Of a DNA stretch of 64,000 nucleotides, positions 1 to 64,000 are shown piece after piece. Origin of the DNA: Ensifer sp. BR816 (lineage in GTDB: Bacteria; Pseudomonadota; Alphaproteobacteria; Rhizobiales; Rhizobiaceae); NCBI RefSeq assembly GCF_000378985.1, contig NZ_KB905370.1:1969830-2033829 (forward strand), in the 5' to 3' direction. Within the stretch, counting starts at the first letter, position 1, and each line of letters starts with the position of its first letter. The notes under the pieces are model-generated. The model saw only the letters and a list, made by a program, of their open reading frames with translations, had not been told where the DNA came from and did not search any database. A program made the position numbers and the translations under genes.

Positions 1-91
1 TGCTGTTCTTGCGGTGGATGATCTCATCGAAAATCGATGACGTCCGGATCTGATCCGCGTCGGGATGTCTTGCAGTTGCCAGCTTCGTCAC
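1..91 (-). CDS. Truncated 5' end of an unidentified gene, divergent from metR-like gene
   Basis: An open frame of 30 codons runs off the left edge. It starts at a GTG (positions 91-89) preceded by a good AAGGAAA Shine-Dalgarno five bases upstream. The N-terminus reads MTKLATARHPDADQIRTSS and I do not recognise the family. It faces the MetR-like regulator across about 120 bp, so it is probably that regulator's target, and a methionine or one-carbon metabolism role is a guess from context only. The remainder of the gene lies outside the window. Confidence 0.45.
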   Translation of the reverse strand, partial: MTKLATARHPDADQIRTSSIFDEIIHRKNS

Positions 92-165
92 AGCGGTTTC
101 CTTTCGTCCGTCTTGGGCTGCCTTGGATGGCGCCAGGTTGACGAAGAGGTTAACCGCATTGCATT

Positions 166-198
166 ATGAGCGGAAATGGTATGATTTCATCTGCTCAT
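166..198. promoter_or_regulatory. Inverted repeat in the divergent metR-like promoter region
   Basis: ATGAGC (166-171) and GCTCAT (193-198) form an inverted pair enclosing a second pair, AAAT/ATTT, just upstream of the LysR start at 213. LysR regulators usually bind interrupted dyads in the divergent region, so this is a candidate operator. It does not exactly match the TGAA-N5-TTCA MetR consensus. Confidence 0.35.
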
Positions 199-212
199 GA
201 ACGGACATCATA

Positions 213-1112
213 ATGCTGGATAGGCAGCACCTTGCAATCCTCAGAGAAGTTGCCCGCCGCGGTAGCGTCACCGCGGCGGCCGAGAAGCTGAACGTCACCC
301 AGTCGGCTTTGAGCCATACGATCGCAAAATTCGAAGAACGGCACGGCATCAAGGTCTGGATGAAGACGGGGAGAGGCCTTCGCCTGACACAAACAGGTGA
401 ATATCTGCTTTCTGTCGCCGAGCGGGTTCTCCCGCAGATGGAGCATGCGGAACGGGTCCTGAGCGACTTTGCGCGAGGAAGGAGGGGAGCGCTGCGCGTC
501 GGCATGGAATGCCATCCCTGCCAGCGATGGCTGACGCGCATTGCGACCCCCTATTTGGTTCGCTGGCCGGACGTCGACTTCGATGTGCGCACTGCCTTTC
601 GCTTCGATGGTGTCGAGGCACTCCTCGGTTACGAGATCGATTTGCTGATAACGCCGGACCCGGTCGAAGCGCCGGAACTGCAGTTCACGCCGGTATTTGA
701 CTACGAGCTGGTCCTGATGGTGCACGAGAAGCACCCGCTTGCCGGCAGAACAAGCGTGCAACCCCAGGACCTGCTTGAAGAGGAGCTGATCACGGTCCCG
801 GTGACGTTGGAGCGCCTGGACATCTACACCAAGTTCCTCGTTCCCGCGCATTGCCGGCCTCGACAGCATCGCACAGCCGAAACCATCGATCTGATGCTGC
901 AACTCGTCTGCGCGGGCAGGGGAGTGACGGTTCTTCCGGATTGGCTGCTGCATGAGGATGCATCTGGAATGCCGATCCGGGCGCTTCGTCTCGGCGATAC
1001 CGGTATCCAGAAGAGCATCAATCTGGGCGTCCGGCGAGGGGAGGAGACGACCTCCTATATCGATGGCTTCCTGAAACTGGCCGGCGAGATGGGGCGCGCA
1101 CCCTTGCCTTGA
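213..1112 (+). CDS. metR: LysR-family regulator, MetR-like
   Basis: 299 residues, the normal LysR length. Residues 1-60 hold the winged HTH (SVTAAAEKLNVTQSALSH). The segment after the linker, RVGMECHPCQRWL (about residues 95-107), closely matches the corresponding E. coli MetR segment (IAIECHSCIQWL), which I take as the main reason to call it MetR-like rather than generic LysR. MetR senses homocysteine and activates methionine-synthesis genes. It faces a truncated gene at 1-91. The start ATG at 213 lies directly after the dyad at 166-198. A short copy of its own 3' end follows the stop. Confidence 0.7.
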   Translation: MLDRQHLAILREVARRGSVTAAAEKLNVTQSALSHTIAKFEERHGIKVWMKTGRGLRLTQTGEYLLSVAERVLPQMEHAERVLSDFARGRRGALRVGMECHPCQRWLTRIATPYLVRWPDVDFDVRTAFRFDGVEALLGYEIDLLITPDPVEAPELQFTPVFDYELVLMVHEKHPLAGRTSVQPQDLLEEELITVPVTLERLDIYTKFLVPAHCRPRQHRTAETIDLMLQLVCAGRGVTVLPDWLLHEDASGMPIRALRLGDTGIQKSINLGVRRGEETTSYIDGFLKLAGEMGRAPLP

Positions 1113-1122
1113 TCTCCGAGGA

Positions 1123-1167
1123 GCGAGGAGGAGACGACCCCTATCGACGGCTTTCTGAAGCTTGCCG
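1123..1167 (+). pseudogene. Duplicated remnant of the LysR 3' end
   Basis: Eleven bases after the LysR stop codon the DNA repeats part of its coding end: GCGAGGAGGAGACGACCCC followed by a copy of the codons for IDGFLKLA. The original lies at about 1034-1084 and encodes EETTSYIDGFLKLA; the copy encodes EETTPIDGFLKLA, with one codon lost and several silent changes. The third-position divergence suggests the tail of a second, related LysR gene or an old tandem duplication rather than a recent slip. It has no start and no function of its own. Confidence 0.55.
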
Positions 1168-1292
1168 TCACCATTGCCGTGATTGCGAATGTTCAATCGC
1201 GAAGCGCCGTTGTGATCCCCCACTGAAATCCCGGTCTCACGGAGCCGATGTGATCCTTGCCGGCTATGACTGTCGAGGTGATTTCGAGACCG

Positions 1293-1573
1293 CTATACCC
1301 GCGCGCGAAGACGCTCTTCGAACTTACGCATGCCGGCGACAACATCGCGGGTCTTTCCCTTTCGTGCGGGATCGTAACGTGACGTCTCCAGGCCGCCGAC
1401 ATAGAGGATCACATCCGCTTCAACTTGCCGATGTCTTTCAGCATAGCTGGCCTCCAGCTCGTATATCGCTCCGTCGGCGAACCAGAAGGACGGGCTGCCG
1501 AGAACATAGGTCTGGAAAAGTGAAGGTTCTTCCGACAAACCGGTGGTGTCGCGGAACTCGACGATCCCCATGC
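1293..1573 (-). CDS. Small hypothetical protein
   Basis: Open frame of about 92 codons starting at ATG 1573, with GAAGGGA about ten bases upstream. The product begins MGIVEFRDTTGLSEEPS and ends RKFEERLRARV, is soluble and charged, and has no motif I recognise. The rest of the stretch 1113-1724 holds only the duplicated LysR tail. It may be a real orphan or a gene fragment: no operon partner is close, and the next gene on this strand ends at 1725. Confidence 0.35.
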
Positions 1574-1724
1574 GTAAGATCCCTTCAGCTTTTGTTGGAA
1601 GTGAATTTCTGAACGACGTCTTGGATGGCCCGAGCGGATGCCTGCACGGCGCCTGCCAAGTATGGCCTCGCGCGTGTGAGGGATGGTGGCGGCTCAGCCC
1701 GGCGGATAGCATTCCTTCCCTCTT

Positions 1725-2405
1725 TCAAGCCGGCATCGGCAACACATCAGTGTGCTGGGGCGGCGCCTCCTTGATCCAGATCTCAGCGCCCTCGGTGCCC
1801 GTCGTCGCTTCAAGTGGTTGCCCCGCAGGCAGTCGCGCCCAAGCTTGCGGCTGCAGTTTCTCGCCTTGAAAGCTCAGGCTGCCGGAAAGCAACAGGAACT
1901 CGAGACCGCGGGAATTTTCCACTGTTATGGCGGAGCCAGGCCGCCAATCCTCGATCGAAACACGTTCCTTTTCGTCTTCGAACAGAATACGCGCTGCGTC
2001 GGCCCCTTCGCGCAGAGGTGCCGCTTCACCCTCACCAGGCTGGCGAACAATTTGCACATGGTCGCCCTCCCGGAACTGCCATAAGCGCACGAAGATCGTG
2101 CAGCCGCCTTCCGATGCAGGCACATGGGCGGTGCCGGGCGGGTTGCGGAAATAGCTTCCGGCCGGATAGTCGCCGTGTTCGTCCTGGAAGGTCCCCTCGA
2201 GCACGAGTATTTCCTCGCCCCCGGCATGGACATGGCGCGGAAAGGCGCTGCCCGGCGCATAGCGCACGATCGAGGTCGCCCGGGCAACCTCGCCGCCGAC
2301 GCGATAGAGCATCCGACGATCGACGCCAGCGGCGGGGCTTGGAAGCCAGTCGAGGCGGGCGGCGTGGACGATTACCGGTTTCGTCAGGTCTTCATTGATG
2401 CGCAT
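1725..2405 (-). CDS. ChrR-type bicupin protein
   Basis: 226 residues. The N-terminal cupin (about 40-110) has the metal-site pattern HVHAGGEE followed by a later HVP loop (GTAHVP), and the C-terminal half (about 130-215) is a second, degenerate cupin. This resembles the cupin part of anti-sigma factor ChrR, but the N-terminal zinc anti-sigma domain is missing, so a sensing or enzymatic role rather than sigma binding is likely. Its ATG lies inside the end of the upstream alcohol dehydrogenase gene (14 bp overlap), so the two are probably translationally coupled and share one operon with the amine-oxidase-like gene. Confidence 0.75.
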   Translation of the reverse strand: MRINEDLTKPVIVHAARLDWLPSPAAGVDRRMLYRVGGEVARATSIVRYAPGSAFPRHVHAGGEEILVLEGTFQDEHGDYPAGSYFRNPPGTAHVPASEGGCTIFVRLWQFREGDHVQIVRQPGEGEAAPLREGADAARILFEDEKERVSIEDWRPGSAITVENSRGLEFLLLSGSLSFQGEKLQPQAWARLPAGQPLEATTGTEGAEIWIKEAPPQHTDVLPMPA

Positions 2406-3432
2406 TGGACTGGTCTCCCATCGTCAGGACCACCCGGAACTTCACGTCGCCGGAACTCATTTTGTGAACCGCCTCGGCGGCGCGCTCCAGCGGCATGGTC
2501 TCGATCATCGGACGTACCCCCGCCAGCGCGCTGAAATCCAGCGTCTTCTCATTCTCGAACGGCGATCCTGTAATCGAGCCGATAACGCCACGCTCGGCAC
2601 CGACAAGGTAACTCGTCGAGACCGGCAGCGGATCCTTGCCGACGCCGAGTACGACAAGCCGACCTTCCGGCGCCAGCGCCGGCATCAATGCGGTAACGGC
2701 GGTTGGATTGGCGATCGTCGTCAGAATGGCTTTCGCACCGCCAATAGCGTTCAGAACATCGGCGGCGTCTTCCTTGTTCGTGTCAACGTAGCGATGGGCG
2801 CCAAGCTTCATGGCATCCGCGGCGATGTCCTCGCCGCGACCGATCGCCATCACCCGGAATCCCATCTTGCGGGCATATTGCAGCGCCATGTGCCCGAGGC
2901 CGCCGATTCCGAGAATGGCGACGGTATCGCCCGCCTCGGCGCCCGATTTCTTCAGTGCGTTGAATGTGGCGATGCCGGCGCAGAGGATGGGCGCGGCCTC
3001 TTCGGACGATAGTTCATCCGGGATGGAAACGAGGCCAGTCGCCCGCGCAATCATCATCTCGGCATAACCCCCGTCGCAGGACGATCCGACAATGGGCTGG
3101 TTACGGCAAAGATTGAAACGGCCGCGGCGGCATTCGCGGCATTCGTTGCAGTGGCCGCCGAGACGGCTGACGCCGACGCGCTGGCCGATCTTCCAGATCG
3201 AAGGCGCGTCCGGACCGACGGCAACAATGCGGCCGACCACCTCGTGACCGGGAACGCGCGGCGGCGTCAGTGTCGGATCGGCCTTGTCGATGTCGCTCGC
3301 ATCCGCGCCGCAGATGCCGCATGCTTCGACGGCGATCAGCACCTCACCACGTCCTGGTTTGGGTGCCTCGCGTTCCACCAGTTCGAGTGTGCCGGGCGTC
3401 GTCACCTGCATGGCTCGATATGTGGTCTTCAT
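2392..3432 (-). CDS. Zinc-dependent alcohol dehydrogenase (MDR family)
   Basis: 346 residues. The catalytic zinc motif CGICGAD and the GHE motif (PGHEVVG) lie in the N-terminal GroES-like domain, the four-cysteine structural zinc lobe is CNECRECRRGRFNLC, and the Rossmann loop is GIGGLGHMA at about 175. The enzyme should oxidise a primary alcohol or reduce an aldehyde with NAD(P). It starts 10 bp after the stop of the flavin oxidase and overlaps the cupin gene downstream, so the three are one operon. An aldehyde released by the amine-oxidase-like enzyme is a plausible substrate, but that is inference. Confidence 0.85.
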   Translation of the reverse strand: MKTTYRAMQVTTPGTLELVEREAPKPGRGEVLIAVEACGICGADASDIDKADPTLTPPRVPGHEVVGRIVAVGPDAPSIWKIGQRVGVSRLGGHCNECRECRRGRFNLCRNQPIVGSSCDGGYAEMMIARATGLVSIPDELSSEEAAPILCAGIATFNALKKSGAEAGDTVAILGIGGLGHMALQYARKMGFRVMAIGRGEDIAADAMKLGAHRYVDTNKEDAADVLNAIGGAKAILTTIANPTAVTALMPALAPEGRLVVLGVGKDPLPVSTSYLVGAERGVIGSITGSPFENEKTLDFSALAGVRPMIETMPLERAAEAVHKMSSGDVKFRVVLTMGDQSNAHQ

Positions 3433-3442
3433 GGTTCCTGTC

Positions 3443-4597
3443 CTATGTCTGGGAGTCTAAGGACGGAGCGGAGAACCTGTGTCTCTCGGACCCGTTCAGC
3501 CTGCTCATGAGCTCGGTGACGGTCCGGGTGGCAGCTTCGACGGCGCCGGCGAGGTAGCCGGGTTCACTGAGGCTCGTTTCGCTGCCGACCAGTGAAATAT
3601 AGTCCCGCCATTTTCCATTGACCCATGGCCGTCGGTCAGGACTCGGATGGCCACCCGATTGGCTGTCATCCGCGGTTGCGGTCAGCGGGTCGTCCGTCCA
3701 GTCCTTGAACAAGGTTGCGCGGGGGCTGGCGGCCTGCGGCCCGAACAATTGCGCAAGCTGCCGAACCGAAGCCGCAACGATCGCATCGCGTCCGACGGCC
3801 GCGCGCTCTCCGGCGGGAACGCCGACGAAGCCGAACAGGGCGGCTTGGCCCGAAGCGGTTGTCGCATCGTGAATCTCGACCAGCGGCCCGACCATGCTCT
3901 GCGCCGTGCCCGACAGGCCGGCGTCGCGCCAGAATGCGCGGTCGTATAACGCGAAGAACTTTGCATGCGGCGCCATCCAGGTCGGGGTCCGCCGCCATCG
4001 CTCGGATGTCACGACGTCGAGAGCGGGTGAGAACAGAACCTTTGCCTCGAGCAGACGCGGCGGCAATGCGAACAGGACATGCGATGCCCGCTGCTTATGT
4101 GCCGATCCGCTCGCATCGACGTACTGCACAACGACGTCTTGGCCCTCGAGCGAGACATGCGTCACCCGCGCACCGAGTTGAATGCTTTGCGCGGGCAGGC
4201 CCGCGGCAAGCGCCGAAATGATGGCACCCGTACCTCCCGCGAGCCGCATTGACTGCGGTTCCTGCCGCATTCCGCGATAGCGCTGAGGGGATTCGCGGGA
4301 CATCCGCTGAAAGACCACGTCGCCGTCGCTGTTCTGCTCAAAGTAGGTGAGACCGAGATCATTGACGAGGTTGCCCAGTGCTGGCTGCATGCCGGGCCAG
4401 AACCAGGATGGTCCAAGATCGAAGCCGTCATCCGATGCTTCACCGGTAGCGTCGACCGACAAAATGCGGCCGCCCAAGCGGTCACGCGCCTCAAGAAGCT
4501 GAAAGCCGATGCCGGCTTGATGGAGGAGGCGGGCTGCAGTCAGACCTGCAAGCCCGCCACCAACGATCAGAATGGTTTGTGACACGGATGAGCTCAT
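3443..4597 (-). CDS. Flavin monoamine-oxidase-like FAD oxidoreductase
   Basis: 384 residues. The N-terminal dinucleotide fold ILIVGGGLAGLTAARLL is followed by the glutamate at the end of beta-2 (LLEARDRLGGRI), typical of the flavin amine oxidase family. The C-terminus has the conserved YLAGAVEAATRT flavin-contact region. The substrate is unknown; amine oxidases yield an aldehyde, NH3 and H2O2. It is the first intact gene of a minus-strand operon with the alcohol dehydrogenase and cupin. The SD before ATG 4597 is weak. It is shorter than typical MAO (about 450 residues) but looks complete. Confidence 0.75.
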   Translation of the reverse strand: MSSSVSQTILIVGGGLAGLTAARLLHQAGIGFQLLEARDRLGGRILSVDATGEASDDGFDLGPSWFWPGMQPALGNLVNDLGLTYFEQNSDGDVVFQRMSRESPQRYRGMRQEPQSMRLAGGTGAIISALAAGLPAQSIQLGARVTHVSLEGQDVVVQYVDASGSAHKQRASHVLFALPPRLLEAKVLFSPALDVVTSERWRRTPTWMAPHAKFFALYDRAFWRDAGLSGTAQSMVGPLVEIHDATTASGQAALFGFVGVPAGERAAVGRDAIVAASVRQLAQLFGPQAASPRATLFKDWTDDPLTATADDSQSGGHPSPDRRPWVNGKWRDYISLVGSETSLSEPGYLAGAVEAATRTVTELMSRLNGSERHRFSAPSLDSQT

Positions 4598-4643
4598 CGT
4601 AAAGACTAGGGGCTGGTGATCCGGCCCTTCCTTTAGGCGCGGC

Positions 4644-4918
4644 TCAGGCCACGGCGTAGATTCGGGTTTCCGGTGCGGCCGCCAGTAGCGGCTTCAGCCC
4701 AGTAACGACATCGTCGTTGAACATTGCGCTTTCCAGGTACGCCTTTGCGTCCTCGACGCTGTTGAATCCGTGAAGCACCTGAACGTCGTCGTCGCGTATG
4801 AGAAGCTCCTTGGAGGTCGCGCCCGCGATCTGCGACAGGAAAGGCTCCTTATACAGACACCTGCGGCGGCACGGCGGTTCTCGGCAGCGATCTGCAGCGT
4901 GATTTCAAGATAGGCCAT
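4644..4918 (-). pseudogene. Frameshifted small protein gene, ABM-like fold suspected
   Basis: The start ATG at 4918 has a good SD (GAGAGGATGATC) and begins MAYLEITLQIAAENRRAA. After about residue 20 the frame shifts, and the other frame continues as YKEPFLSQIAG, then ATSKELLIRDDDVQVLHGF and ends ETRIYAVA at a TGA (4646-4644). Joined, the two parts give about 91 residues resembling small dimeric alpha/beta-barrel monooxygenase-like proteins. The total span (275 bp) is not a multiple of three. The break lies near 4850-4860 in GTGTCTGTATAAGG. It could be a real lesion or a sequencing error. Confidence 0.6.
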
Positions 4919-5135
4919 GATCATCCTCTCTCTAGCGTCGCCTGGCATAAGGTGCGCAAGCGAGGCAGTGGATTTCTGTGAGGAGCCGTGTCGGATGGAG
5001 ATTTTCCAGTGCGGACACGTGCGCAATGGACACTTGAATGCCGTTGAAAGGCCGCCCTGACAAATGAGAGTTTCTTGCCAGCAGCAAAGAAAAACTTTGC
5101 CGCTGTCCTCGTCAGTCGTCTTTGATAACTGCTGC

Positions 5136-6098
5136 TCAGGACCGGAGCGGCGTCGCCTCCTCGATTAGCCAGTTGCGAAACGCCTGCAATTTGGCCAGCG
5201 AAGCGTATTCCGCCCGATAGACGACATAGTAGGCCAATTTCGAAGGCACTTGGACTTCGGGAAAAAGGCGCCGGAGCCGCCCGGCCGCCAGATCGTCGCG
5301 CGCCAGAATGCTGCGTGCCAGAGCCACGCCTCGCCCTTCGATTGCTGCCTGGAGCACCGCAGCAGAGTTGTCGATCCTCATGCCCCTCTGCGGTTGGCTC
5401 TCGGGTACGCCGGCAGCCCGAAGCCACATGTCCCAGGTGACGAATCCGATCGCCGGATCCACAGAGAGGTCGTGGATCAGTGTTGTTCGCGTGAGATCGG
5501 CGGGTTCGGTCAGACGACCAATGTCAGGGAAACCGGGTGAGCAGACCGGAAAGATCTCCTCGTCCATCAGCCTTTCCGCGATAAGCCCAGGCCAGTTCCC
5601 GTCCCCGTATCGAACCCCGACGTCGATACCATGCGCCTTGTAGTCGACGAGCCTCAAGCTCGTCTCGAGCCGAATGTCGGTGTCCGGGCATCTGGCCTGG
5701 AAGCGGTCGATGCGTGGAAGCAGCCATTTGGCGGCGAAGGCGGGGCTGGCGGTGACGTTGAGGATACCGCTCGTCGTTGACTCCCGAAGCCGGTCGAATC
5801 CGATCCCGAGGCGATCGAGCCCGGCTCGGATGTCCGGCAGCGCGCGCTCGGCGCTTTCGGTTGGAGTAAGTCTCGTCTTCCCGGTGGCGCTACGATGAAA
5901 CAGCGGCATATCCAGCCAGTCCTCAAGCCCGCGCACCATCTGCCCGACCGCCGCCGCGGTGACGTTGAGTTCCTCGGCGGCGCCGGAAAAGCTGCCATGA
6001 CGAGCACTGGCTTCGAAGGCGCGCAACGCATTCAGGTAGACGGGTGATTTCCTGTTCAAGGTGACTTTCTCTTGCGGAAAATGAGGAGAGCTGAACAC
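5136..6098 (-). CDS. LysR-family regulator, GcvA type
   Basis: 320 residues. The HTH (SFSGAAEELNVTAAAVGQMV) lies at about residues 35-55 and the typical GcvA-subgroup motif ASPAFAAKWLLPRI sits at the start of the effector domain. The listed start is a GTG at 6098; an internal GTG or TTG about 12 codons later would also fit, because LysR proteins of this group usually begin about 15 residues before the HTH. It lies upstream of the amine-oxidase operon on the same strand, with the frameshifted gene between, so those genes are candidate targets. Confidence 0.8.
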   Translation of the reverse strand: MFSSPHFPQEKVTLNRKSPVYLNALRAFEASARHGSFSGAAEELNVTAAAVGQMVRGLEDWLDMPLFHRSATGKTRLTPTESAERALPDIRAGLDRLGIGFDRLRESTTSGILNVTASPAFAAKWLLPRIDRFQARCPDTDIRLETSLRLVDYKAHGIDVGVRYGDGNWPGLIAERLMDEEIFPVCSPGFPDIGRLTEPADLTRTTLIHDLSVDPAIGFVTWDMWLRAAGVPESQPQRGMRIDNSAAVLQAAIEGRGVALARSILARDDLAAGRLRRLFPEVQVPSKLAYYVVYRAEYASLAKLQAFRNWLIEEATPLRS

Positions 6099-6140
6099 CT
6101 AACGATACCAAGTAACCTCTCCGTTTTCAGCCATCGGCGA

Positions 6141-6251
6141 AACGCCAAATTCAATGACGTCGGGCCGTTTGCCTATCTGACCGGCGTCCTCAGCGGGATT
6201 GTCAACGGTCATCCCAGCAGCTAGCTCGACGAGCCTTTGCCCTGGGCCTAC
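6141..6251 (+). mobile_element. Decayed IS66-family transposase C-terminal remnant
   Basis: The plus-strand frame from 6141 reads NAKFNDVGPFAYLTGV, continues LSGIVNGHPSS, an in-frame TAG (6222-6224), then LDEPLPWAY. This is the conserved C-terminal signature of IS66 TnpC (FAYL...HP...D.LLPW). The stop codon and the absence of any upstream transposase show it is a dead scar. No terminal inverted repeat was recognised. Confidence 0.65.
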
Positions 6252-6282
6252 GTCTGTACTCCCACGCTCAAGGCCAGCATCG

Positions 6283-6864
6283 TCAGACGCGGTTCAGGAA
6301 TTCAAGCACCCGTCGAGTGAGGAGCGCCGCCGCATCGGCGTCGAATGACGGGAGCGAGCTGTCGGCAAAGTAGTGCTGATCGCCGGGGTACAGGAAAAGC
6401 GCCGCGTCCTCGACTTTCTCGACGATCTCGCGGGCCGCATCGATGTCGCCTTCTCCGACGAAGACCGGGTCGTTGTCCATCCCGTGGATCTGCACCGAGA
6501 CGCCGTCCGGCCATGGTCCAAAGGACCACGCGCCGCTGATCGGTAGGCAGGAGTGGAAGAGCAGCGCTGCGCGGGCTCCGGGCCGTGTTTGTGCGAGCTT
6601 TTGCGCCGGCAGCACGCCGAACGAGAACCCTGCGTAGACGAGATCGATGGGCAGTTCGTCGGCGACGCGGACACCGCGCTCGCGCATCTCGTCGAATCCG
6701 GTCTCTTCGATGTAGGCGAGACCCTTGTCGATGCTCTGGAAGGTGCGTCCGCCGAACAGGTCCGGTGTGTGTACGGTGTGCCCGGCTTGCCGCAGGTCGT
6801 CGGCGAACGCGCGGACACCGGCCGTCAGCCCCTGTGCGTGATGAAACAGCAGGACCTCAGCCAT
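6283..6864 (-). CDS. Dienelactone-hydrolase-family alpha/beta hydrolase
   Basis: 193 residues from ATG 6864 (MAEVLLFHHAQGLT). The nucleophile elbow is GFSFG at about residue 100, so the family's usual cysteine is a serine here. An acid (D in DNDPVFVGEGD) and the late histidine (YPGDQHYFAD) complete the triad. Dienelactone hydrolases open cyclic lactones in aromatic catabolism, but Ser-type members often act on other small esters. It is isolated: an IS66 scar lies downstream and a 240 bp gap upstream. A longer reading from 6924 adds a non-conserved extension without a clear SD and was not used. Confidence 0.7.
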   Translation of the reverse strand: MAEVLLFHHAQGLTAGVRAFADDLRQAGHTVHTPDLFGGRTFQSIDKGLAYIEETGFDEMRERGVRVADELPIDLVYAGFSFGVLPAQKLAQTRPGARAALLFHSCLPISGAWSFGPWPDGVSVQIHGMDNDPVFVGEGDIDAAREIVEKVEDAALFLYPGDQHYFADSSLPSFDADAAALLTRRVLEFLNRV

Positions 6865-7105
6865 AGAGCGCCTCCGGGCGGAATGGAAGGAAACATGCAG
6901 CAGCGCGTCATCCGCTTCACGCAACGGCTAGCACAACCACACACCGACACTCAAGGCCGCGGCCCGACGACAGCGCTTCGATGAACGGCTGCTTCAAGCA
7001 GCAACTGGGCGATCCCGTCTCGGGGTTGGCCGACCAGCTCATCGGGGCGCGGCGAAAGGGTTTGCCGGCCGAGGAACTGTTCCGTCGCCGCATCCCGCGG
7101 GCGCT

Positions 7106-8386
7106 TCACACTTCTTCCCATGGGAACGTGTCCAGCCGTTCGGCTCCGGTCGCCGTGATCAGCACCTGCGTTTCGAGCTTGATGCTCTCGGACCCGTCTT
7201 CGGCGATCAGGCTTTCAACGTTGAGCACCATATCGCGCTCGATCGTTCCGCTGCAGTTCCGGTCGAAGTCCGGATGAAGGAATATGCCCGGCCACTCGTC
7301 GGCCATGCCGGTTCCATGCAGCGCCAGAGTGTAGCGATACGGCAGGTACTTCTCGGGAATCCGCCAGGACCGCTCGTTGAACTCCGCAAAGGTCAGTCCA
7401 GGCTTCAACAGTCCGAGATTATGCTCGATCTGCTCCCGGGCGGCGGAGTAAAGTTCCCGCTGCTTGGCGCTCATTGCAACATGGCCGCATGTCCAGGAAC
7501 GCGATAGATCCGCGCAATAGCCGTAGGGTCCGATCATATCCGTATCGAAGGAGATCAGTTCTCCTCGCTTGATCACATAGTCGGAGCATTCCTGGTACCA
7601 GGGGTTGGTTCTGGCGCCTGCGGTGAGAAGCTTCGTTTCAAGCCATTCGCCGCCGCTGCGCGCGTTTTCAAAGTGGAGTTCGGCCCAGATCTCCCGTTCG
7701 GTGCGGCCGGGCTCCGAGACCTCGTACATCCGCGCCATGCCGGCTTCGCACACCCGGATCGTCCATCGCATCAGCTCGATCTCGTCCGGGCTCTTGATCG
7801 ATCGAGCCCGTTCGGCGAGTTCCTGGCCGTCGACGAGTTCCAGTCCACGTCTTTGCAACGCAAAAGCGCCGGCCGGTTCGAGCTTGTCGACGGCCAGGCG
7901 CCGATTGTGCCCTTCCGTCATGACGATGTCCGGAACTTCGTCCGCCCATTCCGACAGGCGCGTCTCGACCAGATCGCCCGCTGTGAAGAAAATCCATGAC
8001 TTGGCCGGGCGGATTTCGTCGATCCCTGGAAGCCCCTGATTGAGGTGCTCCGCGCCCTCGAATTCGAACAGGATCGCCGGACCTTCGGCCAGGATCAGGG
8101 CATAACGGGCCGCGTTGTGCATGGTCCAGATGCTCATGTTCGACGAGTCGAAGGCATAGCGAATATTGACCGGATCGTAGAGCAACAGGGCAGAGCAGTC
8201 ATGCTCAGCCATTTTGCTCCTGAGGCGACCCAGCCGGTAGCGCCTGGCGCTGTCGAGGACACTTGCCGATACCGGGCTTTTGAGCGGCCTGTCCGCGCCT
8301 TCCGGGTTGAGATAGGCTTGCTTTCTCTCGTCCTTGAACACCGTTTGGCCGAATGAGTCGTCTCGGAGGGTGGTGAACTGGTGCAT
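7106..8386 (-). CDS. M24-family enzyme resembling DMSP lyase DddP
   Basis: 426 residues with the M24 'pita-bread' C-terminal domain. The metal ligands are all visible: D281 and D283 (SFDTDM), D293 (CADLSRSW), H357 (LHGTG), E391 and E405. The region GGEWLETKLL through ARTNPWYQEC is close to DddP, and D363 in ADEWP sits six residues after the histidine as DddP's reported catalytic aspartate does. DddP cleaves dimethylsulfoniopropionate to acrylate and DMS without peptide hydrolysis. Here the gene follows the Rieske oxygenase and reductase in the same direction, so another betaine-like onium compound is equally possible. Family placement is fairly sure; substrate is not. Confidence 0.7.
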   Translation of the reverse strand: MHQFTTLRDDSFGQTVFKDERKQAYLNPEGADRPLKSPVSASVLDSARRYRLGRLRSKMAEHDCSALLLYDPVNIRYAFDSSNMSIWTMHNAARYALILAEGPAILFEFEGAEHLNQGLPGIDEIRPAKSWIFFTAGDLVETRLSEWADEVPDIVMTEGHNRRLAVDKLEPAGAFALQRRGLELVDGQELAERARSIKSPDEIELMRWTIRVCEAGMARMYEVSEPGRTEREIWAELHFENARSGGEWLETKLLTAGARTNPWYQECSDYVIKRGELISFDTDMIGPYGYCADLSRSWTCGHVAMSAKQRELYSAAREQIEHNLGLLKPGLTFAEFNERSWRIPEKYLPYRYTLALHGTGMADEWPGIFLHPDFDRNCSGTIERDMVLNVESLIAEDGSESIKLETQVLITATGAERLDTFPWEEV

Positions 8387-8543
8387 TTCTGCTCGTCCTC
8401 ATGGGTGGGGCTGCGTCGAGGCGTGAAGCTTGCGCCGCGCTGCGTCTCCACGGCGCGATCGCAACGGCTGGCGCTTGCAGCGACGCAAGCGAAGCCAGGG
8501 CCAGCTGCCGTCACCGCAGGTGTGTCTCTTGTGTGGGGCAAGA

Positions 8544-9605
8544 CTATATTTCGAGGCTGACCCGGCCGATCGGGTTGGAGCAGCAGGCGAGGATATAGCC
8601 GTCGGCGATGTCCTCGTCGGTGATGCCGCCATTGTGCACCATGTGCACCTGCCCTTCGGTCTTGCGGATCTTGCAGGTCCCGCAGATGCCCATCGAGCAA
8701 CCCGACGGGATCACCAGGCCCGCGGCTTTTGCGGCGGCGAGGATCGTGACCGTCTCTGTACACTTTGCCGAGATGCCGGAGAGCGCAAATTCGATTTCGG
8801 CCTCGCTTCGATCATTTGGAACGACATCTTTCGGAATGTTCTCGGCGTCCTGGGGCTCCGCCTGGAAGCTTTCCTGATGGTAGCGGCTCATATCGTAGCC
8901 GAGAGCGGCAAGCGCCTCGCGCACCGCCCGCATGAAGGGTTCGGGGCCGCAGCAGAACACCTCGCGCTCAAGGTAGTCCTGCGCCATCAGGCCCAGCATG
9001 ATCTGGTTGAACATCCCCCGATAGCCGGTCCAGGGCCGGAAGGGATCGGCCTCTTCAACCACCCATTTCAGATCGATGCCGACGATGCGCGACGCCATGA
9101 GTTCCATCCGGTCACGCAGGATGATCTCGGAAGGGCGGCGCGCGCAGTTGATGAAGACGATATCCGGTTCGCGCCCGGAATCGTAAAGCCAGGTGGTCAT
9201 CGCCACCATGGGTGTGATGCCGGAGCCGGCGGAGATGAAGAGGTACTTCTCGGCTGGGTAATGGACGATCGAGAACTTCCCCGCCGGTCCGATCGCCCTG
9301 ATGCGCACACCCTTGTGCAGATTGTCGAGCATCCAGCGCGTGCCGATCGACCCCTCCTGCGCCTTGACCGTGATCGTCAGTGCCGTCGGTCGCGAGGGGG
9401 CGGAAGAGATCGTGTAGGTACGATAGAGCGGCCCGCCGGGAACCGGCAGTTCCAGTGTCAGGAACTGCCCCGGATCATGGTTGAACAGCGCACCGGTCGG
9501 GCTCTGGAAGCTGAAGGTCACGACATTCGGCGCTTCCGGCGTACGGGTGACGCATTCGAGCTCTTCCGCATCGTTCCAGAAGGTCAGGTTTTTGAACGCG
9601 GTCAT
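8544..9605 (-). CDS. NAD(P)H oxidoreductase subunit of Rieske oxygenase (GbcB/CntB/Stc type)
   Basis: 353 residues. The N-terminal FAD-binding beta-barrel carries RTYTISSAPS (FAD phosphate loop), followed by an NAD domain (ISAGSGITPMVAM), and the C-terminal plant-type [2Fe-2S] ferredoxin has cysteines in CSMGICGTC plus a late CC. It passes electrons from NAD(P)H to the oxygenase encoded just upstream (5 bp between the genes). The start at ATG 9605 was chosen because longer readings overlap the oxygenase gene with non-conserved sequence. This architecture is standard for glycine betaine, carnitine and stachydrine demethylase reductases. Confidence 0.88.
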   Translation of the reverse strand: MTAFKNLTFWNDAEELECVTRTPEAPNVVTFSFQSPTGALFNHDPGQFLTLELPVPGGPLYRTYTISSAPSRPTALTITVKAQEGSIGTRWMLDNLHKGVRIRAIGPAGKFSIVHYPAEKYLFISAGSGITPMVAMTTWLYDSGREPDIVFINCARRPSEIILRDRMELMASRIVGIDLKWVVEEADPFRPWTGYRGMFNQIMLGLMAQDYLEREVFCCGPEPFMRAVREALAALGYDMSRYHQESFQAEPQDAENIPKDVVPNDRSEAEIEFALSGISAKCTETVTILAAAKAAGLVIPSGCSMGICGTCKIRKTEGQVHMVHNGGITDEDIADGYILACCSNPIGRVSLEI

Positions 9606-9610
9606 CCGCT

Positions 9611-10873
<1,263 letters not shown>

Positions 10874-10934
10874 TCAACTGTGCTGAAATCTTCTTGCCGG
10901 CAAGCCCTTTTGACAATAGCACTTTTTTTCATCA

Positions 10935-10956
10935 TGAGTTAGTTTAACTAATCTCA
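10935..10956. promoter_or_regulatory. GcvA-like operator (palindrome with two ACTAA half sites)
   Basis: A near-perfect 22 bp palindrome, TGAGTTAGTTT with mirror AACTAATCTCA, sits between the Rieske gene (start 10849) and the divergent LysR (start 11007). E. coli GcvA sites contain CTAAT, and the facing regulator is GcvA-like, so this is the likely binding site controlling both directions. Confidence 0.55.
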
Positions 10957-11006
10957 CGGACCGCTTCGGCCGGTGCCGGAGAGATGCGCGTTGAAGGGGC
11001 TGCCCT

Positions 11007-11885
11007 ATGCCACGACCCTATGATCTCGCCTCGATGACCGCTCTCATTTGCTTCGAGGCGGCCGCCCGCAATGCGAGCTTCAAGAAGGCCGCCCAGGAAA
11101 TGAATGTGACGCCTGCGGCCGTCAGCCACCAGATCAAGGCGCTGGAGACGGATCTCGGATGCAACCTGTTTCTGCGCCGTAGCCGCGGTGTCGAACTCAC
11201 TGAGAAGGGCGCCTTCCTGTTTCTTGCGATCCAGCGTGGATTCGAGACGATTTCAGAGGCGGTCACGCAATTGCGCGATCGCCAGGAAACGGTGGACGTG
11301 ACGATCCGCACGACCACGGCAATCAGTTCCCTGTGGCTCACCCCAAAAATTTCAGCCTTCTGGAAAATCCATCCCGCGATTACCGTCTCGCAGGTTGTCA
11401 GCGACGTTCCGGGGATGACCGGCCGCTGCGATCTGAGCATTCACTACGGCGATCCGCAGGAGAATGGCGTCGAATATCGCACGCTCTTTCAGGATCGCAT
11501 CATCGCTCTGGGCACAGCGGCCTTCGCCGCCCAGCATGGCATTGTGGGCGTCGAGGACCTGCTCAAGGCGCCATTGATCCATATGAGCAACGAGGAAAAC
11601 GGCTGGACGACCTGGGCCGACTGGTTCCGGGAGGTTGGGCGCGTGCTCCCGAAAGGTCGCAGCTTCTACGTGAACAACTATATGATCGCACTCCAAGCCG
11701 CCCAGGACGATGTCGGCGCAGTGCTGGGCTGGGACGGGCTGGTTGGGAGCCTTATGCAGGAGGGGCGGCTTGTGCAACTGGTGGCCGACACCGTTCCCTC
11801 ACCGGTGCCCTTCCATCTGAAGATCCATCCCAAGGCGACACCCAAGGCCCGCCTGTTTGCGGATTGGCTGGTCAAGGCCGCTTAG
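11007..11885 (+). CDS. LysR-family regulator, GcvA type, of the Rieske operon
   Basis: 292 residues. HTH at about 20-45 (ASFKKAAQEMNVTPAAVSHQI), then the GcvA-type linker LFLRRSRGVELTEKG. The C-terminal half is an ordinary LysR co-inducer domain (TTAISSLWLTPKISAFW). It is transcribed divergently from the Rieske oxygenase operon, with a CTAAT-type palindrome between them, so it is probably the local, substrate-responsive activator of demethylation. No SD of note was seen; the ATG at 11007 gives the usual LysR N-terminus. Confidence 0.85.
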   Translation: MPRPYDLASMTALICFEAAARNASFKKAAQEMNVTPAAVSHQIKALETDLGCNLFLRRSRGVELTEKGAFLFLAIQRGFETISEAVTQLRDRQETVDVTIRTTTAISSLWLTPKISAFWKIHPAITVSQVVSDVPGMTGRCDLSIHYGDPQENGVEYRTLFQDRIIALGTAAFAAQHGIVGVEDLLKAPLIHMSNEENGWTTWADWFREVGRVLPKGRSFYVNNYMIALQAAQDDVGAVLGWDGLVGSLMQEGRLVQLVADTVPSPVPFHLKIHPKATPKARLFADWLVKAA

Positions 11886-11935
11886 AGCCGGGGTTGGGGT
11901 CGCGTCATGTGAAAGAGGTTGGGACTTGGGAGGGC

Positions 11936-12619
11936 TTATCGGTCAGCGACCTTCTTACCGGGAAGGTGCGTCAGGAGGGATTTGCAGGCGTTCATGATGT
12001 GGGCGAACAAAAGGTTCGCCGCCTTTTCCTCATCCCGATCCCGGCACGCATCGAGAATTTGGCGATGTTCACGGTCCGCCGTCTGCTGACCGTGCGACAA
12101 CGTCAGTTGAACTCTGAGGTAGCGTTCCAGCCGATCGTTCACGGAGCGGATCGTGCTGACGAGGAACGGCCGCTGAGCGTCCTCGTAAAGGCAGCTGTGG
12201 AAACGCCAGTTCAATTCCGACCATCGAGCGACGTCGGTCTCCTTCGCGAAGGCGTCGCAATAGGCGAGGGCCCTTTCGAAGGTCTCTTCCGTCATGTGAG
12301 GGATCGAGAGTTTGATGGCGTTCGATTCCAGGATCGCGCGCACCTCGAAAATCTGGGCAATCTCAGGCTCAGAGACACTCGTGACGATTGCACCCTTGTT
12401 CCGGTGGAATTCTACCAAGCCTTCGGCCTCGAGCCGCTTCAGCGCCTCCCGGACGGGAATCTTGCTGACATTGAATAGCCGCGCAACGTCGTCCTGGCGG
12501 ATCGGTTCTCCTTCATCAAGTGAGCCGTCAGCGATCGAATCTCGGATAAACTTCAAGATCACGTCCGAAGCCGTCGGCGCTTTCCCGAGATCAGTCACCT
12601 GCGCGGTGTTGAAGGGCAT
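11936..12619 (-). CDS. GntR-family regulator, FCD (FadR-like) subgroup
   Basis: 227 residues from ATG 12619, chosen because GGAG lies about six bases upstream; a reading from 12760 adds a poorly conserved 47-residue tail. The wHTH (QDDVARLFNVSKIPVREALKRLEAEGLV) is followed by an all-helical FCD ligand domain with the usual Asp/His metal residues (WSELNWRFHSCLYEDA, then DREHRQIL). It faces the proline-racemase-family operon, and a GTATAC palindrome lies in the shared promoter region, with a second copy near 16501. It therefore probably represses both racemase-family genes until hydroxyproline or a related ligand binds. Confidence 0.82.
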   Translation of the reverse strand: MPFNTAQVTDLGKAPTASDVILKFIRDSIADGSLDEGEPIRQDDVARLFNVSKIPVREALKRLEAEGLVEFHRNKGAIVTSVSEPEIAQIFEVRAILESNAIKLSIPHMTEETFERALAYCDAFAKETDVARWSELNWRFHSCLYEDAQRPFLVSTIRSVNDRLERYLRVQLTLSHGQQTADREHRQILDACRDRDEEKAANLLFAHIMNACKSLLTHLPGKKVADR

Positions 12620-12765
12620 TCCAGGCTCCATTTGCGTACGAGACGAAAGCTCCGCTGGAATATCGTAGACGATCCCGACGTTCAAGAAATTGCTTGCCGA
12701 GGGCCCCTTTCTTCTCAAATCGTTGTTACGGTGGCCCGGTGCCTGCGCCTTGACTTTCATCGTAG

Positions 12766-12777
12766 ATCGTATACGAT
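12766..12777. promoter_or_regulatory. Candidate GntR operator ATCGTATACGAT
   Basis: A perfect 12 bp palindrome centred on GTATAC lies 32 bp upstream of the start codon at 12810 and just upstream of the divergent GntR gene. A close variant is at 16501-16518 upstream of the second racemase-family gene. GntR/FCD regulators bind short perfect palindromes of this size. Confidence 0.6.
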
Positions 12778-12809
12778 ATTATAACTATCAGCCAAAGCTA
12801 GGGGAGAGC

Positions 12810-13838
12810 ATGCGTACATCCAAGATCGTGCATGTGGTGAGCTGCCATGCCGAAGGCGAAGTCGGCGACGTCATCGTCGGCGGCGTCGCGCCGCCTCCCG
12901 GCGAGACCCTCTGGGAACAGGCCCGCTGGATCGCCGAGGATGAAACGCTCCGCAACTTCGTGCTGAACGAGCCGCGCGGCGGCGTCTTCCGCCACGTCAA
13001 CCTGCTGGTGCCGCCGAAGAACTCGAAGGCGCAGATGGGCTGGATCATCATGGAACCGGCCGACACACCGCCGATGTCCGGCTCCAACTCGATCTGCGTC
13101 TCGACGGTGTTGCTCGATACGGGCATCATCCCGATGCAGGAACCGATCACCCGGATGGTGCTTGAAGCGCCCGGCGGCCTGATCGAGGTCGAGGCCGAAT
13201 GCCGCAATGGCAAGGCCGAACGTATACGCGTCCGCAACGTTCCCTCCTTCGCGGACAAGCTGGATGCGAAGCTCGAGGTCGAGGGCATAGGCACGCTGAC
13301 TGTCGATACCGCCTATGGTGGCGACAGTTTCGTGATCGTCGATGCGGCCTCCGCCGGCCTCCGGCTCGAGCCCGATCAGGCGCGCGATCTGGCGACGGCC
13401 GGCATGAAGATCACCAGGGCCGCCAATGAGCAGCTTGGCTTCAAGCACCCGGCAAACGACTGGGGCCACATCTCCTTCTGCCAGTTCACCAATCCGGTGG
13501 CGATGAAGGACGGTGTTTTGACGGGCAAGAATGCGGTTGCCATCCGCCCCGGCAAGATCGACCGCTCGCCGACCGGCACCGGATGCTCGGCGCGCATGGC
13601 CGTGCTCCATGCCAAGGGCCAGATGAAGGTCGGCGACCGCTTCGTCGGCGTCTCGCTGATCGATACCGAATTCCATTGCAGCATCGACAGCGCGGTCGAC
13701 ATCAACGGCACCCCCGGGATCAGCCCGATCATCTCCGGCCGGGCCTGGGTGGTCGGCACCAAGCAGCTGATGGTCGATCCCGACGATCCCTTCCAGGGCG
13801 GGTATCGGCTCTCCGATACTTGGCCAATGGAACTTTGA
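12810..13838 (+). CDS. Proline racemase family protein, probable trans-3-hydroxy-L-proline dehydratase
   Basis: 342 residues from ATG 12810 ([20 protein letters not shown]), with GGGGAG eight bases upstream. In racemases and 4-hydroxyproline epimerases two cysteines act as acid/base. Here the first site is Ser ([10 protein letters not shown]) and the second is Thr ([11 protein letters not shown]), so neither catalytic Cys is present. Thr at the second site is the hallmark of trans-3-hydroxyproline dehydratase, which makes pyrroline-2-carboxylate. The DpkA-like reductase two genes downstream would turn that into proline, which supports the call. The Ser/Thr pair is unusual, so activity is not certain. 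It is first in an operon with the tautomerase-like gene (10 bp gap). Confidence 0.75.
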
Positions 13839-13848
13839 GGAGCGACTG

Positions 13849-14046
13849 ATGCCGATCGTGAGAGTCGAATTGCTGACTGGCCGCAGCGCCGAGACCAAGA
13901 CCGAGGTCGCCCGCGAGATCACGAAAGTGCTCAAGGCGGTCGCCGGCATCAAGCCGAGCGCCACGACGGTGATCTTCACCGAGGTCTCGCCCTCGGATTG
14001 GGTTGTCGCCGGCGAGCCTCTGAATGCCGGCCTGCAGCCGAAATGA
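13849..14046 (+). CDS. 4-oxalocrotonate tautomerase-like protein
   Basis: 65 residues, beginning MPIVRVELLTGRSAETK. Proline directly after the initiator Met is the catalytic base of the 4-OT superfamily, and length and fold pattern match (beta strand, long helix, ATTVIFTEV strand). 4-OT enzymes shift double bonds in enols and enamines. Between a 3-hydroxyproline dehydratase and a pyrroline-2-carboxylate reductase, a role in enamine/imine tautomerisation of the dehydration product is attractive but is only inference. SD GAGGAG lies six bases before the ATG; the gap to the next gene is 21 bp. Confidence 0.82.
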   Translation: MPIVRVELLTGRSAETKTEVAREITKVLKAVAGIKPSATTVIFTEVSPSDWVVAGEPLNAGLQPK

Positions 14047-14067
14047 CAACCTGCGGAATGGATAACG

Positions 14068-15090
14068 ATGAGCAGGAACCTGGAAGAACCAAGGCGCATC
14101 GCATTTGCGGAACTCGTCGCGCTGCTCGAGCGCATCTTTGTTCGTTTCGGGACGTCCGTCCCGAACGCCAGAATTCTCGCGACAAACTGCGCCCAATGCG
14201 AGCGCGATGGCTCGCTGAGCCACGGCGTGTTCCGCATTGCCGGCTACGTGGCGTCTCTCAACAGCCGTTGGGTTGACGGCAGGGCTGTCGCCGCCATTGA
14301 GCAGCATGGGCCTTCTTTCATTCGTGTCGATGCTCGAAACGGCTTCGCGCAGCCGGCATTGGCGGCGGCGATGCCCCTAATTTGCGAGTCCGTCGCGAGA
14401 GCCGGCGTGACGATGGTGGCGATCCGCGACTCGCATCACTTCAGCGCACTCTGGCCCGACCTCGAACCCTTCGCGGACGCGGGTTTGGTCAGCCTTGCCA
14501 TGGTTTCGGGCCTCGCCTGCGTCGCACCGCCAGGCGGCCGAAAGCCGATCTTTGGAACGAACCCTCTGGCGTTTGCGACGCCGGTTGCCGGATCCAGGCC
14601 GCTGATCTTCGACTTCGCCACGAGCGCCATGTCCAATGGAGACTTGAGGCTCGCTGCGAAGGCCAAACACACCGTGCCGTTGGGAACTGGAATCGATGCG
14701 GATGGCGCATTGAGCGGTGATCCCGACGCGATCCTGAGCGGAGGAGCGCTGCTACCGTTTGGCGGGCACAAGGGTGCCTCGATCTCGCTGATGGTCGAGA
14801 TTCTGGCATCGGCCCTGACCGGAGGGCAGTTCTCTAACGAGGTCGATTTCTCGGCCCATGCAGGGGCTGAAACGCCGAAGACGGGGCAGACCATCATCGT
14901 CATCGATCCGACACGCGGCGAAACGCGAGCCTTCGCCGAACGGGTGAAGACCCTGCTCGACTGCGTCAGGGACGCCGGCCAGGCACGGCTGCCGTCGGAT
15001 CGCAGATATCAAACCCGCGCCCAGTCGGAGAGGAACGGCATTCCGTTGACGATGCGGCAATACGACGAGCTCGTCGCACTGGCTCAGTAA
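14068..15090 (+). CDS. Ldh-family (DpkA-like) NAD(P)H reductase, probable delta1-pyrroline-2-carboxylate reductase
   Basis: 340 residues of the malate/L-lactate dehydrogenase-2 family. The family motifs are present: SHG near residue 52 (SLSHGVFR) and the catalytic His pair H123-H124 (RDSHHF), then the nucleotide-loop region FGTNPLAFATP and the late LPFGGHKGASISLMVE. Family members reduce imines such as delta1-piperideine-2-carboxylate and delta1-pyrroline-2-carboxylate. Third in the operon after the racemase-family dehydratase and tautomerase, it would convert pyrroline-2-carboxylate to L-proline. ATG 14068 follows AATGGATAACG with no strong SD. Confidence 0.8.
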   Translation: MSRNLEEPRRIAFAELVALLERIFVRFGTSVPNARILATNCAQCERDGSLSHGVFRIAGYVASLNSRWVDGRAVAAIEQHGPSFIRVDARNGFAQPALAAAMPLICESVARAGVTMVAIRDSHHFSALWPDLEPFADAGLVSLAMVSGLACVAPPGGRKPIFGTNPLAFATPVAGSRPLIFDFATSAMSNGDLRLAAKAKHTVPLGTGIDADGALSGDPDAILSGGALLPFGGHKGASISLMVEILASALTGGQFSNEVDFSAHAGAETPKTGQTIIVIDPTRGETRAFAERVKTLLDCVRDAGQARLPSDRRYQTRAQSERNGIPLTMRQYDELVALAQ

Positions 15091-15205
15091 CAGAGGCAAG
15101 GTCGCCAATTTGACGCCTGCGCGCAGTCGACGCTCGGGATTGGCCGATGAAGATGGTTCATGGCCTGGTCTTCGCCGTCCGCTACGATCAGGCCGATGTC
15201 ACCTA

Positions 15206-15251
15206 CTGCATGTCGTATCCTTAAATCGTCTGCGATTTGGGAAACATGCAG
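15206..15251. repeat. Imperfect intergenic palindrome between convergent genes
   Basis: CTGCATGT (15206-15213) pairs with ACATGCAG (15244-15251), and AAATCG (15223-15228) pairs with CGATTT (15233-15238) around a 4-base loop. The element lies between two convergent genes ending at 15090 and 15286. It could be a bidirectional terminator or one of the small interspersed palindromes common in rhizobial genomes. There is no U-tract. Confidence 0.45.
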
Positions 15252-15285
15252 CAGGCAGTGATGCATCGGTTTACTAGGGGTCCAA

Positions 15286-16338
15286 TCAGGCCCACGTGTC
15301 CCCTACCGTAAAACCCTCGATAAAGGGGTCGTCGTTGTCCAGAACGATGGTATTCAGGCCGTATATCCAGCTGGTGCCGGTGAGGGTCGGCACAACGGCA
15401 GGTTTGTCCCCGATTTTTGCTTCGTCGACGAGCCGGCCGGTGTATATGTTTCCCAGAATTCCCTGGTGCCGAAAATCCTGGTGAAGCGGTAGTTCACCCT
15501 TTGCATGCAGGACGGCCATTTTTGCGCAGGTGCCCGTGCCGCAGGGGCAGCGATCCAGCGCCCCTGTCCAAGTGGCGGGATTGTCCCAGGAGAAATCACC
15601 CGATGACATGGTCACCGTGTTCTTCCAGTCGGCGTTCGGGTCGTCCGTCGGCCCTGAAAGCTGGGCAACGGTGATGCCGATTCCCGGATAGTCCGGGTGG
15701 GCAACGGGCAGTTGCTCGATGGCGGCCTGCTTGATCATCGACGAGACGCGCGCAAGCTCTCGACCGTGCTCCGGGATCAGTTCGAGGCCGCGGAACTGCC
15801 GGACATCCGCGATGACGTAGAACATGCCGCCCCAGCCGACATCGACGGTCACCTTTCCAAGCTGCGGCACTTCGATGACGGCGTCCAGATGGGCCGCAAA
15901 GGCGGGCACGTTCTTGAACGTGACGCTCTTGACTTTGCCGTTCTCGCACTGGGCCTTTATCCGGATCAGACCGGCGGGCGCCTCAAGGACGAGTTCCGTG
16001 ACCGGCTCCTTCATCGGCACCATACCCACTTCCAGCAATACCGTAACCACGGAGATCGTATTGCCTCCGGACATCATCGGATATTCGATTTGCTCCATGA
16101 TGATGTAGCCGGCATCAGCCTCGGGATGCGTGGGCGGCACGATGATGTTGCAGCAGTGCGCCGGGTATCCGCGCGGCTCGCGAAGCAGAAGCTTGCGCAA
16201 CTGGTCGTCATTGGTCTCCAGCCATCTCATCTTGTCATAGACGGAGTTTCCGGGGATGTGCGGGATACCCCCGGTGACCACGCGCATGGGAGTGCCCGCA
16301 TGGGTATCGACCGCCTGGATTGTCCTCTTAAAAGCCAT
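15286..16338 (-). CDS. Proline racemase family protein with Ser/Cys catalytic pair
   Basis: 350 residues from ATG 16338, preceded by AGGAAGGACGTT. The first catalytic site is Ser (MMSGGNTISVVT) and the second is Cys ([20 protein letters not shown]). Ser/Cys members include 4-hydroxyproline 2-epimerases and trans-3-hydroxyproline dehydratases with mixed activity, so the exact reaction cannot be fixed from sequence. It lies on the strand opposite the first racemase-family operon, convergent with its reductase, and shares a GTATAC-type palindrome (16501-16518) in its promoter region. It is divergent from a betaine-binding protein gene. Confidence 0.78.
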   Translation of the reverse strand: MAFKRTIQAVDTHAGTPMRVVTGGIPHIPGNSVYDKMRWLETNDDQLRKLLLREPRGYPAHCCNIIVPPTHPEADAGYIIMEQIEYPMMSGGNTISVVTVLLEVGMVPMKEPVTELVLEAPAGLIRIKAQCENGKVKSVTFKNVPAFAAHLDAVIEVPQLGKVTVDVGWGGMFYVIADVRQFRGLELIPEHGRELARVSSMIKQAAIEQLPVAHPDYPGIGITVAQLSGPTDDPNADWKNTVTMSSGDFSWDNPATWTGALDRCPCGTGTCAKMAVLHAKGELPLHQDFRHQGILGNIYTGRLVDEAKIGDKPAVVPTLTGTSWIYGLNTIVLDNDDPFIEGFTVGDTWA

Positions 16339-16500
16339 AACGTCCTTCCTGCTAAAGTTGCACAACCCGAATTGGCGCGAAGCAGTCGCGTACGATGCGC
16401 ATCTCGCTCGTTAAGCTGTCCAGCTTCTCCATCGCTTCTTGCCTTGAACAAATCGGCCGCTGCGATCGTGAGCTTCATCCGGGGTTTTCAAGCTCTTTCA

Positions 16501-16518
16501 GATATAGTATACGATATC
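16501..16518. promoter_or_regulatory. Candidate GntR operator, second GTATAC palindrome
   Basis: GATATAGTATACGATATC is an 18 bp palindrome with a single mismatched pair, matching the 12766 site in its GTATACGAT core. It sits in the 340 bp divergent gap (16339-16678) between the Ser/Cys racemase-family gene and the binding-protein gene, about 160 bp from each start. The rest of that gap shows a repeated CCGATATCG-like half site downstream (16525-16533) and no open frame I can support. Confidence 0.55.
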
Positions 16519-16678
16519 TCTTATCCGATATCGCCTTCCTGTCAACGGGTTTGTCGCTGTCGGCGAAGGTGTTCCGCCATCCGCGGAGCGACGCGGGAGC
16601 AATGGCTGACTTCTATTGGGACGGGTTAATGCGGCACCCTGTCCTCTTTTTTCACGCCGCAAATAAAAGGGAACGAGA

Positions 16679-17680
16679 ATGAGAGGAATGCTTGCGTCTA
16701 CATGTCTGCTGGTCGGTCTGGCCGGTGGAGCAGTGTCTGCCAACGCCGCCGAATGCGGCGATGTCAGTATCGTTATCCATAATGTCCAAAGCGCCGAAGT
16801 CCTCGCTTATGTGGACAAATTCATTCTGACGGAAGGATACGGTTGCAACGTCGAGACGGTACCTGGCGACACCGTGCCGACGACCACCTCCATGGTCGAA
16901 AAGGGTGACCCCGACGTCTCTCCGGAAACATGGGTTGACCTCTTGCCGGAAGTCGTTCCGCGCGGCATCAAGGAAGGCAAGATCGTGTTCGCGGCTCCCG
17001 CCTTGCCGGACGGCGGCGTACAGGGCTGGTGGATTCCCAAATACGTGGCTGACGCCCATCCCGACATCAAGACGGTCGACGACGCGCTCAAGCACCCGGA
17101 GCTTTTCCCCGACCCCGAGGATTCCAGCAAGGGCGTTATCTTCAACGGTGCGGCAGGCTGGGGCGCGACGGTCGTGACCGCTCAGCTCTACAAGGCCTAC
17201 AAAGCCGAGGAAACGGGCTTCAGGCTGCTCGATCCGGGCTCCGCGGCGGGTCTCGACGGCGCAATCGCCAAGGCCTATGAGCGCAAGGAAGGCTTCATCA
17301 CCTATTACTGGGCTCCCACATCGTTGCTCGGCAAATACGAAATGGTGATGCTCGGTGCATCCGTCCCGCACGACGCTGCGGAATGGAAGCGCTGCATCAC
17401 CAATCTGGCGTGCCCCGATCCCAAGGTGAACGCCTGGCCCGTCGACAAGGTCTATACGGTCGTGACCAAGGAATTCGCCGACCGTACCAGCCCGGAGGTC
17501 ATGGAGTATCTCAACACGCGCGGCTGGAGCAACGCGACGGTCGGCAAGCTCATGGCCTGGGAAACCGAAAACCAGGCAACGGGCGAAGAGGGCGCCAAGC
17601 ACTTCCTCGAGGAAAGCAAGGACATCTGGACCAAGTGGGTTCCCGCGGACATCGCCGAGAAGGTCGAAGCCGCCCTTTAG
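16679..17680 (+). CDS. Betaine ABC transporter substrate-binding protein (ProX/OpuAC type), orphan copy
   Basis: 333 residues with a signal peptide (residues 1-23, cleavage after SANA). This is the glycine/proline-betaine binding fold (OpuAC): the GWW at GVQGWWIPKY, YYWAPTSLLGKY and the terminal KWVPADIAEKVEAAL are typical. It is closely related to the binding protein at 21448-22449 along its length, but no permease or ATPase lies beside it. It faces the Ser/Cys racemase-family gene. It probably delivers a second betaine to the single importer encoded at 19434-21351. AAGGGAACGAGA precedes the ATG. Confidence 0.85.
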   Translation: MRGMLASTCLLVGLAGGAVSANAAECGDVSIVIHNVQSAEVLAYVDKFILTEGYGCNVETVPGDTVPTTTSMVEKGDPDVSPETWVDLLPEVVPRGIKEGKIVFAAPALPDGGVQGWWIPKYVADAHPDIKTVDDALKHPELFPDPEDSSKGVIFNGAAGWGATVVTAQLYKAYKAEETGFRLLDPGSAAGLDGAIAKAYERKEGFITYYWAPTSLLGKYEMVMLGASVPHDAAEWKRCITNLACPDPKVNAWPVDKVYTVVTKEFADRTSPEVMEYLNTRGWSNATVGKLMAWETENQATGEEGAKHFLEESKDIWTKWVPADIAEKVEAAL

Positions 17681-17759
17681 GTGCTGCGAGCAACCTGCGG
17701 TGCCCCAAAATGGCATCGCACGCTTTTCATGGCGAAGTCGCAAATATCGGCAAAATGCG

Positions 17760-17793
17760 AATGCGCGTCGTGTGAGCTCAAACGACGCGCATT
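17760..17793. terminator. Strong hairpin downstream of the binding-protein gene
   Basis: A perfect 12 bp stem, AATGCGCGTCGT / ACGACGCGCATT, encloses a 10-base loop that itself contains TGAGCTCA. It begins 80 bp after the stop codon at 17680. No run of T follows in either direction, so it may be a processing or stabilising hairpin instead of an intrinsic terminator. Confidence 0.45.
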
Positions 17794-17850
17794 ATGTCTA
17801 CTCGGAAGCGCTGGCAAACGATGCTTGTCTGCGCGCTGCTGCGGGTCGCC

Positions 17851-17883
17851 CATGATTTTAGGTCGCGTCGACTTAAAATCATG
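17851..17883. repeat. Intergenic palindrome CATGATTTTA...TAAAATCATG
   Basis: A 14 bp stem with a single G.T pair (17851-17864 with 17870-17883) around a 5-base spacer. It sits between the binding-protein gene and a small minus-strand gene. AT-rich arms with a GTCG centre like this are, from memory, common in Rhizobium/Sinorhizobium intergenic repeats; copy number must be checked. Confidence 0.4.
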
Positions 17884-17929
17884 AAGGTGATCAATTCTAG
17901 TCAGTGCGGGTGCGGGGCGGAAAGCCGCT

Positions 17930-18130
17930 CTAGTCATCGATCTCATGAGGCATATGGAAGCCCTCCGGCAGAGGACCGAATGATTCCTGCCTACGCGGCG
18001 CTGGCTTCGGGGGCTCCGGCTTTACAGCGCAGCCGGCCAAGACGGCCTTTATGGCCAATGGCCTGTAGTTCCGCAGCAACTCATCCGAGTGTTCTTCAGT
18101 GTCGCCTTCGGGTCGTGTCGTCTTTTTCAT
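17930..18130 (-). CDS. Small conserved-looking hypothetical protein
   Basis: 66 residues from ATG 18130, chosen because AAGGAAG lies seven bases upstream (longer starts lack an SD). The product is polar with a Pro/Lys segment (KPEPPKPAPRRQESFG) and ends LPEGFHMPHEIDD. It has no signal peptide or membrane segment, and I know no function. It lies 61 bp downstream of the Ldh-family gene's stop on the same strand, so it may be co-transcribed or stand alone. Confidence 0.55.
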   Translation of the reverse strand: MKKTTRPEGDTEEHSDELLRNYRPLAIKAVLAGCAVKPEPPKPAPRRQESFGPLPEGFHMPHEIDD

Positions 18131-18191
18131 TTCGCACTTCCTTGTGACATGAAGGGTAAAGTCCATCGGCCAAATCGATGGCGGGCGGCCA

Positions 18192-19193
18192 TCACGCGCC
18201 CGCGATTTTCACGATATTATCGTACACGCTGCGCGGCATGCGAATGCCCTCCGACGGGGGCCGCGGATATTGGATGCCGCTTACCCCCGGCACGAACACG
18301 CCGTGGCCTTGGAGCCGGGCAGCTTGTTCGCGCGCACGCCCGACACGATCAGCACCGGCGGGACCCGGCAGCATCGCGACCACCGTCAAGCCCACCGCTG
18401 GAGACGTTGTGCCCGACATGAAATCGGCCGTGTCCAACGACCACGGCCCGCCGGACAGCCCGGCCGACAGCATTTCCACCATCAACGCCACGTTCGCTCC
18501 CTTGCGACCGCCGAAGGGCAGGAGTGCGCCGGCGAGGGCCTTCGTGGCATCCTGGGTGGCCACACCATTTTCGTCGACGGCCCACCCCTCGGGGATGGTG
18601 CGGCCCTCGGCGGCGGCGGCCACGATGTTGACATAGGCGGTCGCGCTCGACGCCTGATCGATGATCAACGGCAACGAACCCTCTCCGAGCGGAAAGCCGA
18701 ATGCCATTGGGTTGGTGCTGTAGACGGCGGGTCCGCCAGGCTTTGCGACCACCATCGCGTTGGCGTTCGTCGCTGCGATGCCGACGATGCCCTCCGCCGC
18801 GAGCCTTCGCACGAAGTAGCCGAGTTCGCCGGCGGTGTAGCTGTTCGTCTGCGTGAAGACCGCCACCCCCAATTGCCGCACCGCCCCGACCAGATCCTTG
18901 AAGGCGCGATCGAAACCGAGCTGTGCGATACCCCGATCGGCATCGCAAACGAAAAAGGCCGGGAACGGGCGTTGCAGAGTCGGTGCCGGATCGCAGTTGA
19001 TACGCCCCTCGCGGAAGCTGTTCAGGTAATCCACCATGTGCGGAAATCCGAGCACGGGAGGGCCGTAGAGCGCCGCCGACAGGGTTGCGTCGACGAGTGA
19101 GCGGGCGGTGGCTTCCCTGGCGCCGGCCGCCAGGCAAGCGCGTTTCGCCAGTTCTTCTGCTTGCGCCAAGCCGAGTGAGACCTCATCTGACAT
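18192..19193 (-). CDS. Divergent Ldh-family oxidoreductase lacking the usual active-site His
   Basis: 333 residues from ATG 19193 (MSDEVSLGLAQAEELAKR). The fold signatures of the malate/L-lactate dehydrogenase-2 family are clear (STNPMAFGFP, then LPFGGRKGANVALMVEML). However, the conserved SHHF is NSYTA here (S118, Y119, T120), and the N-terminal SHG is replaced by YGPP. It may have a different chemistry or substrate from the paralog at 14068. It lies downstream of the betaine ABC operon on the same strand, separated by a large hairpin. Roles in reducing a cyclic imine are inferred from the paralog only. Confidence 0.75.
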   Translation of the reverse strand: MSDEVSLGLAQAEELAKRACLAAGAREATARSLVDATLSAALYGPPVLGFPHMVDYLNSFREGRINCDPAPTLQRPFPAFFVCDADRGIAQLGFDRAFKDLVGAVRQLGVAVFTQTNSYTAGELGYFVRRLAAEGIVGIAATNANAMVVAKPGGPAVYSTNPMAFGFPLGEGSLPLIIDQASSATAYVNIVAAAAEGRTIPEGWAVDENGVATQDATKALAGALLPFGGRKGANVALMVEMLSAGLSGGPWSLDTADFMSGTTSPAVGLTVVAMLPGPAGADRVGRAREQAARLQGHGVFVPGVSGIQYPRPPSEGIRMPRSVYDNIVKIAGA

Positions 19194-19334
19194 GCTGAAT
19201 CTCCAATCCAGTTTTTCTTGCTTGGTAAAAAGGCATATGGGGCCCGCCGCGGCGCAGTCGCTGATCTGGCGCGCCGGAATACCCAGTTCGGTAAGTTGAG
19301 GCATGAGCCAGCCGGCCGGGAATTCGTGGTCACG

Positions 19335-19412
19335 GGCCGCGCATGCAACTTGTCGTGCAATTCCCTTCGCATCGGATGTTTAAATCCGATGCGAAGGGAG
19401 TCATGCGCGGCC
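19335..19412. repeat. Nested inverted repeat with 16 bp perfect stem
   Basis: TCCCTTCGCATCGGAT (19362-19377) pairs perfectly with ATCCGATGCGAAGGGA (19384-19399) around a 6-base loop. Outside it, GGCCGCGCATG (19335-19345) pairs with CATGCGCGGCC (19402-19412), separated from the inner stem by 16 and 2 bases. It lies in the 240 bp between the importer ATPase gene (stop at 19434) and the Ldh-family gene (start 19193), both minus strand. It may end or attenuate the ABC transcript, or be an interspersed repeat. Confidence 0.6.
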
Positions 19413-19433
19413 ACGTTGGTTTCCTGGAACCCG

Positions 19434-20463
<1,030 letters not shown>

Positions 20464-20471
<8 letters not shown>

Positions 20472-21351
20472 GGACGACCTCCCTGTGCTTCTGCAGCCGC
20501 TTGCCATAGGCCTGGCTGACGCGGTCGAAGATGATGGCGATGCCGACGATGGCAAGGCCGTTGAAAATGCCGAGGGTGAAATACTGGTTGGCAATCGCCT
20601 TCAGCACCGGCTGGCCGAGACCCTGGACGCCGATCATCGAGGCGATGACGACCATGGCGAGCGCCATCATGATCGTCTGGTTGATGCCGGCCATGATGGT
20701 CGGCAAGGCGAGCGGCAGTTGCACGTTCCTGAGCTTCTGCCAGCTCGACGAGCCGAAGGCGTCGGCCGCCTCGAGCACGTCCTTGTCGACGAGGCGGATG
20801 CCGAGATCGGTGAGCCGGATCATCGGCGGGATGGCATAGATGACCACCGCGATCAGCCCCGGCACCTTGCCGATGCCGAGCAGCATGACGACGGGAATGA
20901 GATAGACGAAGCTCGGCATCGTCTGCATGACGTCGAGCACCGGGTTCACGATCCGCTGCATCCGGTCGGAACGCGACATCAGAATGCCCATCGGGATACC
21001 GATGGCGATCGACAGCACGGTGCAGACGAAGATCATCGAGACCGTCCGCATCGTGTCGTCCCACATGTCGAAATAGCCGATCGCCAGCAGCGTGACGAGA
21101 CAGCCGGCGACCACTTTCCAGCTCCGGCTCGCCCCCCAGGCAATCACCAGGATGATCAGCATGATGATCGGCCAAGGCGTCTTCGTCATGAAGCGCTCGG
21201 CGGCGATCAGGAAATGCTGCAAGGGCGAGAAGAAGCCTTCGATGATATCGCCATAGGCGCGCGTGAACGCCCGGAATCCCTCGTCGATGACCTTCTTCAG
21301 TTCTCGGAGCGAGTCGTCGTTCATGTTTGGAAATTTAAAAAACCAGTCCAT
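20464..21351 (-). CDS. Betaine ABC transporter permease (ProW/ChoW type)
   Basis: 295 residues from ATG 21351 (MDWFFKFPNMNDDSL) with AGGGGAACCGA upstream. About six hydrophobic segments are visible. The cytoplasmic coupling loop is EAADAFGSSSWQKLRNVQLPLALP, the typical EAA motif. One permease type only, so it should act as a homodimer. It lies 96 bp after the binding-protein gene and overlaps the ATPase gene. Confidence 0.9.
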
Positions 21352-21447
21352 TCGGTTCCCCTTTTCAAAGAAGCCGTTGTGAGCTTTTTCTTGTTTTTCG
21401 GCCATGGAATGGGACGCGCTTGGCGCGCGCCCCACTTGTCAGGTGGC

Positions 21448-22449
21448 TTAGAGCGCCGCCTTGATCTTCTCGGCGGCTTCCGGCGTGACCCACTTCGTCC
21501 AGACGTCCTCGTTTTCTTCGAGGAAGTGCTTGGCACCTTCTTCGCCGCTCGCCTGGTTGTCCGTCATCCAGGCCATCAGCTTGCTGACGGTGTCATTGCT
21601 CCAGGAGCGCTTGTTCAGGTAGTCCATGACCTCGGGGCCGGCCTTCTCCGAGAAGGGCTTGGCCACCAGCGTCACGATGGTGTCGACCGGCCAGGCGCTC
21701 GGCTTCGGGTCAGGGCAATCGGCCACGGTAATGCACCGCTTCCACTCCGCTGGGTCTTCCGCAACGCCGTATTCGAGCTTGACCATCGGATATTTGCCGA
21801 CGAGGGCGGTCGGCGCCCAATAGTATCCGACCCAAGCTTTCTTGGCCTCATACGCCTTGGCGATGGAGCCGTCCAGGCCGGCGGCCGAGCCGGTGTCGAC
21901 GAGCTTGAAGCCGGCCTTCTCGGCATCGAACGCCTTATAGAGCTGCGAGGTGACGACGGTGCCGCCCCAGCCCTGTGGCCCGTTGTAGATCGCACCCTTG
22001 CTCGGGTCTTCCGGATCAGGAAACAGTTCCGGATGCTTCAACGCGTCGGGAATCGTCTTGATGTCCGGATGGGCATCCGCGAAATATTTGGGGATCCACC
22101 AGCCCTGCACGCCACCATCTGGAAGCGGAGAGCCGACCTTGATGATACGGCCTTCTTCCGTGCCTTTCTTGACGACGTCCGGCAGCAGGTCGATCCAGGC
22201 CTCGGGCGCGATATCGGGCTCGCCCTTTTCTGCCATGGAGGTGATCGTCGGGACGGTGTCGCCGATGGTGATTTCGGCTTCGCAGCCGTAACCCTCGTTC
22301 AGAATGATCTTGTCGAGGTTGGAAAGCACTTCCGCGCTCTGCCAGTTCATGCTCGCGATGGTCAGCGATCCGCATTCCGCGGCGCCCGCGACGGACGCGC
22401 CTCCCAGTACGCCAAGCGTGAGGCATGTTGATGCAAGTAGGTACCTCAT
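21448..22449 (-). CDS. Betaine ABC transporter substrate-binding protein
   Basis: 333 residues with a signal peptide (cleavage after SVAGA, about residue 23). OpuAC/ProX betaine-binding family, the same length and largely the same sequence order as the orphan paralog at 16679 (shared GVQGWWIPKY, HPDIKT, EEGAKHFLEE). Aromatic residues in GWW and YYWAPTALVGKYP are the usual cation-pi cage positions. It is first of the three transporter genes (binding protein, permease, ATPase) and follows a ProC-like gene by 70 bp, so import and proline metabolism may share a transcript. Confidence 0.9.
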   Translation of the reverse strand: MRYLLASTCLTLGVLGGASVAGAAECGSLTIASMNWQSAEVLSNLDKIILNEGYGCEAEITIGDTVPTITSMAEKGEPDIAPEAWIDLLPDVVKKGTEEGRIIKVGSPLPDGGVQGWWIPKYFADAHPDIKTIPDALKHPELFPDPEDPSKGAIYNGPQGWGGTVVTSQLYKAFDAEKAGFKLVDTGSAAGLDGSIAKAYEAKKAWVGYYWAPTALVGKYPMVKLEYGVAEDPAEWKRCITVADCPDPKPSAWPVDTIVTLVAKPFSEKAGPEVMDYLNKRSWSNDTVSKLMAWMTDNQASGEEGAKHFLEENEDVWTKWVTPEAAEKIKAAL

Positions 22450-22519
22450 TTTCGTTCCCCTTGTTCTGGCGGCATATGTTGGCGAAGCTGGCTTGCCGCG
22501 ATCGCCAGCTCCGATCGAT

Positions 22520-23314
22520 TCAGGAGCGCTCTCCCATGTTCATCGATTTCTGATATGCGGCCGCAAGTCCGTCTCGGACGGCAGCGTCGAAGCCGGCGGC
22601 GCGCATCGCTTCGATTGCTGCGGCGGTCGTCCCGCGGTAGCTGACAAAGGCCTCGACCGTATCGGCGGGACATTCGCCGTTCTTCTCGAAGAGACGCCCG
22701 GATCCGACCAGCACGGTGGTTACCGCTCGCCGTGCCACATCCGGCTTGATGCCGCGCGACACGGCATCGCGCATCATGGCGTCAGCCAAGAGAGCGGGGA
22801 AAGCCGGCCCCGAACCGGAAAGCCCGGTCAGGTAATCGATGTCGCTCTCGCTCGCGACCTCGTCCTGTGTTCCGCAGGCGTCGAAGATCGCGCGGACGGT
22901 CGCGCGGTCTTGCTCGTTCACACCTTCCGAGCCGATCCAGGGCGTATAGGATTTGCCGACCTCAGCCGCGGCGTTGGGCAAGCTGCGGACGGCCCTTTCC
23001 GTATTGTGATGGTGAGCCAAATCGCGCAAACGAACGCCGGCCATGACGGAAACCACGAGCTTGCCATGGACATCGACCATGAGCGGCGGCCAGTCAGCAG
23101 GACGGACCGAGACAATGATCATGTCCGAGCGATCGGCGAGCTCCTGGTTGTTCTTGGTCCAGCGAACGCCTTGTACGCCTGTCGGCTGCTCGCTTCGATA
23201 GGACAGTGTAAGGTTTTCGGGGGAGGCGAGCCCTCTATCGAGGATCGCCTCGACGATAGCCCCGCCAAGCCAGCCACTTCCGCCAATGATGCCGATTTTC
23301 AGCGCGTCGCTCAT
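22520..23314 (-). CDS. Pyrroline-5-carboxylate reductase (ProC) family protein
   Basis: 264 residues. Rossmann motif GIIGGSGWLGGAI at residues 8-20, then SVRPADWP and the C-terminal dimerisation motif DYLTGLSGSGPAF. ProC normally reduces pyrroline-5-carboxylate to proline. In a catabolic locus beside a betaine importer it may act on another cyclic imine or salvage P5C, and the sequence alone does not decide this. It follows the TetR gene by 17 bp and precedes the binding-protein gene, so TetR-proC-ABC is a likely operon. Confidence 0.82.
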   Translation of the reverse strand: MSDALKIGIIGGSGWLGGAIVEAILDRGLASPENLTLSYRSEQPTGVQGVRWTKNNQELADRSDMIIVSVRPADWPPLMVDVHGKLVVSVMAGVRLRDLAHHHNTERAVRSLPNAAAEVGKSYTPWIGSEGVNEQDRATVRAIFDACGTQDEVASESDIDYLTGLSGSGPAFPALLADAMMRDAVSRGIKPDVARRAVTTVLVGSGRLFEKNGECPADTVEAFVSYRGTTAAAIEAMRAAGFDAAVRDGLAAAYQKSMNMGERS

Positions 23315-23331
23315 CTTCGCCCGTCTTCGCC

Positions 23332-23958
23332 TTATCCGGAGTAACCGTGCCGTGCGGAGAAGCGATCGAGCTCCCTCTGCTCCGGCACCTGCCCGGTGAA
23401 AATTTCCACATATTCCGGGATGCGCTTCATGCGGACGGAGACGTCTTCCGTCGTCTGCATCGAAATGTACCCGATCTGCACCAGATAGATCGTTCGTGCC
23501 CGAACATCGGCGTGGGGTGCGTCGTACCCAAATCGAAGGAACATGCGCGACAGGGCATCGAGACGCTGCTGGTCGGCGCTCTGGACCTCTCTTAGAATTT
23601 CGGGTGACTGAAGGGCCCAGCTTCTCACCGCAAACTCGAATTGCGAGTCGAAAAGCCTGCTATCCAGCCAGCAGTCAAAAACGTTCAGCATCGCCTCGGC
23701 AACCGTCTCGGCATAGGCATCGGCCTGCTTGACGAGGTTGCCCGTGTTCTTCTCGCGCCACCGCGCAACCAGCGCTTCAAGCAGTTCTTCGCGATCCTTG
23801 AAGAACCAATAGAAGCTCGTTCGCGACAGGTTCAGCTTCTTGGCCAGGGGCTGGATCTTCACGGAATCGACGCCAGCCTCCAGCAGCGACTCGTAAGCCG
23901 CGCTCAGCCAGACATCCGGGGAACCACGCCAACCGCTATCGTTCATGGTCTGCTCCAT
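23332..23958 (-). CDS. TetR-family regulator of the demethylase locus
   Basis: 208 residues from ATG 23958, supported by the SD TAGGAG seven bases upstream. The N-terminal HTH is VDSVKIQPLAKKLNLSRTSFYWFFKDREELLEAL, and the rest is a helical ligand domain. It is divergent from the StcD-like gene, and two dyads carrying TGTACA boxes flank that gene's promoter. It probably represses both directions and is relieved by a methylated proline or a related metabolite. Confidence 0.85.
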   Translation of the reverse strand: MEQTMNDSGWRGSPDVWLSAAYESLLEAGVDSVKIQPLAKKLNLSRTSFYWFFKDREELLEALVARWREKNTGNLVKQADAYAETVAEAMLNVFDCWLDSRLFDSQFEFAVRSWALQSPEILREVQSADQQRLDALSRMFLRFGYDAPHADVRARTIYLVQIGYISMQTTEDVSVRMKRIPEYVEIFTGQVPEQRELDRFSARHGYSG

Positions 23959-23998
23959 ACCGTTCTCCTAACAAATTTAAACGAGTAGTGCAAGAAAA

Positions 23999-24058
23999 AT
24001 GTACACCACTGTCCATTAGCATGACTTACGCGATATCTGTGTTGACACAAGTGTACAT
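23999..24058. promoter_or_regulatory. Two TGTACA-type TetR operators and TTGACA promoter element
   Basis: Site 1 (23999-24016) is ATGTACACCACTGTCCAT, an 18 bp dyad with TGTACA/TGTCCA halves. Site 2 (24041-24058) contains ACACAAGTGT and ends TGTACAT. A perfect -35 hexamer TTGACA (24042-24047) lies inside site 2; the matching -10 is weak (ATTACG region). A regulator bound at site 2 would block transcription of the gene starting at 24102. Confidence 0.55.
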
Positions 24059-24101
24059 TTCCCATTACGCTCCTGAACACCTCTAATCCGGAGCCCGGCA
24101 G

Positions 24102-26138
24102 ATGTCGAACGATCCCCTTCTTCAGCCCTATCAGCTCAAGCACCTGACGCTGCGCAACCGCATCATCGTGACCGCGCACGAACCGGCCTATCCGGAAGAC
24201 GGCATGCCGAAAGAGCGCTATCGCGCCTACACGGTGGAGCGCGCCAAGGGTGGGGTGGCGATGACGATGACCGCCGGATCGGCGGCCGTCTCGAAGGACA
24301 GTCCGCCGGTGTTCAACAACCTTCTCGCCTACAAGGACGAGATCGTTCCGTGGATAAGAGAGATGACCGACGCCGTGCACGAGGAAGGCGCGGCGATCAT
24401 GATCCAGCTCACCCATCTCGGTCGCCGTACACGGTGGGACAAGGGTGAGTGGCTGCCGGTCGTCGCCCCATCGCATCACCGCGAAGCCTCGCACCGCGCC
24501 TTTCCGAAGAAGATCGAGGACTGGGACATCGAGCGGATCATCAAGGATTTCGCCGATGCGGCCGAGCGGATGAAGGCCGGCGGCATGGACGGCGTCGAAC
24601 TCGAGGCCTACGGTCACCTCATCGACCAGTTCAATTCGCCGCTGACGAACGAGCTCGATGGTCCTTACGGCGGCTCGCTCGACAACCGCATGCGCTTCTG
24701 TTTCGACGTCCTGAAGGCGATCCGCACGCGAGTCGGGGACGATTTCATCCTCGGCGTGCGCTACACGGCCGACGAATGTCTTCCCGGCGGGACGGGCAAG
24801 GCAGAGGGCATCGAGATTTCGAAGCGCCTCAAGGAAAGCGGGCTCATCGACTACCTGAACGTCATCCGCGGGCATATCGATACGGACGCCGGCCTGACCG
24901 ACGTCATCCCGATCCAGGGCATGGCCAATTCGCCGCATCTCGATTTCGCCGGCGAAATCCGCGCTGCTACGAATTTCCCGACCTTCCATGCCGCGAAGAT
25001 CCCCGACGTCGCGACCGCGCGTCATGCGATCGCGTCCGGCAAGGTCGACATGGTCGGCATGACCCGTGCCCACATGACCGACCCGCATATCGTCCGCAAG
25101 ATCATCGAGAAGCGCGAGGACGACATTCGGCCCTGCGTCGGCGCCAACTACTGTCTCGACCGCATCTACCAGGGCGGCGCCGCCTATTGTATCCACAATG
25201 CGGCGACCGGGCGCGAGCTGACGATGCCGCACACGATCGCCCAGGCGGACCGTCGCAAGAAGATCGTGATCGTCGGCGCCGGACCGGCCGGCCTGGAGGC
25301 CGCGCGTGTCGCTGGCGAGCGCGGCCACGAGGTCGTCGTGTTCGAAGCGGCGAATGATCCCGGCGGACAGATCCGGCTGACGGCCCAGAGCGAGCGCCGC
25401 CGGGAGATGATCAGCATCATCGACTGGCGCATGAGCCAGTGCGAGAAGCTCGGCGTCACCTTCCATTTCAACACCTGGGCGGAGGCCGAGACCGTCGCGG
25501 CGGAAAGCCCGGACGTCGTCGTCATCGCGACGGGTGGGCTCCCGCATACGGAAGTGCTCTCCAAGGGCAACGAGCTCGTCGTCTCCGCCTGGGATATCAT
25601 CTCCGGCGACGTCAAGCCGGGCAGCAACGTGTTGATCTTCGACGACGCCGGCGACCATGCCGGCCTGCAGGCCGCCGAATTTCTCGCCAATGCCGGCGCG
25701 AAGGTCGAGATCATGACCCCCGATCGCTCCTTCGCGCCGGAAGTCATGGCGATGAACCTCGTCCCCTACATGCGCTCCTTGCAGAAGCTCGATGTGACCT
25801 TCACGGTCACCTACCGTCTGGAAGCGGTCGAGAAGAACGGCAACCAGCTTGTCGCCCATGTCGGCAGCGACTACGGCGGCGTCGAAAAGCAACGGTCCTT
25901 CGACCAGATCGTCGTCAACCATGGCACCATTCCGCTCGACGAGCTCTATTTTGAACTGAAGCCGGCCTCGAGCAACCTTGGTGAAATGTCGCACGATCAG
26001 TTGATCGCCGGCAGGCCGCAAGCCGTCTGGCGCAACGCGGATGGCAAGTTCCAGCTCTTCCGCATCGGCGATGCGGTCGCGGCGCGCAACACGCACGCGG
26101 CTATCTATGACGCCCTTCGCCTTCTCAAGGACATCTGA
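24102..26138 (+). CDS. stcD: N-methylproline demethylase (StcD-like, OYE/TMADH family flavoenzyme)
   Basis: 678 residues, the length of the trimethylamine-dehydrogenase group. The N-terminal old-yellow-enzyme TIM barrel (about 1-370) carries the [4Fe-4S] cysteines in RPCVGANYC and AAYCIHN. The C-terminal FAD/NAD domain starts at KKIVIVGAGPAGLEAARV. Enzymes of this group oxidatively demethylate secondary and tertiary amines and pass electrons to ETF. Here etfB and etfA lie 0.7-1.5 kb downstream, with formaldehyde-oxidising genes after them. S. meliloti StcD is the closest named relative I can offer from context. SD GGAG lies about nine bases before the ATG. Confidence 0.82.
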   Translation: MSNDPLLQPYQLKHLTLRNRIIVTAHEPAYPEDGMPKERYRAYTVERAKGGVAMTMTAGSAAVSKDSPPVFNNLLAYKDEIVPWIREMTDAVHEEGAAIMIQLTHLGRRTRWDKGEWLPVVAPSHHREASHRAFPKKIEDWDIERIIKDFADAAERMKAGGMDGVELEAYGHLIDQFNSPLTNELDGPYGGSLDNRMRFCFDVLKAIRTRVGDDFILGVRYTADECLPGGTGKAEGIEISKRLKESGLIDYLNVIRGHIDTDAGLTDVIPIQGMANSPHLDFAGEIRAATNFPTFHAAKIPDVATARHAIASGKVDMVGMTRAHMTDPHIVRKIIEKREDDIRPCVGANYCLDRIYQGGAAYCIHNAATGRELTMPHTIAQADRRKKIVIVGAGPAGLEAARVAGERGHEVVVFEAANDPGGQIRLTAQSERRREMISIIDWRMSQCEKLGVTFHFNTWAEAETVAAESPDVVVIATGGLPHTEVLSKGNELVVSAWDIISGDVKPGSNVLIFDDAGDHAGLQAAEFLANAGAKVEIMTPDRSFAPEVMAMNLVPYMRSLQKLDVTFTVTYRLEAVEKNGNQLVAHVGSDYGGVEKQRSFDQIVVNHGTIPLDELYFELKPASSNLGEMSHDQLIAGRPQAVWRNADGKFQLFRIGDAVAARNTHAAIYDALRLLKDI

Positions 26139-26184
26139 CATCGAGTCGGGCCGCCCCGGGGCGGCCCCTTACAGGGGATACGCA

Positions 26185-26787
26185 ATGACAGGTCGAAGCG
26201 AAGCTCTGCAGTTGTTCGTCGATGCTGCCTTCGCGGCGTTCGACCAGTTCGCGCAGGCCCCGGAATCGCGCCGGTCGATCCGGCAAATTTTTTCCGCGCT
26301 CGAAGTGCCTGGCGCGGAAAGGTCCGGTCCCGGAAGCCAGCTGCCGGTGTGCTCGCAGCTCGACACGGCGTTTGCCATTGAAACGGAACACGAGTCGCTC
26401 CACCGCCTGGTCGAACGGTTCAAGGCGATCGAACCGCGGCTCGAATGGCGGCGCCGCACGAACTACCACAGTTCCGCCAGCGGCAATTACCTCGACGGCC
26501 ACGCCAATGCGATGATCATAGGACCCGGCGGCCTCGAGGATCGGCGGGACCTATGGTTCGGCGTTACGTTGATGGCACCGAACGTCCGTTATCCGGACCA
26601 TGATCACGCGCCGGAAGAGGTCTATCTCGTCCTGTCAGAGGGAGAATTCCGGCAAGGGCAGGGGGCGTGGTTCTCGCCCGGCATTGGCGGTTCCTTCTAC
26701 AACGAGCCGGGAATCCGGCACGCCATGCGCTCCGTCGATACAGCGCTCTTTGCCTTCTGGGTGCTGCTGGCCAACAGGCCCGACTAG
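26185..26787 (+). CDS. Cupin enzyme resembling DMSP lyase DddQ
   Basis: 200 residues from ATG 26185 (SD AGGGGATACGCA), the length of DddQ. The metal and catalytic residues fall at the DddQ spacing: Y136, H141, E145, Y147 and H179 ([13 protein letters not shown], then GIRHAM), matching Y120/H125/E129/Y131/H163 as I recall them for the Ruegeria enzyme. The N-terminal half is helical, as in DddQ/DddL. It sits between the StcD-like gene and etfB in one operon, so a role in handling a betaine or its products, not necessarily DMSP, is likely. This is the second DMSP-lyase-like gene in the window. Confidence 0.72.
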
Positions 26788-26828
26788 CAGTCAGTCGAGC
26801 GGAACAATCAACAGTCAAGGGAACCAGC

Positions 26829-27578
26829 ATGAAAATCCTAGTCACGGTAAAACGGGTCGTCGACTTCAACGTCAAGATCCGGGTGAAGGCGGACGGTTCG
26901 GGCGTCGAACTCGCCAACGTCAAGATGTCGATGAACCCGTTCGACGAGATCTCGGTCGAAGAGGCGCTGCGGCTCAAGGAAGCCGGCAAGGCCTCGGAAG
27001 TGGTGGTCGTGTCGATCGGCCCGGCCAAGGCCGAGGAGACGCTGCGGACGGCGCTCGCCATGGGCGCCGACCGGGCGATCCTCGTCGAGACCGACGATGC
27101 CGTCGAGCCGCTCGCGGTCGCCAAGATCGTCAAGGGTGTGGCCGAGGCGGAGCAGCCGGGGCTGATCATCGTCGGCAAGCAGGCGATCGACGACGACAGC
27201 AACCAGACCGGCCAGATGCTGTCGGCGCTGCTCGGCTGGGCCCAGGGCACCTTCGCCTCGAAGGTCGAGATCGGCGACGGCAAGGTCGATGTTACCCGCG
27301 AGGTCGACGGCGGCCTGCAGACGGTCGAACTGAAGCTGCCGGCGGTGGTGACCACGGATCTGCGCCTGAACGAGCCGCGCTATGCCTCGCTGCCGAACAT
27401 CATGAAGGCGAAGAAGAAGCCGCTCGACAAGAAGACACCGGCCGATTTCGCCGTCGACACCGCGCCGCGGCTGAAGATCTTGAAGACCGAGGAGCCGTCC
27501 GGCCGCAAGGCCGGCATCAAGGTCAAGTCGGTTGCCGAGCTCGTCGACAAGCTCAAGTCCGAAGCCGGCGTACTCTAA
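26829..27578 (+). CDS. etfB: Electron transfer flavoprotein beta subunit
   Basis: 249 residues, the standard length. It begins [18 protein letters not shown] and has the EtfB motifs [17 protein letters not shown]-type (here [10 protein letters not shown]), [16 protein letters not shown] and the C-terminal adenine-site region [12 protein letters not shown]. It pairs with etfA 26 bp downstream. The ETF most likely accepts electrons from the StcD-like demethylase and passes them to the quinone pool through ETF-QO, which is not in this window. Confidence 0.93.
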
Positions 27579-27604
27579 GTTTTAAGGAAAGGGAGACTTT
27601 CATC

Positions 27605-28537
27605 ATGGCCATTCTGCTTCTGGCTGACCACGACACCACCCACCTTTCCGACCAGACGGCCAAGGCGCTGACGGCGGCCTCCAAGATCGGGTCCGACGTC
27701 CACGTTCTCGTCGCCGGCGCGAACGCCAAGGGCGTTGCCGAGCAAGCCGCGAAGCTTGCCGGCGTCTCCAAGGTGCTCGTCGCCGACGACGCGTCGCTTG
27801 CCAACAATCTGGCAGAGCCGCTCGCAGCTACGATCGTCTCGCTCGCCGCTTCCTACGACACCATCGTCTCGGCCGCCACCTCGGTCGGCAAGAACGTCAT
27901 GCCGCGGGTCGCCGCGCTCCTCGACGTCGCCCAGGTCTCGGAGATCATCGAAGTCGTCTCTGCCGACACCTTCAAGCGGCCGATCTATGCCGGCAATGCC
28001 ATCCAGACGGTGCAGACGAGCGACGCCAAGAAGGTCATCACCGTTCGCACTGCATCTTTCCCCCCCGCTCCGGCGGGTAACTCGGCTGTCGTCGAGGAAA
28101 TCTCGGCGACAGCTTTTTCTTCCGATCTGTCCAGGCATGTTTCCGATGCGCTGTCGTCGTCGGACCGGCCGGAACTGACCTCGGCCAGGATCATCATCTC
28201 CGGCGGCCGGGCGCTCGGTTCGTCGGAGAAGTTCAAGGAAGTGATCCTGCCGGTCGCCGACAAGCTCGGTGCCGCCGTCGGCGCGTCGCGCGCCGCCGTC
28301 GATGCCGGCTATGCCCCGAACGACTGGCAGGTCGGCCAGACCGGCAAGGTGGTCGCCCCCGACCTCTACATCGCCTGCGGCATCTCCGGTGCCATCCAGC
28401 ACCTCGCCGGCATGAAGGATTCGAAGGTCATCGTCGCCATCAACAAGGACGAGGAGGCACCGATCTTCCAGGTCGCCGACTACGGCCTCGTCGCCGACCT
28501 CTTCGACGTTCTGCCGGAGCTCGAAAAGGCGCTCTGA
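27605..28537 (+). CDS. etfA: Electron transfer flavoprotein alpha subunit
   Basis: 310 residues. The C-terminal FAD-binding half is unmistakable: [12 protein letters not shown], then [32 protein letters not shown] and [16 protein letters not shown]. It forms a heterodimer with EtfB. ATG 27605 has an SD (AAAGGGAGAC) upstream. The 92 bp after the stop contain no obvious terminator, so the formaldehyde dehydrogenase gene may be in the same transcript. Confidence 0.93.
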
Positions 28538-28629
28538 GGCGGCCTGGATCAGGACGACAACCGGGCCAGCCCGCGCGGGTCCGGTCCAGTCGGGCAAGCA
28601 ATTCCATCACCACTCAAAAGGATCGAACA

Positions 28630-29757
<1,128 letters not shown>

Positions 29758-29759
29758 CC

Positions 29760-30602
29760 ATGAAAACGAACTCTAAAGAGAAGTCGCATGGCGGCATTCA
29801 GGGCGTCTACGCGCATCGTTCCGAGGTGTGCGATTGCGACATGACCTTCGCGGTGTTCGTGCCGCCGCAAGCGGCCGAACGGCCGTGTCCGGTCGTCTGG
29901 TATCTGTCGGGGCTGACCTGCACCCACGCCAACGTCATGGAGAAGGGCGAGTATCGGCGGCTGGCCGCAGAATTCGGCCTCATCGTCGTCTGCCCGGATA
30001 CCAGCCCTCGTGGTGACGGTATTCCCGATGAACCGGACAATTGGCAGTTCGGCAAGGGGGCCGGCTTCTACGTCGATGCGACGCAGCAGCCGTTCGCCGC
30101 CAACTACCGGATGTATTCCTATGTGACGCAGGAACTGCCGCAGCTGGTCGCGGCGTCGTTCCCCGCCGACATGGAACGGCAGGGCATCTTCGGGCATTCG
30201 ATGGGCGGCCACGGGGCCCTGACGATCGCGCTCAAGAAACCGGACCGCTACCGTAGTTGCTCGGCCTTCGCGCCAATCAGCCATCCGAGCGTCTCCGGCT
30301 GGTCGAAACCGGCCTTGGAAAAATATCTCGGCAGCGACGAAACGGCGTGGCGGCAGTATGATAGCTGCGCGCTGATCGAGGACGGCCATAGATTCCCGGA
30401 GTTTCTCGTCGATCAGGGGCGCGCGGACACTTTCCTCGAGGACGGCCTCAGGCCGGGCGAGCTTGAAAGCGCCTGCGCGGCCGCCGGCATTCCGCTGACG
30501 CTGAGACTGCGGGAAGGCTACGGGCATTCGTATTTCTTCATCTCCACCTTCATGGACGACCATCTGCGATGGCATGCCGAGCGGCTGAAGAAACAAGCAT
30601 GA
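29760..30602 (+). CDS. fghA: S-formylglutathione hydrolase
   Basis: 280 residues, esterase D family. Nucleophile elbow GHSMGGHGA, the family signature YLSGLTCTHANVMEKG near the N-terminus and the late His in GYGHSYFF. It hydrolyses S-formylglutathione to formate and glutathione, the step after AdhI. The ATG at 29760 follows the adhI stop TGA by 2 bp, so the two are coupled. Confidence 0.93.
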   Translation: MKTNSKEKSHGGIQGVYAHRSEVCDCDMTFAVFVPPQAAERPCPVVWYLSGLTCTHANVMEKGEYRRLAAEFGLIVVCPDTSPRGDGIPDEPDNWQFGKGAGFYVDATQQPFAANYRMYSYVTQELPQLVAASFPADMERQGIFGHSMGGHGALTIALKKPDRYRSCSAFAPISHPSVSGWSKPALEKYLGSDETAWRQYDSCALIEDGHRFPEFLVDQGRADTFLEDGLRPGELESACAAAGIPLTLRLREGYGHSYFFISTFMDDHLRWHAERLKKQA

Positions 30603-30656
30603 AATCAAAACGGCCGGGCATCGGGTCCGGCACAACCAAGGGAAGGAGAGACGTGT

Positions 30657-31229
30657 ATGGGTAGCATCGCCATTCACCCGTCGGTCGACGGCGGCAGAAA
30701 GCAGCAAGCAGGATCCTTTGCCGGCGGCACGCTGGTCTGCGAATGCGTCACCAATCCGGTAAAGGTGCGGGTCAAGAGCGACATCGCGCACAACCATGCC
30801 TGCGGCTGCACCAAGTGCTGGAAGCCGAAAGGCGCCAACTTCTCGGTCGTCGCCGTGGCGCCGACGGACAGCGTCGAGGTGCTGGAAAACGGTGACAAGC
30901 TTGCGGTCGTCGATGCGTCCGCGCTGATCCAGCGCCATGCCTGCAAGGCGTGCGGCGTGCACCTCTACGGCCCCGTCGAGCGGGATCATCCGTTCAAGGG
31001 GCTGTCGTTCATCCATCCGGAACGCTTCCAGGACGAAGGCTGGGCGGAGCCGGGCTTTGCCGCCTTCGTCTCCTCGATCATCGAGAGCGGCTTCGATCCG
31101 TCCGGCATGGACGATGTCCGGGCGCGGCTGAAGGAACTGGGGCTCGAGCCCTACGACTGCCTCAATCCCGCGCTGATGGACTATATCGCGACCTGGACCG
31201 CCAAGAAGAACGGCGTTCTTCCCGCATGA
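30657..31229 (+). CDS. gfa: S-(hydroxymethyl)glutathione synthase
   Basis: 190 residues, Gfa family. Zinc-binding cysteines in [14 protein letters not shown] and HACKACGVH follow the family spacing. It speeds the condensation of formaldehyde with glutathione, the first step of the pathway encoded by the two genes before it. A strong SD (AAGGGAAGGAGAG) precedes ATG 30657. It closes the betaine demethylation block; no clear terminator follows within the 125 bp to the next gene. Confidence 0.9.
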
Positions 31230-31294
31230 GACCGACGGCAGCCCGGATGCGCCGGGCTGCCATCTCTTCGATAGCCAGTCGGGGAGCTTTAGGA

Positions 31295-31352
31295 TTGAAA
31301 AATCTTCCCACGGGCAATAAGATTGCTTATCTGTTTCTCTATATAGATAAGC
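31295..31352 (+). promoter_or_regulatory. Sigma-70-like promoter and operator of the fumarase gene
   Basis: TTGAAA (31295-31300), a 17 bp spacer and TAAGAT (31318-31323) make a good housekeeping promoter. Directly after the -10, GCTTATCT (31325-31332) and AGATAAGC (31345-31352) form an 8 bp inverted repeat with a 12 bp spacer covering the predicted start of transcription. A related TATCT/AGATA pair occurs upstream of glmS. The adjacent LysR is the obvious candidate to bind. Confidence 0.55.
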
Positions 31353-31368
31353 GTTGCTGATGATTTCC

Positions 31369-32985
31369 ATGCCCGCCTTCGAAACGGGAATCTTTTCCCC
31401 GTTGTTCCAGCTTGCCGACGATCGGACAAACTTTCGACTTGTCAGCAATGGTGGGGTGACTCCAGTCCTCGCCGGCTCGCGGACATTCCTGTCGGTCAGT
31501 CCGCAACTCCTCACCGATCTGGTGAGGACCGCTTTCAGCGACGTGTCGCATCTCTTCAGGACTGCTCATCTCGAGCAACTCGGAGCGATACTCGACGATC
31601 CCGAATCCTCTGGGAACGATCGTTTCGTGGCGCTGGAGCTGCTCAAGAATGCGGTGATCGCGTCCGAGGGCGTGTTTCCGATTTGCCAGGACACCGGCAC
31701 TGCCACCATCATCGGCAAGAAGGGCGAAACGGTGCTTGTCGACGGTGACATGCATGACGCGATCTGCCGCGGGATCAGCGAGACGTGGGAGACGAGAAAC
31801 CTGCGGTTTTCACAGATGGCGCCGCTGACCATGTACGACGAGCGCAACACCGGAACGAACCTGCCGGCCCAGATCGATATCGAAGCGACCCAGACGGACT
31901 ATTTCGAGTTGCTTTGCATAGCCAAGGGCGGCGGTTCGGCAAACAAGACGTTCCTGTTCCAGGAAACGCGGCGCCTGTTGGAGCGCCAGCGCCTGGTCGA
32001 CTTCCTCGGCGAGAAGATACGGACGCTCGGGACGACGGCCTGTCCGCCCTATCACCTGGCGATCGTCATCGGCGGCCTGTCGGCGGACCAGACCCTCAAA
32101 ACGGTCAAGCTTGCCTCCACCAAGGCGCTGGACAATCTACCAAACTCAGGTGACGCCTCGGGGCGGGCGTTTCGCGATCTCGAATTGGAGAAGGACGTGC
32201 TGCGGCTGACCCAGTCGCTCGGCCTTGGAGCCCAGTTCGGCGGCAAGTATTTCTGCCATGACGTGCGTGTCATTCGCCTGCCGCGACACGGCGGAAGCCT
32301 GCCCGTTGGCCTCGGTGTCAGCTGTTCCGCCGACAGACAGATCAAGGCCCGCATCGACCGGCACGGCGCCTGGATCGAGGCTTTGGAGACCGACCCGGCT
32401 CGGTTCCTGCCACAGTCCAGCTTCGAGGCACAGCATGCCAAGCATGTCGACCTCGGCCAGCCCATGGCCGTCATCCGCGAAGAGCTGTCGAAGCTTCCCG
32501 TATCCACAGCCGTCCTGCTTTCCGGCGAGATGATCGTCGCTCGCGATCTGGTCCATGCCGAACTGGCGAAGCGACTTGCCACGGGCGAGGCGCTTCCCGC
32601 CTATTTCCGGGAGCACCCGATCTACTACGCCGGTCCTGCGAAGACGCCTGACGGATTTGCTTCCGGATCTTTCGGCCCGACGACGGCAGCCAGGATGGAC
32701 CCCTACATGGAGGATTTCCAGGCCGCGGGAGCATCGCTTGTCACCATCGCCAAGGGCAACCGCTCGCCGCAGGTGGTGCGCTCCTGCAAGACGCATGGTG
32801 GATTTTATCTCGGATCGGTCGGCGGGACGGCGGCAGTGCTCGGAAGGGACTGCATTCTCGACATCAAAGCCGTTGATTTCGCGGAATTCGGTATGGAGGC
32901 GGTGTTCAAAATCAGGGTAAAGGATTTTCCCGCCTTTGTTGTGATAGATGACAAGGGGAATGATTTCTTCACCATCCAACCCTGA
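31369..32985 (+). CDS. fumA: Class I fumarase, probable mesaconase
   Basis: About 538 residues. The three [4Fe-4S] cysteines of class I fumarases are in FPICQDTGT (about residue 106), TTACPPYH and GVSCSADR, and the alpha and beta parts are fused as in FumA/FumB. Class I fumarases hydrate mesaconate to (S)-citramalate as well as fumarate; beside a methylaspartate gene set that is the likely duty here. The start is uncertain (31354 TTG, 31360 ATG, 31369 ATG, none with a clear SD); 31369 gives MPAFETG, closest to the family's N-terminus. The LysR gene follows by 12 bp. Confidence 0.85.
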   Translation: MPAFETGIFSPLFQLADDRTNFRLVSNGGVTPVLAGSRTFLSVSPQLLTDLVRTAFSDVSHLFRTAHLEQLGAILDDPESSGNDRFVALELLKNAVIASEGVFPICQDTGTATIIGKKGETVLVDGDMHDAICRGISETWETRNLRFSQMAPLTMYDERNTGTNLPAQIDIEATQTDYFELLCIAKGGGSANKTFLFQETRRLLERQRLVDFLGEKIRTLGTTACPPYHLAIVIGGLSADQTLKTVKLASTKALDNLPNSGDASGRAFRDLELEKDVLRLTQSLGLGAQFGGKYFCHDVRVIRLPRHGGSLPVGLGVSCSADRQIKARIDRHGAWIEALETDPARFLPQSSFEAQHAKHVDLGQPMAVIREELSKLPVSTAVLLSGEMIVARDLVHAELAKRLATGEALPAYFREHPIYYAGPAKTPDGFASGSFGPTTAARMDPYMEDFQAAGASLVTIAKGNRSPQVVRSCKTHGGFYLGSVGGTAAVLGRDCILDIKAVDFAEFGMEAVFKIRVKDFPAFVVIDDKGNDFFTIQP

Positions 32986-32997
32986 GCCGCAAAAAGA

Positions 32998-33930
32998 ATG
33001 AAGCCGGATGCCCTCGACAAGATTACGCTTCGCCAGCTTCAGATCTTTCTAGCCGTCGTCGAGCACCGAAGCTTCGTCGGTGCCGCCTCGCAGCTCAGGC
33101 TGACACCCCCGGCGGTCTCGATGCAGATGAGCCGGCTGTCGGAATTCCTCGACGCGCCGCTTTTCGACAAGGACGGCAGGTCGATCCAATTGACCGCTGC
33201 GGCGACGGCGCTGATCCCCTATGCCGAGCGAATGACGGAGGCGCTGACGGAAGCGTGCAATGTGATCGACGCGCTGCAGGGGCGGTTCGACAAGCTGGTC
33301 CGCGTGTCGATGGTCACCACGTCCCGCAATTTCGGGCCCCATCTTCTCCAGGAGTTCGGCCAAGCGCATCCGGACATCTCCCTCGAAACAACCATTGCCA
33401 ACCGCGAGAAGGTGATAGAGCGGCTGGAAACCGGCCACGCGGATCTGGCTCTAATGGGGCGTCCGCCGCAACGCATTGACGTCGAAGCCACTCCCTTCGC
33501 GCAGCATCCCTATGTGCTGATAAGCCACCCCGCCCATCCGCTGGCGGGCAAAAGCCTCATTACACCGCGCGAACTGACGCAATTTCAGTTCCTCGCGCGG
33601 GAGGTGGGCTCCGGCACCCGCATGATCCATGATTATTTCTTTACGAGCCAGGACCTGCGCCTGCCGTCGACAATGGAGATGGACAGCAACGAGAACATCA
33701 AGCAGGCGGTCATGGCCAACATGGGAATAGCGTTTATTTCCGCCCACACCATCGCGCTGGAACGCCAGGCGAACAAGCTGCGCGTGCTCGCCGCCGAAGG
33801 CATGCCGGCGATGCGCGAATGGTTCGTGGTTCACCTGAAGGGTAAGCGCCTCAGTCCGGCGGCATCGAGCTTCAAGTCCTTCGTAAACAACGAAGGCCCG
33901 GATTTCATGCGTCGCTTTTTTTCAGAGTAG
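32998..33930 (+). CDS. LysR-family regulator, CbbR-like, of the methylaspartate genes
   Basis: 310 residues. HTH at about 20-45 (SFVGAASQLRLTPPAVSMQMSRL), then a CbbR/CysB-like effector domain (VSMVTTSRNFGPHLLQEF, EVGSGTRMIHDYFF). It follows the fumarase gene by 12 bp and its 3' end overlaps, tail to tail, the lyase gene of the opposite-strand operon by 26 bp. Its position between the two halves of the pathway makes it the likely regulator of both; candidate dyads lie at 31325-31352 and 40653-40681. Confidence 0.85.
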   Translation: MKPDALDKITLRQLQIFLAVVEHRSFVGAASQLRLTPPAVSMQMSRLSEFLDAPLFDKDGRSIQLTAAATALIPYAERMTEALTEACNVIDALQGRFDKLVRVSMVTTSRNFGPHLLQEFGQAHPDISLETTIANREKVIERLETGHADLALMGRPPQRIDVEATPFAQHPYVLISHPAHPLAGKSLITPRELTQFQFLAREVGSGTRMIHDYFFTSQDLRLPSTMEMDSNENIKQAVMANMGIAFISAHTIALERQANKLRVLAAEGMPAMREWFVVHLKGKRLSPAASSFKSFVNNEGPDFMRRFFSE

Positions 33931-34786
33931 CCAGCAACGCCTGGGCCCGCTTGGCTACGGGCTCGTCGACCATCACGCCGCCCACGCTGGTGGCACCCCG
34001 GCCGCTCCGCAGGGCTTCGTTGTAGGCCTCGACCACGCGGGCGGCGAATTCCACGTCGGCAGCGCTCGGACGGAACACGACGTTCACGATCTCGACCTGG
34101 CGCGGATGCACGCAGAGCGCCCCGTCGAATCCCATCGCCTTCGCCTGCGAGGCCAAAAGCTGGAAGTCGTCGGCGTCTTCGAACGAGGCGATGCTGCCGG
34201 GCAGGCCGAGCGCCAGAACGCGCGCCGCGCGACATGCAAAGATGAACTGCTGGCAGGGAACGAAGAGATTGTCGAATGTCGGCGCGAAGCCGCATTCGGC
34301 GCTGAAGTCCTCCGTTCCAATGGCGAGTGCGACCACCCGGTCGGAAGCCGCGGCGATCGGCGCCATGACATTGAGAGCGGCCGGTGTCTCGATCAGATTG
34401 ATGAGCTTGATAGAGCCCGGCGATAGGTCGCGCTCCTGTTCCTTCTCGATCAGGAACTCATCGACGAGCGCGACATGGTCAGGTCCCCTGACCTTCGGCA
34501 ACATAATGGCGCTGACGCCCTCCATCGTGGCAGCCGTCAGGTCTGCGACGCAGTTCGACAGGTCACGGTTGACGCGCACAATCACTTCGAGCCCGCGTTC
34601 GGCCAGCAGCGCCACATGCTTCGGCAGACGCTCGCGCGCTGCTGCCTTGGAGGCAGGCGCAACGCTGTCCTCGAGGTCGAGAATGATGGCGTCGGCCCTG
34701 CGCAGATGTGCGCGCTCGACGAACCGCGCCTCGTGGGCGGGCATGAACAGCATCGATCGCCAGCGCGGCAAGCGTTTGTCAGGCAT
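33905..34786 (-). CDS. HpcH/HpaI (CitE-like) lyase, probable (S)-citramalyl-CoA lyase
   Basis: 293 residues from ATG 34786. CitE-family motifs: MLFMPAHEARFVERA at the start, the divalent-metal acids in IILDLEDSV, and INLIETPAALNV with AIGTEDFSAE. Members cleave citramalyl-CoA, malyl-CoA or methylmalyl-CoA. Because the cluster has a class I fumarase and a CoA-transferase but no mesaconyl-CoA hydratase, cleavage of (S)-citramalyl-CoA to acetyl-CoA and pyruvate is the best reading. The start overlaps the CoA-transferase stop by 8 bp. It is last in the glm operon. Confidence 0.78.
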   Translation of the reverse strand: MPDKRLPRWRSMLFMPAHEARFVERAHLRRADAIILDLEDSVAPASKAAARERLPKHVALLAERGLEVIVRVNRDLSNCVADLTAATMEGVSAIMLPKVRGPDHVALVDEFLIEKEQERDLSPGSIKLINLIETPAALNVMAPIAAASDRVVALAIGTEDFSAECGFAPTFDNLFVPCQQFIFACRAARVLALGLPGSIASFEDADDFQLLASQAKAMGFDGALCVHPRQVEIVNVVFRPSAADVEFAARVVEAYNEALRSGRGATSVGGVMVDEPVAKRAQALLATLKKSDA

Positions 34787-35954
34787 TGGCTGCTCCCCCG
34801 GCAAATTCGCGGCGAATAGCATCGGAGTGCTCGCCGATGGCGGGGATACGCCCGAATGGCTCATCCGGATTTTCGTAGGAGTACTGGACTGGAGCGCCGG
34901 CAAGTTTGGCTGACTTGCCGCTCTCGAGCGTGACGGTACGTCGCCGGAGCTGCGGATGGCCGGCAAAGGTTTCGACCGAGTTCACGCCGCCATAGGCGAT
35001 CGCGGCCGCTCGAAGCAATTCCTCCAATGCGACCCTGGAGTGCCTTGCGAAGAAGGCGCTGACGATCGCGTCCAGATCCCTGCGGTTCTTCACGCGGAGC
35101 GAAGCATTGCAGAAGCGCGCATCGGTTGCCAAATCGGCATCGCCCAGCACGTCCGAGCAGAGGCGACGCCACTCTCTTTCGTTCTGGATGGAAATGGCGA
35201 GCATGTGCCCGTCGGACGTTGCAAAGCCGCCATAGGGTGCGATGGACGGGTGATGCAGCCCGACCGGCTCCGGCGCCTTGCCGGCATAGACCGTATGCAT
35301 CAGCGGGACGGTCATCCAGTCGGCGGCGGTATCGAACAACGAGACCTTGACGCCCGAGCCCGTCCCGGTGACCGACCGTCGATAGAGCGCCTGCTGTATG
35401 CCGATCACCGCATTCATGCTCGCGCCGATGTCGCAGACCGAGACGCCGATCCGGCCCGGCGCGCCCGGTGCGCCGTTGACCGCCACCAGGCCGCTCTCGC
35501 ACTGCACGAGGAAGTCGTAGGCCTTCATGTCCCGGTAGCTGCCGGTCTCTCCGTAGCCGCTGATGTCGCAGGTGATGAGCCGCGGGTAGCGCGCACGCAG
35601 TTCCGTGCTGTCAAACCCTGCTCGCGCGCTCGCGCCGGGGGCGAGGTTCTGGATGAAAACGTCGGCCTTGCCGAGCAGGACATGCAGGAATGCGGCGTCC
35701 TCCGGATCCTTGATGTCGAGGCAGAGCGACTCCTTGCCGTGATTGGCCCAGACGAAATAGGAGGATTCCCCCATCACGGCCTGGTCGTATTTTCGGGCGA
35801 AGTCTCCTTCCGGACGCTCGATCTTTATCACGCGCGCTCCGCCCTGGGCGAAGTGGCACGAGCAGAGCGGTGCGGCGACCGCCTGCTCGATCGAGACGAC
35901 GAGGAGGTCCTTGTAGGGTTTGTCGGTTCCAGAAATCTGGGCGGCAGTAGCCAT
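34779..35954 (-). CDS. Class III (CaiB/BaiF) CoA-transferase, probable citramalate CoA-transferase
   Basis: 391 residues. N-terminal DLLVVSIEQAVAAPLCSCHFA and IKIERPEGDFAR, and the catalytic aspartate in VCDIGASMNAVIGIQQALY, are standard for the family. Such enzymes move CoA between acids; related ones activate (S)-citramalate with succinyl-CoA. Its place between methylaspartate ammonia-lyase and a CitE-type lyase supports citramalate as acceptor; mesaconate is the alternative. ATG 35954 follows the ammonia-lyase stop by 4 bp. Confidence 0.8.
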   Translation of the reverse strand: MATAAQISGTDKPYKDLLVVSIEQAVAAPLCSCHFAQGGARVIKIERPEGDFARKYDQAVMGESSYFVWANHGKESLCLDIKDPEDAAFLHVLLGKADVFIQNLAPGASARAGFDSTELRARYPRLITCDISGYGETGSYRDMKAYDFLVQCESGLVAVNGAPGAPGRIGVSVCDIGASMNAVIGIQQALYRRSVTGTGSGVKVSLFDTAADWMTVPLMHTVYAGKAPEPVGLHHPSIAPYGGFATSDGHMLAISIQNEREWRRLCSDVLGDADLATDARFCNASLRVKNRRDLDAIVSAFFARHSRVALEELLRAAAIAYGGVNSVETFAGHPQLRRRTVTLESGKSAKLAGAPVQYSYENPDEPFGRIPAIGEHSDAIRREFAGGAANA

Positions 35955-35958
35955 GGTG

Positions 35959-37212
35959 TCACCCCGCAATGGCGTGTTTCGTCTTGAGGATGGCCTGGTT
36001 ACGTCGCATCTCGTTCGCGACGATCGTCAGGCCCTCGTCGAAGCCCATGCCCGGCTTGATCAGCACCCGCTCGGGACGGGTCGCCTGAGCGACATGCAGA
36101 CAGGTCCGGGCCGAGACGTCCGTCTCGTTGCAGGTGCCTCCGAGGTAGGCCTCGACGCCGCGCGAGCGGCAATAGAGCACCGCCTCGATGGTGTTGTGGA
36201 TGCTGCCGAGATCCGGCGTCTTGATCTGCACCATGTCGCAGCAATCCGAATCGACGAATTCGATGATGTCTTCATAGGTGTTGCACCATTCGTCCGCGAC
36301 GATGCGCACGCTGCTTCCGACCTTGCGGAGCACCTTTCTGATTGCCGCCAGAAGTTGGATCTGGTCGGGCTTGTTGCCGGCGTCGACCGGCCCTTCGATA
36401 TAGAGGGGGAAGGGCAGTGCCCGGTTTTCGAGCTCCGCCAGGTAGAGGGCGATCCTCTCGGCATCGTTGTCGAATATCGTGCCGATCGTGCCATAGACAT
36501 CGATATGAAGGGTCGGCGCGTAGTCCTGGCCGCTACGGATCTTCTGGATCCTCTGCGTCAGCCAGGTGACGTATTCCTTGAGCTTGCCGCCGTTCTCGCC
36601 GAGCTTGGTCGCGACATTGTTGATCAGCCCGTGCGGCAGCGCGTCGACCCGTTTCATGATCATCTTGTCGACGGCATTGTAGCGGTCGTCTCCGCTCTGA
36701 CCGAACAGCCGGAGCGGCGAGAGATCGATCGGCAGCCCATACTCGGCACAGACGACCTCGACCTTCAGCCGATTGGAGGCCTTGGCGGCGGCATCGAGAA
36801 GCGCCTGCGACAGTCCATAACGGATGGCGGTATGGATCTGCCTGCCGTCTTCCTCGATCGCGTCGACAAACCGGGCATTGGCCACGAAGTCGTCCACGTC
36901 GCGACCGATCAGCAGCGGCCGCAGCACCTCGTTCATCCACGGGATGTAGCGCTCGGCTGTGAACAACGGATCGCGGCCGCCGGCGCCGGAATACTGCACG
37001 GCAGCGCAATCGCCCTCGGCCCATTGCCCGTTTTCCAGTTGCAGCAGAACCGAAACCGCTTCGCCCGACTGCCGTATCTCATCGAATCCCGGCGTTGCTG
37101 TTGGGCCTACATAGGTGAAGCCATCCATGCCGGCCCCGCCTTTGATCGCCGCCTGATCGTCAAAATAGAAGGACGAGAAGCCGGAGCTGAACTGCGCATT
37201 GGTAATCTTCAT
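35959..37212 (-). CDS. mal: Methylaspartate ammonia-lyase
   Basis: 417 residues, matching the roughly 413 of Clostridium MAL. Enolase-superfamily barrel with the catalytic lysine in MVQIKTPDLGSI, metal acids in the central barrel (LYIEGPVDAG, then VADEWCNTYED), and GGTCNETDVSA near the end. It removes ammonia from (2S,3S)-3-methylaspartate to give mesaconate. It lies 35 bp after glmE in the operon. The family assignment is very specific, since MAL has few close relatives. Confidence 0.92.
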   Translation of the reverse strand: MKITNAQFSSGFSSFYFDDQAAIKGGAGMDGFTYVGPTATPGFDEIRQSGEAVSVLLQLENGQWAEGDCAAVQYSGAGGRDPLFTAERYIPWMNEVLRPLLIGRDVDDFVANARFVDAIEEDGRQIHTAIRYGLSQALLDAAAKASNRLKVEVVCAEYGLPIDLSPLRLFGQSGDDRYNAVDKMIMKRVDALPHGLINNVATKLGENGGKLKEYVTWLTQRIQKIRSGQDYAPTLHIDVYGTIGTIFDNDAERIALYLAELENRALPFPLYIEGPVDAGNKPDQIQLLAAIRKVLRKVGSSVRIVADEWCNTYEDIIEFVDSDCCDMVQIKTPDLGSIHNTIEAVLYCRSRGVEAYLGGTCNETDVSARTCLHVAQATRPERVLIKPGMGFDEGLTIVANEMRRNQAILKTKHAIAG

Positions 37213-37247
37213 CGAATGGTCTCTCTGGATCGGGAGTCGGTTGAGAT

Positions 37248-38711
37248 CTAATTGGGACGGCCGATCAGCTTGCTGGCGGAAATCGCCCGGACATCGTCCA
37301 CCACCATCTTGAAGGATGCGTCGCGCCCTTCGGCGGCAGCGCGTTCGGCGATCTTTTCCTTGTGAAAGGCGATCACATCGGCAGGGAGCGGTATGCTGCC
37401 CTGATCGAAGACGCGGATCGCGCCGTTGTTATCGCGCACCGGTGTCAGTCGGCCGGCATTGACGCTTGCGGGCGCGAAGGGGATGTCCATCACGCCGGCC
37501 TCGAAGGCGCGAACGGCGCCGCGGGCGATGTCCCCCTGGCCGAGATCGATCACCTTGTCCATCACCGCGTGGACTTCGCGCTCGATGAGTGCCATCTCCT
37601 GGGCAATCTCGTCCGTTTCGAGGTAACCCTGATCGCCGATCATGTTGATCATCTGTTCGGTGGCCTGCAGTCCCGCGCGGTTTGCCTCCATGGTCGGGAC
37701 GCCGCTTGCTTCGTGCGGGGTCTTGACGATGATCTTTGTCGCGCCGCCGAACTTGGCCGCCGCGGCGCCAAGAGCAATGACCGAGTAGGCGCGCGCCTCG
37801 ATTTCCGGAAAGCCGCCCATCCATTGGTGAAAGACCGTGGAGAGTGCGTAGTCGTCGTGGCCAAATTCGCGGAAGTAGTGATGGCCGAGCTGACGCAGGG
37901 AACGGATCGCCGCGACATCCTGCGATAGGTTGCCGGCCTGCCCGTAGCCGAGCGTGATGCATTTGACGCCTTGCTCTAGGGCCAGCAGTCCCTCGATCAG
38001 CGCCACGGCGTGCGAGACGAAGGGCGGCACCAAGGTACCGGTGAGGGGGCCAAAGGGCTCCCGGTTGATGCTGACGCCTTCTTCTTCGTAGCGGCCGACG
38101 AGGCGGTCGCAATATTGCCAGTGGCGGATCGAGCGCGCCAGCGGCACGTTCTTCGAGTAGGGGATGTTGTAGGAGATCCCGCCACCCTCGAAGCTGCTGA
38201 ACCCCGATGCAAGCGTGATCTCCGCCATCAAACGCGCGTCAGGCGTCCCGTGGCGGACCTGGATGGGCTTGCTGACGTTGTCGACCAGCCGCTCGCAACC
38301 TTCAACCCCGTGGTTGACCGGAGGGAATCCATTCAGCAAGGACGTGCCTGCCGCACGCGATCTGTCGATCCCCGCCTGCGCTTCCTCGTACCGGTTGTGC
38401 CGGGTATAGGCATCCACGGTGGTCGGCAGCACGTCGCAGTGCGGCGACAGGTCATTGAGCAACTGTATCTGCTCGCGAATGAGCGCCACCCCCGCACGAG
38501 GCTGCAGCAGGGTCTTGTGCGCCGCTTCGGCATTGGCCAGCGCGACGGAGAATTTCTTGGAATCGGGCATCTCGTGATGGCGGCGCACGCCCTTGGCGAA
38601 GTCGACATCTTTTCCGGTATGCCAGGTCTGCAACACCGTATCGCGCTCGTGCTCATAAGTGCCGCGATCCAGTTTCCGGTTTTCGATTTCGTGGGAAGAG
38701 GGCTCGGTCAT
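37248..38711 (-). CDS. glmE: Methylaspartate mutase epsilon subunit (glutamate mutase E)
   Basis: 487 residues, almost the length of Clostridium GlmE/MutE (about 483). The TIM-barrel core carries the family's conserved runs (RHGTPDARLMAEITLASG, EGGGISYNIPYSKNVPL, GYGQAGNLSQDVAAIRSL, PHEASGVPTMEAN). With GlmS and adenosylcobalamin it rearranges L-glutamate to 3-methylaspartate. ATG 38711 overlaps the stop of glmL by 4 bp (ATGA), so the genes are coupled. A longer frame upstream (to 38867) overlaps glmL and was rejected. Confidence 0.93.
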   Translation of the reverse strand: MTEPSSHEIENRKLDRGTYEHERDTVLQTWHTGKDVDFAKGVRRHHEMPDSKKFSVALANAEAAHKTLLQPRAGVALIREQIQLLNDLSPHCDVLPTTVDAYTRHNRYEEAQAGIDRSRAAGTSLLNGFPPVNHGVEGCERLVDNVSKPIQVRHGTPDARLMAEITLASGFSSFEGGGISYNIPYSKNVPLARSIRHWQYCDRLVGRYEEEGVSINREPFGPLTGTLVPPFVSHAVALIEGLLALEQGVKCITLGYGQAGNLSQDVAAIRSLRQLGHHYFREFGHDDYALSTVFHQWMGGFPEIEARAYSVIALGAAAAKFGGATKIIVKTPHEASGVPTMEANRAGLQATEQMINMIGDQGYLETDEIAQEMALIEREVHAVMDKVIDLGQGDIARGAVRAFEAGVMDIPFAPASVNAGRLTPVRDNNGAIRVFDQGSIPLPADVIAFHKEKIAERAAAEGRDASFKMVVDDVRAISASKLIGRPN

Positions 38712-40111
38712 GTGGTCGCAATCTTTGATCTGACTATGGAGTTTTCGTCGGATGCTTCGTGGCCCAACAGTCGCAATCCGGCCGTGACAGCGGCGACCGG
38801 GTGTCCCCGGGCGATGTTTGCCAAAAGGGGAAGAAGGTTCGCCGGATCGCGGAGATATTCCTTGCATCGCGGCACGAGGACACGCTTGCCCCGCGCGTCG
38901 AGACCGATCCGGGCGACATGGTCGCGCGGGTCGAACTCGGGAGCACTGGACAGATATCCTCCGGTGCCGATGAGCGTTCGAACCGATGTCAGGTCCCGTC
39001 CCACTTGCACCGTGACAAGCCCGTCCGCGGTCGAGACCTCGTGGGCGCGTCCGGCGTGCCGCATCAGCGACGTCGCAATGTTGGCGCCTGCCAGCATCGC
39101 GTCGAAGCGAATTTCCTCGGGCTCGACCGGCACTATCTCCGGCGTCGCCGTCACTTTCGAGACAAAGCTCTCAAACGCGGCAAGGCGATCTTCGGCCGGC
39201 GGCATCAGGCTCAGCACAGCCTCGGCGGCCGTCGACGCGGAGACACGCATGCCGAGGTCGCCCTCGACCGTTCTCTTGATCTTCGGCTCCGGCAAGCCGC
39301 GGCGGACGACGCCCGCGACGACGACCTCGTCATGGCAGGAGTAGACATCGGTTGTCGCGCCGCCCATGTCGACAAGAAGGAAATCGCCGAATTCAGGCGC
39401 ATGCCGTGCGATATGGCTGCAGTATTCATAAAGAGCGTAAGGCGTCGGACATGGCTCGCGTCCGGTGCTGCGGATGATGCGGTCCAGCCCTTTGCCGGAG
39501 GTGATCTTGCTCAGGAAGACGTCGCGCACCGCTGCCCTCGCGGGCTCCGGATTCGGGAAGTCTAGAGCGGGTAGCAGGTTGTCGACGCAGATCAGATCAT
39601 GGCCGTCGAGGATCGCGCGGACATTTTCTCGAACGTGGCGGTTTCCCGCATAGACGATCGTGCAGGACAGCCCGGCTCCGGCGAGCTTTCGGGCATTTTG
39701 CACCTGGTAATAGGCGTTCCCGCCGTCAGAGCCGCCGGCAAGCAGAATGATATCGGGCGTCGCTCGCTGCAACGCCGCGATGTCGTCTTCGCCCAGTTCA
39801 TAGGCGAAACTGTGCGTCAGCTTTGCGCCGGACGAGTATGCCGTGATCTTCGCCATCTCTGCGGTGATGTCGGGGACGATGCCGACGGCAGCCACCGCCA
39901 ACCCGCCCTTGGCGGAGGACGAATAGTAGAGGTCGTAACTCTCATCGTCCTCGACGAGTTCACGGAGCACGGCATCGAAACCCCGCGAGAGATTTTCCAC
40001 CGTGGTCGGGTGGCTCGCACGGTCGAGGAGCTGGAGCCCCCCGTCCGCAGAGGCCCTGAAAGCGGCGCCCTTGGTCCACGTCGACCCTATGTCGATGGAG
40101 ACGAGCCTCAT
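38708..40111 (-). CDS. glmL: Glutamate mutase accessory protein GlmL (MutL)
   Basis: 467 residues. Actin-like ATPase fold: phosphate-1 loop SIDIGSTWTKGAAF, phosphate-2 LVDMGGATTDVYS and a later GTGGYLSS. In clostridia this gene always lies between the S and E subunit genes and is believed to repair or reactivate the B12 mutase. Here the order is the same, glmS-glmL-glmE, with ATGA overlaps on both sides. Confidence 0.9.
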   Translation of the reverse strand: MRLVSIDIGSTWTKGAAFRASADGGLQLLDRASHPTTVENLSRGFDAVLRELVEDDESYDLYYSSSAKGGLAVAAVGIVPDITAEMAKITAYSSGAKLTHSFAYELGEDDIAALQRATPDIILLAGGSDGGNAYYQVQNARKLAGAGLSCTIVYAGNRHVRENVRAILDGHDLICVDNLLPALDFPNPEPARAAVRDVFLSKITSGKGLDRIIRSTGREPCPTPYALYEYCSHIARHAPEFGDFLLVDMGGATTDVYSCHDEVVVAGVVRRGLPEPKIKRTVEGDLGMRVSASTAAEAVLSLMPPAEDRLAAFESFVSKVTATPEIVPVEPEEIRFDAMLAGANIATSLMRHAGRAHEVSTADGLVTVQVGRDLTSVRTLIGTGGYLSSAPEFDPRDHVARIGLDARGKRVLVPRCKEYLRDPANLLPLLANIARGHPVAAVTAGLRLLGHEASDENSIVRSKIATT

Positions 40112-40578
40112 CCCGCGATGCGCAGCTCGACGACTTCATGGTCGTCGTTGCAGACCAGCACTTTCCGGGAAATGTCCGCCTTCAGAAGCTCGGCGACCTC
40201 TTCCAGGTCGACCGTGGGCTTGAACACGCGGTCGAAGCCCATGTCCTTGAACATCGCCTCGACAGCGGAAAACTCTCGCTTGCCGATCACCAGGTTTCCG
40301 CCGACATAGAGGAGGATATCGGCGAGGCCACGTTCGACGCACCTGCCTCTGAAGCCGGCGCAATCGATTTCTCCGTGGCCGTAGATCGAGGAAACGAGGA
40401 TCGCCTGCGCGCCGGTTTCGACCGCCGCGTCGATAAATTCGTCCTGGCTGACCATGACGCCGAGATTGACGACGTCGATGCCCAAGGGCTCCAGCACGCT
40501 CTTGATGATTTTGTTGCCCACTGCGTGGCAGTCGGCGCCGATTACGCCCAGGACCACCTTAAACCGTGCATCTGCCAC
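40108..40578 (-). CDS. glmS: Methylaspartate mutase sigma subunit (B12-binding, glutamate mutase S)
   Basis: 156 residues from GTG 40578, picked because CAGGAGAG lies four bases upstream; an ATG-started reading from 40665 or 40629 adds sequence without conservation. The B12 motif is DCHAVGNKI (D-x-H-x-x-G, His as lower cobalt ligand), followed by SSIYGHGE and YVGGNLV, as in MutS/GlmS. It is the first gene of a six-gene minus-strand operon. No cobalamin riboswitch was recognised upstream. Confidence 0.92.
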   Translation of the reverse strand: MADARFKVVLGVIGADCHAVGNKIIKSVLEPLGIDVVNLGVMVSQDEFIDAAVETGAQAILVSSIYGHGEIDCAGFRGRCVERGLADILLYVGGNLVIGKREFSAVEAMFKDMGFDRVFKPTVDLEEVAELLKADISRKVLVCNDDHEVVELRIAG

Positions 40579-40652
40579 GTCGCTCTCCTGCCTCGCTGAT
40601 TTCCAACTGCCGCTGTTGGAGCCCGTCATACTGGACGCGGAAGAGAAGTCAA

Positions 40653-40681
40653 TATCTATTATCAATTATGTTATACAGATA
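40653..40681. promoter_or_regulatory. Candidate operator upstream of glmS
   Basis: AT-rich region (40640-40710) in otherwise GC-rich DNA, holding TATCT (40653-40657) and AGATA (40677-40681), within the longer near-dyad AATATCT...AGATAAATATT. The half site CAGATAA (40676-40682) is the mirror of TTATCTG in the fumarase promoter (31327-31333). It may be a shared LysR target for both arms of the pathway. The promoter hexamers for glmS are not clear. Confidence 0.4.
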
Positions 40682-40752
40682 AATATTACTTACTTATTGA
40701 AAACCGTTGCCGAGCCGGCATCTGTCAGGCAATTTTCATCGGACTCGCGACA

Positions 40753-40911
40753 ATGCGACGCAGCCGGCTCGCCGGCAAACCTCCGAAATCGCGGGGGGTG
40801 GGCCGAGTCTTTTCGGCGGCGCGCGTGAATCCGGGCGCGGGCGTCAATCAGGATTTTGAGCTCCTCAAGGAATTCACGGTCGAGAAACCCGCCGCGTTCA
40901 GTTACGGCTGA
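40753..40911 (+). pseudogene. Possible C-terminal gene remnant (52 codons)
   Basis: A plus-strand frame from ATG 40753 to TGA 40911 ends VNPGAGVNQDFELLKEF and then TVEKPAAFSYG. The second half looks like the tail of a larger enzyme while the first half (MRRSRLAGKPPKSRG) looks random, and there is no SD. I read it as a remnant of a gene lost upstream of the carboxymuconolactone-decarboxylase-like gene. The rest of 40579-40943 contains only the glmS promoter region. Confidence 0.25.
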
Positions 40912-40943
40912 ATGCCGTCAATCCTTTTTTGGAGAACAGAGCT

Positions 40944-41336
40944 ATGGCTGAGAAAGAGTGGTCTGAACGCTTCGAGCGCGGCCTTAAGACGCGCCGTGAG
41001 GTTTTGGGTGCAGAATACGTCGACAAGGCCGTATCGGAGGCCGACGAATTTTCCTGGGCCATGCAGGAACTGACGACGGAGTGGTGCTGGGATGCGACTT
41101 GGAACCGTCCGGGCCTCGACCGCCGATCGCGCTCCATCCTGAATCTCGGCATGATCGCGGCGCTCGGGCGCTCCCACGAGTTCAAGCTGCATGTCCGAGG
41201 TGCCTTGAACAACGGCCTCACCAAGGACGAGCTCAAGGAGATCTTCGTTCAGATCGGAACCTATTGCGGCGTGCCCGCGGCGATGGATTGCTTTCGGGTC
41301 GCCAAGGAAGTCTTCAAAGAGATGAACATGGACTGA
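40944..41336 (+). CDS. Carboxymuconolactone decarboxylase family protein (PcaC-like)
   Basis: 130 residues from ATG 40944, with GGAGAACAGA upstream. The CMD motifs RRSRSILNLGMIAALGR, HEFKLHVRGALNNGLTKDELKEI and TYCGVPAAMDCFRVA fit the PcaC branch; the CxxC of AhpD-type peroxidases is absent, so decarboxylation of a gamma-carboxymuconolactone-like compound is more likely than peroxide reduction. No other protocatechuate genes are near, so the true substrate is open. It stands alone between the glm operon and a DUF2277 gene, with a possible gene remnant directly upstream. Confidence 0.82.
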   Translation: MAEKEWSERFERGLKTRREVLGAEYVDKAVSEADEFSWAMQELTTEWCWDATWNRPGLDRRSRSILNLGMIAALGRSHEFKLHVRGALNNGLTKDELKEIFVQIGTYCGVPAAMDCFRVAKEVFKEMNMD

Positions 41337-41414
41337 GGGCGCGCCTCTCGTGCCACGCCGCATTCTATGCGGGGTAACGGGACGAGACTTACGGCAGGCT
41401 GATGGGTGGTTGCG

Positions 41415-41681
41415 TCAGGAGAATCGGATCGCCATTCTGGCGCGCGCCTTTGCCGCTTCCTCCTCGCGGTTGCGTGGCGGTTGCGACGTCTCCAGCGAAT
41501 CGATCAGTTCCCGGGCGCATGCAGCGATCGATTTAACCGCGTGCTCGAACGCCGCCTCATTGCGTTTCGACGGTTTGGTCGTTCCGCTCAGCTTGCGCAC
41601 GAACTGAAGCGCGGCGTCGTTGATCTCTTCGTCGGTCGCCGGCGGATCGAAATTGAATAGGGGTCTTATGTTTCGACACAT
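41415..41681 (-). CDS. DUF2277 family protein
   Basis: 88 residues, starting MCRNIRPLFNFDPPAT, the signature N-terminus of DUF2277, and followed by EEINDAALQFVRKLSG and a C-terminal charged helix. The family is common in actinobacteria and alphaproteobacteria and has no assigned function. Convergent with the upstream gene; isolated. Confidence 0.85.
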   Translation of the reverse strand: MCRNIRPLFNFDPPATDEEINDAALQFVRKLSGTTKPSKRNEAAFEHAVKSIAACARELIDSLETSQPPRNREEEAAKARARMAIRFS

Positions 41682-41877
41682 GACTTGCTCCGATCATTTT
41701 CATCTTCTCATGTCTCGTGCAGCGTCCCCCGACATTCTGGAGGGTCGAGCAGCGTGAGGCAAGGGCGCCCCTTGCAGTCGCTTGCCTTCAATTGAGGTCA
41801 GAAAATGCGGTTTCCTCAAGGCGATTGGCACCCTCCGTCCAATTGCGGCCGTACATGTCTATCATAAGAATAATGGA

Positions 41878-41913
41878 TTGACAGAGAGCCTACGTAATGT
41901 CTACATATTGTAG
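41878..41913 (+). promoter_or_regulatory. Promoter with palindromic operator before the GntR gene
   Basis: TTGACA (41878-41883), an 18 bp spacer and TACATA (41902-41907) give a plausible promoter. The palindrome CTACATATTGTAG (41901-41913, arms CTAC/GTAG) covers the -10. This placement suggests self-repression by the GntR protein and argues for a translation start downstream of 41913. Confidence 0.45.
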
Positions 41914-41929
41914 TATGGCGAAAGAAATG

Positions 41930-42649
41930 AGCAACAAGCCAGACAATGGTGCCGATCCAGCCGCAGCCGGCCCGGACAGAAAGGCGACGCTTGGAAACGC
42001 GCTTCGCAGGCGCATTCTCACCATGCAGGTCGCGCCGGGATCCGTACTCGACGAGGTCGCGCTGAGCGAAGAATTCGGTCTGTCCCGACCGCCGGTTCGT
42101 GAATTGATGCGGCAGATGGCCGGGGAGGGTTACATAGAACTCGAGCCGAATCGGCCCGCGCGCGTCGCCGCGTTGAGCTATCAGTCGCTGCGTGCCTATT
42201 TTCTGTTCGCGCCGATGGTTTACGTCGCGGCCGCAAAGCTCGCCGCGGAAAACGGGACGCCCGGAGAACTCGAGGGCCTGAAGAGGACGCAGAAGCGGTT
42301 CCGCGCTGCGATCGAAGACCTCGATGTCGAAGGGCGCGTATTCTTCAACGACCAGTTCCATCAGCAGATTGGGGAGATGGCGCACAACGCCTACCTGCTG
42401 CCAAGCCTGAGACGTTGCCTCATAGATCACGCCCGCATCGGCAAGATCTTCTACCAGCATCCCAACAACAAGCAGATGCAGGACGACCTGGAAACAGCCG
42501 CGAACCAGCACGACGCGATCATTGACGCACTTGGGCGACGGGATGCGGCCGAAGCGGGCGACATTACGCTCGCCCACATCGAACTGTCGCGCCGCAACAT
42601 GGCAATGTACGCGACCCCGGAAGGGCTGGACATGCCATTTCATATCTGA
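41930..42649 (+). CDS. GntR-family regulator, FCD subgroup
   Basis: 239 residues from ATG 41930; starts at 41897 and 41915 are also open, but the promoter-like elements at 41878-41913 favour the later ones. wHTH LGNALRRRILTMQVAPGSVLDEVALSEEFGLSRPPVRELMRQM, then an FCD domain (FNDQFHQQIGEMAHN, NQHDAIIDAL). It is the first gene of a plus-strand group with the DapA-family and FAD oxidoreductase genes, so it is probably their local regulator. Confidence 0.82.
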   Translation, partial: SNKPDNGADPAAAGPDRKATLGNALRRRILTMQVAPGSVLDEVALSEEFGLSRPPVRELMRQMAGEGYIELEPNRPARVAALSYQSLRAYFLFAPMVYVAAAKLAAENGTPGELEGLKRTQKRFRAAIEDLDVEGRVFFNDQFHQQIGEMAHNAYLLPSLRRCLIDHARIGKIFYQHPNNKQMQDDLETAANQHDAIIDALGRRDAAEAGDITLAHIELSRRNMAMYATPEGLDMPFHI

Positions 42650-42722
42650 CCGCCTTCGGGGCGGTCTTCAACGCGTGTCAACCGCCGCCGGATCTTTCGG
42701 CGCCAAAGCTGCGGAACTGAAG

Positions 42723-43607
42723 ATGCCGAATTTCCCTTTTCCCGGACTGAATCTCGCAATCACCACGCCTTTCGACGCGCAAGGGCGCATTGATTTTGAT
42801 CGGCTGGAGGCCAACATAGAGCGCTACTTGGCGCTCGGCGTTCCTGGCTTCGTCCTGAGCTCCGGCACTGGCATGCATGTCTACCTTTCCAAGGAAGAAT
42901 CGAAGGCACTCGTTGAGCGCGGTGCGAAGATCATCAACGGGCGCGCGAAAGTCATCGCGCAGACGTCTGCTCTCCTCTCGGACGACGTCGTCGAGCGCAC
43001 CCGGCACGCCGCTGATTGCGGCGCCGATGGGGTCATGGTCCTGCCGCCGTTCTTCGAGGGCCCGACGGACGATCAGGGCATCATCGATTTTTACACCGAA
43101 GTCGCGCAGGCGGGACTGCCGGTCATCGGCTACAACGTGCCGCAGGCGGTCGGCGTCGCGGTCACTCCGTCGCTGCTGAAAGAGCTTTGCGCCATCCCGA
43201 ATTTCTGCGCCATCAAGGACAGCAGCGGCGATCTCGGAAAGCAGGCGTCGCTCATCCGCACGGGGCTGCCGGTGATGAACGGTGCCGACCAGCTCGTGCC
43301 CTATGCGCTCTACGCCGGCTGCAGCGGCCTCATCTGGGGCGGCGCGAATTTTGCCCCGCGAACCTGCCTTGCCCTCGTGGCGGCGGCGGCGGACCGGAAA
43401 TGGGACGAAGCGCGCGAAATCTGGTCGGCGCTCGAGCCTGTCATGTCGCTGCTCTGGGAAGGGGATTATGTTCAATCGGTCTACGCGGCCGCTGAACTGA
43501 CCGGCTATGGCGCGGGCAGTCCCCGTCGGCCGCTGAGAAGCCTGTCCGGCGACCGGATCGAGGTTCTTCGGGCCGCTCTCGGTGATCTTGCCGCGCGGGA
43601 ATCGTGA
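42723..43607 (+). CDS. DapA/NAL-family lyase or deaminase
   Basis: 294 residues, (beta/alpha)8 class I aldolase-type family. Schiff-base lysine K165 (CAIKDSSGD), the tyrosine Y137 (GYNVPQ) and the GTG loop (SSGTGMHVYL) are all present. Candidates include hydroxy-tetrahydrodipicolinate synthase, a keto-acid aldolase, or delta1-pyrroline-4-hydroxy-2-carboxylate deaminase of hydroxyproline catabolism. The FAD oxidase in the next gene and the hydroxyproline-type genes elsewhere make the deaminase tempting. Its stop overlaps the next start by 4 bp (GTGA). Confidence 0.72.
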   Translation: MPNFPFPGLNLAITTPFDAQGRIDFDRLEANIERYLALGVPGFVLSSGTGMHVYLSKEESKALVERGAKIINGRAKVIAQTSALLSDDVVERTRHAADCGADGVMVLPPFFEGPTDDQGIIDFYTEVAQAGLPVIGYNVPQAVGVAVTPSLLKELCAIPNFCAIKDSSGDLGKQASLIRTGLPVMNGADQLVPYALYAGCSGLIWGGANFAPRTCLALVAAAADRKWDEAREIWSALEPVMSLLWEGDYVQSVYAAAELTGYGAGSPRRPLRSLSGDRIEVLRAALGDLAARES

Positions 43608-44959
43608 AGCCGGTGAGCGCGAACTCGAAAAGGGCGTTCGTCGCATCGAAACTTCCGAAGCACACGGGCGTTTCGGCGTGGGTTGCAATGCTTCCGCCTC
43701 GCATCGAAAAGCCGAGGCTCGAGGGGTCCGTCACCGCCGACGTCGTCGTGATCGGTGCGGGCTTTGCCGGGCTGTCAGCAGCACGACGAATTTCTGAAAT
43801 CGATCCCAACGTCAGCGTCGCGGTTCTCGAAGCCGGCGCCGTCGGCGAAGGCGCTGCCGGGCGGAACTCCGGCTTCATCATCGACCTGCCGCATGAAGTC
43901 TCCGCCGACGACTATGGCGGCGACTCCATGAGCAAGAGCAAGGAGGCCATTTTCATCGGCCGCAGGGCGATCGCGCTGGCGAGCGCCATTGCTGCGGAGG
44001 AAGGGTGGAGCCGCGAAATCTTCGATCCGTGTGGCCGGTATAGCGTCGCCATCACCGATGAGGGTGACCGGCACTTGGTCGCCTATGCGGGGCAGCTTGC
44101 CAAGCTGGGCGAAAAGCACCGCCTGCTCGACGCAGGCGAGATTTCGGAAGTGACGGGTACTCAGTCCTATACGTCCGCTCTGTTTACCCCGGGCACCGTC
44201 ATCGTCCAGCCTGCCGCCTACATACGAGGTGTCGCCGACTCCCTCCGTCGGCCCATCACCCTGTACGAGAGAACGCCGGCGACGTCGTTTGAGAGCACGG
44301 GACAGGGATGGCTGGTAAAGACCCCTCAAGGATCGATCACCTGCGACAAGATCATCCTGGCCAACAACGGGCACGCGGAGAGCTTCGGCTTCTTCGAAGG
44401 CCGCCTCCTGCACATATTCACCTATGCGTCGATGACACAGGCGTTCGATCCGAGCCGCCTGCCCGGCGAAAGAAAATGGGCCGCGACGCCGGCTCTTCCG
44501 ATGGGCACGTCGGTTCGCCGCATTCCAGGGCAACGTGGCGACCGTATACTCATTCGCTCACGCTACAGCTACCACTCCGGCCAGGTGGTCGGTGAGGGAT
44601 CGCTCAAACGGGCAGGCGCCCAGCACGACCGCAAGTTCCAGGCCCGTTTCCCGATCCTCGGCGACATCCGGATGGAGTATCGTTGGGCCGGCGCGATGGC
44701 CGTGACCTGGAACGCAGTCCCGGCATTCGGCGAGATCGAAGCTGGTGTATTCGCCGCCTGTGGATGCAACGGCGTCGGCGCTTCGAAGGCAACGGCTTCC
44801 GGCATTGCCGCCGCGGAGTTGATGCTGGGGCGCAGTTCCGAACTGACTCACATCTATCAACGTTTCGACTTGCCCAAAGCCCTGCCACCTCAGCCGTTCA
44901 CGGCCATCGGGGCGAAGGCGAACCTGGCATTCCGCGAATGGATGGCAGGCGCCGAATAA
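43604..44959 (+). CDS. FAD-dependent amino acid/amine oxidase (DAO family, PuuB-like)
   Basis: 451 residues from GTG 43604, overlapping the DapA-family stop by 4 bp. Rossmann FAD motif VVVIGAGFAGLSAARRI at about residues 47-63, then EGAAGRNSGFI, which is the gamma-glutamylputrescine oxidase/DAO signature, and the terminal FAD contact ACGCNGVGASKATASG. It oxidises a C-N bond of an amino acid or polyamine derivative to an imine. If paired with a Pyr4H2C deaminase it could serve as a D-hydroxyproline oxidase, although known HypO/LhpB enzymes differ, so this stays open. Confidence 0.75.
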   Translation: MKPVSANSKRAFVASKLPKHTGVSAWVAMLPPRIEKPRLEGSVTADVVVIGAGFAGLSAARRISEIDPNVSVAVLEAGAVGEGAAGRNSGFIIDLPHEVSADDYGGDSMSKSKEAIFIGRRAIALASAIAAEEGWSREIFDPCGRYSVAITDEGDRHLVAYAGQLAKLGEKHRLLDAGEISEVTGTQSYTSALFTPGTVIVQPAAYIRGVADSLRRPITLYERTPATSFESTGQGWLVKTPQGSITCDKIILANNGHAESFGFFEGRLLHIFTYASMTQAFDPSRLPGERKWAATPALPMGTSVRRIPGQRGDRILIRSRYSYHSGQVVGEGSLKRAGAQHDRKFQARFPILGDIRMEYRWAGAMAVTWNAVPAFGEIEAGVFAACGCNGVGASKATASGIAAAELMLGRSSELTHIYQRFDLPKALPPQPFTAIGAKANLAFREWMAGAE

Positions 44960-45041
44960 TCGGCGCTCGCCAGCCCCTGGCTGGCGGCCGCGGCGAACGT
45001 GCCGATCGAATCGTCAATTCGGCAGTCGCGTCACTCCGACC

Positions 45042-46484
45042 TCATGGACCGTCCGCAGTTGCCGGCGACAGATCATGCACTATGCCTGCAAGCTTCTTGC
45101 CTGCCCGCCGCAAGTCCTCGGGCTCGAAGCCGGAATAGCCGAGGACCAGGCCCTTGCGGATCGGCGCGGCGAGATAGTGGGTCGAAAGCGGCAACGCGCC
45201 GATTCCCGCCTCTGCGGCTGCGGTCACCAGCTTCTCGTCATCGAACTCGTCGGCAAGGCTGACGATGAGGTGCAGACCCTGTTCCGGCGCGGCCACGGAA
45301 AAGCTGTTGCCGCCCGCACCGAGCCCGTCGACCAATGCATCCCGGCAGGCTTCCGCCCGCTTGCGTACCCGCCGCAGATGGGCGGCGAAATGGCCTTCGT
45401 TCAAGAGATCGGCGATCGCGCCCTGCGGCAGGCTCGGCGGCTGCCGATCCATCTGCTGGCGCTGCGCCAACACGGGCTCGACCAGCGGTTCCGGCAGGAT
45501 TGCATAGCCGATGCGAAGACCGGGGAAGAGAACTTTTGAAAAGCTGCCGAGATAGATGACCCGGCCGGCATCATCCATGCCCTGGATCGAGGCGAGCGGG
45601 GGACCGGAAAAGCGGAACTCGCTGTCATAATCGTCTTCGAATATCCACGCATCGTTGCGCTTCGCCCAGTCGATCAAGGCAAGCCGGCGGCGCATGGTGA
45701 GCGTTACGCCGAGCGGAAACTGGTGCGATGGCGTGCAGTAGACCGCCTTCGCTTTTCCACCGATGACTTCGCCGGCGGCAACGTCGATGCCCTCCCTATC
45801 AACCGGCACCGGGACGGTTCGAAGGCCCACGCCCGTAATGGTCGCCTGGGCCGAGAGATAGCAGGGATCTTCTACCCAGACCGCGTCGCCCGGGTGCAGG
45901 GCGGCTCGCATCACGAGGTCCAATCCATGACGGATGCCCGAGGTTACGACCACCTGTCCCGGATGACAGCGCACGCCGCGCGCTACCCGTGCATAGTCGG
46001 CGATCGCCTGCCGCAGTTCGTGCTCGCCGCGCGGATCGCCGTAACTATAGAAATTCGGCTGGGGCCGCTCCAGGCGGCGATGCAGAAGCTGGCGAAATAC
46101 CCGCCGGGTGCGCTCATCGGCAATAGCGATACCGAGCGTGCAAGGGTGCGGCGGGCCGGAATAATCCGCCCCGTCGTCGACGATTTCCGGCACGTCCGCC
46201 TTCAGTTGAGGCACCTCGGCCGCCACAAATGTGCCGGCTCCAACGCGCGCCTCCGCAAATCCCTCTGCAATCAAAACCTCATAGGCATCCACGGCCGCAC
46301 CGCGCGAAAGGCCGAGACGGCGCGCCAGATCGCGCGTCGTCGGAAGCTTGGCGCCGGCCGGCAACTGCCCCGTCTCGATCAGCCGGCGAATGGCGGTGTA
46401 GAGCGCGCGCGATCGCTTGCCAGGCTCCGGCATCACAGGAATGAGTGCCGACAAATCCGGAAAATTGGTCTTACTTTTTTGCAT
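45042..46484 (-). CDS. MocR-family regulator (GntR HTH fused to aminotransferase domain)
   Basis: 480 residues from ATG 46484. N-terminal GntR wHTH (SRALYTAIRRLIETGQLPAGAKLPTTRDLARRLGLSRGAAVDAYE), then a fold-type I aminotransferase-like domain. The PLP lysine is in LGSFSKVLFPGLRIGY. MocR proteins use PLP or PLP adducts as effectors. It is divergent from a PNPOx-fold gene with a three-box operator between, strongly suggesting it controls that gene. An upstream extension to 46586 crosses the operator and was rejected. Confidence 0.88.
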   Translation of the reverse strand: MQKSKTNFPDLSALIPVMPEPGKRSRALYTAIRRLIETGQLPAGAKLPTTRDLARRLGLSRGAAVDAYEVLIAEGFAEARVGAGTFVAAEVPQLKADVPEIVDDGADYSGPPHPCTLGIAIADERTRRVFRQLLHRRLERPQPNFYSYGDPRGEHELRQAIADYARVARGVRCHPGQVVVTSGIRHGLDLVMRAALHPGDAVWVEDPCYLSAQATITGVGLRTVPVPVDREGIDVAAGEVIGGKAKAVYCTPSHQFPLGVTLTMRRRLALIDWAKRNDAWIFEDDYDSEFRFSGPPLASIQGMDDAGRVIYLGSFSKVLFPGLRIGYAILPEPLVEPVLAQRQQMDRQPPSLPQGAIADLLNEGHFAAHLRRVRKRAEACRDALVDGLGAGGNSFSVAAPEQGLHLIVSLADEFDDEKLVTAAAEAGIGALPLSTHYLAAPIRKGLVLGYSGFEPEDLRRAGKKLAGIVHDLSPATADGP

Positions 46485-46510
46485 TTGATTGGATCTTTTC
46501 TGGACCAATT
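46463..46510. promoter_or_regulatory. MocR operator: three ATTGGnnC boxes
   Basis: AATTGGTC (46463-46470) and ATTGGATC (46488-46495) are direct repeats, and GACCAATT (46503-46510) is an exact inverted copy of the first. Two direct repeats plus an inverted one is the layout described for PdxR-type MocR regulators. The boxes span the gap between the MocR start (46484) and the PNPOx-like start (46524). Confidence 0.6.
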
Positions 46511-46523
46511 GAGGGGTGCATTG

Positions 46524-47321
46524 ATGAACCAACAGGCTCATGAAAACAAGGTGCGGCATCCAATGTCCGACGATACGATTCTTCATTCCAACGAAATCGA
46601 GGCCAATTCAGGCTCCTATTCCATATCCGAACGCAACAGGGTGCGTCGGCTGCACGAGCGCGGACGCTATGACCGCGAGACGGTCCATGCTGTGCTCGAT
46701 GCGGCGATGCTCTGCCATGTTGCTTATTCGATGGACGGCGAGCCTTACTGCACGCCGACGATCCATTGGCGCGACGGCGACCGGCTCTACTGGCATGGTT
46801 CGTCGGCAAGCCGCATGCTGCGTCAACTCAAGGCCGGTGCGCGCGCGTGCCTTACGGTCAGCCATCTCGATGGTCTTGTGCTTGCCCGCTCCGGCTTCCA
46901 TCATTCGGTGAACTACCGCTCGGCGATGTGCTTCGGCATGGCACGGATCATCGATGACCAGGCGGAAAAGGAGCATGCGCTCGATGCGCTGATCGAGCGC
47001 TTCTATCCGGGACGCACGAGCCTGCTTCGCCCGATCGAGCGGCAGGAAATCAAGGCGACCATGGTGGTCGGCATGGAGATCGAGGAAGCCTCCGCAAAGA
47101 TGCGTGCGGCAGGCGTCGGAGACGATGAGGACGATTATGCGCTGCCGATCTGGGCCGGTGTCATCCCGGTCTGCACCGTGATCGGCCAGTTCGAGACCTG
47201 TCCGCGGCTATTGCCGGATGTTGAGGTGCCGGCGGGGCTCGCAGGCTTTGCGCCCGGCCGCAGCCTCGACGAAGTGCTGCTGGAGAACCAGCGGCGATAT
47301 GAGATGGGTCCAGAAGCTTGA
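46524..47321 (+). CDS. PNPOx-fold flavin-binding protein
   Basis: 265 residues from ATG 46524, with GAGGGG eight bases before. The split-barrel FMN-binding core (about 50-200) reads AAMLCHVAYSMDGEPYCTPTIHWRDGDRLYWHGS and is typical of nitroimidazole-resistance/PNPOx-like proteins (HHSVNYRSAMCFG). It may bind FMN, heme or F420-like cofactor; the reaction is unknown. The facing MocR gene suggests a link to vitamin B6 or amino group metabolism. Confidence 0.8.
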   Translation: MNQQAHENKVRHPMSDDTILHSNEIEANSGSYSISERNRVRRLHERGRYDRETVHAVLDAAMLCHVAYSMDGEPYCTPTIHWRDGDRLYWHGSSASRMLRQLKAGARACLTVSHLDGLVLARSGFHHSVNYRSAMCFGMARIIDDQAEKEHALDALIERFYPGRTSLLRPIERQEIKATMVVGMEIEEASAKMRAAGVGDDEDDYALPIWAGVIPVCTVIGQFETCPRLLPDVEVPAGLAGFAPGRSLDEVLLENQRRYEMGPEA

Positions 47322-47381
47322 AGTGAGGGAATTGCTCGAACGACGCTCGCCGGCCAGCAGTTCCCGCTCTGTGCTTCGAAG

Positions 47382-48632
47382 CTAACTCTCCGTCGCTTGG
47401 CGTTCCGATCTAACGACGGTTCTTACCTTCGCCACGGCTTCGAGCGTGCGATGGACCGGGCATTTGCCGGCAATCTCGGCAATCTTGTCGCGAAGCTCCT
47501 CGGAGATCTCGCCGTCGACGGAGATGACGCGCTCGAAACGGTCGATCCTGCCGCCATTGCCGCGTTCCAATTCGGTGCATTCCTCGCAGTCCTTCGCATG
47601 GATTTTGGCGTGCGAGACGTCGACACCGATGCGCCCGAGGTCGAGCTTCTTGTGATCGGCATAGAGACGCAGGGTCATCGACGTGCAGGCGCCAAGTGCG
47701 ATCGACAGGAAATCATAGGGCGATGGCCCGGAGTCGAGCCCGCCCGCGTTTTCCGGTTCGTCGGCGAAAAGCCGATGGCCGCCAGCTTGAACCGCGTTCT
47801 GAAACTTGCCTTCGCCCGTCTCCGTCACGCGGACATGTTCGATCGGTCCCATGCCTTGTGGCGTGTCGGCGGCGAGATAGCGCGTCAGCCATCCCGAAAT
47901 GATCCGGCCGGCGAAGGCCGCGTCCTCAGGGTCGGTGAGCAGGTGGTCGGCCTTGTCCAGCGAAACGAAGCTCTTGGGATGCTTGGCGGCTTGGAAGATT
48001 TCGGTGGCGTTCTCGATTCCGACCGTCTGGTCCAGCGGCGCGTGAAGGATGAGGAGCGGCTTTTTCAATGCCGCCACAGCGTCCTTGATGTGCTGCTTGC
48101 GCGCATCCTCGACAAATTGCTTTCGAATAAGGAACTTGCGCCCGGCGAGGTCGACTTCCGCCGCACCGCTTCTCTCGATCTCTTCGAGGCTCGTTCCGAA
48201 GTTCTTCAACACGTGGCCGACATCGGCCGGCGCACCGACAGTGGCGATGGCGCGCACTTCGGGAATGCTGCCGGCGACGGTCAGGACCGCTGCGCCGCCG
48301 AGCGAGTGGCCGATCAGCAATGACGGCGCCTGGTAATGCTGTCGGAGATAGTCGGCGGCCGAAAGAAGGTCGGCAACATTGGAGGAGAAATTCGTCGAGG
48401 CGAATTCGCCTTCGCTCGAACCCAGCCCCGTGAAATCGAAGCGCAGGACAGCGATGCCTTCGCGCGCAAGCTCCGCCGCAACGCGGCGCGCCGCCGCCAG
48501 GTCCTTTGAACAGGTGAAGCAATGGGCAAACAGCGCATAGGCGCGCAGTGGCCCGTTGGGCAGGTCGAGGCGGGCGGCGAGCGTCGCGCCGGAATGGCCG
48601 GTGAATTGGAGCCGTTGCGTGTTGAAAGCCAT
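47382..48632 (-). CDS. Alpha/beta hydrolase - OsmC fusion protein
   Basis: 416 residues. The N-terminal alpha/beta hydrolase (about 1-255) has nucleophile S110 (LLIGHSLGGA) and a late His in ADHLLTD. The C-terminal OsmC domain (about 270-410) has the first catalytic cysteine in ALGACTSMTLRLYADHK and the second in GKCPVHRTLE. OsmC proteins reduce organic hydroperoxides through two thiols. The fusion, also seen in other proteobacteria, may first release a peroxide from an ester. It stands alone on the minus strand. Confidence 0.88.
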   Translation of the reverse strand: MAFNTQRLQFTGHSGATLAARLDLPNGPLRAYALFAHCFTCSKDLAAARRVAAELAREGIAVLRFDFTGLGSSEGEFASTNFSSNVADLLSAADYLRQHYQAPSLLIGHSLGGAAVLTVAGSIPEVRAIATVGAPADVGHVLKNFGTSLEEIERSGAAEVDLAGRKFLIRKQFVEDARKQHIKDAVAALKKPLLILHAPLDQTVGIENATEIFQAAKHPKSFVSLDKADHLLTDPEDAAFAGRIISGWLTRYLAADTPQGMGPIEHVRVTETGEGKFQNAVQAGGHRLFADEPENAGGLDSGPSPYDFLSIALGACTSMTLRLYADHKKLDLGRIGVDVSHAKIHAKDCEECTELERGNGGRIDRFERVISVDGEISEELRDKIAEIAGKCPVHRTLEAVAKVRTVVRSERQATES

Positions 48633-48840
48633 GGTGACGCTCCTTCGCTCTAAGGCAAGGTTGTTCTATATCTGCAAGGGCGACCGACAGGCAGGACGCA
48701 TTGATCAGACGGAACCTTACGGCAGCTTCAGCCCATCCGGACTTTTATGCGTGCTGGCGGCCGCAGCGGATCGAACCAGGGGTTGGCCGAACGTCAGCCT
48801 CGTCCTGCATTCGGCCAAACGCACCGGGAAAGGCGGAACG

Positions 48841-49233
48841 TCAGTAGCTGTCGCTCTGCGGCAGACCGTCTGCAATCTCGTAGTAGTCGCCCTTTTCCCC
48901 GACAAATGTGTGTTTGGAGAGATGCAGTCCGGTCGGACCATCGAATAGACCCATCGCGACAGCGGTGAACTGATAGCCTTCGATCGTCGGCTTCCAGAAT
49001 AACGTCGAACCGCACTTGGAACAGAACCCACGCTCGACCTTGTCGGACGATCGGTACCAACGGACGTGTTGCTCGCCGCCGACCGAGAGCGCATCGCGCC
49101 GAACATTCACTGCAGCGAGGCCGTGGCCGGACTGTTTCCGACACATCCTGCAATGGCGAGCTTCGGGCTGATGTTCAACTGGACCTGTGACCTCAAGGCA
49201 GACACTGCCGCACAAGCACGTGCCCCTCAACAT
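48841..49233 (-). CDS. GFA-family zinc protein
   Basis: 130 residues from ATG 49233 (MLRGTCLCGSVCLEV). Zinc cysteines CLCGSVC, HCRMCRK and CSKCGSTLFW match the Gfa/CENP-V fold. Unlike the gene at 30657 it is not next to formaldehyde genes, so the function is open; most such proteins are uncharacterised. Frames reading upstream to 49527 overlap msrA and are not real. Confidence 0.8.
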   Translation of the reverse strand: MLRGTCLCGSVCLEVTGPVEHQPEARHCRMCRKQSGHGLAAVNVRRDALSVGGEQHVRWYRSSDKVERGFCSKCGSTLFWKPTIEGYQFTAVAMGLFDGPTGLHLSKHTFVGEKGDYYEIADGLPQSDSY

Positions 49234-49370
49234 GGCACCTCCCACATCCGGCATCGCCGCCCCCGCCGGGACGGCGGCATCAAATTGGCCGGCTAGTTTA
49301 ACACGTGAAGAACGGAAGCTGGCGAACCGACTTTGATGAGTCCTGAACCCGGTATCCTTTGGCCGGCCTG

Positions 49371-49877
49371 CTATTCGGCCGCCGATCGCCGTGGCAGCAC
49401 CCAGTTGGGGCGCGGGAAGTGGCAGGTGTAGCCGTTGGGGTAGCGCTCCAGGTAATCCTGGTGCTCCGGTTCCGCCTGCCAGAAGTCTCCCACCGGCTCG
49501 ACCTCGGTCACGGCCTTGCCTGGCCACAGGCCGGAAGCGTCGAGGTCCGCGATGGTATCCTCGGCGATCCGCTTCTGCTCATCGTCGACGTAATAGATCG
49601 CCGAACGGTAGGAACTGCCGACGTCGTTACCCTGTCGGTTTTTCGTTGTGGGATTATGGATCTGGAAGAAGAATTCCAGAATCCGCCTGTAACTGATCGT
49701 TGCGGGATCGAAGATGATCTCGATGCCCTCGGCATGGGTGCCATGATTGCGGTAGGTCGCGTTCGGCACATCGCCGCCGGTATAGCCCACGCGGGTCTCG
49801 ATGACGCCGGGGAGCTTGCGGATCAGATCCTGCATCCCCCAGAAGCAGCCACCGGCCAAAACAGCTCTCTCGGTCAT
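49371..49877 (-). CDS. msrA: Peptide methionine sulfoxide reductase A
   Basis: 168 residues. The catalytic cysteine is in [10 protein letters not shown], and the family runs [22 protein letters not shown] and [20 protein letters not shown] are intact. It reduces methionine-S-sulfoxide. No signal peptide, so cytoplasmic. Its ATG follows the stop of msrB directly (TGAATG), so the two are cotranslated. Confidence 0.95.
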
Positions 49878-50321
49878 TCAGATATCCTCTACCTGGTTGA
49901 TGAACGCGCCGTAGCCCTCGGTCTCCATATCTTCGCGCGGAATGAAGCGCAGGGAGGCGGAATTGATGCAGTAACGCAAGCCACCCCGGTCTTGAGGGCC
50001 GTCGGGAAACACGTGGCCGAGGTGGCTGTCGCCATGGTTCGAGCGCACCTCGGTGCGGATCATACCATAGGAGTCATCCCGCAGTTCCTTGACATTGGCA
50101 GACACGATCGGCTTGGTGAAGCTCGGCCAGCCGCAGCCGGAATCGAACTTGTCGGACGAGGCGAACAGCGGTTCGCCGGAGACGATGTCGACATAGATTC
50201 CGGGCCGTTTATTGTCATGATACTCGCCCGTGAAGGCGCGTTCAGTGCCGTTCTGCTGGGTTACCCGATACTGCTCGGGCGTAAGCTTCCTGACCGCATC
50301 GTCGGTCTTTGCATAGGTCAT
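49878..50321 (-). CDS. msrB: Peptide methionine-R-sulfoxide reductase B
   Basis: 147 residues from ATG 50321 ([20 protein letters not shown]), the usual MsrB length; in-frame ATGs at 50339 and 50351 are less likely. The catalytic cysteine is in [14 protein letters not shown], and the substrate site [10 protein letters not shown] is present. The two CxxC zinc pairs of many MsrBs are absent. It reduces the R-sulfoxide, completing repair with MsrA encoded immediately downstream. Confidence 0.94.
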
Positions 50322-50375
50322 TGCCCTATCTCCGTTCATTTGTTGCCTCAATATGGCGAGTCGCCATGAGGATTT

Positions 50376-51287
50376 CTATGCGTCCTTCCACAGAAGCGGT
50401 CGTGGCGAGAAGCCAAGGCCAGCCTTAGCCCGGCTGTTGGCGGCTCCGGTCAGGCGGGTGTGGTAGTAGACAGCTTCCTCGCCAGACGATTTCAGCGCGT
50501 CTTCGACGCTCACGCGACGAGGCTCCGGCGCATCGACCCACCGGGCAAAGGCCGGCAGCCATTCGGCGACGGGCAGGGGATCGTCGTCGACGATATTGTA
50601 GGCACCAGGCTCTGCCGTGAGCGCGGCGACTGTCGCGGCGATCGCGTCATCGATGTGAACGAACGACCAGACGGCATTGCCTCCGCCAATGATCGCCGAC
50701 TGGCCCTTGCGCGCCTGATCCGCAATGGCTCCGTCCGGCCGGTACCAGGTGCCGGGACCGTAGAAGAAGCCGTAGCGCAGCACGACGCCGTCGAGCGACG
50801 GCGAGGCGAGCACCCGGTCCTCATAGGCGCCGATGGTACGCGTGCTCTCGCCGATCTCGCCGGGCGCGTCGTAGCGGAGCCTTGCGGTCTCGTCGGCGAG
50901 CCGCCCTGCCGGAGCCTCCAGGTAGAAGCCGCGAGACTGCATGATGTAGCGGCGGACGCCGAGCTTCTCTGCAGCGGCGAGCAGATTGGCGCCTCCCTCG
51001 CGGTGAAGGCGGGTATCGTCGGGCATGGCCTTGATGATGTCGGCGGGATCCGCCGGAAGCCAGGTAAGCTGGTCGATCACCACGTCCGGCGATGCCGCTT
51101 CGATCGCGCGGTGAACTGCCGCCGGGTCGAAGGCATCGGCGAAAGACGCCTCCGCCCCCAGTTCGCGCAGCCGATCCGATCCCGGACCGGGGCGCGTCAT
51201 GCCGGTCACCTGATGGCCAAGGGTCGAGAGTGCCCGCACGAGCGGCAAGCCGACGGCTCCCGTGGCACCTGCAATCAATATTCTCAT
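50376..51287 (-). CDS. NAD(P)-dependent epimerase/dehydratase-like protein
   Basis: 303 residues. Atypical SDR fold with the nucleotide motif RILIAGATGAVGLPLVRAL at the start. The YxxxK pair is not obvious; an atypical site near RYIMQSRGFY may replace it. Likely a sugar- or quinone-type oxidoreductase; substrate unknown. It lies 46 bp after an AhpD-like gene on the same strand, and the two may be an operon. Confidence 0.8.
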   Translation of the reverse strand: MRILIAGATGAVGLPLVRALSTLGHQVTGMTRPGPGSDRLRELGAEASFADAFDPAAVHRAIEAASPDVVIDQLTWLPADPADIIKAMPDDTRLHREGGANLLAAAEKLGVRRYIMQSRGFYLEAPAGRLADETARLRYDAPGEIGESTRTIGAYEDRVLASPSLDGVVLRYGFFYGPGTWYRPDGAIADQARKGQSAIIGGGNAVWSFVHIDDAIAATVAALTAEPGAYNIVDDDPLPVAEWLPAFARWVDAPEPRRVSVEDALKSSGEEAVYYHTRLTGAANSRAKAGLGFSPRPLLWKDA

Positions 51288-51333
51288 TAGCCAACTCCAT
51301 GATTAGCGCTTCGACGCGACGCCGGTCCTACTG

Positions 51334-51783
51334 TTAGACCGCCGCCTGTGGCGTATTGCGGAAACTGATCGCCATGCGGTTGTAGGCGTTCATCAGGCCG
51401 ATCGCGATCGTCAGGTCGACGAGTTCCCGCTCGTCGAAAACCGCACGGGCGGCCTCGTAAGCCTGGTCGGGCACGGCGGTCTCGGCGACGCGCGTCACCG
51501 TCTCGGCCCACGCAAGGGCGGCGCGCTCACGCTCGTCGAAGAGATTGCCGGCTTCCGCCCATGCCTGCACCAGCGCGATCTTCTCGATTTTCTGCCCTTT
51601 CTTGATGAGGTCGCGGGTATGCATGTCGAGGCAATAGGCGCAGTTGTTGATCTGCGAAATACGAAGATAGACCAGATCGATCAGCACCGCAGGGAGACTG
51701 CTCTGCGTGATGTAGCCGTAGACTCCGCCAAGGGTTTTGACACCGGCCGGAGCGATCTGATTGTAGTCGAGACGTTTGCTCAT
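51334..51783 (-). CDS. AhpD-like carboxymuconolactone decarboxylase family protein
   Basis: 149 residues. The redox motif CAYCLDMHTRDLIKKG (CxxC then His) is characteristic of AhpD-type alkylhydroperoxidases and distinguishes it from the PcaC-like protein at 40944. It probably reduces organic peroxides through a dithiol. It precedes the epimerase-like gene on the same strand and follows a secreted cupin gene. Confidence 0.85.
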   Translation of the reverse strand: MSKRLDYNQIAPAGVKTLGGVYGYITQSSLPAVLIDLVYLRISQINNCAYCLDMHTRDLIKKGQKIEKIALVQAWAEAGNLFDERERAALAWAETVTRVAETAVPDQAYEAARAVFDERELVDLTIAIGLMNAYNRMAISFRNTPQAAV

Positions 51784-51824
51784 CTGTTTTGTCCTTAGGG
51801 TGTTCCGGTTTTCGAACGCCGCTT

Positions 51825-52241
51825 TTATTCGATGGGTGTGGTCAGTTCTTTTTCGTTACTATCGGCAACGATGACCGCAAGCAGCTTTGCGGGCTTGGTC
51901 TTGCTCGCATTGCGGCTAACGAGATGGGCGGACCCCGGCGGTTCGTACCAGCTCTCGCCGGCGCGGAAGGTCTGCGTCGGACCGTCGTTCACCTTCGACT
52001 CGATTTCTCCGGAGAGGACGTAGGCGAAGATGAAGGCCGACTTTGCGTGGTCGTGCGGGAGCGAGGCACCGCCCGGCTCATAGTCGACAACCAGGGCGCT
52101 CAGCGTCTTGCCCGAAATGTTCGGTATCGCCTTCTCGAAGTGCGGCGTAACGGTTTCGCCAAGATCATGCGCTGCGGCAGGCATTGCGGTGGCGATTGCG
52201 AAGGCGGCGCAGGCTGCGCCGATAATGGATCGTGCATTCAT
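51825..52241 (-). CDS. Exported cupin protein
   Basis: 138 residues with a signal peptide (MNARSIIGAACAAFAIAT, cleavage after AAA near residue 24). Cupin core with LPHDHAKSAF and later PPGSAHLVS supplying metal histidines. Periplasmic; function unknown. It is divergent from the Rrf2 regulator at 52475 and upstream of the AhpD-like gene, so all three may answer a redox signal. Confidence 0.82.
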   Translation of the reverse strand: MNARSIIGAACAAFAIATAMPAAAHDLGETVTPHFEKAIPNISGKTLSALVVDYEPGGASLPHDHAKSAFIFAYVLSGEIESKVNDGPTQTFRAGESWYEPPGSAHLVSRNASKTKPAKLLAVIVADSNEKELTTPIE

Positions 52242-52474
52242 GACGGCATTTCTCCTTTTGGCGTTTCAGCTCGTCGTCTCCGAAGGGAGACGGTTTTGCG
52301 ACGATCATCGGCGTCGCATAACTACGACTAACTTGATCGGAGTAAATGAGCAACGATAAATGCGGCCGCATTTGGGGGACGCATTGTCAACGGGCGGGAG
52401 ACGGGAGGAGGATTGCAGAAACAGGGGTTCCATGATATCTGCGACCAAAACAATCGGTGTTAGCGAAGGGTGTC

Positions 52475-53008
52475 ATGGCCCATGTGAGTGCGGGCGTCGA
52501 ATACGCTCTTCACTGCCTGCTTTTCCTCGTCGACGCGCAGGAACTGGGGCAACCGGCAAGTGCGCGAGATCTTGCCGAATTACAGAAGATCCCTGCGGAA
52601 TTCGTCGCGAAGCTTTTCACCAAGCTTCAGAAGGCGGGTATCGTCGTCGCGCGCGAGGGCATTGGCGGCGGCTTCGCGCTGGCACGGGCCGCGTCAGACA
52701 TTACTGCGCTCGACGTCGTCGAAGCTGTCGATGGGCGGAAGGCCCTGTTCGAATGCAAGGAGATCCGCGGTCAATGCGCGCTTTTCGACGACCGCACGCC
52801 CGGTTGGGCGGTGGACGGGGTCTGCTCGATCCATGCGGTCATGCTCGAGGCTGAGAAGAGGACCAGAGAGGTGCTGGCGGCTCACACGCTGGCGAGCATC
52901 GCGAAACGCGCGGCGACGAAGGCGCCCAAGGACCATGCCGGCCGCGTTACGGAATGGCTGGCCGCACGCACACCGAGGCGTGGCCGCCGCGCTCGGGCGT
53001 CGCAATAG
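52475..53008 (+). CDS. Rrf2-family regulator with three cysteines
   Basis: 177 residues. Winged HTH in residues 1-75 (ASARDLAELQKIPAEFVAKLFTKLQKAGIV, the family GGFxLAR wing). Cysteines C94, C101 and C117 (ECKEIRGQC, VCSIH) match the spacing of [Fe-S] sensors such as NsrR/IscR, so it may sense NO, iron or redox state. It faces the exported cupin/AhpD-like genes across 233 bp. Confidence 0.88.
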   Translation: MAHVSAGVEYALHCLLFLVDAQELGQPASARDLAELQKIPAEFVAKLFTKLQKAGIVVAREGIGGGFALARAASDITALDVVEAVDGRKALFECKEIRGQCALFDDRTPGWAVDGVCSIHAVMLEAEKRTREVLAAHTLASIAKRAATKAPKDHAGRVTEWLAARTPRRGRRARASQ

Positions 53009-53039
53009 GTCCCCGAGCGCGGCGTAAGCGGATTCGAAA

Positions 53040-54029
53040 TCAGGATGCTGTGGCCAGCTGTGAACCGCAGGATTCGTTCGACAGGGCCGATCGAACCTGC
53101 TCTTGATGGAAAGCACGGATCGACAGGACGACCCCGGCGATCAGGATAGCGATCCCGGCCACTTCCATCGCGGTCGGCCAACGACCATGAACGAGAAGCC
53201 CGCCAACGACGCCGAAGGCGGTTTCCGCGACGATCAGTTGTGCGGTCAGTGCGACGGGCAGGCTTCGGGAGGCGACATTCCACGCCCACACGCCGCCCAC
53301 CGTGGCCAGCAGCGCCAGGGATGTTCCCCAAAGATAGAGCGAACCGGCGGCGTTCCACCCGAAACCGAGCTTCGGAAGCTGGAAGAGGTTCATTGCCGCA
53401 CCGATAGGGTAGAAGGCCAGCATCAACACGCCCCCGCCGACCAGGGTCAGCGCCGACCACACAGCGGAGGGCATTTCGGGTCGGGCGGCGATTGCACCCT
53501 CGTTGGTAATGGCGAACCAGACCCACAACGCCACGGCTGCGAGTGCCAGCGGAATGCCGATCCAGAGCGAACGGACGGACTTCAACCCCTCCGCTGTGAA
53601 TGCCGAGCCGTTGACGAGAACGAGGCCGACCAGCACCAGCATGAGCGGTACCATCAGAAATCGCCATGGCAACGATCCCTGCCGCTGGTTGCCGACGATT
53701 GCCAGAACGATCGGGACCAGGCCGAGAAAGGCGGGTGCGATGACCGGGCCGGCAAAGATCGCGGCTCCCGTCACCGTCAGGAAGTAGCCGACATAGCCGA
53801 TGAAGGCGAGCCAGGTCGTCGAAAGCCAGTTTCGGAGCGTCAGATGTTGCATCACACCTTTTACCGAAAACAGGATGCAAAGGCCGACCAGCGCCGAAAC
53901 GACGTGGCGGATAAGGGCAAAATCAAAGGTGGAGTAGTCACCGATGATGAAGGGCACGATGAAATTGAGCGAAAAGGCAAAGGCCGCGAAGAGTGCGGCA
54001 AAAACGCCGATAAAGAATTGCTTGTCCAT
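53040..54029 (-). CDS. EamA/DMT-family transporter
   Basis: 329 residues from ATG 54029 (MDKQFFIGVFAALFAAFAFS), chosen for AAGGAAAAGC directly upstream. About ten hydrophobic helices in two repeats, as in the drug/metabolite transporter superfamily. Likely an exporter of a metabolite or amino acid; the substrate is unknown. It converges on the Rrf2 gene and lies between it and a LysR gene on the same strand. Confidence 0.85.
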   Translation of the reverse strand: MDKQFFIGVFAALFAAFAFSLNFIVPFIIGDYSTFDFALIRHVVSALVGLCILFSVKGVMQHLTLRNWLSTTWLAFIGYVGYFLTVTGAAIFAGPVIAPAFLGLVPIVLAIVGNQRQGSLPWRFLMVPLMLVLVGLVLVNGSAFTAEGLKSVRSLWIGIPLALAAVALWVWFAITNEGAIAARPEMPSAVWSALTLVGGGVLMLAFYPIGAAMNLFQLPKLGFGWNAAGSLYLWGTSLALLATVGGVWAWNVASRSLPVALTAQLIVAETAFGVVGGLLVHGRWPTAMEVAGIAILIAGVVLSIRAFHQEQVRSALSNESCGSQLATAS

Positions 54030-54180
54030 TGCTTTTCCTTCCACGCAAGGCTTCGCTATCGGCGGGACGACGTCCAGCCGGTCAGGGGATGCTGTCGTTG
54101 GTGCAATCAAAAATTAGACTAATGCAGTATTCGGGAGAATTGTCAGCGCGTGGGATACACTCGGCCGGATTTCGGCATAA

Positions 54181-55113
54181 TCAATTGAGCCCGCCTGCCT
54201 CTCCTGCCAGGCGAGCGAATTCAGAGCGCAGACGCGGTGCGGCGAAGTCGACAAAGGCGCGGACCTTGGGAACCGACATGCGACCCTGTGGTGCGATGAG
54301 ATGCGCCGGCAGGGGCGGGGGCTCGGCATCGGCCAGCACGATCCTTAGGCTTCCGTCTCTCACATATTCGGAGACGTGGTAGGTATAGAGCCTGGTCACA
54401 CCACGCCCGGCAGCGGCCGAAGCGGCGGCAGCGCGCACGCTGTTGACGATGCATCTCGGTGAAAACTGGACGATGCGGGGGACGGACGAGCCCTTCGCCG
54501 GCGCGAAGCTCCATGACTCCAGGCCGAAATTGGTGAAGGCCACGACCTGGTGTTTCGCCAGATCGGCCGGTTCATCAATGCGCGGATGACCGGCGAGATA
54601 GCGGGGCGAGGCGACAACGACGCGCCGGACATCGCCGCCGAGCCGGGTGGAGATGAGGGACGAATCCGCCAGCTGGCCGATCCGCAGGGCAATGTCGACG
54701 CCTTCATCGATCAGGTTGACGAACCGATCGAAGAGGAGAAGGCGAGCCGAAACGGCCGGGTGGAGATCGAGGAAATCGTCCAGAATGGGGCGAAGGATCT
54801 CCTCCCCGAGTATAGGTGGCGCGGAAATCGTCAATATGCCGCGCGGGGCGGAGCGCTCCCCTCCTGCCAGCATGTCGGCTTCTTCGAGATCGGTCAGCAC
54901 CCGTCGGCAGGCGGCCGCGTAGCGTTGGCCGGCTTCGCTCAGCCTGAGCGTGCGGGTCGTCCGGTGCAAGAGCTCGACGCCGACATGCGCTTCCAGGAAG
55001 CCAAGCGCCCGGCTGACCGCCGTTGGCGATCGCTTCAGGCGGCGGGCCGCTCCCGCGAGGCTGCCCTCGTCGATCGCGGTGACGAACACTTTCATTGCAT
55101 CGATGCGATCCAT
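54181..55113 (-). CDS. LysR-family regulator (CrgA/DsdC-like subgroup)
   Basis: 310 residues from ATG 55113 (MDRIDAMKVFVTAIDEGSLAGA). HTH SLAGAARRLKRSPTAVSRAL at about 18-38, then the typical LHRTTRTLRLSEAGQRY linker. It faces the DJ-1/PfpI gene across 267 bp and is the likely regulator of that gene. A start at 55203 would add 30 unconserved residues. Confidence 0.85.
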   Translation of the reverse strand: MDRIDAMKVFVTAIDEGSLAGAARRLKRSPTAVSRALGFLEAHVGVELLHRTTRTLRLSEAGQRYAAACRRVLTDLEEADMLAGGERSAPRGILTISAPPILGEEILRPILDDFLDLHPAVSARLLLFDRFVNLIDEGVDIALRIGQLADSSLISTRLGGDVRRVVVASPRYLAGHPRIDEPADLAKHQVVAFTNFGLESWSFAPAKGSSVPRIVQFSPRCIVNSVRAAAASAAAGRGVTRLYTYHVSEYVRDGSLRIVLADAEPPPLPAHLIAPQGRMSVPKVRAFVDFAAPRLRSEFARLAGEAGGLN

Positions 55114-55380
55114 TTTATTCTGCCGCCTTTCGGGATGGTGACTGCCACTGGGCAAGTATTCACCCGAAAACGGCATCAGGCAAATATGGCAGCGGAGTTG
55201 CATTGGCTGGGGATCCGGCGAGAGCCTCGGCCAATAAAGGGATCACTGACGGAGAATAGGCTGCGTCCAGGGCGCCGAAGCGGGACCGGGTCTCCGTCCG
55301 CCCTACATCAGGTGAGCAAAGCCCCTCTATGCGTCCCGGCGATCCTGCGTTTGGATACGCCTCAACGAAGGAGAATGACC

Positions 55381-56055
55381 ATGAAAATCCTGATGGTTCT
55401 GACGTCGCATGATCAACTCGGCAATACGGGCAAGCCCACCGGTTTCTGGCTTGAGGAGTTCGCGGCACCCTTTTACGAATTCAAGGATGCCGGGGCAGAG
55501 GTCACGCTCGCGTCGCCCAAGGGCGGCCAGCCGCCGATCGATCCGAAGAGCGACGAGCCGGGCAACCAGACCGAAGCGATGGAGCGCTACAAGAATGACC
55601 CTGCAGCGCAGAGGGCACTGGCCAACACCTCGAAGCTTGCCGACGTCAAAGCCGACGACTTCGACGCAATCTTTTATCCCGGCGGCCACGGCCCGCTGTG
55701 GGATCTCGCCAACGACAGGAACTCGATCGCCCTCATCGAAGGCTTCTACAACGACGGCAAGCCGGTCGCCGCTGTCTGCCATGGCCCGGCTGTTCTTAAA
55801 GAGGTTACTTATCAGGGGCAGCCCATCGTCAAGGGAAAGCGCGTCACCGGCTTTGCCAATTCGGAGGAGGAGGCCGTTCAACTGACCGATATCGTGCCAT
55901 TCCTCGTCGAGGACGCGTTGAAGCGTCTCGGCGGGCAGTACGAAAAGGCCGCGGATTGGGCCGATTTCACGGTCGTGGACGGCCGGCTGGTCACGGGCCA
56001 GAACCCGTCCTCGTCGACTTCGGCTGCGAGAGAACTGCTCAAGCTTCTGGGGTAA
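55381..56055 (+). CDS. DJ-1/PfpI-family protein (type 1 glutamine amidotransferase fold)
   Basis: 224 residues. Nucleophile elbow cysteine in AAVCHGPAVLKE, with PGGHGPLWDLAND and the early EEFAAPFYEFKDAGAEVTLASP run. This is the Hsp31-like/YDR533C-like branch, which acts as a glyoxalase III or a protein deglycase. SD GAAGGAGA lies about seven bases before ATG 55381. Together with DipZ and the nearby redox genes it suggests a carbonyl or oxidative stress response. Confidence 0.9.
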   Translation: MKILMVLTSHDQLGNTGKPTGFWLEEFAAPFYEFKDAGAEVTLASPKGGQPPIDPKSDEPGNQTEAMERYKNDPAAQRALANTSKLADVKADDFDAIFYPGGHGPLWDLANDRNSIALIEGFYNDGKPVAAVCHGPAVLKEVTYQGQPIVKGKRVTGFANSEEEAVQLTDIVPFLVEDALKRLGGQYEKAADWADFTVVDGRLVTGQNPSSSTSAARELLKLLG

Positions 56056-56241
56056 TTCTCTGCAGCGGCGCCGGATCGAGGGATCCGTTCTACGACACCA
56101 TCGGGAGGCCCAGGGCCTCCTGGACTTTGATACAGATTCCAGTGAGGTAGGACACAAGCGGGATACTTCGTGCTGATCCCCTTGCAGTGAAAGTCAAGCG
56201 ACCGTCGCAGGAATGCGTTGGTCCACTGCAGAGGGACGACC

Positions 56242-58011
56242 ATGATTCTCTTCACGATTTCCTATCTCGCAGGGGTGCTGACCATCATCAGCCCCTGTAT
56301 CCTTCCAGTCTTGCCCTTCGTGTTCTCTAGAGCTGGTCAGCCATTTTCGAGGAGCGCCCTCCCGATGCTCCTCGGCAAGGTCGTGACTTTCGCGGGTGTC
56401 GCAACGCTTGCCGCGGTTGGCGGAAACTGGGCGGTGGAGGCGAATGCGATCGGCCGTTACGCGGCAATTGCACTGCTCGCCGCCTTCGGCGCGACGCTGC
56501 TTTCGCCGCGCATCGCCGCCGTGCTGACCCGCCCGGCAGTTGCGCTCGGCGACCGGCTTTCACGAAGGGCGGCCGGGCAAAAGGGGAATGTGGGGGCATC
56601 CTTCCTTCTCGGCGTTGCAACCGGGCTTCTGTGGGCGCCGTGTGCGGGGCCGATCCTCGGGCTGGTGCTGACCGGCGCCGCGCTCCATGGGGCGAACGTG
56701 CAGACGACGCTGCTACTGACCGCCTACGCCGCCGGTGCCGCCACCTCTCTGGCGATGGCCGTTCTTGCCGGCGGAAGGGTATTCGCGGCGATGAAACGGT
56801 CGCTCGGTGTCGGCGATCGCCTTCGACAGGGCGCCGGCGTTGCGGTGCTCGCCGGCGTCATAGCGATCGCCCTCGGCCTCGATACCGGGCTGCTGGCGCG
56901 GCTTTCCTATGCGCGGACCACCGGCCTCGAGCAGGCATTGCTGGATCGCCTGCATGGCGACGCAGTGGAAGCAGCGGACAAGACGGCGAGCAACCGCGTG
57001 GCGCAGGCAGCGGATGATGCCCGGCGCACCTATCGAAGCGGCCTGCCGGTCGAAGGTACCTTCCCCTCGCTCGACGGGGCCGTTGAGTGGCTCAATTCCG
57101 AGCCGCTGACCGCGGAGCAGCTGCGCGGCAAGGTCGTCCTCGTCGATTTCTGGACATACTCCTGCATCAACTGCATCCGGACGATACCCTATGTTCGCGC
57201 CTGGGCGGAAAAGTACCGGGATCGAGGACTGGTCGTGATCGGCGTGCATGCGCCCGAATTCGCCTTCGAGAAGCGGATCGACAACGTCAAACGCGCGGTC
57301 CGGGATTTTCGGATCGGCTACCCCGTTGCGATCGACAACGATTTTGCGATCTGGCGCGCCTTCGGGAACAGTTACTGGCCGGCGCACTATTTCATCGATG
57401 CCGAGGGTCGGATCAGGCACCATCACTTCGGCGAAGGCGACTATGAGCAGTCGGAGCGCGTCATCCAGAAGCTGCTGGCGGAGGCGGCAGGCGGCCGCGC
57501 TGCCGATGGCGGTCTTGTCAGGCCGGACGCCACGGGTGCGGCAGCCGCCCCCGATATCGCCAACCTCCAGTCCGGCGAGGACTATGTCGGCTACATGCGT
57601 GCCGGGAATTTCGTCTCGCCCGAAGGCGTCGCAGCCGATGAGCCGCGCGACTATACGGTCGGCAAACCGCGCCTCAACCAGTGGGGGCTCGCCGGAAACT
57701 GGACCGTCCGGGCAGAGCAAGCGACACTCAACCGCTCCGGCGGAGCGATCACCTACAGGTTTAGTGCGCGCGACCTGCACCTTGTCCTCGGACCCGGGGA
57801 AGACGGCAAGAAGGTGCGCTTTCAGGTGAAGGTCGATGGCGTCGCACCGGGTCCGGATCACGGTTCGGACATCGACTCCGCCGGGCAGGGGGCGGTAACC
57901 GAGACGCGTCTCTATCAGCTCGTAAGGCAGTCGGGCGAGGTCCGTGAGCGGACGTTCGAGATCCGCTTCCTAGATCCGGGCGTCGAAGCCTTCGTCTTCA
58001 CGTTCGGATGA
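56242..58011 (+). CDS. dipZ: DipZ: CcdA membrane domain fused to thioredoxin-like domain
   Basis: 589 residues. The N-terminal CcdA-type membrane part (about 1-235) has the conserved pairs ISPCILPVLP and WAPCAGPILG. A periplasmic TlpA/AhpC-type thioredoxin domain (about 270-420) has FWTYSCINC as redox CxxC. A C-terminal carbohydrate-binding-like domain of DipZ type (about 440-589) follows. It carries electrons from cytoplasmic thioredoxin to periplasmic targets. ATG 56242 has AGAGGGACGACC upstream. Confidence 0.9.
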   Translation: MILFTISYLAGVLTIISPCILPVLPFVFSRAGQPFSRSALPMLLGKVVTFAGVATLAAVGGNWAVEANAIGRYAAIALLAAFGATLLSPRIAAVLTRPAVALGDRLSRRAAGQKGNVGASFLLGVATGLLWAPCAGPILGLVLTGAALHGANVQTTLLLTAYAAGAATSLAMAVLAGGRVFAAMKRSLGVGDRLRQGAGVAVLAGVIAIALGLDTGLLARLSYARTTGLEQALLDRLHGDAVEAADKTASNRVAQAADDARRTYRSGLPVEGTFPSLDGAVEWLNSEPLTAEQLRGKVVLVDFWTYSCINCIRTIPYVRAWAEKYRDRGLVVIGVHAPEFAFEKRIDNVKRAVRDFRIGYPVAIDNDFAIWRAFGNSYWPAHYFIDAEGRIRHHHFGEGDYEQSERVIQKLLAEAAGGRAADGGLVRPDATGAAAAPDIANLQSGEDYVGYMRAGNFVSPEGVAADEPRDYTVGKPRLNQWGLAGNWTVRAEQATLNRSGGAITYRFSARDLHLVLGPGEDGKKVRFQVKVDGVAPGPDHGSDIDSAGQGAVTETRLYQLVRQSGEVRERTFEIRFLDPGVEAFVFTFG

Positions 58012-58043
58012 GCATCCTGGCTCAAAAACAAATAGGAGTTCGA

Positions 58044-58223
58044 ATGCGCATTCTTGTGATGGGCATCGCCATCTTCGCGCTCGCGGCCGCGCCCTGTGCC
58101 TGGGACACCGATCCGCGAAAGCCGTCCGCAACCGCCGCGCTCTTCGGCGGGCGAATGGCTTCGTCCGACTGGGGTTCGGTGCAGGCGATCCCGAAGCGCG
58201 GGCTGAACGGCCCGTTCAATTGA
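58044..58223 (+). CDS. Small exported protein
   Basis: 59 residues from ATG 58044 with AGGAG before it, 32 bp after dipZ. Signal peptide MRILVMGIAIFALAAAPCAW; the mature part is short and polar (PKRGLNGPFN end). No known family. Its closeness suggests it is co-transcribed with dipZ and could be its substrate or partner. Confidence 0.6.
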   Translation: MRILVMGIAIFALAAAPCAWDTDPRKPSATAALFGGRMASSDWGSVQAIPKRGLNGPFN

Positions 58224-58245
58224 CAAGACTCGCGCCACACAAGTT

Positions 58246-58284
58246 CATGTCCTAAAATGCTGGATATATGACATTTGAGACATG
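58246..58284. promoter_or_regulatory. Inverted repeat upstream of the SDR gene
   Basis: CATGTCCTAAAATG (58246-58259) and CATTTGAGACATG (58272-58284) are imperfect inverted arms around 12 bp, about 50 bp before the SDR start. They may be the operator of a small regulator (MarR/TetR/HxlR type) not encoded next to it. GlxA at 60711 is the nearest regulator in the same group. Confidence 0.4.
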
Positions 58285-58335
58285 GCCGTCTCGACCTAAT
58301 ATCAGGGCTCCACATCCAACGGAATGGAGCCCGTC

Positions 58336-59139
58336 ATGACCCAGCACTCGAAAGGTACCGCGCTGATTACCGGCGCTTCCTCCGGCATTGGGGCGATCTA
58401 TGCCGATCGCCTGGCGCGCAGGGGATACGATCTGATCCTCGTCGCCCGTAATCAACGCCGCCTCGATGAACTCGCAAGGCGTCTTGGCGACGATACCGGC
58501 CGTGCCGTCGAGGTGGTCGCGGCGGACCTTGGCAACAAGGCCGATCTCGGCCGCGTCGAGAAGATACTTCAGACCGACGCCAGCATAACCCTGCTGGTCA
58601 ATAACGCCGGCGTCGGTGCCACGGCGCCACTGCTAGCCTCTGATGCCGACAAGGTGGACGAGATGATCACGCTGAACGTCAACGCGCTGACGCGGCTTAC
58701 CTATGCATCGGTCCCCGGTTTCGTTGCCCGCGGAGCGGGTGCGATCATCAACATCGCGTCGATCGTCGGCGTCGCGCCAGAGTTGCTGAACGGCGTCTAC
58801 GGCGGCAGCAAGGCCTTCGTGCTCGCCTTCACCTTGTCGCTGCAGAAGGAGCTTGCCGACAAGAATATCCGAGTTCAAGCCGTGCTTCCGGGCGCGACCG
58901 CCACCGATTTCTGGGGCATCGCCGGCTCTCCTCTCGAGCATGTGCCGAGCGAGATCGTGATGCCCGCCGAGGACATGGTGGACGCCGCGCTTGCCGGCCT
59001 CGATCTCGGCGAGCGCGTCACCATTCCGTCGCTTCCGGACGCCGCCGATTGGGAGGCCTACGAAGCGGCGCGCCAGAGGCTCATGCCGAACCTTTCCCGC
59101 AGCGTCCCCGCCGCTCGCTATCGGGCCGCGGTCGGTTGA
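58336..59139 (+). CDS. Short-chain dehydrogenase/reductase
   Basis: 267 residues from ATG 58336 (MTQHSKGTALITGASSGIG); an ATG at 58324 is also in frame. TGASSGIGA cofactor loop, NNAG (LVNNAGVG), catalytic Ser in INIASIVGV and the YxxxK in VYGGSKAF. Classical SDR, NAD(P)-dependent. Substrate unknown. It starts a plus-strand group followed by an MFS exporter and a GlxA-type regulator. Confidence 0.92.
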   Translation: MTQHSKGTALITGASSGIGAIYADRLARRGYDLILVARNQRRLDELARRLGDDTGRAVEVVAADLGNKADLGRVEKILQTDASITLLVNNAGVGATAPLLASDADKVDEMITLNVNALTRLTYASVPGFVARGAGAIINIASIVGVAPELLNGVYGGSKAFVLAFTLSLQKELADKNIRVQAVLPGATATDFWGIAGSPLEHVPSEIVMPAEDMVDAALAGLDLGERVTIPSLPDAADWEAYEAARQRLMPNLSRSVPAARYRAAVG

Positions 59140-59208
59140 TCGCGGCCGTCGAGGCATCCTCCCGAAACGCGACGACAAGGTGGTGACGCCTCACCAAGGA
59201 GAACTGAG

Positions 59209-60714
59209 ATGAGCACGCCAACCCTGGCGCTACGAAATCTATTGTTCCTGGCCACGGGGTTGGCGGGATCATTCCTCGTGAACCTGTCGGCCCAGTTCGC
59301 AACGACCAACATCGCCGACATCCAGGCCGGTCTTTCCTCCACCGCGGACGAGGGGTCCTGGATACTCACCGCCTATACGATGGCCAGCTGCGCTGGCTTG
59401 GTTACCTCTGGCATCCTGATTGGCACGTTGAGCATCGGGCGCTATCTGGTCGCGAGTTCGGTCCTGTTCGCCGCTGCCGCGTTCTGCTGTGCCACGACCA
59501 CGGACCTCAGCGCGATGATTGCGTTCCGTTCGGTGCAAGGCTTCGCGGCGGGTGGGTTCGGACCTGCGGCGTTCGTCGCGACCTTCATGGTCGCCGGTGG
59601 GCCGCGTTTGCCCTATGTCATCATCATCCTGGCATTCGCGCTCCTCCTTCCCGGAACGGCTGGGCCGGTCATTTCCGGTTTTGTCGAGGACAGTTTCGGG
59701 TGGAGAGCTCTTTTCCTGATACAGGCAGCCATCGGCGCGCTGTTCGCTCTTGCTGCCCGCCTGTGGGTTCCGCACAAAGCGCCCAGCTGGCCGGCGCTCA
59801 AGACCGATTGGGTGGCGATTACGCTGTTGTCGCTTGCCCTGGCGAGCCTGGTTCTGGTCTTCAATCAGGGAACGCGCCGGTTCTGGTTCGAAAGCGAAAT
59901 CATCGTCTGGGGCACGCTCGTGTCCGTTGTCGCCTGGATCGGATTCGTATTCGCGGTCCGTTTCTCCTCGCTGCCGCTCATAGCACCGCGGCTGCTGGTC
60001 ACTCGGACGTTCGGGATCCCGATCGGGCTCAATTTCCTGTTGCGTGCGGGCCTCGTGGTGAGCTTGTATCTGGTCCCGCAGTTCCTTGCGATCGTGCAGG
60101 GACATAGCCCGGTCGAAATCTCCGAACTCATGCTGTGGGCGGCGGCGGCGCATGTGCTCGCTCTCCCGCTGGTCTGGTGGTTCGTGCACCTATGCGATCT
60201 GCGTGTGGTCATGGGACTTGGCGTAGCTCTCCTGGCCTTTGGTGCAGTGCTCATGGTCAATGGGACGGCGCTTGCCGCCGGCGAGCAGTTCCGTCAGGCG
60301 CTCGCCATTTATTCGGCGGGCCAGCTCCTGCTCCTGGCCCCGGCCATGGTCGTCGGCACCGGGAGCTTGAAGCTCGCGGACCTCCCGACGGCATCGCTCG
60401 CTTTCAACATAAGCAACCTGGTTGGCACGACGTTCGGCGTCGGCGTCGTCTCGAATTTCGTTACGCAGCGTCAGAGGTTCCATTCCGACGGCCTCGCCGA
60501 GAGCGCGTCGCTTTACCACGCCTTCGACGCAGATCGGATTTACGGCCTCGGAGCTCAGGCATGGGCGCTCGCATTCGGTGACGGCTTTCTTGCCGTCGTC
60601 ATCATGTTGACGCTCGGAACCGTTGCTGTGTTTGCGATAGGCCGTTCGCCGCCATTGCGCCGTCCGGCCAAGAACCCTCGGGGATCACGCACAGTGGAGC
60701 GGTCGATATCATGA
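59209..60714 (+). CDS. MFS transporter, DHA2-like multidrug exporter
   Basis: 501 residues with about 14 hydrophobic segments. Conserved features include ADEGSWILTAYTMA and the FFxxxxGFxxG-like AFRSVQGFAAGGFGPA. The GTAGPVISGFVEDSFGWRALF motif C region points to an exporter. The C-terminus (VERSIS) overlaps the next gene's ATG by 4 bp, linking it to the GlxA-type regulator. Confidence 0.88.
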   Translation: MSTPTLALRNLLFLATGLAGSFLVNLSAQFATTNIADIQAGLSSTADEGSWILTAYTMASCAGLVTSGILIGTLSIGRYLVASSVLFAAAAFCCATTTDLSAMIAFRSVQGFAAGGFGPAAFVATFMVAGGPRLPYVIIILAFALLLPGTAGPVISGFVEDSFGWRALFLIQAAIGALFALAARLWVPHKAPSWPALKTDWVAITLLSLALASLVLVFNQGTRRFWFESEIIVWGTLVSVVAWIGFVFAVRFSSLPLIAPRLLVTRTFGIPIGLNFLLRAGLVVSLYLVPQFLAIVQGHSPVEISELMLWAAAAHVLALPLVWWFVHLCDLRVVMGLGVALLAFGAVLMVNGTALAAGEQFRQALAIYSAGQLLLLAPAMVVGTGSLKLADLPTASLAFNISNLVGTTFGVGVVSNFVTQRQRFHSDGLAESASLYHAFDADRIYGLGAQAWALAFGDGFLAVVIMLTLGTVAVFAIGRSPPLRRPAKNPRGSRTVERSIS

Positions 60715-61706
60715 CGCAAAGAGCGTATATCCAGCAATTCCACCCAGGGAGTCGCGCCATGCATCGGATCGGCTTTGTCGTCTTTCCAAGATTCCAGCTC
60801 ATGGGCTTCGCGGCGGTGACGGCCTTCGAGATGGCGAATGTCGCACTGGGAGAAACGGCCTACGAGATAGAGCTGCTTTCCGAGAAGGGCGGCGCGGTCA
60901 AGTCGTCCGCCGGCTTCGGCGTCCTCACGAAGGCCTTCGATGGCACCCCCTACGACACGGTCATGTTCGGCGCCAGCTCGACGATCGAGCCGATGACGCC
61001 GGGACTGATTGAATTCGCGAGACGGTCGCTCGAAACCGCGCGACGGGTGGCGGCGCCATGTACCGGCGCATTCGTGCTTGCGGAAGCCGGCGTGCTGGAC
61101 GGACGCCGGGCCACCACCCATTGGGCCTTCGCACGACAGCTCCAGGAGCGGTTCCCGGCCGTGAAGGTCGAGGAGGATCGCATCTTCATCGTCGACGGCA
61201 GCGTCTGGACATCTGCCGGGATGACGGCAAGCATCGATCTTGCGCTCGCGATGATCGAAAAGGACCACGGCCAGGAAGTCGCCCGTGCAGTCGCCCGCAA
61301 GCTCGTCGTCTATCACCGCCGCGCCGGCGGCCAGTCGCAATTCTCGGCATTGCTCGAACTCGATCCGAAGTCCGACCGGATCCAGCGATCGATCGACTAC
61401 GCAAAGGCGAACCTCCGCGGCGTCCTTTCGGTGGAAGAGCTCGCGGATGCGGCGGGGTTGAGCGCGCGCCAGTTCAGCCGGGCGTTTCGGACCGAGACGG
61501 GACAATCACCCGCCAAGGCCGTGGAGAGCCTCCGTGTGGAGGCGGCCCGGCTGATGATGGAGCAGGGGCGCCATTCCATGGACGTGATCGCCGAGGAAAC
61601 CGGCTTTGCCGATCGCGATCGCATGCGCCGAGCCTTTCTTCGCACACTTGGCCAGCCGCCCCAGACGATCCGGCGGAATGCGCGTGAGGGCGCGTCTGCA
61701 GCGTGA
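60711..61706 (+). CDS. GlxA-family AraC-type regulator (DJ-1/PfpI domain + AraC HTH)
   Basis: 331 residues from ATG 60711, overlapping the MFS stop. N-terminal DJ-1-like domain (about 17-185) with a cysteine in AAPCTGAFVLAEAG. Two AraC HTH motifs follow (LSVEELADAAGLSARQFSRAF, and a second HTH at about 285-310 from MDVIAEETGF). GlxA-type proteins regulate amine and osmolyte genes (GbdR, CdhR and ArgR are close relatives), so a link to the betaine genes of the window is possible. The nearest targets are the adjacent exporter and SDR. Confidence 0.88.
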   Translation: MTQRAYIQQFHPGSRAMHRIGFVVFPRFQLMGFAAVTAFEMANVALGETAYEIELLSEKGGAVKSSAGFGVLTKAFDGTPYDTVMFGASSTIEPMTPGLIEFARRSLETARRVAAPCTGAFVLAEAGVLDGRRATTHWAFARQLQERFPAVKVEEDRIFIVDGSVWTSAGMTASIDLALAMIEKDHGQEVARAVARKLVVYHRRAGGQSQFSALLELDPKSDRIQRSIDYAKANLRGVLSVEELADAAGLSARQFSRAFRTETGQSPAKAVESLRVEAARLMMEQGRHSMDVIAEETGFADRDRMRRAFLRTLGQPPQTIRRNAREGASAA

Positions 61707-61867
61707 GGCAGCTGCTGCGGCCATATTCCGGCGCAGCGGATTGTAACGCACTGTATCTCCATGCCGCTATTTCTACACGGGCATGCATTTCCCGTCCGGC
61801 GCCTTCACAGTGGCGATACATGAGCGTCGCATTTCCCTGCGCGGGTTCACACAATCCGGAGCAACCG

Positions 61868-62920
61868 ATGACAGAGGAAATCAATCAAGCGCGGCGCGGT
61901 TTCATGGGTGTGGCGGCGCTGACCGTCGCCGCCGCTCAACTCGGCATGATGGGCGTCGCCGGGGCGCAGTCGGATGACCGCGCAGTATCGCAAGTTCCCG
62001 CCGTCACACCGGGGACGAATACATCCTTCGCGTCGATCAAACAGATGGACGCCGGCGTCCTGAACGTCGGCTATGCCGAGGCCGGCGCGAGCGATGCGCC
62101 CGTGGTCATCCTCCTGCACGGCTGGCCCTATGATATCCACACCTATGTCGATGTGACGCCGCTGTTAGTGGCAGCCGGCTATCGGGTGATCGTTCCCTAT
62201 CTGCGCGGCTATGGCACGACGCGCTTTCTCTCCGCCGATATCCCGCGCAACGGCCAGCAGTCGGCGATCGCCGCCGATGTCATCGCGCTGATGGATGCCC
62301 TCGGGATCGAGAATGCCATCATCGCGGGCTGCGATTGGGGCGCGCGAACTGCCAACATCATCGCCGCTCTCTGGCCGGAGCGGTGCAAGGCCATGGTTTC
62401 GGTGAGCGGCTACCTGATCGGCAGCCGTGAAGCCAACAAGATGCCGCTGCCGCCCGGCGCGGAGTTTGCCTGGTGGTACCAGTTCTACTTCGCCACGGAA
62501 CGCGGGCGTGCCGGCTACGAGCGAAATCGAAATGAATTCGCGAAGCTCATCTGGCAGCTGGCATCGCCGAAATGGGAGTTCGACGACGCCACGTTCAACC
62601 GAAGCGCGGCCGCCTTCGAGAACCCGGATCATGTCGACATCACGATCCACAACTACCGCTGGCGGATCAGTTTGGCCGACGGTGAGCGGAAGTACGACGA
62701 TCTGGAGGAGCGGCTCGCCGAATTCCCGGTGATCGGCGTACCGACGATCACGCTGGAGGGCGATGCCAATGGTGCCCCGCATCCCGAGCCCTCGGCCTAT
62801 GCCAGGAAATTCTCGGGCAGGTATGAGCATCGGTTGATCACGGGCGGCATCGGTCACAACCTGCCGCAGGAGGCGCCGCAGGCCTTTGCCCAGGCCGTAG
62901 TCGATGTCGATCGTTTCTGA
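61868..62920 (+). CDS. Tat-exported epoxide-hydrolase-like alpha/beta hydrolase
   Basis: 350 residues from ATG 61868 (GGAG six bases before). The N-terminus has a Tat-type signal (ARRGFMGVAALTVAAA). HGWP forms the oxyanion region, and the nucleophile elbow reads AGCDWGARTA, so Asp is the nucleophile as in epoxide hydrolases, with a late His in GIGHNLPQ. It therefore probably opens epoxides or dehalogenates small compounds in the periplasm. It follows the GlxA gene by 161 bp. Confidence 0.85.
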   Translation: MTEEINQARRGFMGVAALTVAAAQLGMMGVAGAQSDDRAVSQVPAVTPGTNTSFASIKQMDAGVLNVGYAEAGASDAPVVILLHGWPYDIHTYVDVTPLLVAAGYRVIVPYLRGYGTTRFLSADIPRNGQQSAIAADVIALMDALGIENAIIAGCDWGARTANIIAALWPERCKAMVSVSGYLIGSREANKMPLPPGAEFAWWYQFYFATERGRAGYERNRNEFAKLIWQLASPKWEFDDATFNRSAAAFENPDHVDITIHNYRWRISLADGERKYDDLEERLAEFPVIGVPTITLEGDANGAPHPEPSAYARKFSGRYEHRLITGGIGHNLPQEAPQAFAQAVVDVDRF

Positions 62921-63276
62921 TCGCTTTCGCTGATCACGCGTGGCGGCTGCGGGCGGTGCCCGATGACAGCCGTCACCCACCGCTCCCCGCAGGCCGCGGA
63001 GCGACCCGCAATCCGCCCGGAATACGATGCAAGGGCACCTCTGCCTTGGCGGAGCTGACGATCTTGCTCGTCGGTCGGATAGCCCTTGATCGCGCTTTTC
63101 GGCCGCGACAGTGCCTTCGTATCACAATGTGTCTGCGTCGGTGTTGTGAGAAACTGGATTACATTTTCACCCCGTCGCGAAACATCCCATACATGTGCGG
63201 AGCGCCATGTGTGCCTCGACAGTCGGAGCGGAAATCCGGCCTCCGCGTCGTCAACTCTGTCGAAAGGAAAAACACC
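62921..63276. other. 356 bp intergenic stretch without a supported gene
   Basis: A plus-strand frame runs through this stretch into the VOC gene, but its amino acid composition (many Cys and Arg, no family resemblance) argues against translation. I see no tRNA, terminator hairpin or repeat that I can support. The AT-richer part around 63120-63180 probably holds the VOC gene's promoter. Confidence 0.5.
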
Positions 63277-63912
63277 GTGACAACTGCAACCAGCATCGAG
63301 AGGGCCTCGAGCGTCGACTTTAAGCTCGAGGTCGTCGTCATCCCCGTTTCCGACGTCGATCGTGCCAAGCGCTTCTACAGCGATCTGGGCTGGCGTCTCG
63401 ACGCCGACTTCGTCGTTGGCGATACGTTTCGGGGCATCCAGTTCACGCCCCCGGGCTCGCCGTCCTCCATCCACTTCGGCAAGGGCATCACCTCGACCGC
63501 ACCGGGCTCGGCAACCGGGCTCTATCTCGTCGTGTCCGACATAGCCGCCGCGCGCGCCGACCTTATCGGTCGCGGCGTAGAAGTGAGCGAAATCTTCCAC
63601 CGGGCCGGCCCAGGGCAGCAGCCGGTCAATGGCCCAGATCCGGAGCGGCGCAGCTACTTCTCCTACGCCACGTTCACCGATCCGGATGGCAATAGCTGGC
63701 TGCTGCAGGAGGTCACGACGCGGTTCCCCGGGCGCGTCGATGCGGGCGCCACGACATTTACGTCGGCCGCCGATCTGGCGAGCGCGTTCCGGCGCGCGGA
63801 AGCCGCTCACGGCCAATACGAGAAGCAGCTCGGCCACCGGGACGAGGACTGGCCTATCTGGTACGCCGAGTACATGATCCGGGAACAATCCGGCGAACCG
63901 CTGCGATACTAA
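63277..63912 (+). CDS. VOC-family (glyoxalase/bleomycin-resistance-like) protein
   Basis: 211 residues from GTG 63277, chosen for the SD AAAGGAAAA just upstream. One VOC module (about 18-150): LEVVVIPVSDVDRAKRFYSDLGW at the start and YATFTDPDGNSWLLQEV at the end with the second metal Glu. The C-terminal tail (150-211) is extra. Metal-dependent lyase, isomerase or dioxygenase; exact reaction unknown. Confidence 0.88.
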   Translation: MTTATSIERASSVDFKLEVVVIPVSDVDRAKRFYSDLGWRLDADFVVGDTFRGIQFTPPGSPSSIHFGKGITSTAPGSATGLYLVVSDIAAARADLIGRGVEVSEIFHRAGPGQQPVNGPDPERRSYFSYATFTDPDGNSWLLQEVTTRFPGRVDAGATTFTSAADLASAFRRAEAAHGQYEKQLGHRDEDWPIWYAEYMIREQSGEPLRY

Positions 63913-64000
63913 GCGGTTGCCGTTTGGAGAGAGCCTATATGGGGCGGCTTCGGCCGCCCTCACGCCGTTCCGAGGGTAATTTCGGCTGCCAGGCCACCGC

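Follow-up and report, generated by a model that had tools for sequence, protein, structure and literature searches.

Dimethylsulfoniopropionate (DMSP) lyases such as the cupin DddQ form DMS and acrylate from DMSP and are usually, though not by strict definition, accompanied by the acrylate-handling partner AcuI, while DddP represents another DMSP lyase family. Among the enzymes acting on proline derivatives, HpbD is an enolase-type (hydroxy)proline-betaine epimerase, and t3HypD together with pyrroline-2-carboxylate reductase forms a known enzyme pair. Six residues of DddQ are described as located in the active site and required (PMC4437653), and DddK is reported to bind its substrate by the metal and to take the C-alpha proton with Tyr64 (PMC10686828). 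The reactions of the proline racemase superfamily (PRS) that are described in PMC4113996 start with alpha-proton removal. This step is shared by the PRS family and DddQ. The stcD gene encoding the N-methylproline demethylase of stachydrine breakdown is located on pSymB, as stated in PMC12239276. Here, a DddQ-like cupin gene was analysed that is part of a stretch of 64,000 nucleotides from Ensifer sp. BR816, referred to below as the window, and its genetic surroundings were compared with these systems.

The cupin gene and its surroundings

The gene at positions 26185-26787 of the plus strand is an intact open reading frame for a protein of 200 amino acids that was assigned to the DddQ-like (DLL) cupins by Pfam, residue alignment and an AlphaFold model. 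A Pfam profile search yielded 197.9 bits for PF16867 (DMSP_lyase) at a curated cut-off of 27, and no NCBIfam family was detected at E 0.001. The predicted model (mean pLDDT 94.2) combines N-terminal helices with a cupin barrel, which is the fold of the DLL/PF16867 proteins, and superimposes on the DddQ structures with Z values of 19.2-20.3 over 180-185 residues, nearly its whole length, compared with 15.4 for DddY and about 11 for other, ordinary cupins. The first-pass annotation had claimed that the DddQ residue set is present at identical spacing, and the alignment bears this out: Y136, H139, H141, E145, Y147 and H179 were all found, and their spacing of 3-2-4-2-32 equals that of Y120/H123/H125/E129/Y131/H163 in the DddQ structure 4la2, the last gap being 33 in 5cu1 and 4b29. 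The motif Y136-P-D-H139-D-H141-A-P-E144-E145-V-Y147 (26590-26625, plus strand) contains putative metal ligands and catalytic tyrosines, according to the roles of the DddQ counterparts described in PMC4437653, and H179 (26719-26721, plus strand) is a putative metal ligand that aligns with H163 of DddQ. All 46 rows of the wider cupin clade keep Y136, H139, H141, E144, E145, Y147 and H179, so that the presence of the residue set is not due to chance. An ungapped comparison with three close relatives (84, 82 and 78% amino acid identity), from which the out-of-register L005 was left out, gave 17/13/62, 21/14/71 and 26/16/100 changes at codon positions 1/2/3. No relatives of the cupin were found in viral contigs. 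Taken from its sequence, the product is probably a small metal-binding protein related to the marine DMSP-cleaving enzymes.

The cupin gene starts 46 nt past the stop codon of stcD (24102-26138, plus strand), which encodes a StcD/HpbA-type N-methylproline demethylase of 678 amino acids. This FMN/FAD flavoprotein was classified by its Oxidored_FMN and Pyr_redox_2 domains and its close relation to StcD/HpbA, sharing 92% identity with a pSymB-encoded protein of S. meliloti 2011 and 74% with the P. pantotrophus protein that is called HpbA in RefSeq. Downstream of the cupin gene and on the same strand follow etfB (26829-27578), recognised by its ETF domain, and etfA (27605-28537), named after annotated orthologues, so that the placement between stcD and etfB given in the first-pass annotation was confirmed. 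These genes precede three genes of the plus strand for a class III alcohol/S-(hydroxymethyl)glutathione dehydrogenase (FrmA-like, 28630-29757) and an S-formylglutathione hydrolase (FghA-like, 29760-30602), both with annotated orthologues, and for the S-(hydroxymethyl)glutathione synthase Gfa (30657-31229; TIGR02820 above cut-off). Divergently from stcD, the minus strand carries the genes for a TetR regulator (23332-23958), a P5CR-like protein (22520-23314) and an OpuAC-type betaine ABC transporter, consisting of the betaine-binding protein ProX (21448-22449), a ProW-like permease (20464-21435) and a ProV-like ATPase (19434-20594), the latter two named after annotated orthologues and with uncertain starts. 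The P5CR-like protein reached 178.7 bits against a ProC cut-off of 196.75 and is a candidate imine reductase, possibly a pyrroline-2-carboxylate (or N-methyl) reductase; genes of this type were found next to the cupin gene or to that of a PRS protein with a single active-site cysteine. A GC-rich palindrome at 26139-26184, between stcD and the cupin gene, folds at -21.4 kcal/mol with the stop codon included and is a possible mRNA processing or attenuation site; the corresponding gaps of L002-L004 have different sequences and fold at -19.9 to -23.7, and those of L005 and L111 at only about -8.

The remaining part of the window adds a GbcA-like Rieske oxygenase (9611-10849, minus strand; 483 bits against a cut-off of 670) as the candidate first demethylase and its candidate reductase partner (8544-9668, minus strand), which shares 37% identity with a protein annotated as hybrid-cluster NAD(P)-dependent oxidoreductase. 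Two genes specify PRS proteins, namely the t3HypD-like PRS1 with a Ser/Thr active site (12810-13838, plus strand) and PRS2 with a Ser/Cys active site (15286-16365, minus strand), and two specify Ldh2-family proteins that share 31% identity, a candidate pyrroline-2-carboxylate reductase (14068-15090, plus strand) and a dehydrogenase (18192-19304, minus strand). Methylaspartate genes are likewise located within the window, which looks like a region for the degradation of N-methylated and hydroxylated prolines. The open reading frames at 12798-14237 and 16652-17743, both on the minus strand, were dropped as genes because they lie on the wrong strand. Beside the Rieske genes, an M24-family protein (7106-8386, minus strand) is related to DddP with 367 bits at a cut-off of 600, and its orthologue in R. 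johnstonii is annotated as an Xaa-Pro peptidase. With this protein and the cupin, two relatives of DMSP lyase families are encoded in one betaine region.

Association with StcD and with hydroxyproline-type modules

The distribution of the cupin was studied in 81 unevenly related loci, comprising the window and the best 80 of 107 named loci. Its gene lies directly behind stcD in 72 of them and within 10 kb of stcD in 75, a P5CR-like gene is found within 5 kb in 71, and etfB follows directly in 22 of the 58 loci with enough visible sequence. On pSymB of S. meliloti 2011 the same gene order is present with a cupin that is 76% identical to that of the window, and we infer that the pSymB stcD gene of PMC12239276 is the one found beside this cupin gene. 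On plasmid pPAN2 of P. pantotrophus, the cupin gene is flanked by the RefSeq-named hpbA and by etfB, and a mandelate-racemase-type gene lies nearby. Of 297 genomes of the family, 85 contain a StcD orthologue (69% or more) and 22 contain the cupin (150 bits or more); 18 genomes have both, corresponding to a hypergeometric probability of 1e-7 with kinship ignored. The presence of the cupin is thus linked to that of StcD, although most genomes with StcD are devoid of it. In view of its position directly behind stcD, with the same order in S. meliloti and P. pantotrophus, the cupin is an accessory of proline-betaine and hydroxyproline-betaine catabolism that is conserved yet optional.

Two closer relationships to neighbouring genes were also considered. 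A P5CR-like protein is not an obligate partner of the cupin, since no such neighbour was detected in L111, L214 and L215; a P5CR gene was also present in 5 of 20 StcD loci without cupin (L191-L210). Replacement of HpbD by the cupin is not supported, as an HpbD-type gene is located near the cupin gene in L114 and L215; the search for HpbD in the genome of Ensifer sp. BR816 gave a best match of 36% identity. In L211 (G209:C8), the cupin gene is in two pieces beside an intact stcD, and the same genome contains an intact StcD-cupin pair (L212).

A second DLL cupin is encoded after etfA in stc operons of the R. leguminosarum type (L012:12353-13048; RL_RS35515 in L271:3025-3720; L105-L110). In 7 of 7 tree rows its counterparts of H141, E145, H179 and Y136 are changed to Q/K/R/E, R/T/S, F/L and F, respectively, and none of 13 aligned relatives retains H141, E145 or H179. 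Judged by these residues, the second cupin is probably a paralogue that carries no metal, next to a metal-competent cupin.

Cupins encoded away from StcD were found in operons of the order DapA-ALDH-DAO-betaine ABC-P5CR-cupin (L065, L167), and in L042 a gene for a GlxA-type regulator is inserted between P5CR and the cupin. The trans-4-hydroxyproline route described in PMC4113996 involves the same superfamilies, DAO, DapA and ALDH. The L065 record is titled Mycobacterium sp. KBS0706; by gene content the locus is of alphaproteobacterial type, and the label may be wrong. In total, 50 DapA-ALDH-DAO loci were collected, of which 24 complete modules with an OpuBC-type transporter were counted. Left out were nine loci cut before the relevant slot (L009, L012, L013, L019, L022, L028, L033, L041 and L081), L059, which is cut by a contig end, L281, which is degraded and has only two of its four ABC genes and neither PRS nor cupin, four loci without an OpuBC-type transporter (L030, L080, L181 and L274) and eleven with a distant DAO (L259 and L261-L270; cupin in none, PRS1 in two). 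L273 was counted as PRS-bearing, with a gene that spans the start of the circular record and a match in two pieces that may be frameshifted.

The comparison of the 24 modules yielded 21 with a gene for a PRS protein after the permease genes and no cupin gene inside the operon, and the remaining three modules lack a PRS gene and all contain a cupin gene (Fisher p 4.9e-4, kinship ignored). Two of the 21 PRS modules, L271 and L272, have a cupin gene upstream in an stc operon on the same strand; with these counted as cupin-bearing, the ratio becomes 2 of 21 versus 3 of 3 (p 4.9e-3). In some others of the 21, the upstream side is cut. All p values are optimistic, since several modules are close kin. 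L042 and L231 are sister modules (DapA, ALDH and DAO 92% identical, SH-aLRT 100) that differ in the swap of PRS and cupin, and a tree of 86 cores does not place the three module cupins as mutual nearest relatives, with moderate support between L042 and L065.

All 20 PRS proteins read from OpuBC-type modules (e.g. L271:15187-16185 and L246 at about 9321) have a glycine in place of the second active-site cysteine, and the first cysteine motif is kept in 19 of the 20, as aligned to 1w61. RefSeq lists this one-cysteine PRS protein of R. johnstonii 3841 as 4-hydroxyproline epimerase. PRS proteins with the Cys/Cys pair are encoded elsewhere in the genomes of the cupin-type loci L042, L065, L167 and L080 (G681, G682, G280 and G684) and also in that of the PRS-type module L231 (G212). 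The glycine replacement and these additional Cys/Cys proteins render the reaction of the one-cysteine PRS proteins uncertain, and by sequence it may not be epimerisation. Mutual exclusion of cupin and PRS per genome was rejected as a general rule, since both coexist in at least 8 of the 22 cupin-bearing genomes of the family, including that of the window, and a PRS and a cupin gene are found side by side in L030. A class-level search for further hydroxyproline modules gave hits in 3 of 385 genomes, that of the window included. The apparent replacement of a proline-racemase-family protein by a cupin, as read from these gene orders, is a new and rather unexpected lead.

Relationship to DddQ

In the tree of 86 cores, from which the broken cupin of L211, the partial L138, L043 and near-identical rows (thresholds of 88% and then 78%) were omitted, the three DddQ structures form a clade of their own (100/94), and the cupin of the window belongs to a 64-row clade (100/94) that excludes them. 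Forcing the window cupin and DddQ into one clade was 50.7 log units worse (p-AU 0.030); given three DddQ references, core sequences and long branches, this is moderate evidence for the placement. The tree check proposed in the first-pass annotation thus puts the cupin outside the DddQ structures, with the metal-ligand residues present in its sequence. Differences were also observed at positions that, judged by the alignment, would line the pocket. The rows of the wider clade have histidine at position 106 (45 of 46) and asparagine at 108 (46 of 46), where DddQ has aromatic residues or cysteine; positions 118, 120 and 122 are Glu, Arg and Asp (45, 45 and 46 of 46) compared with Phe, Ser/Thr and Ser/Gln in DddQ, and position 173 is Asn (45 of 46) instead of His. 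The corresponding residues of the window cupin are H106, N108, E118, R120, D122 and N173. Moreover, a search for AcuI/YhdH in the whole genome produced no match above the cut-off of 297.25, the best one scoring 102.5 bits, in agreement with the earlier claim that the gene is not part of a DMSP locus.

These data bear on the reading that the cupin is a bona fide DMSP lyase releasing DMS and acrylate, with the stcD operon merely sharing an osmolyte-induced regulator. The DddQ fold, the complete catalytic set and the public-record label of relatives speak for it, but the separate clade, the different pocket, the genome without AcuI above cut-off and identified neighbours for N-demethylation and formaldehyde oxidation make it highly improbable, and a DMSP lyase proper was rejected. 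Relatives of the cupin are present in 232 plasmid records, and 22 of 60 listed rows are labelled 'dimethylsulfoniopropionate lyase' or similar. Most of these labels are probably misnomers, and they can feed into surveys of DMS production. The first-pass annotation had regarded a betaine role for a cupin related to the DMSP lyases as new. Such a role is well supported by the location behind stcD, the position outside the DddQ clade and the invariant residues; the finding is less novel than assumed, as relatives in the same operon already carry the DMSP lyase label. In the literature searched, no function was found for the cupin of stc/hpb clusters, nor, judged mostly by listings, any paper linking a cupin to a racemase or to stcD.

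Proposed reaction and comparison with known systems

Since in many soil bacteria a relative of the DMSP lyases is located inside a set of genes for the breakdown of proline-type plant osmolytes, the cupin probably performs a reaction related to DMSP cleavage on another compound. By analogy, we propose, with a probability of roughly 40%, that this member of the DMSP-lyase-like (DLL) superfamily has been recruited into proline-betaine and hydroxyproline-betaine catabolism and acts there on N-methylated prolines as an epimerase/racemase (or dehydratase) that abstracts the alpha proton. The fold, the invariant DddQ residue set, the place directly behind stcD and the apparent replacement of PRS in the modules speak for this proposal. 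A substrate of the N-methylated (hydroxy)proline type, for example stachydrine, N-methylproline or a hydroxyproline betaine, would bind to the metal of the cupin through its carboxylate, and the alpha proton would be taken by one of the invariant tyrosines, Y147 or Y136, as in DddK and DddQ; by spacing, Tyr64 of DddK is the counterpart of Y147. Because these substrates, unlike DMSP with its sulfonium, have no leaving group beta to the carboxylate, the carbanion would be reprotonated on the opposite face. On a ring with a 3-hydroxyl group, water might be lost instead, and the P5CR-like protein would then reduce the imine. The cupin would thereby carry out proline-racemase-type chemistry on a different scaffold, beside stcD, the etf genes and a formaldehyde-oxidation route. 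Several observations count against this proposal, namely the coexistence of PRS and cupin in individual genomes, the cupin genes upstream of the PRS modules L271 and L272, the Cys/Cys PRS proteins kept elsewhere in genomes with cupin-type modules, the uncertain reaction of the one-cysteine PRS, the HpbD-type neighbours in L114 and L215, the pair in L030 and the many StcD genomes devoid of the cupin. Distant relatives of the cupin, which also weigh against it, adjoin carnitine, sarcosine/folate, formate-THF-ligase or CoA-ligase genes, so that the cupin family appears to be wider than one substrate.

A dehydratase that, in the manner of the t3HypD pair, acts on a 3-hydroxylated (N-methyl)proline so that the P5CR-like protein can reduce the pyrroline to (N-methyl)proline, seems unlikely to us, although beta-elimination is the chemistry of DddQ and the P5CR-like gene adjoins the cupin gene in L065, L080, L167, L168 and L169 and the one-cysteine PRS gene in L231, L232, L234, L240 and L273/L303. 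Among solved structures, 6r76 matches the one-cysteine PRS proteins best, and it has a threonine at the position in question, as have the t3HypDs. However, the hydroxyproline modules carry DAO, DapA and ALDH, superfamilies of the 4-hydroxy route, the P5CR-like gene is absent from most PRS-type modules, and the cupin genes of L111, L214 and L215 were found without such a neighbour. The location between stcD and etfBA and ahead of the FrmA, FghA and Gfa genes would also suit a helper that aids the breakdown of the N-hydroxymethyl or iminium product of StcD or the transfer of formaldehyde. Relatives near genes for formate-THF ligase (L151 by NCBIfam, L150 by eye), PurU (L065), annotated sarcosine oxidase, FolD and PurU (L301) and annotated GlyA (L113) point in this direction, but L042 and L167 contain the cupin without detected StcD or FrmA/FghA/Gfa and most StcD genomes lack it, which leaves such a role in C1 metabolism with a small chance. 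A non-catalytic partner with a ligand-binding or structural function would be in line with the loss of ligands in the paralogue of R. leguminosarum-type operons, for which at least a binding role fits; for the cupin of the window it is improbable, as its catalytic set is invariant in 46 of 46 rows.

If the proposed epimerisation or dehydration of proline betaines applies, the cupin would supply a missing step in a catabolic route for plant-derived compounds, and the DLL cupins would gain a second chemistry, which would bear directly on the ancestry of DddQ. A more far-reaching idea, which we consider rather unlikely, is that the DddQ-like cupins of stc/hpb clusters use metal and tyrosine to epimerise (racemise) proline and hydroxyproline betaines, as a third unrelated solution beside HpbD and the proline racemase family, and that the marine DddQ activity is an offshoot of an older betaine enzyme.

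In comparison with the described systems, the cupin of the window resembles DddQ (4la2, 4b29 and 5cu1) in its fold over nearly the whole length, the six active-site residues and the spacing of 4la2, but differs in a sequence identity of only 16-22% in structural alignments, in clade, pocket residues and operon, and in the genome without AcuI above cut-off. It is a member of the DLL cupins (PF16867) by Pfam, and the place of its subfamily beside stcD/hpbA is strongly conserved. The window shares StcD/HpbA, ETF, the Rieske oxygenase and the betaine ABC transporter with the stc and hpb clusters for stachydrine and hydroxyproline betaine. With the proline racemase superfamily (ProR, 4HypE and t3HypD), the cupin would have the proposed alpha-proton abstraction in common, and it occurs in three operons in which the PRS protein is missing; the folds, however, are unrelated, and the Cys/Ser (Cys/Thr, Ser/Cys) residues of the PRS proteins contrast with the metal and the tyrosine of the cupin.
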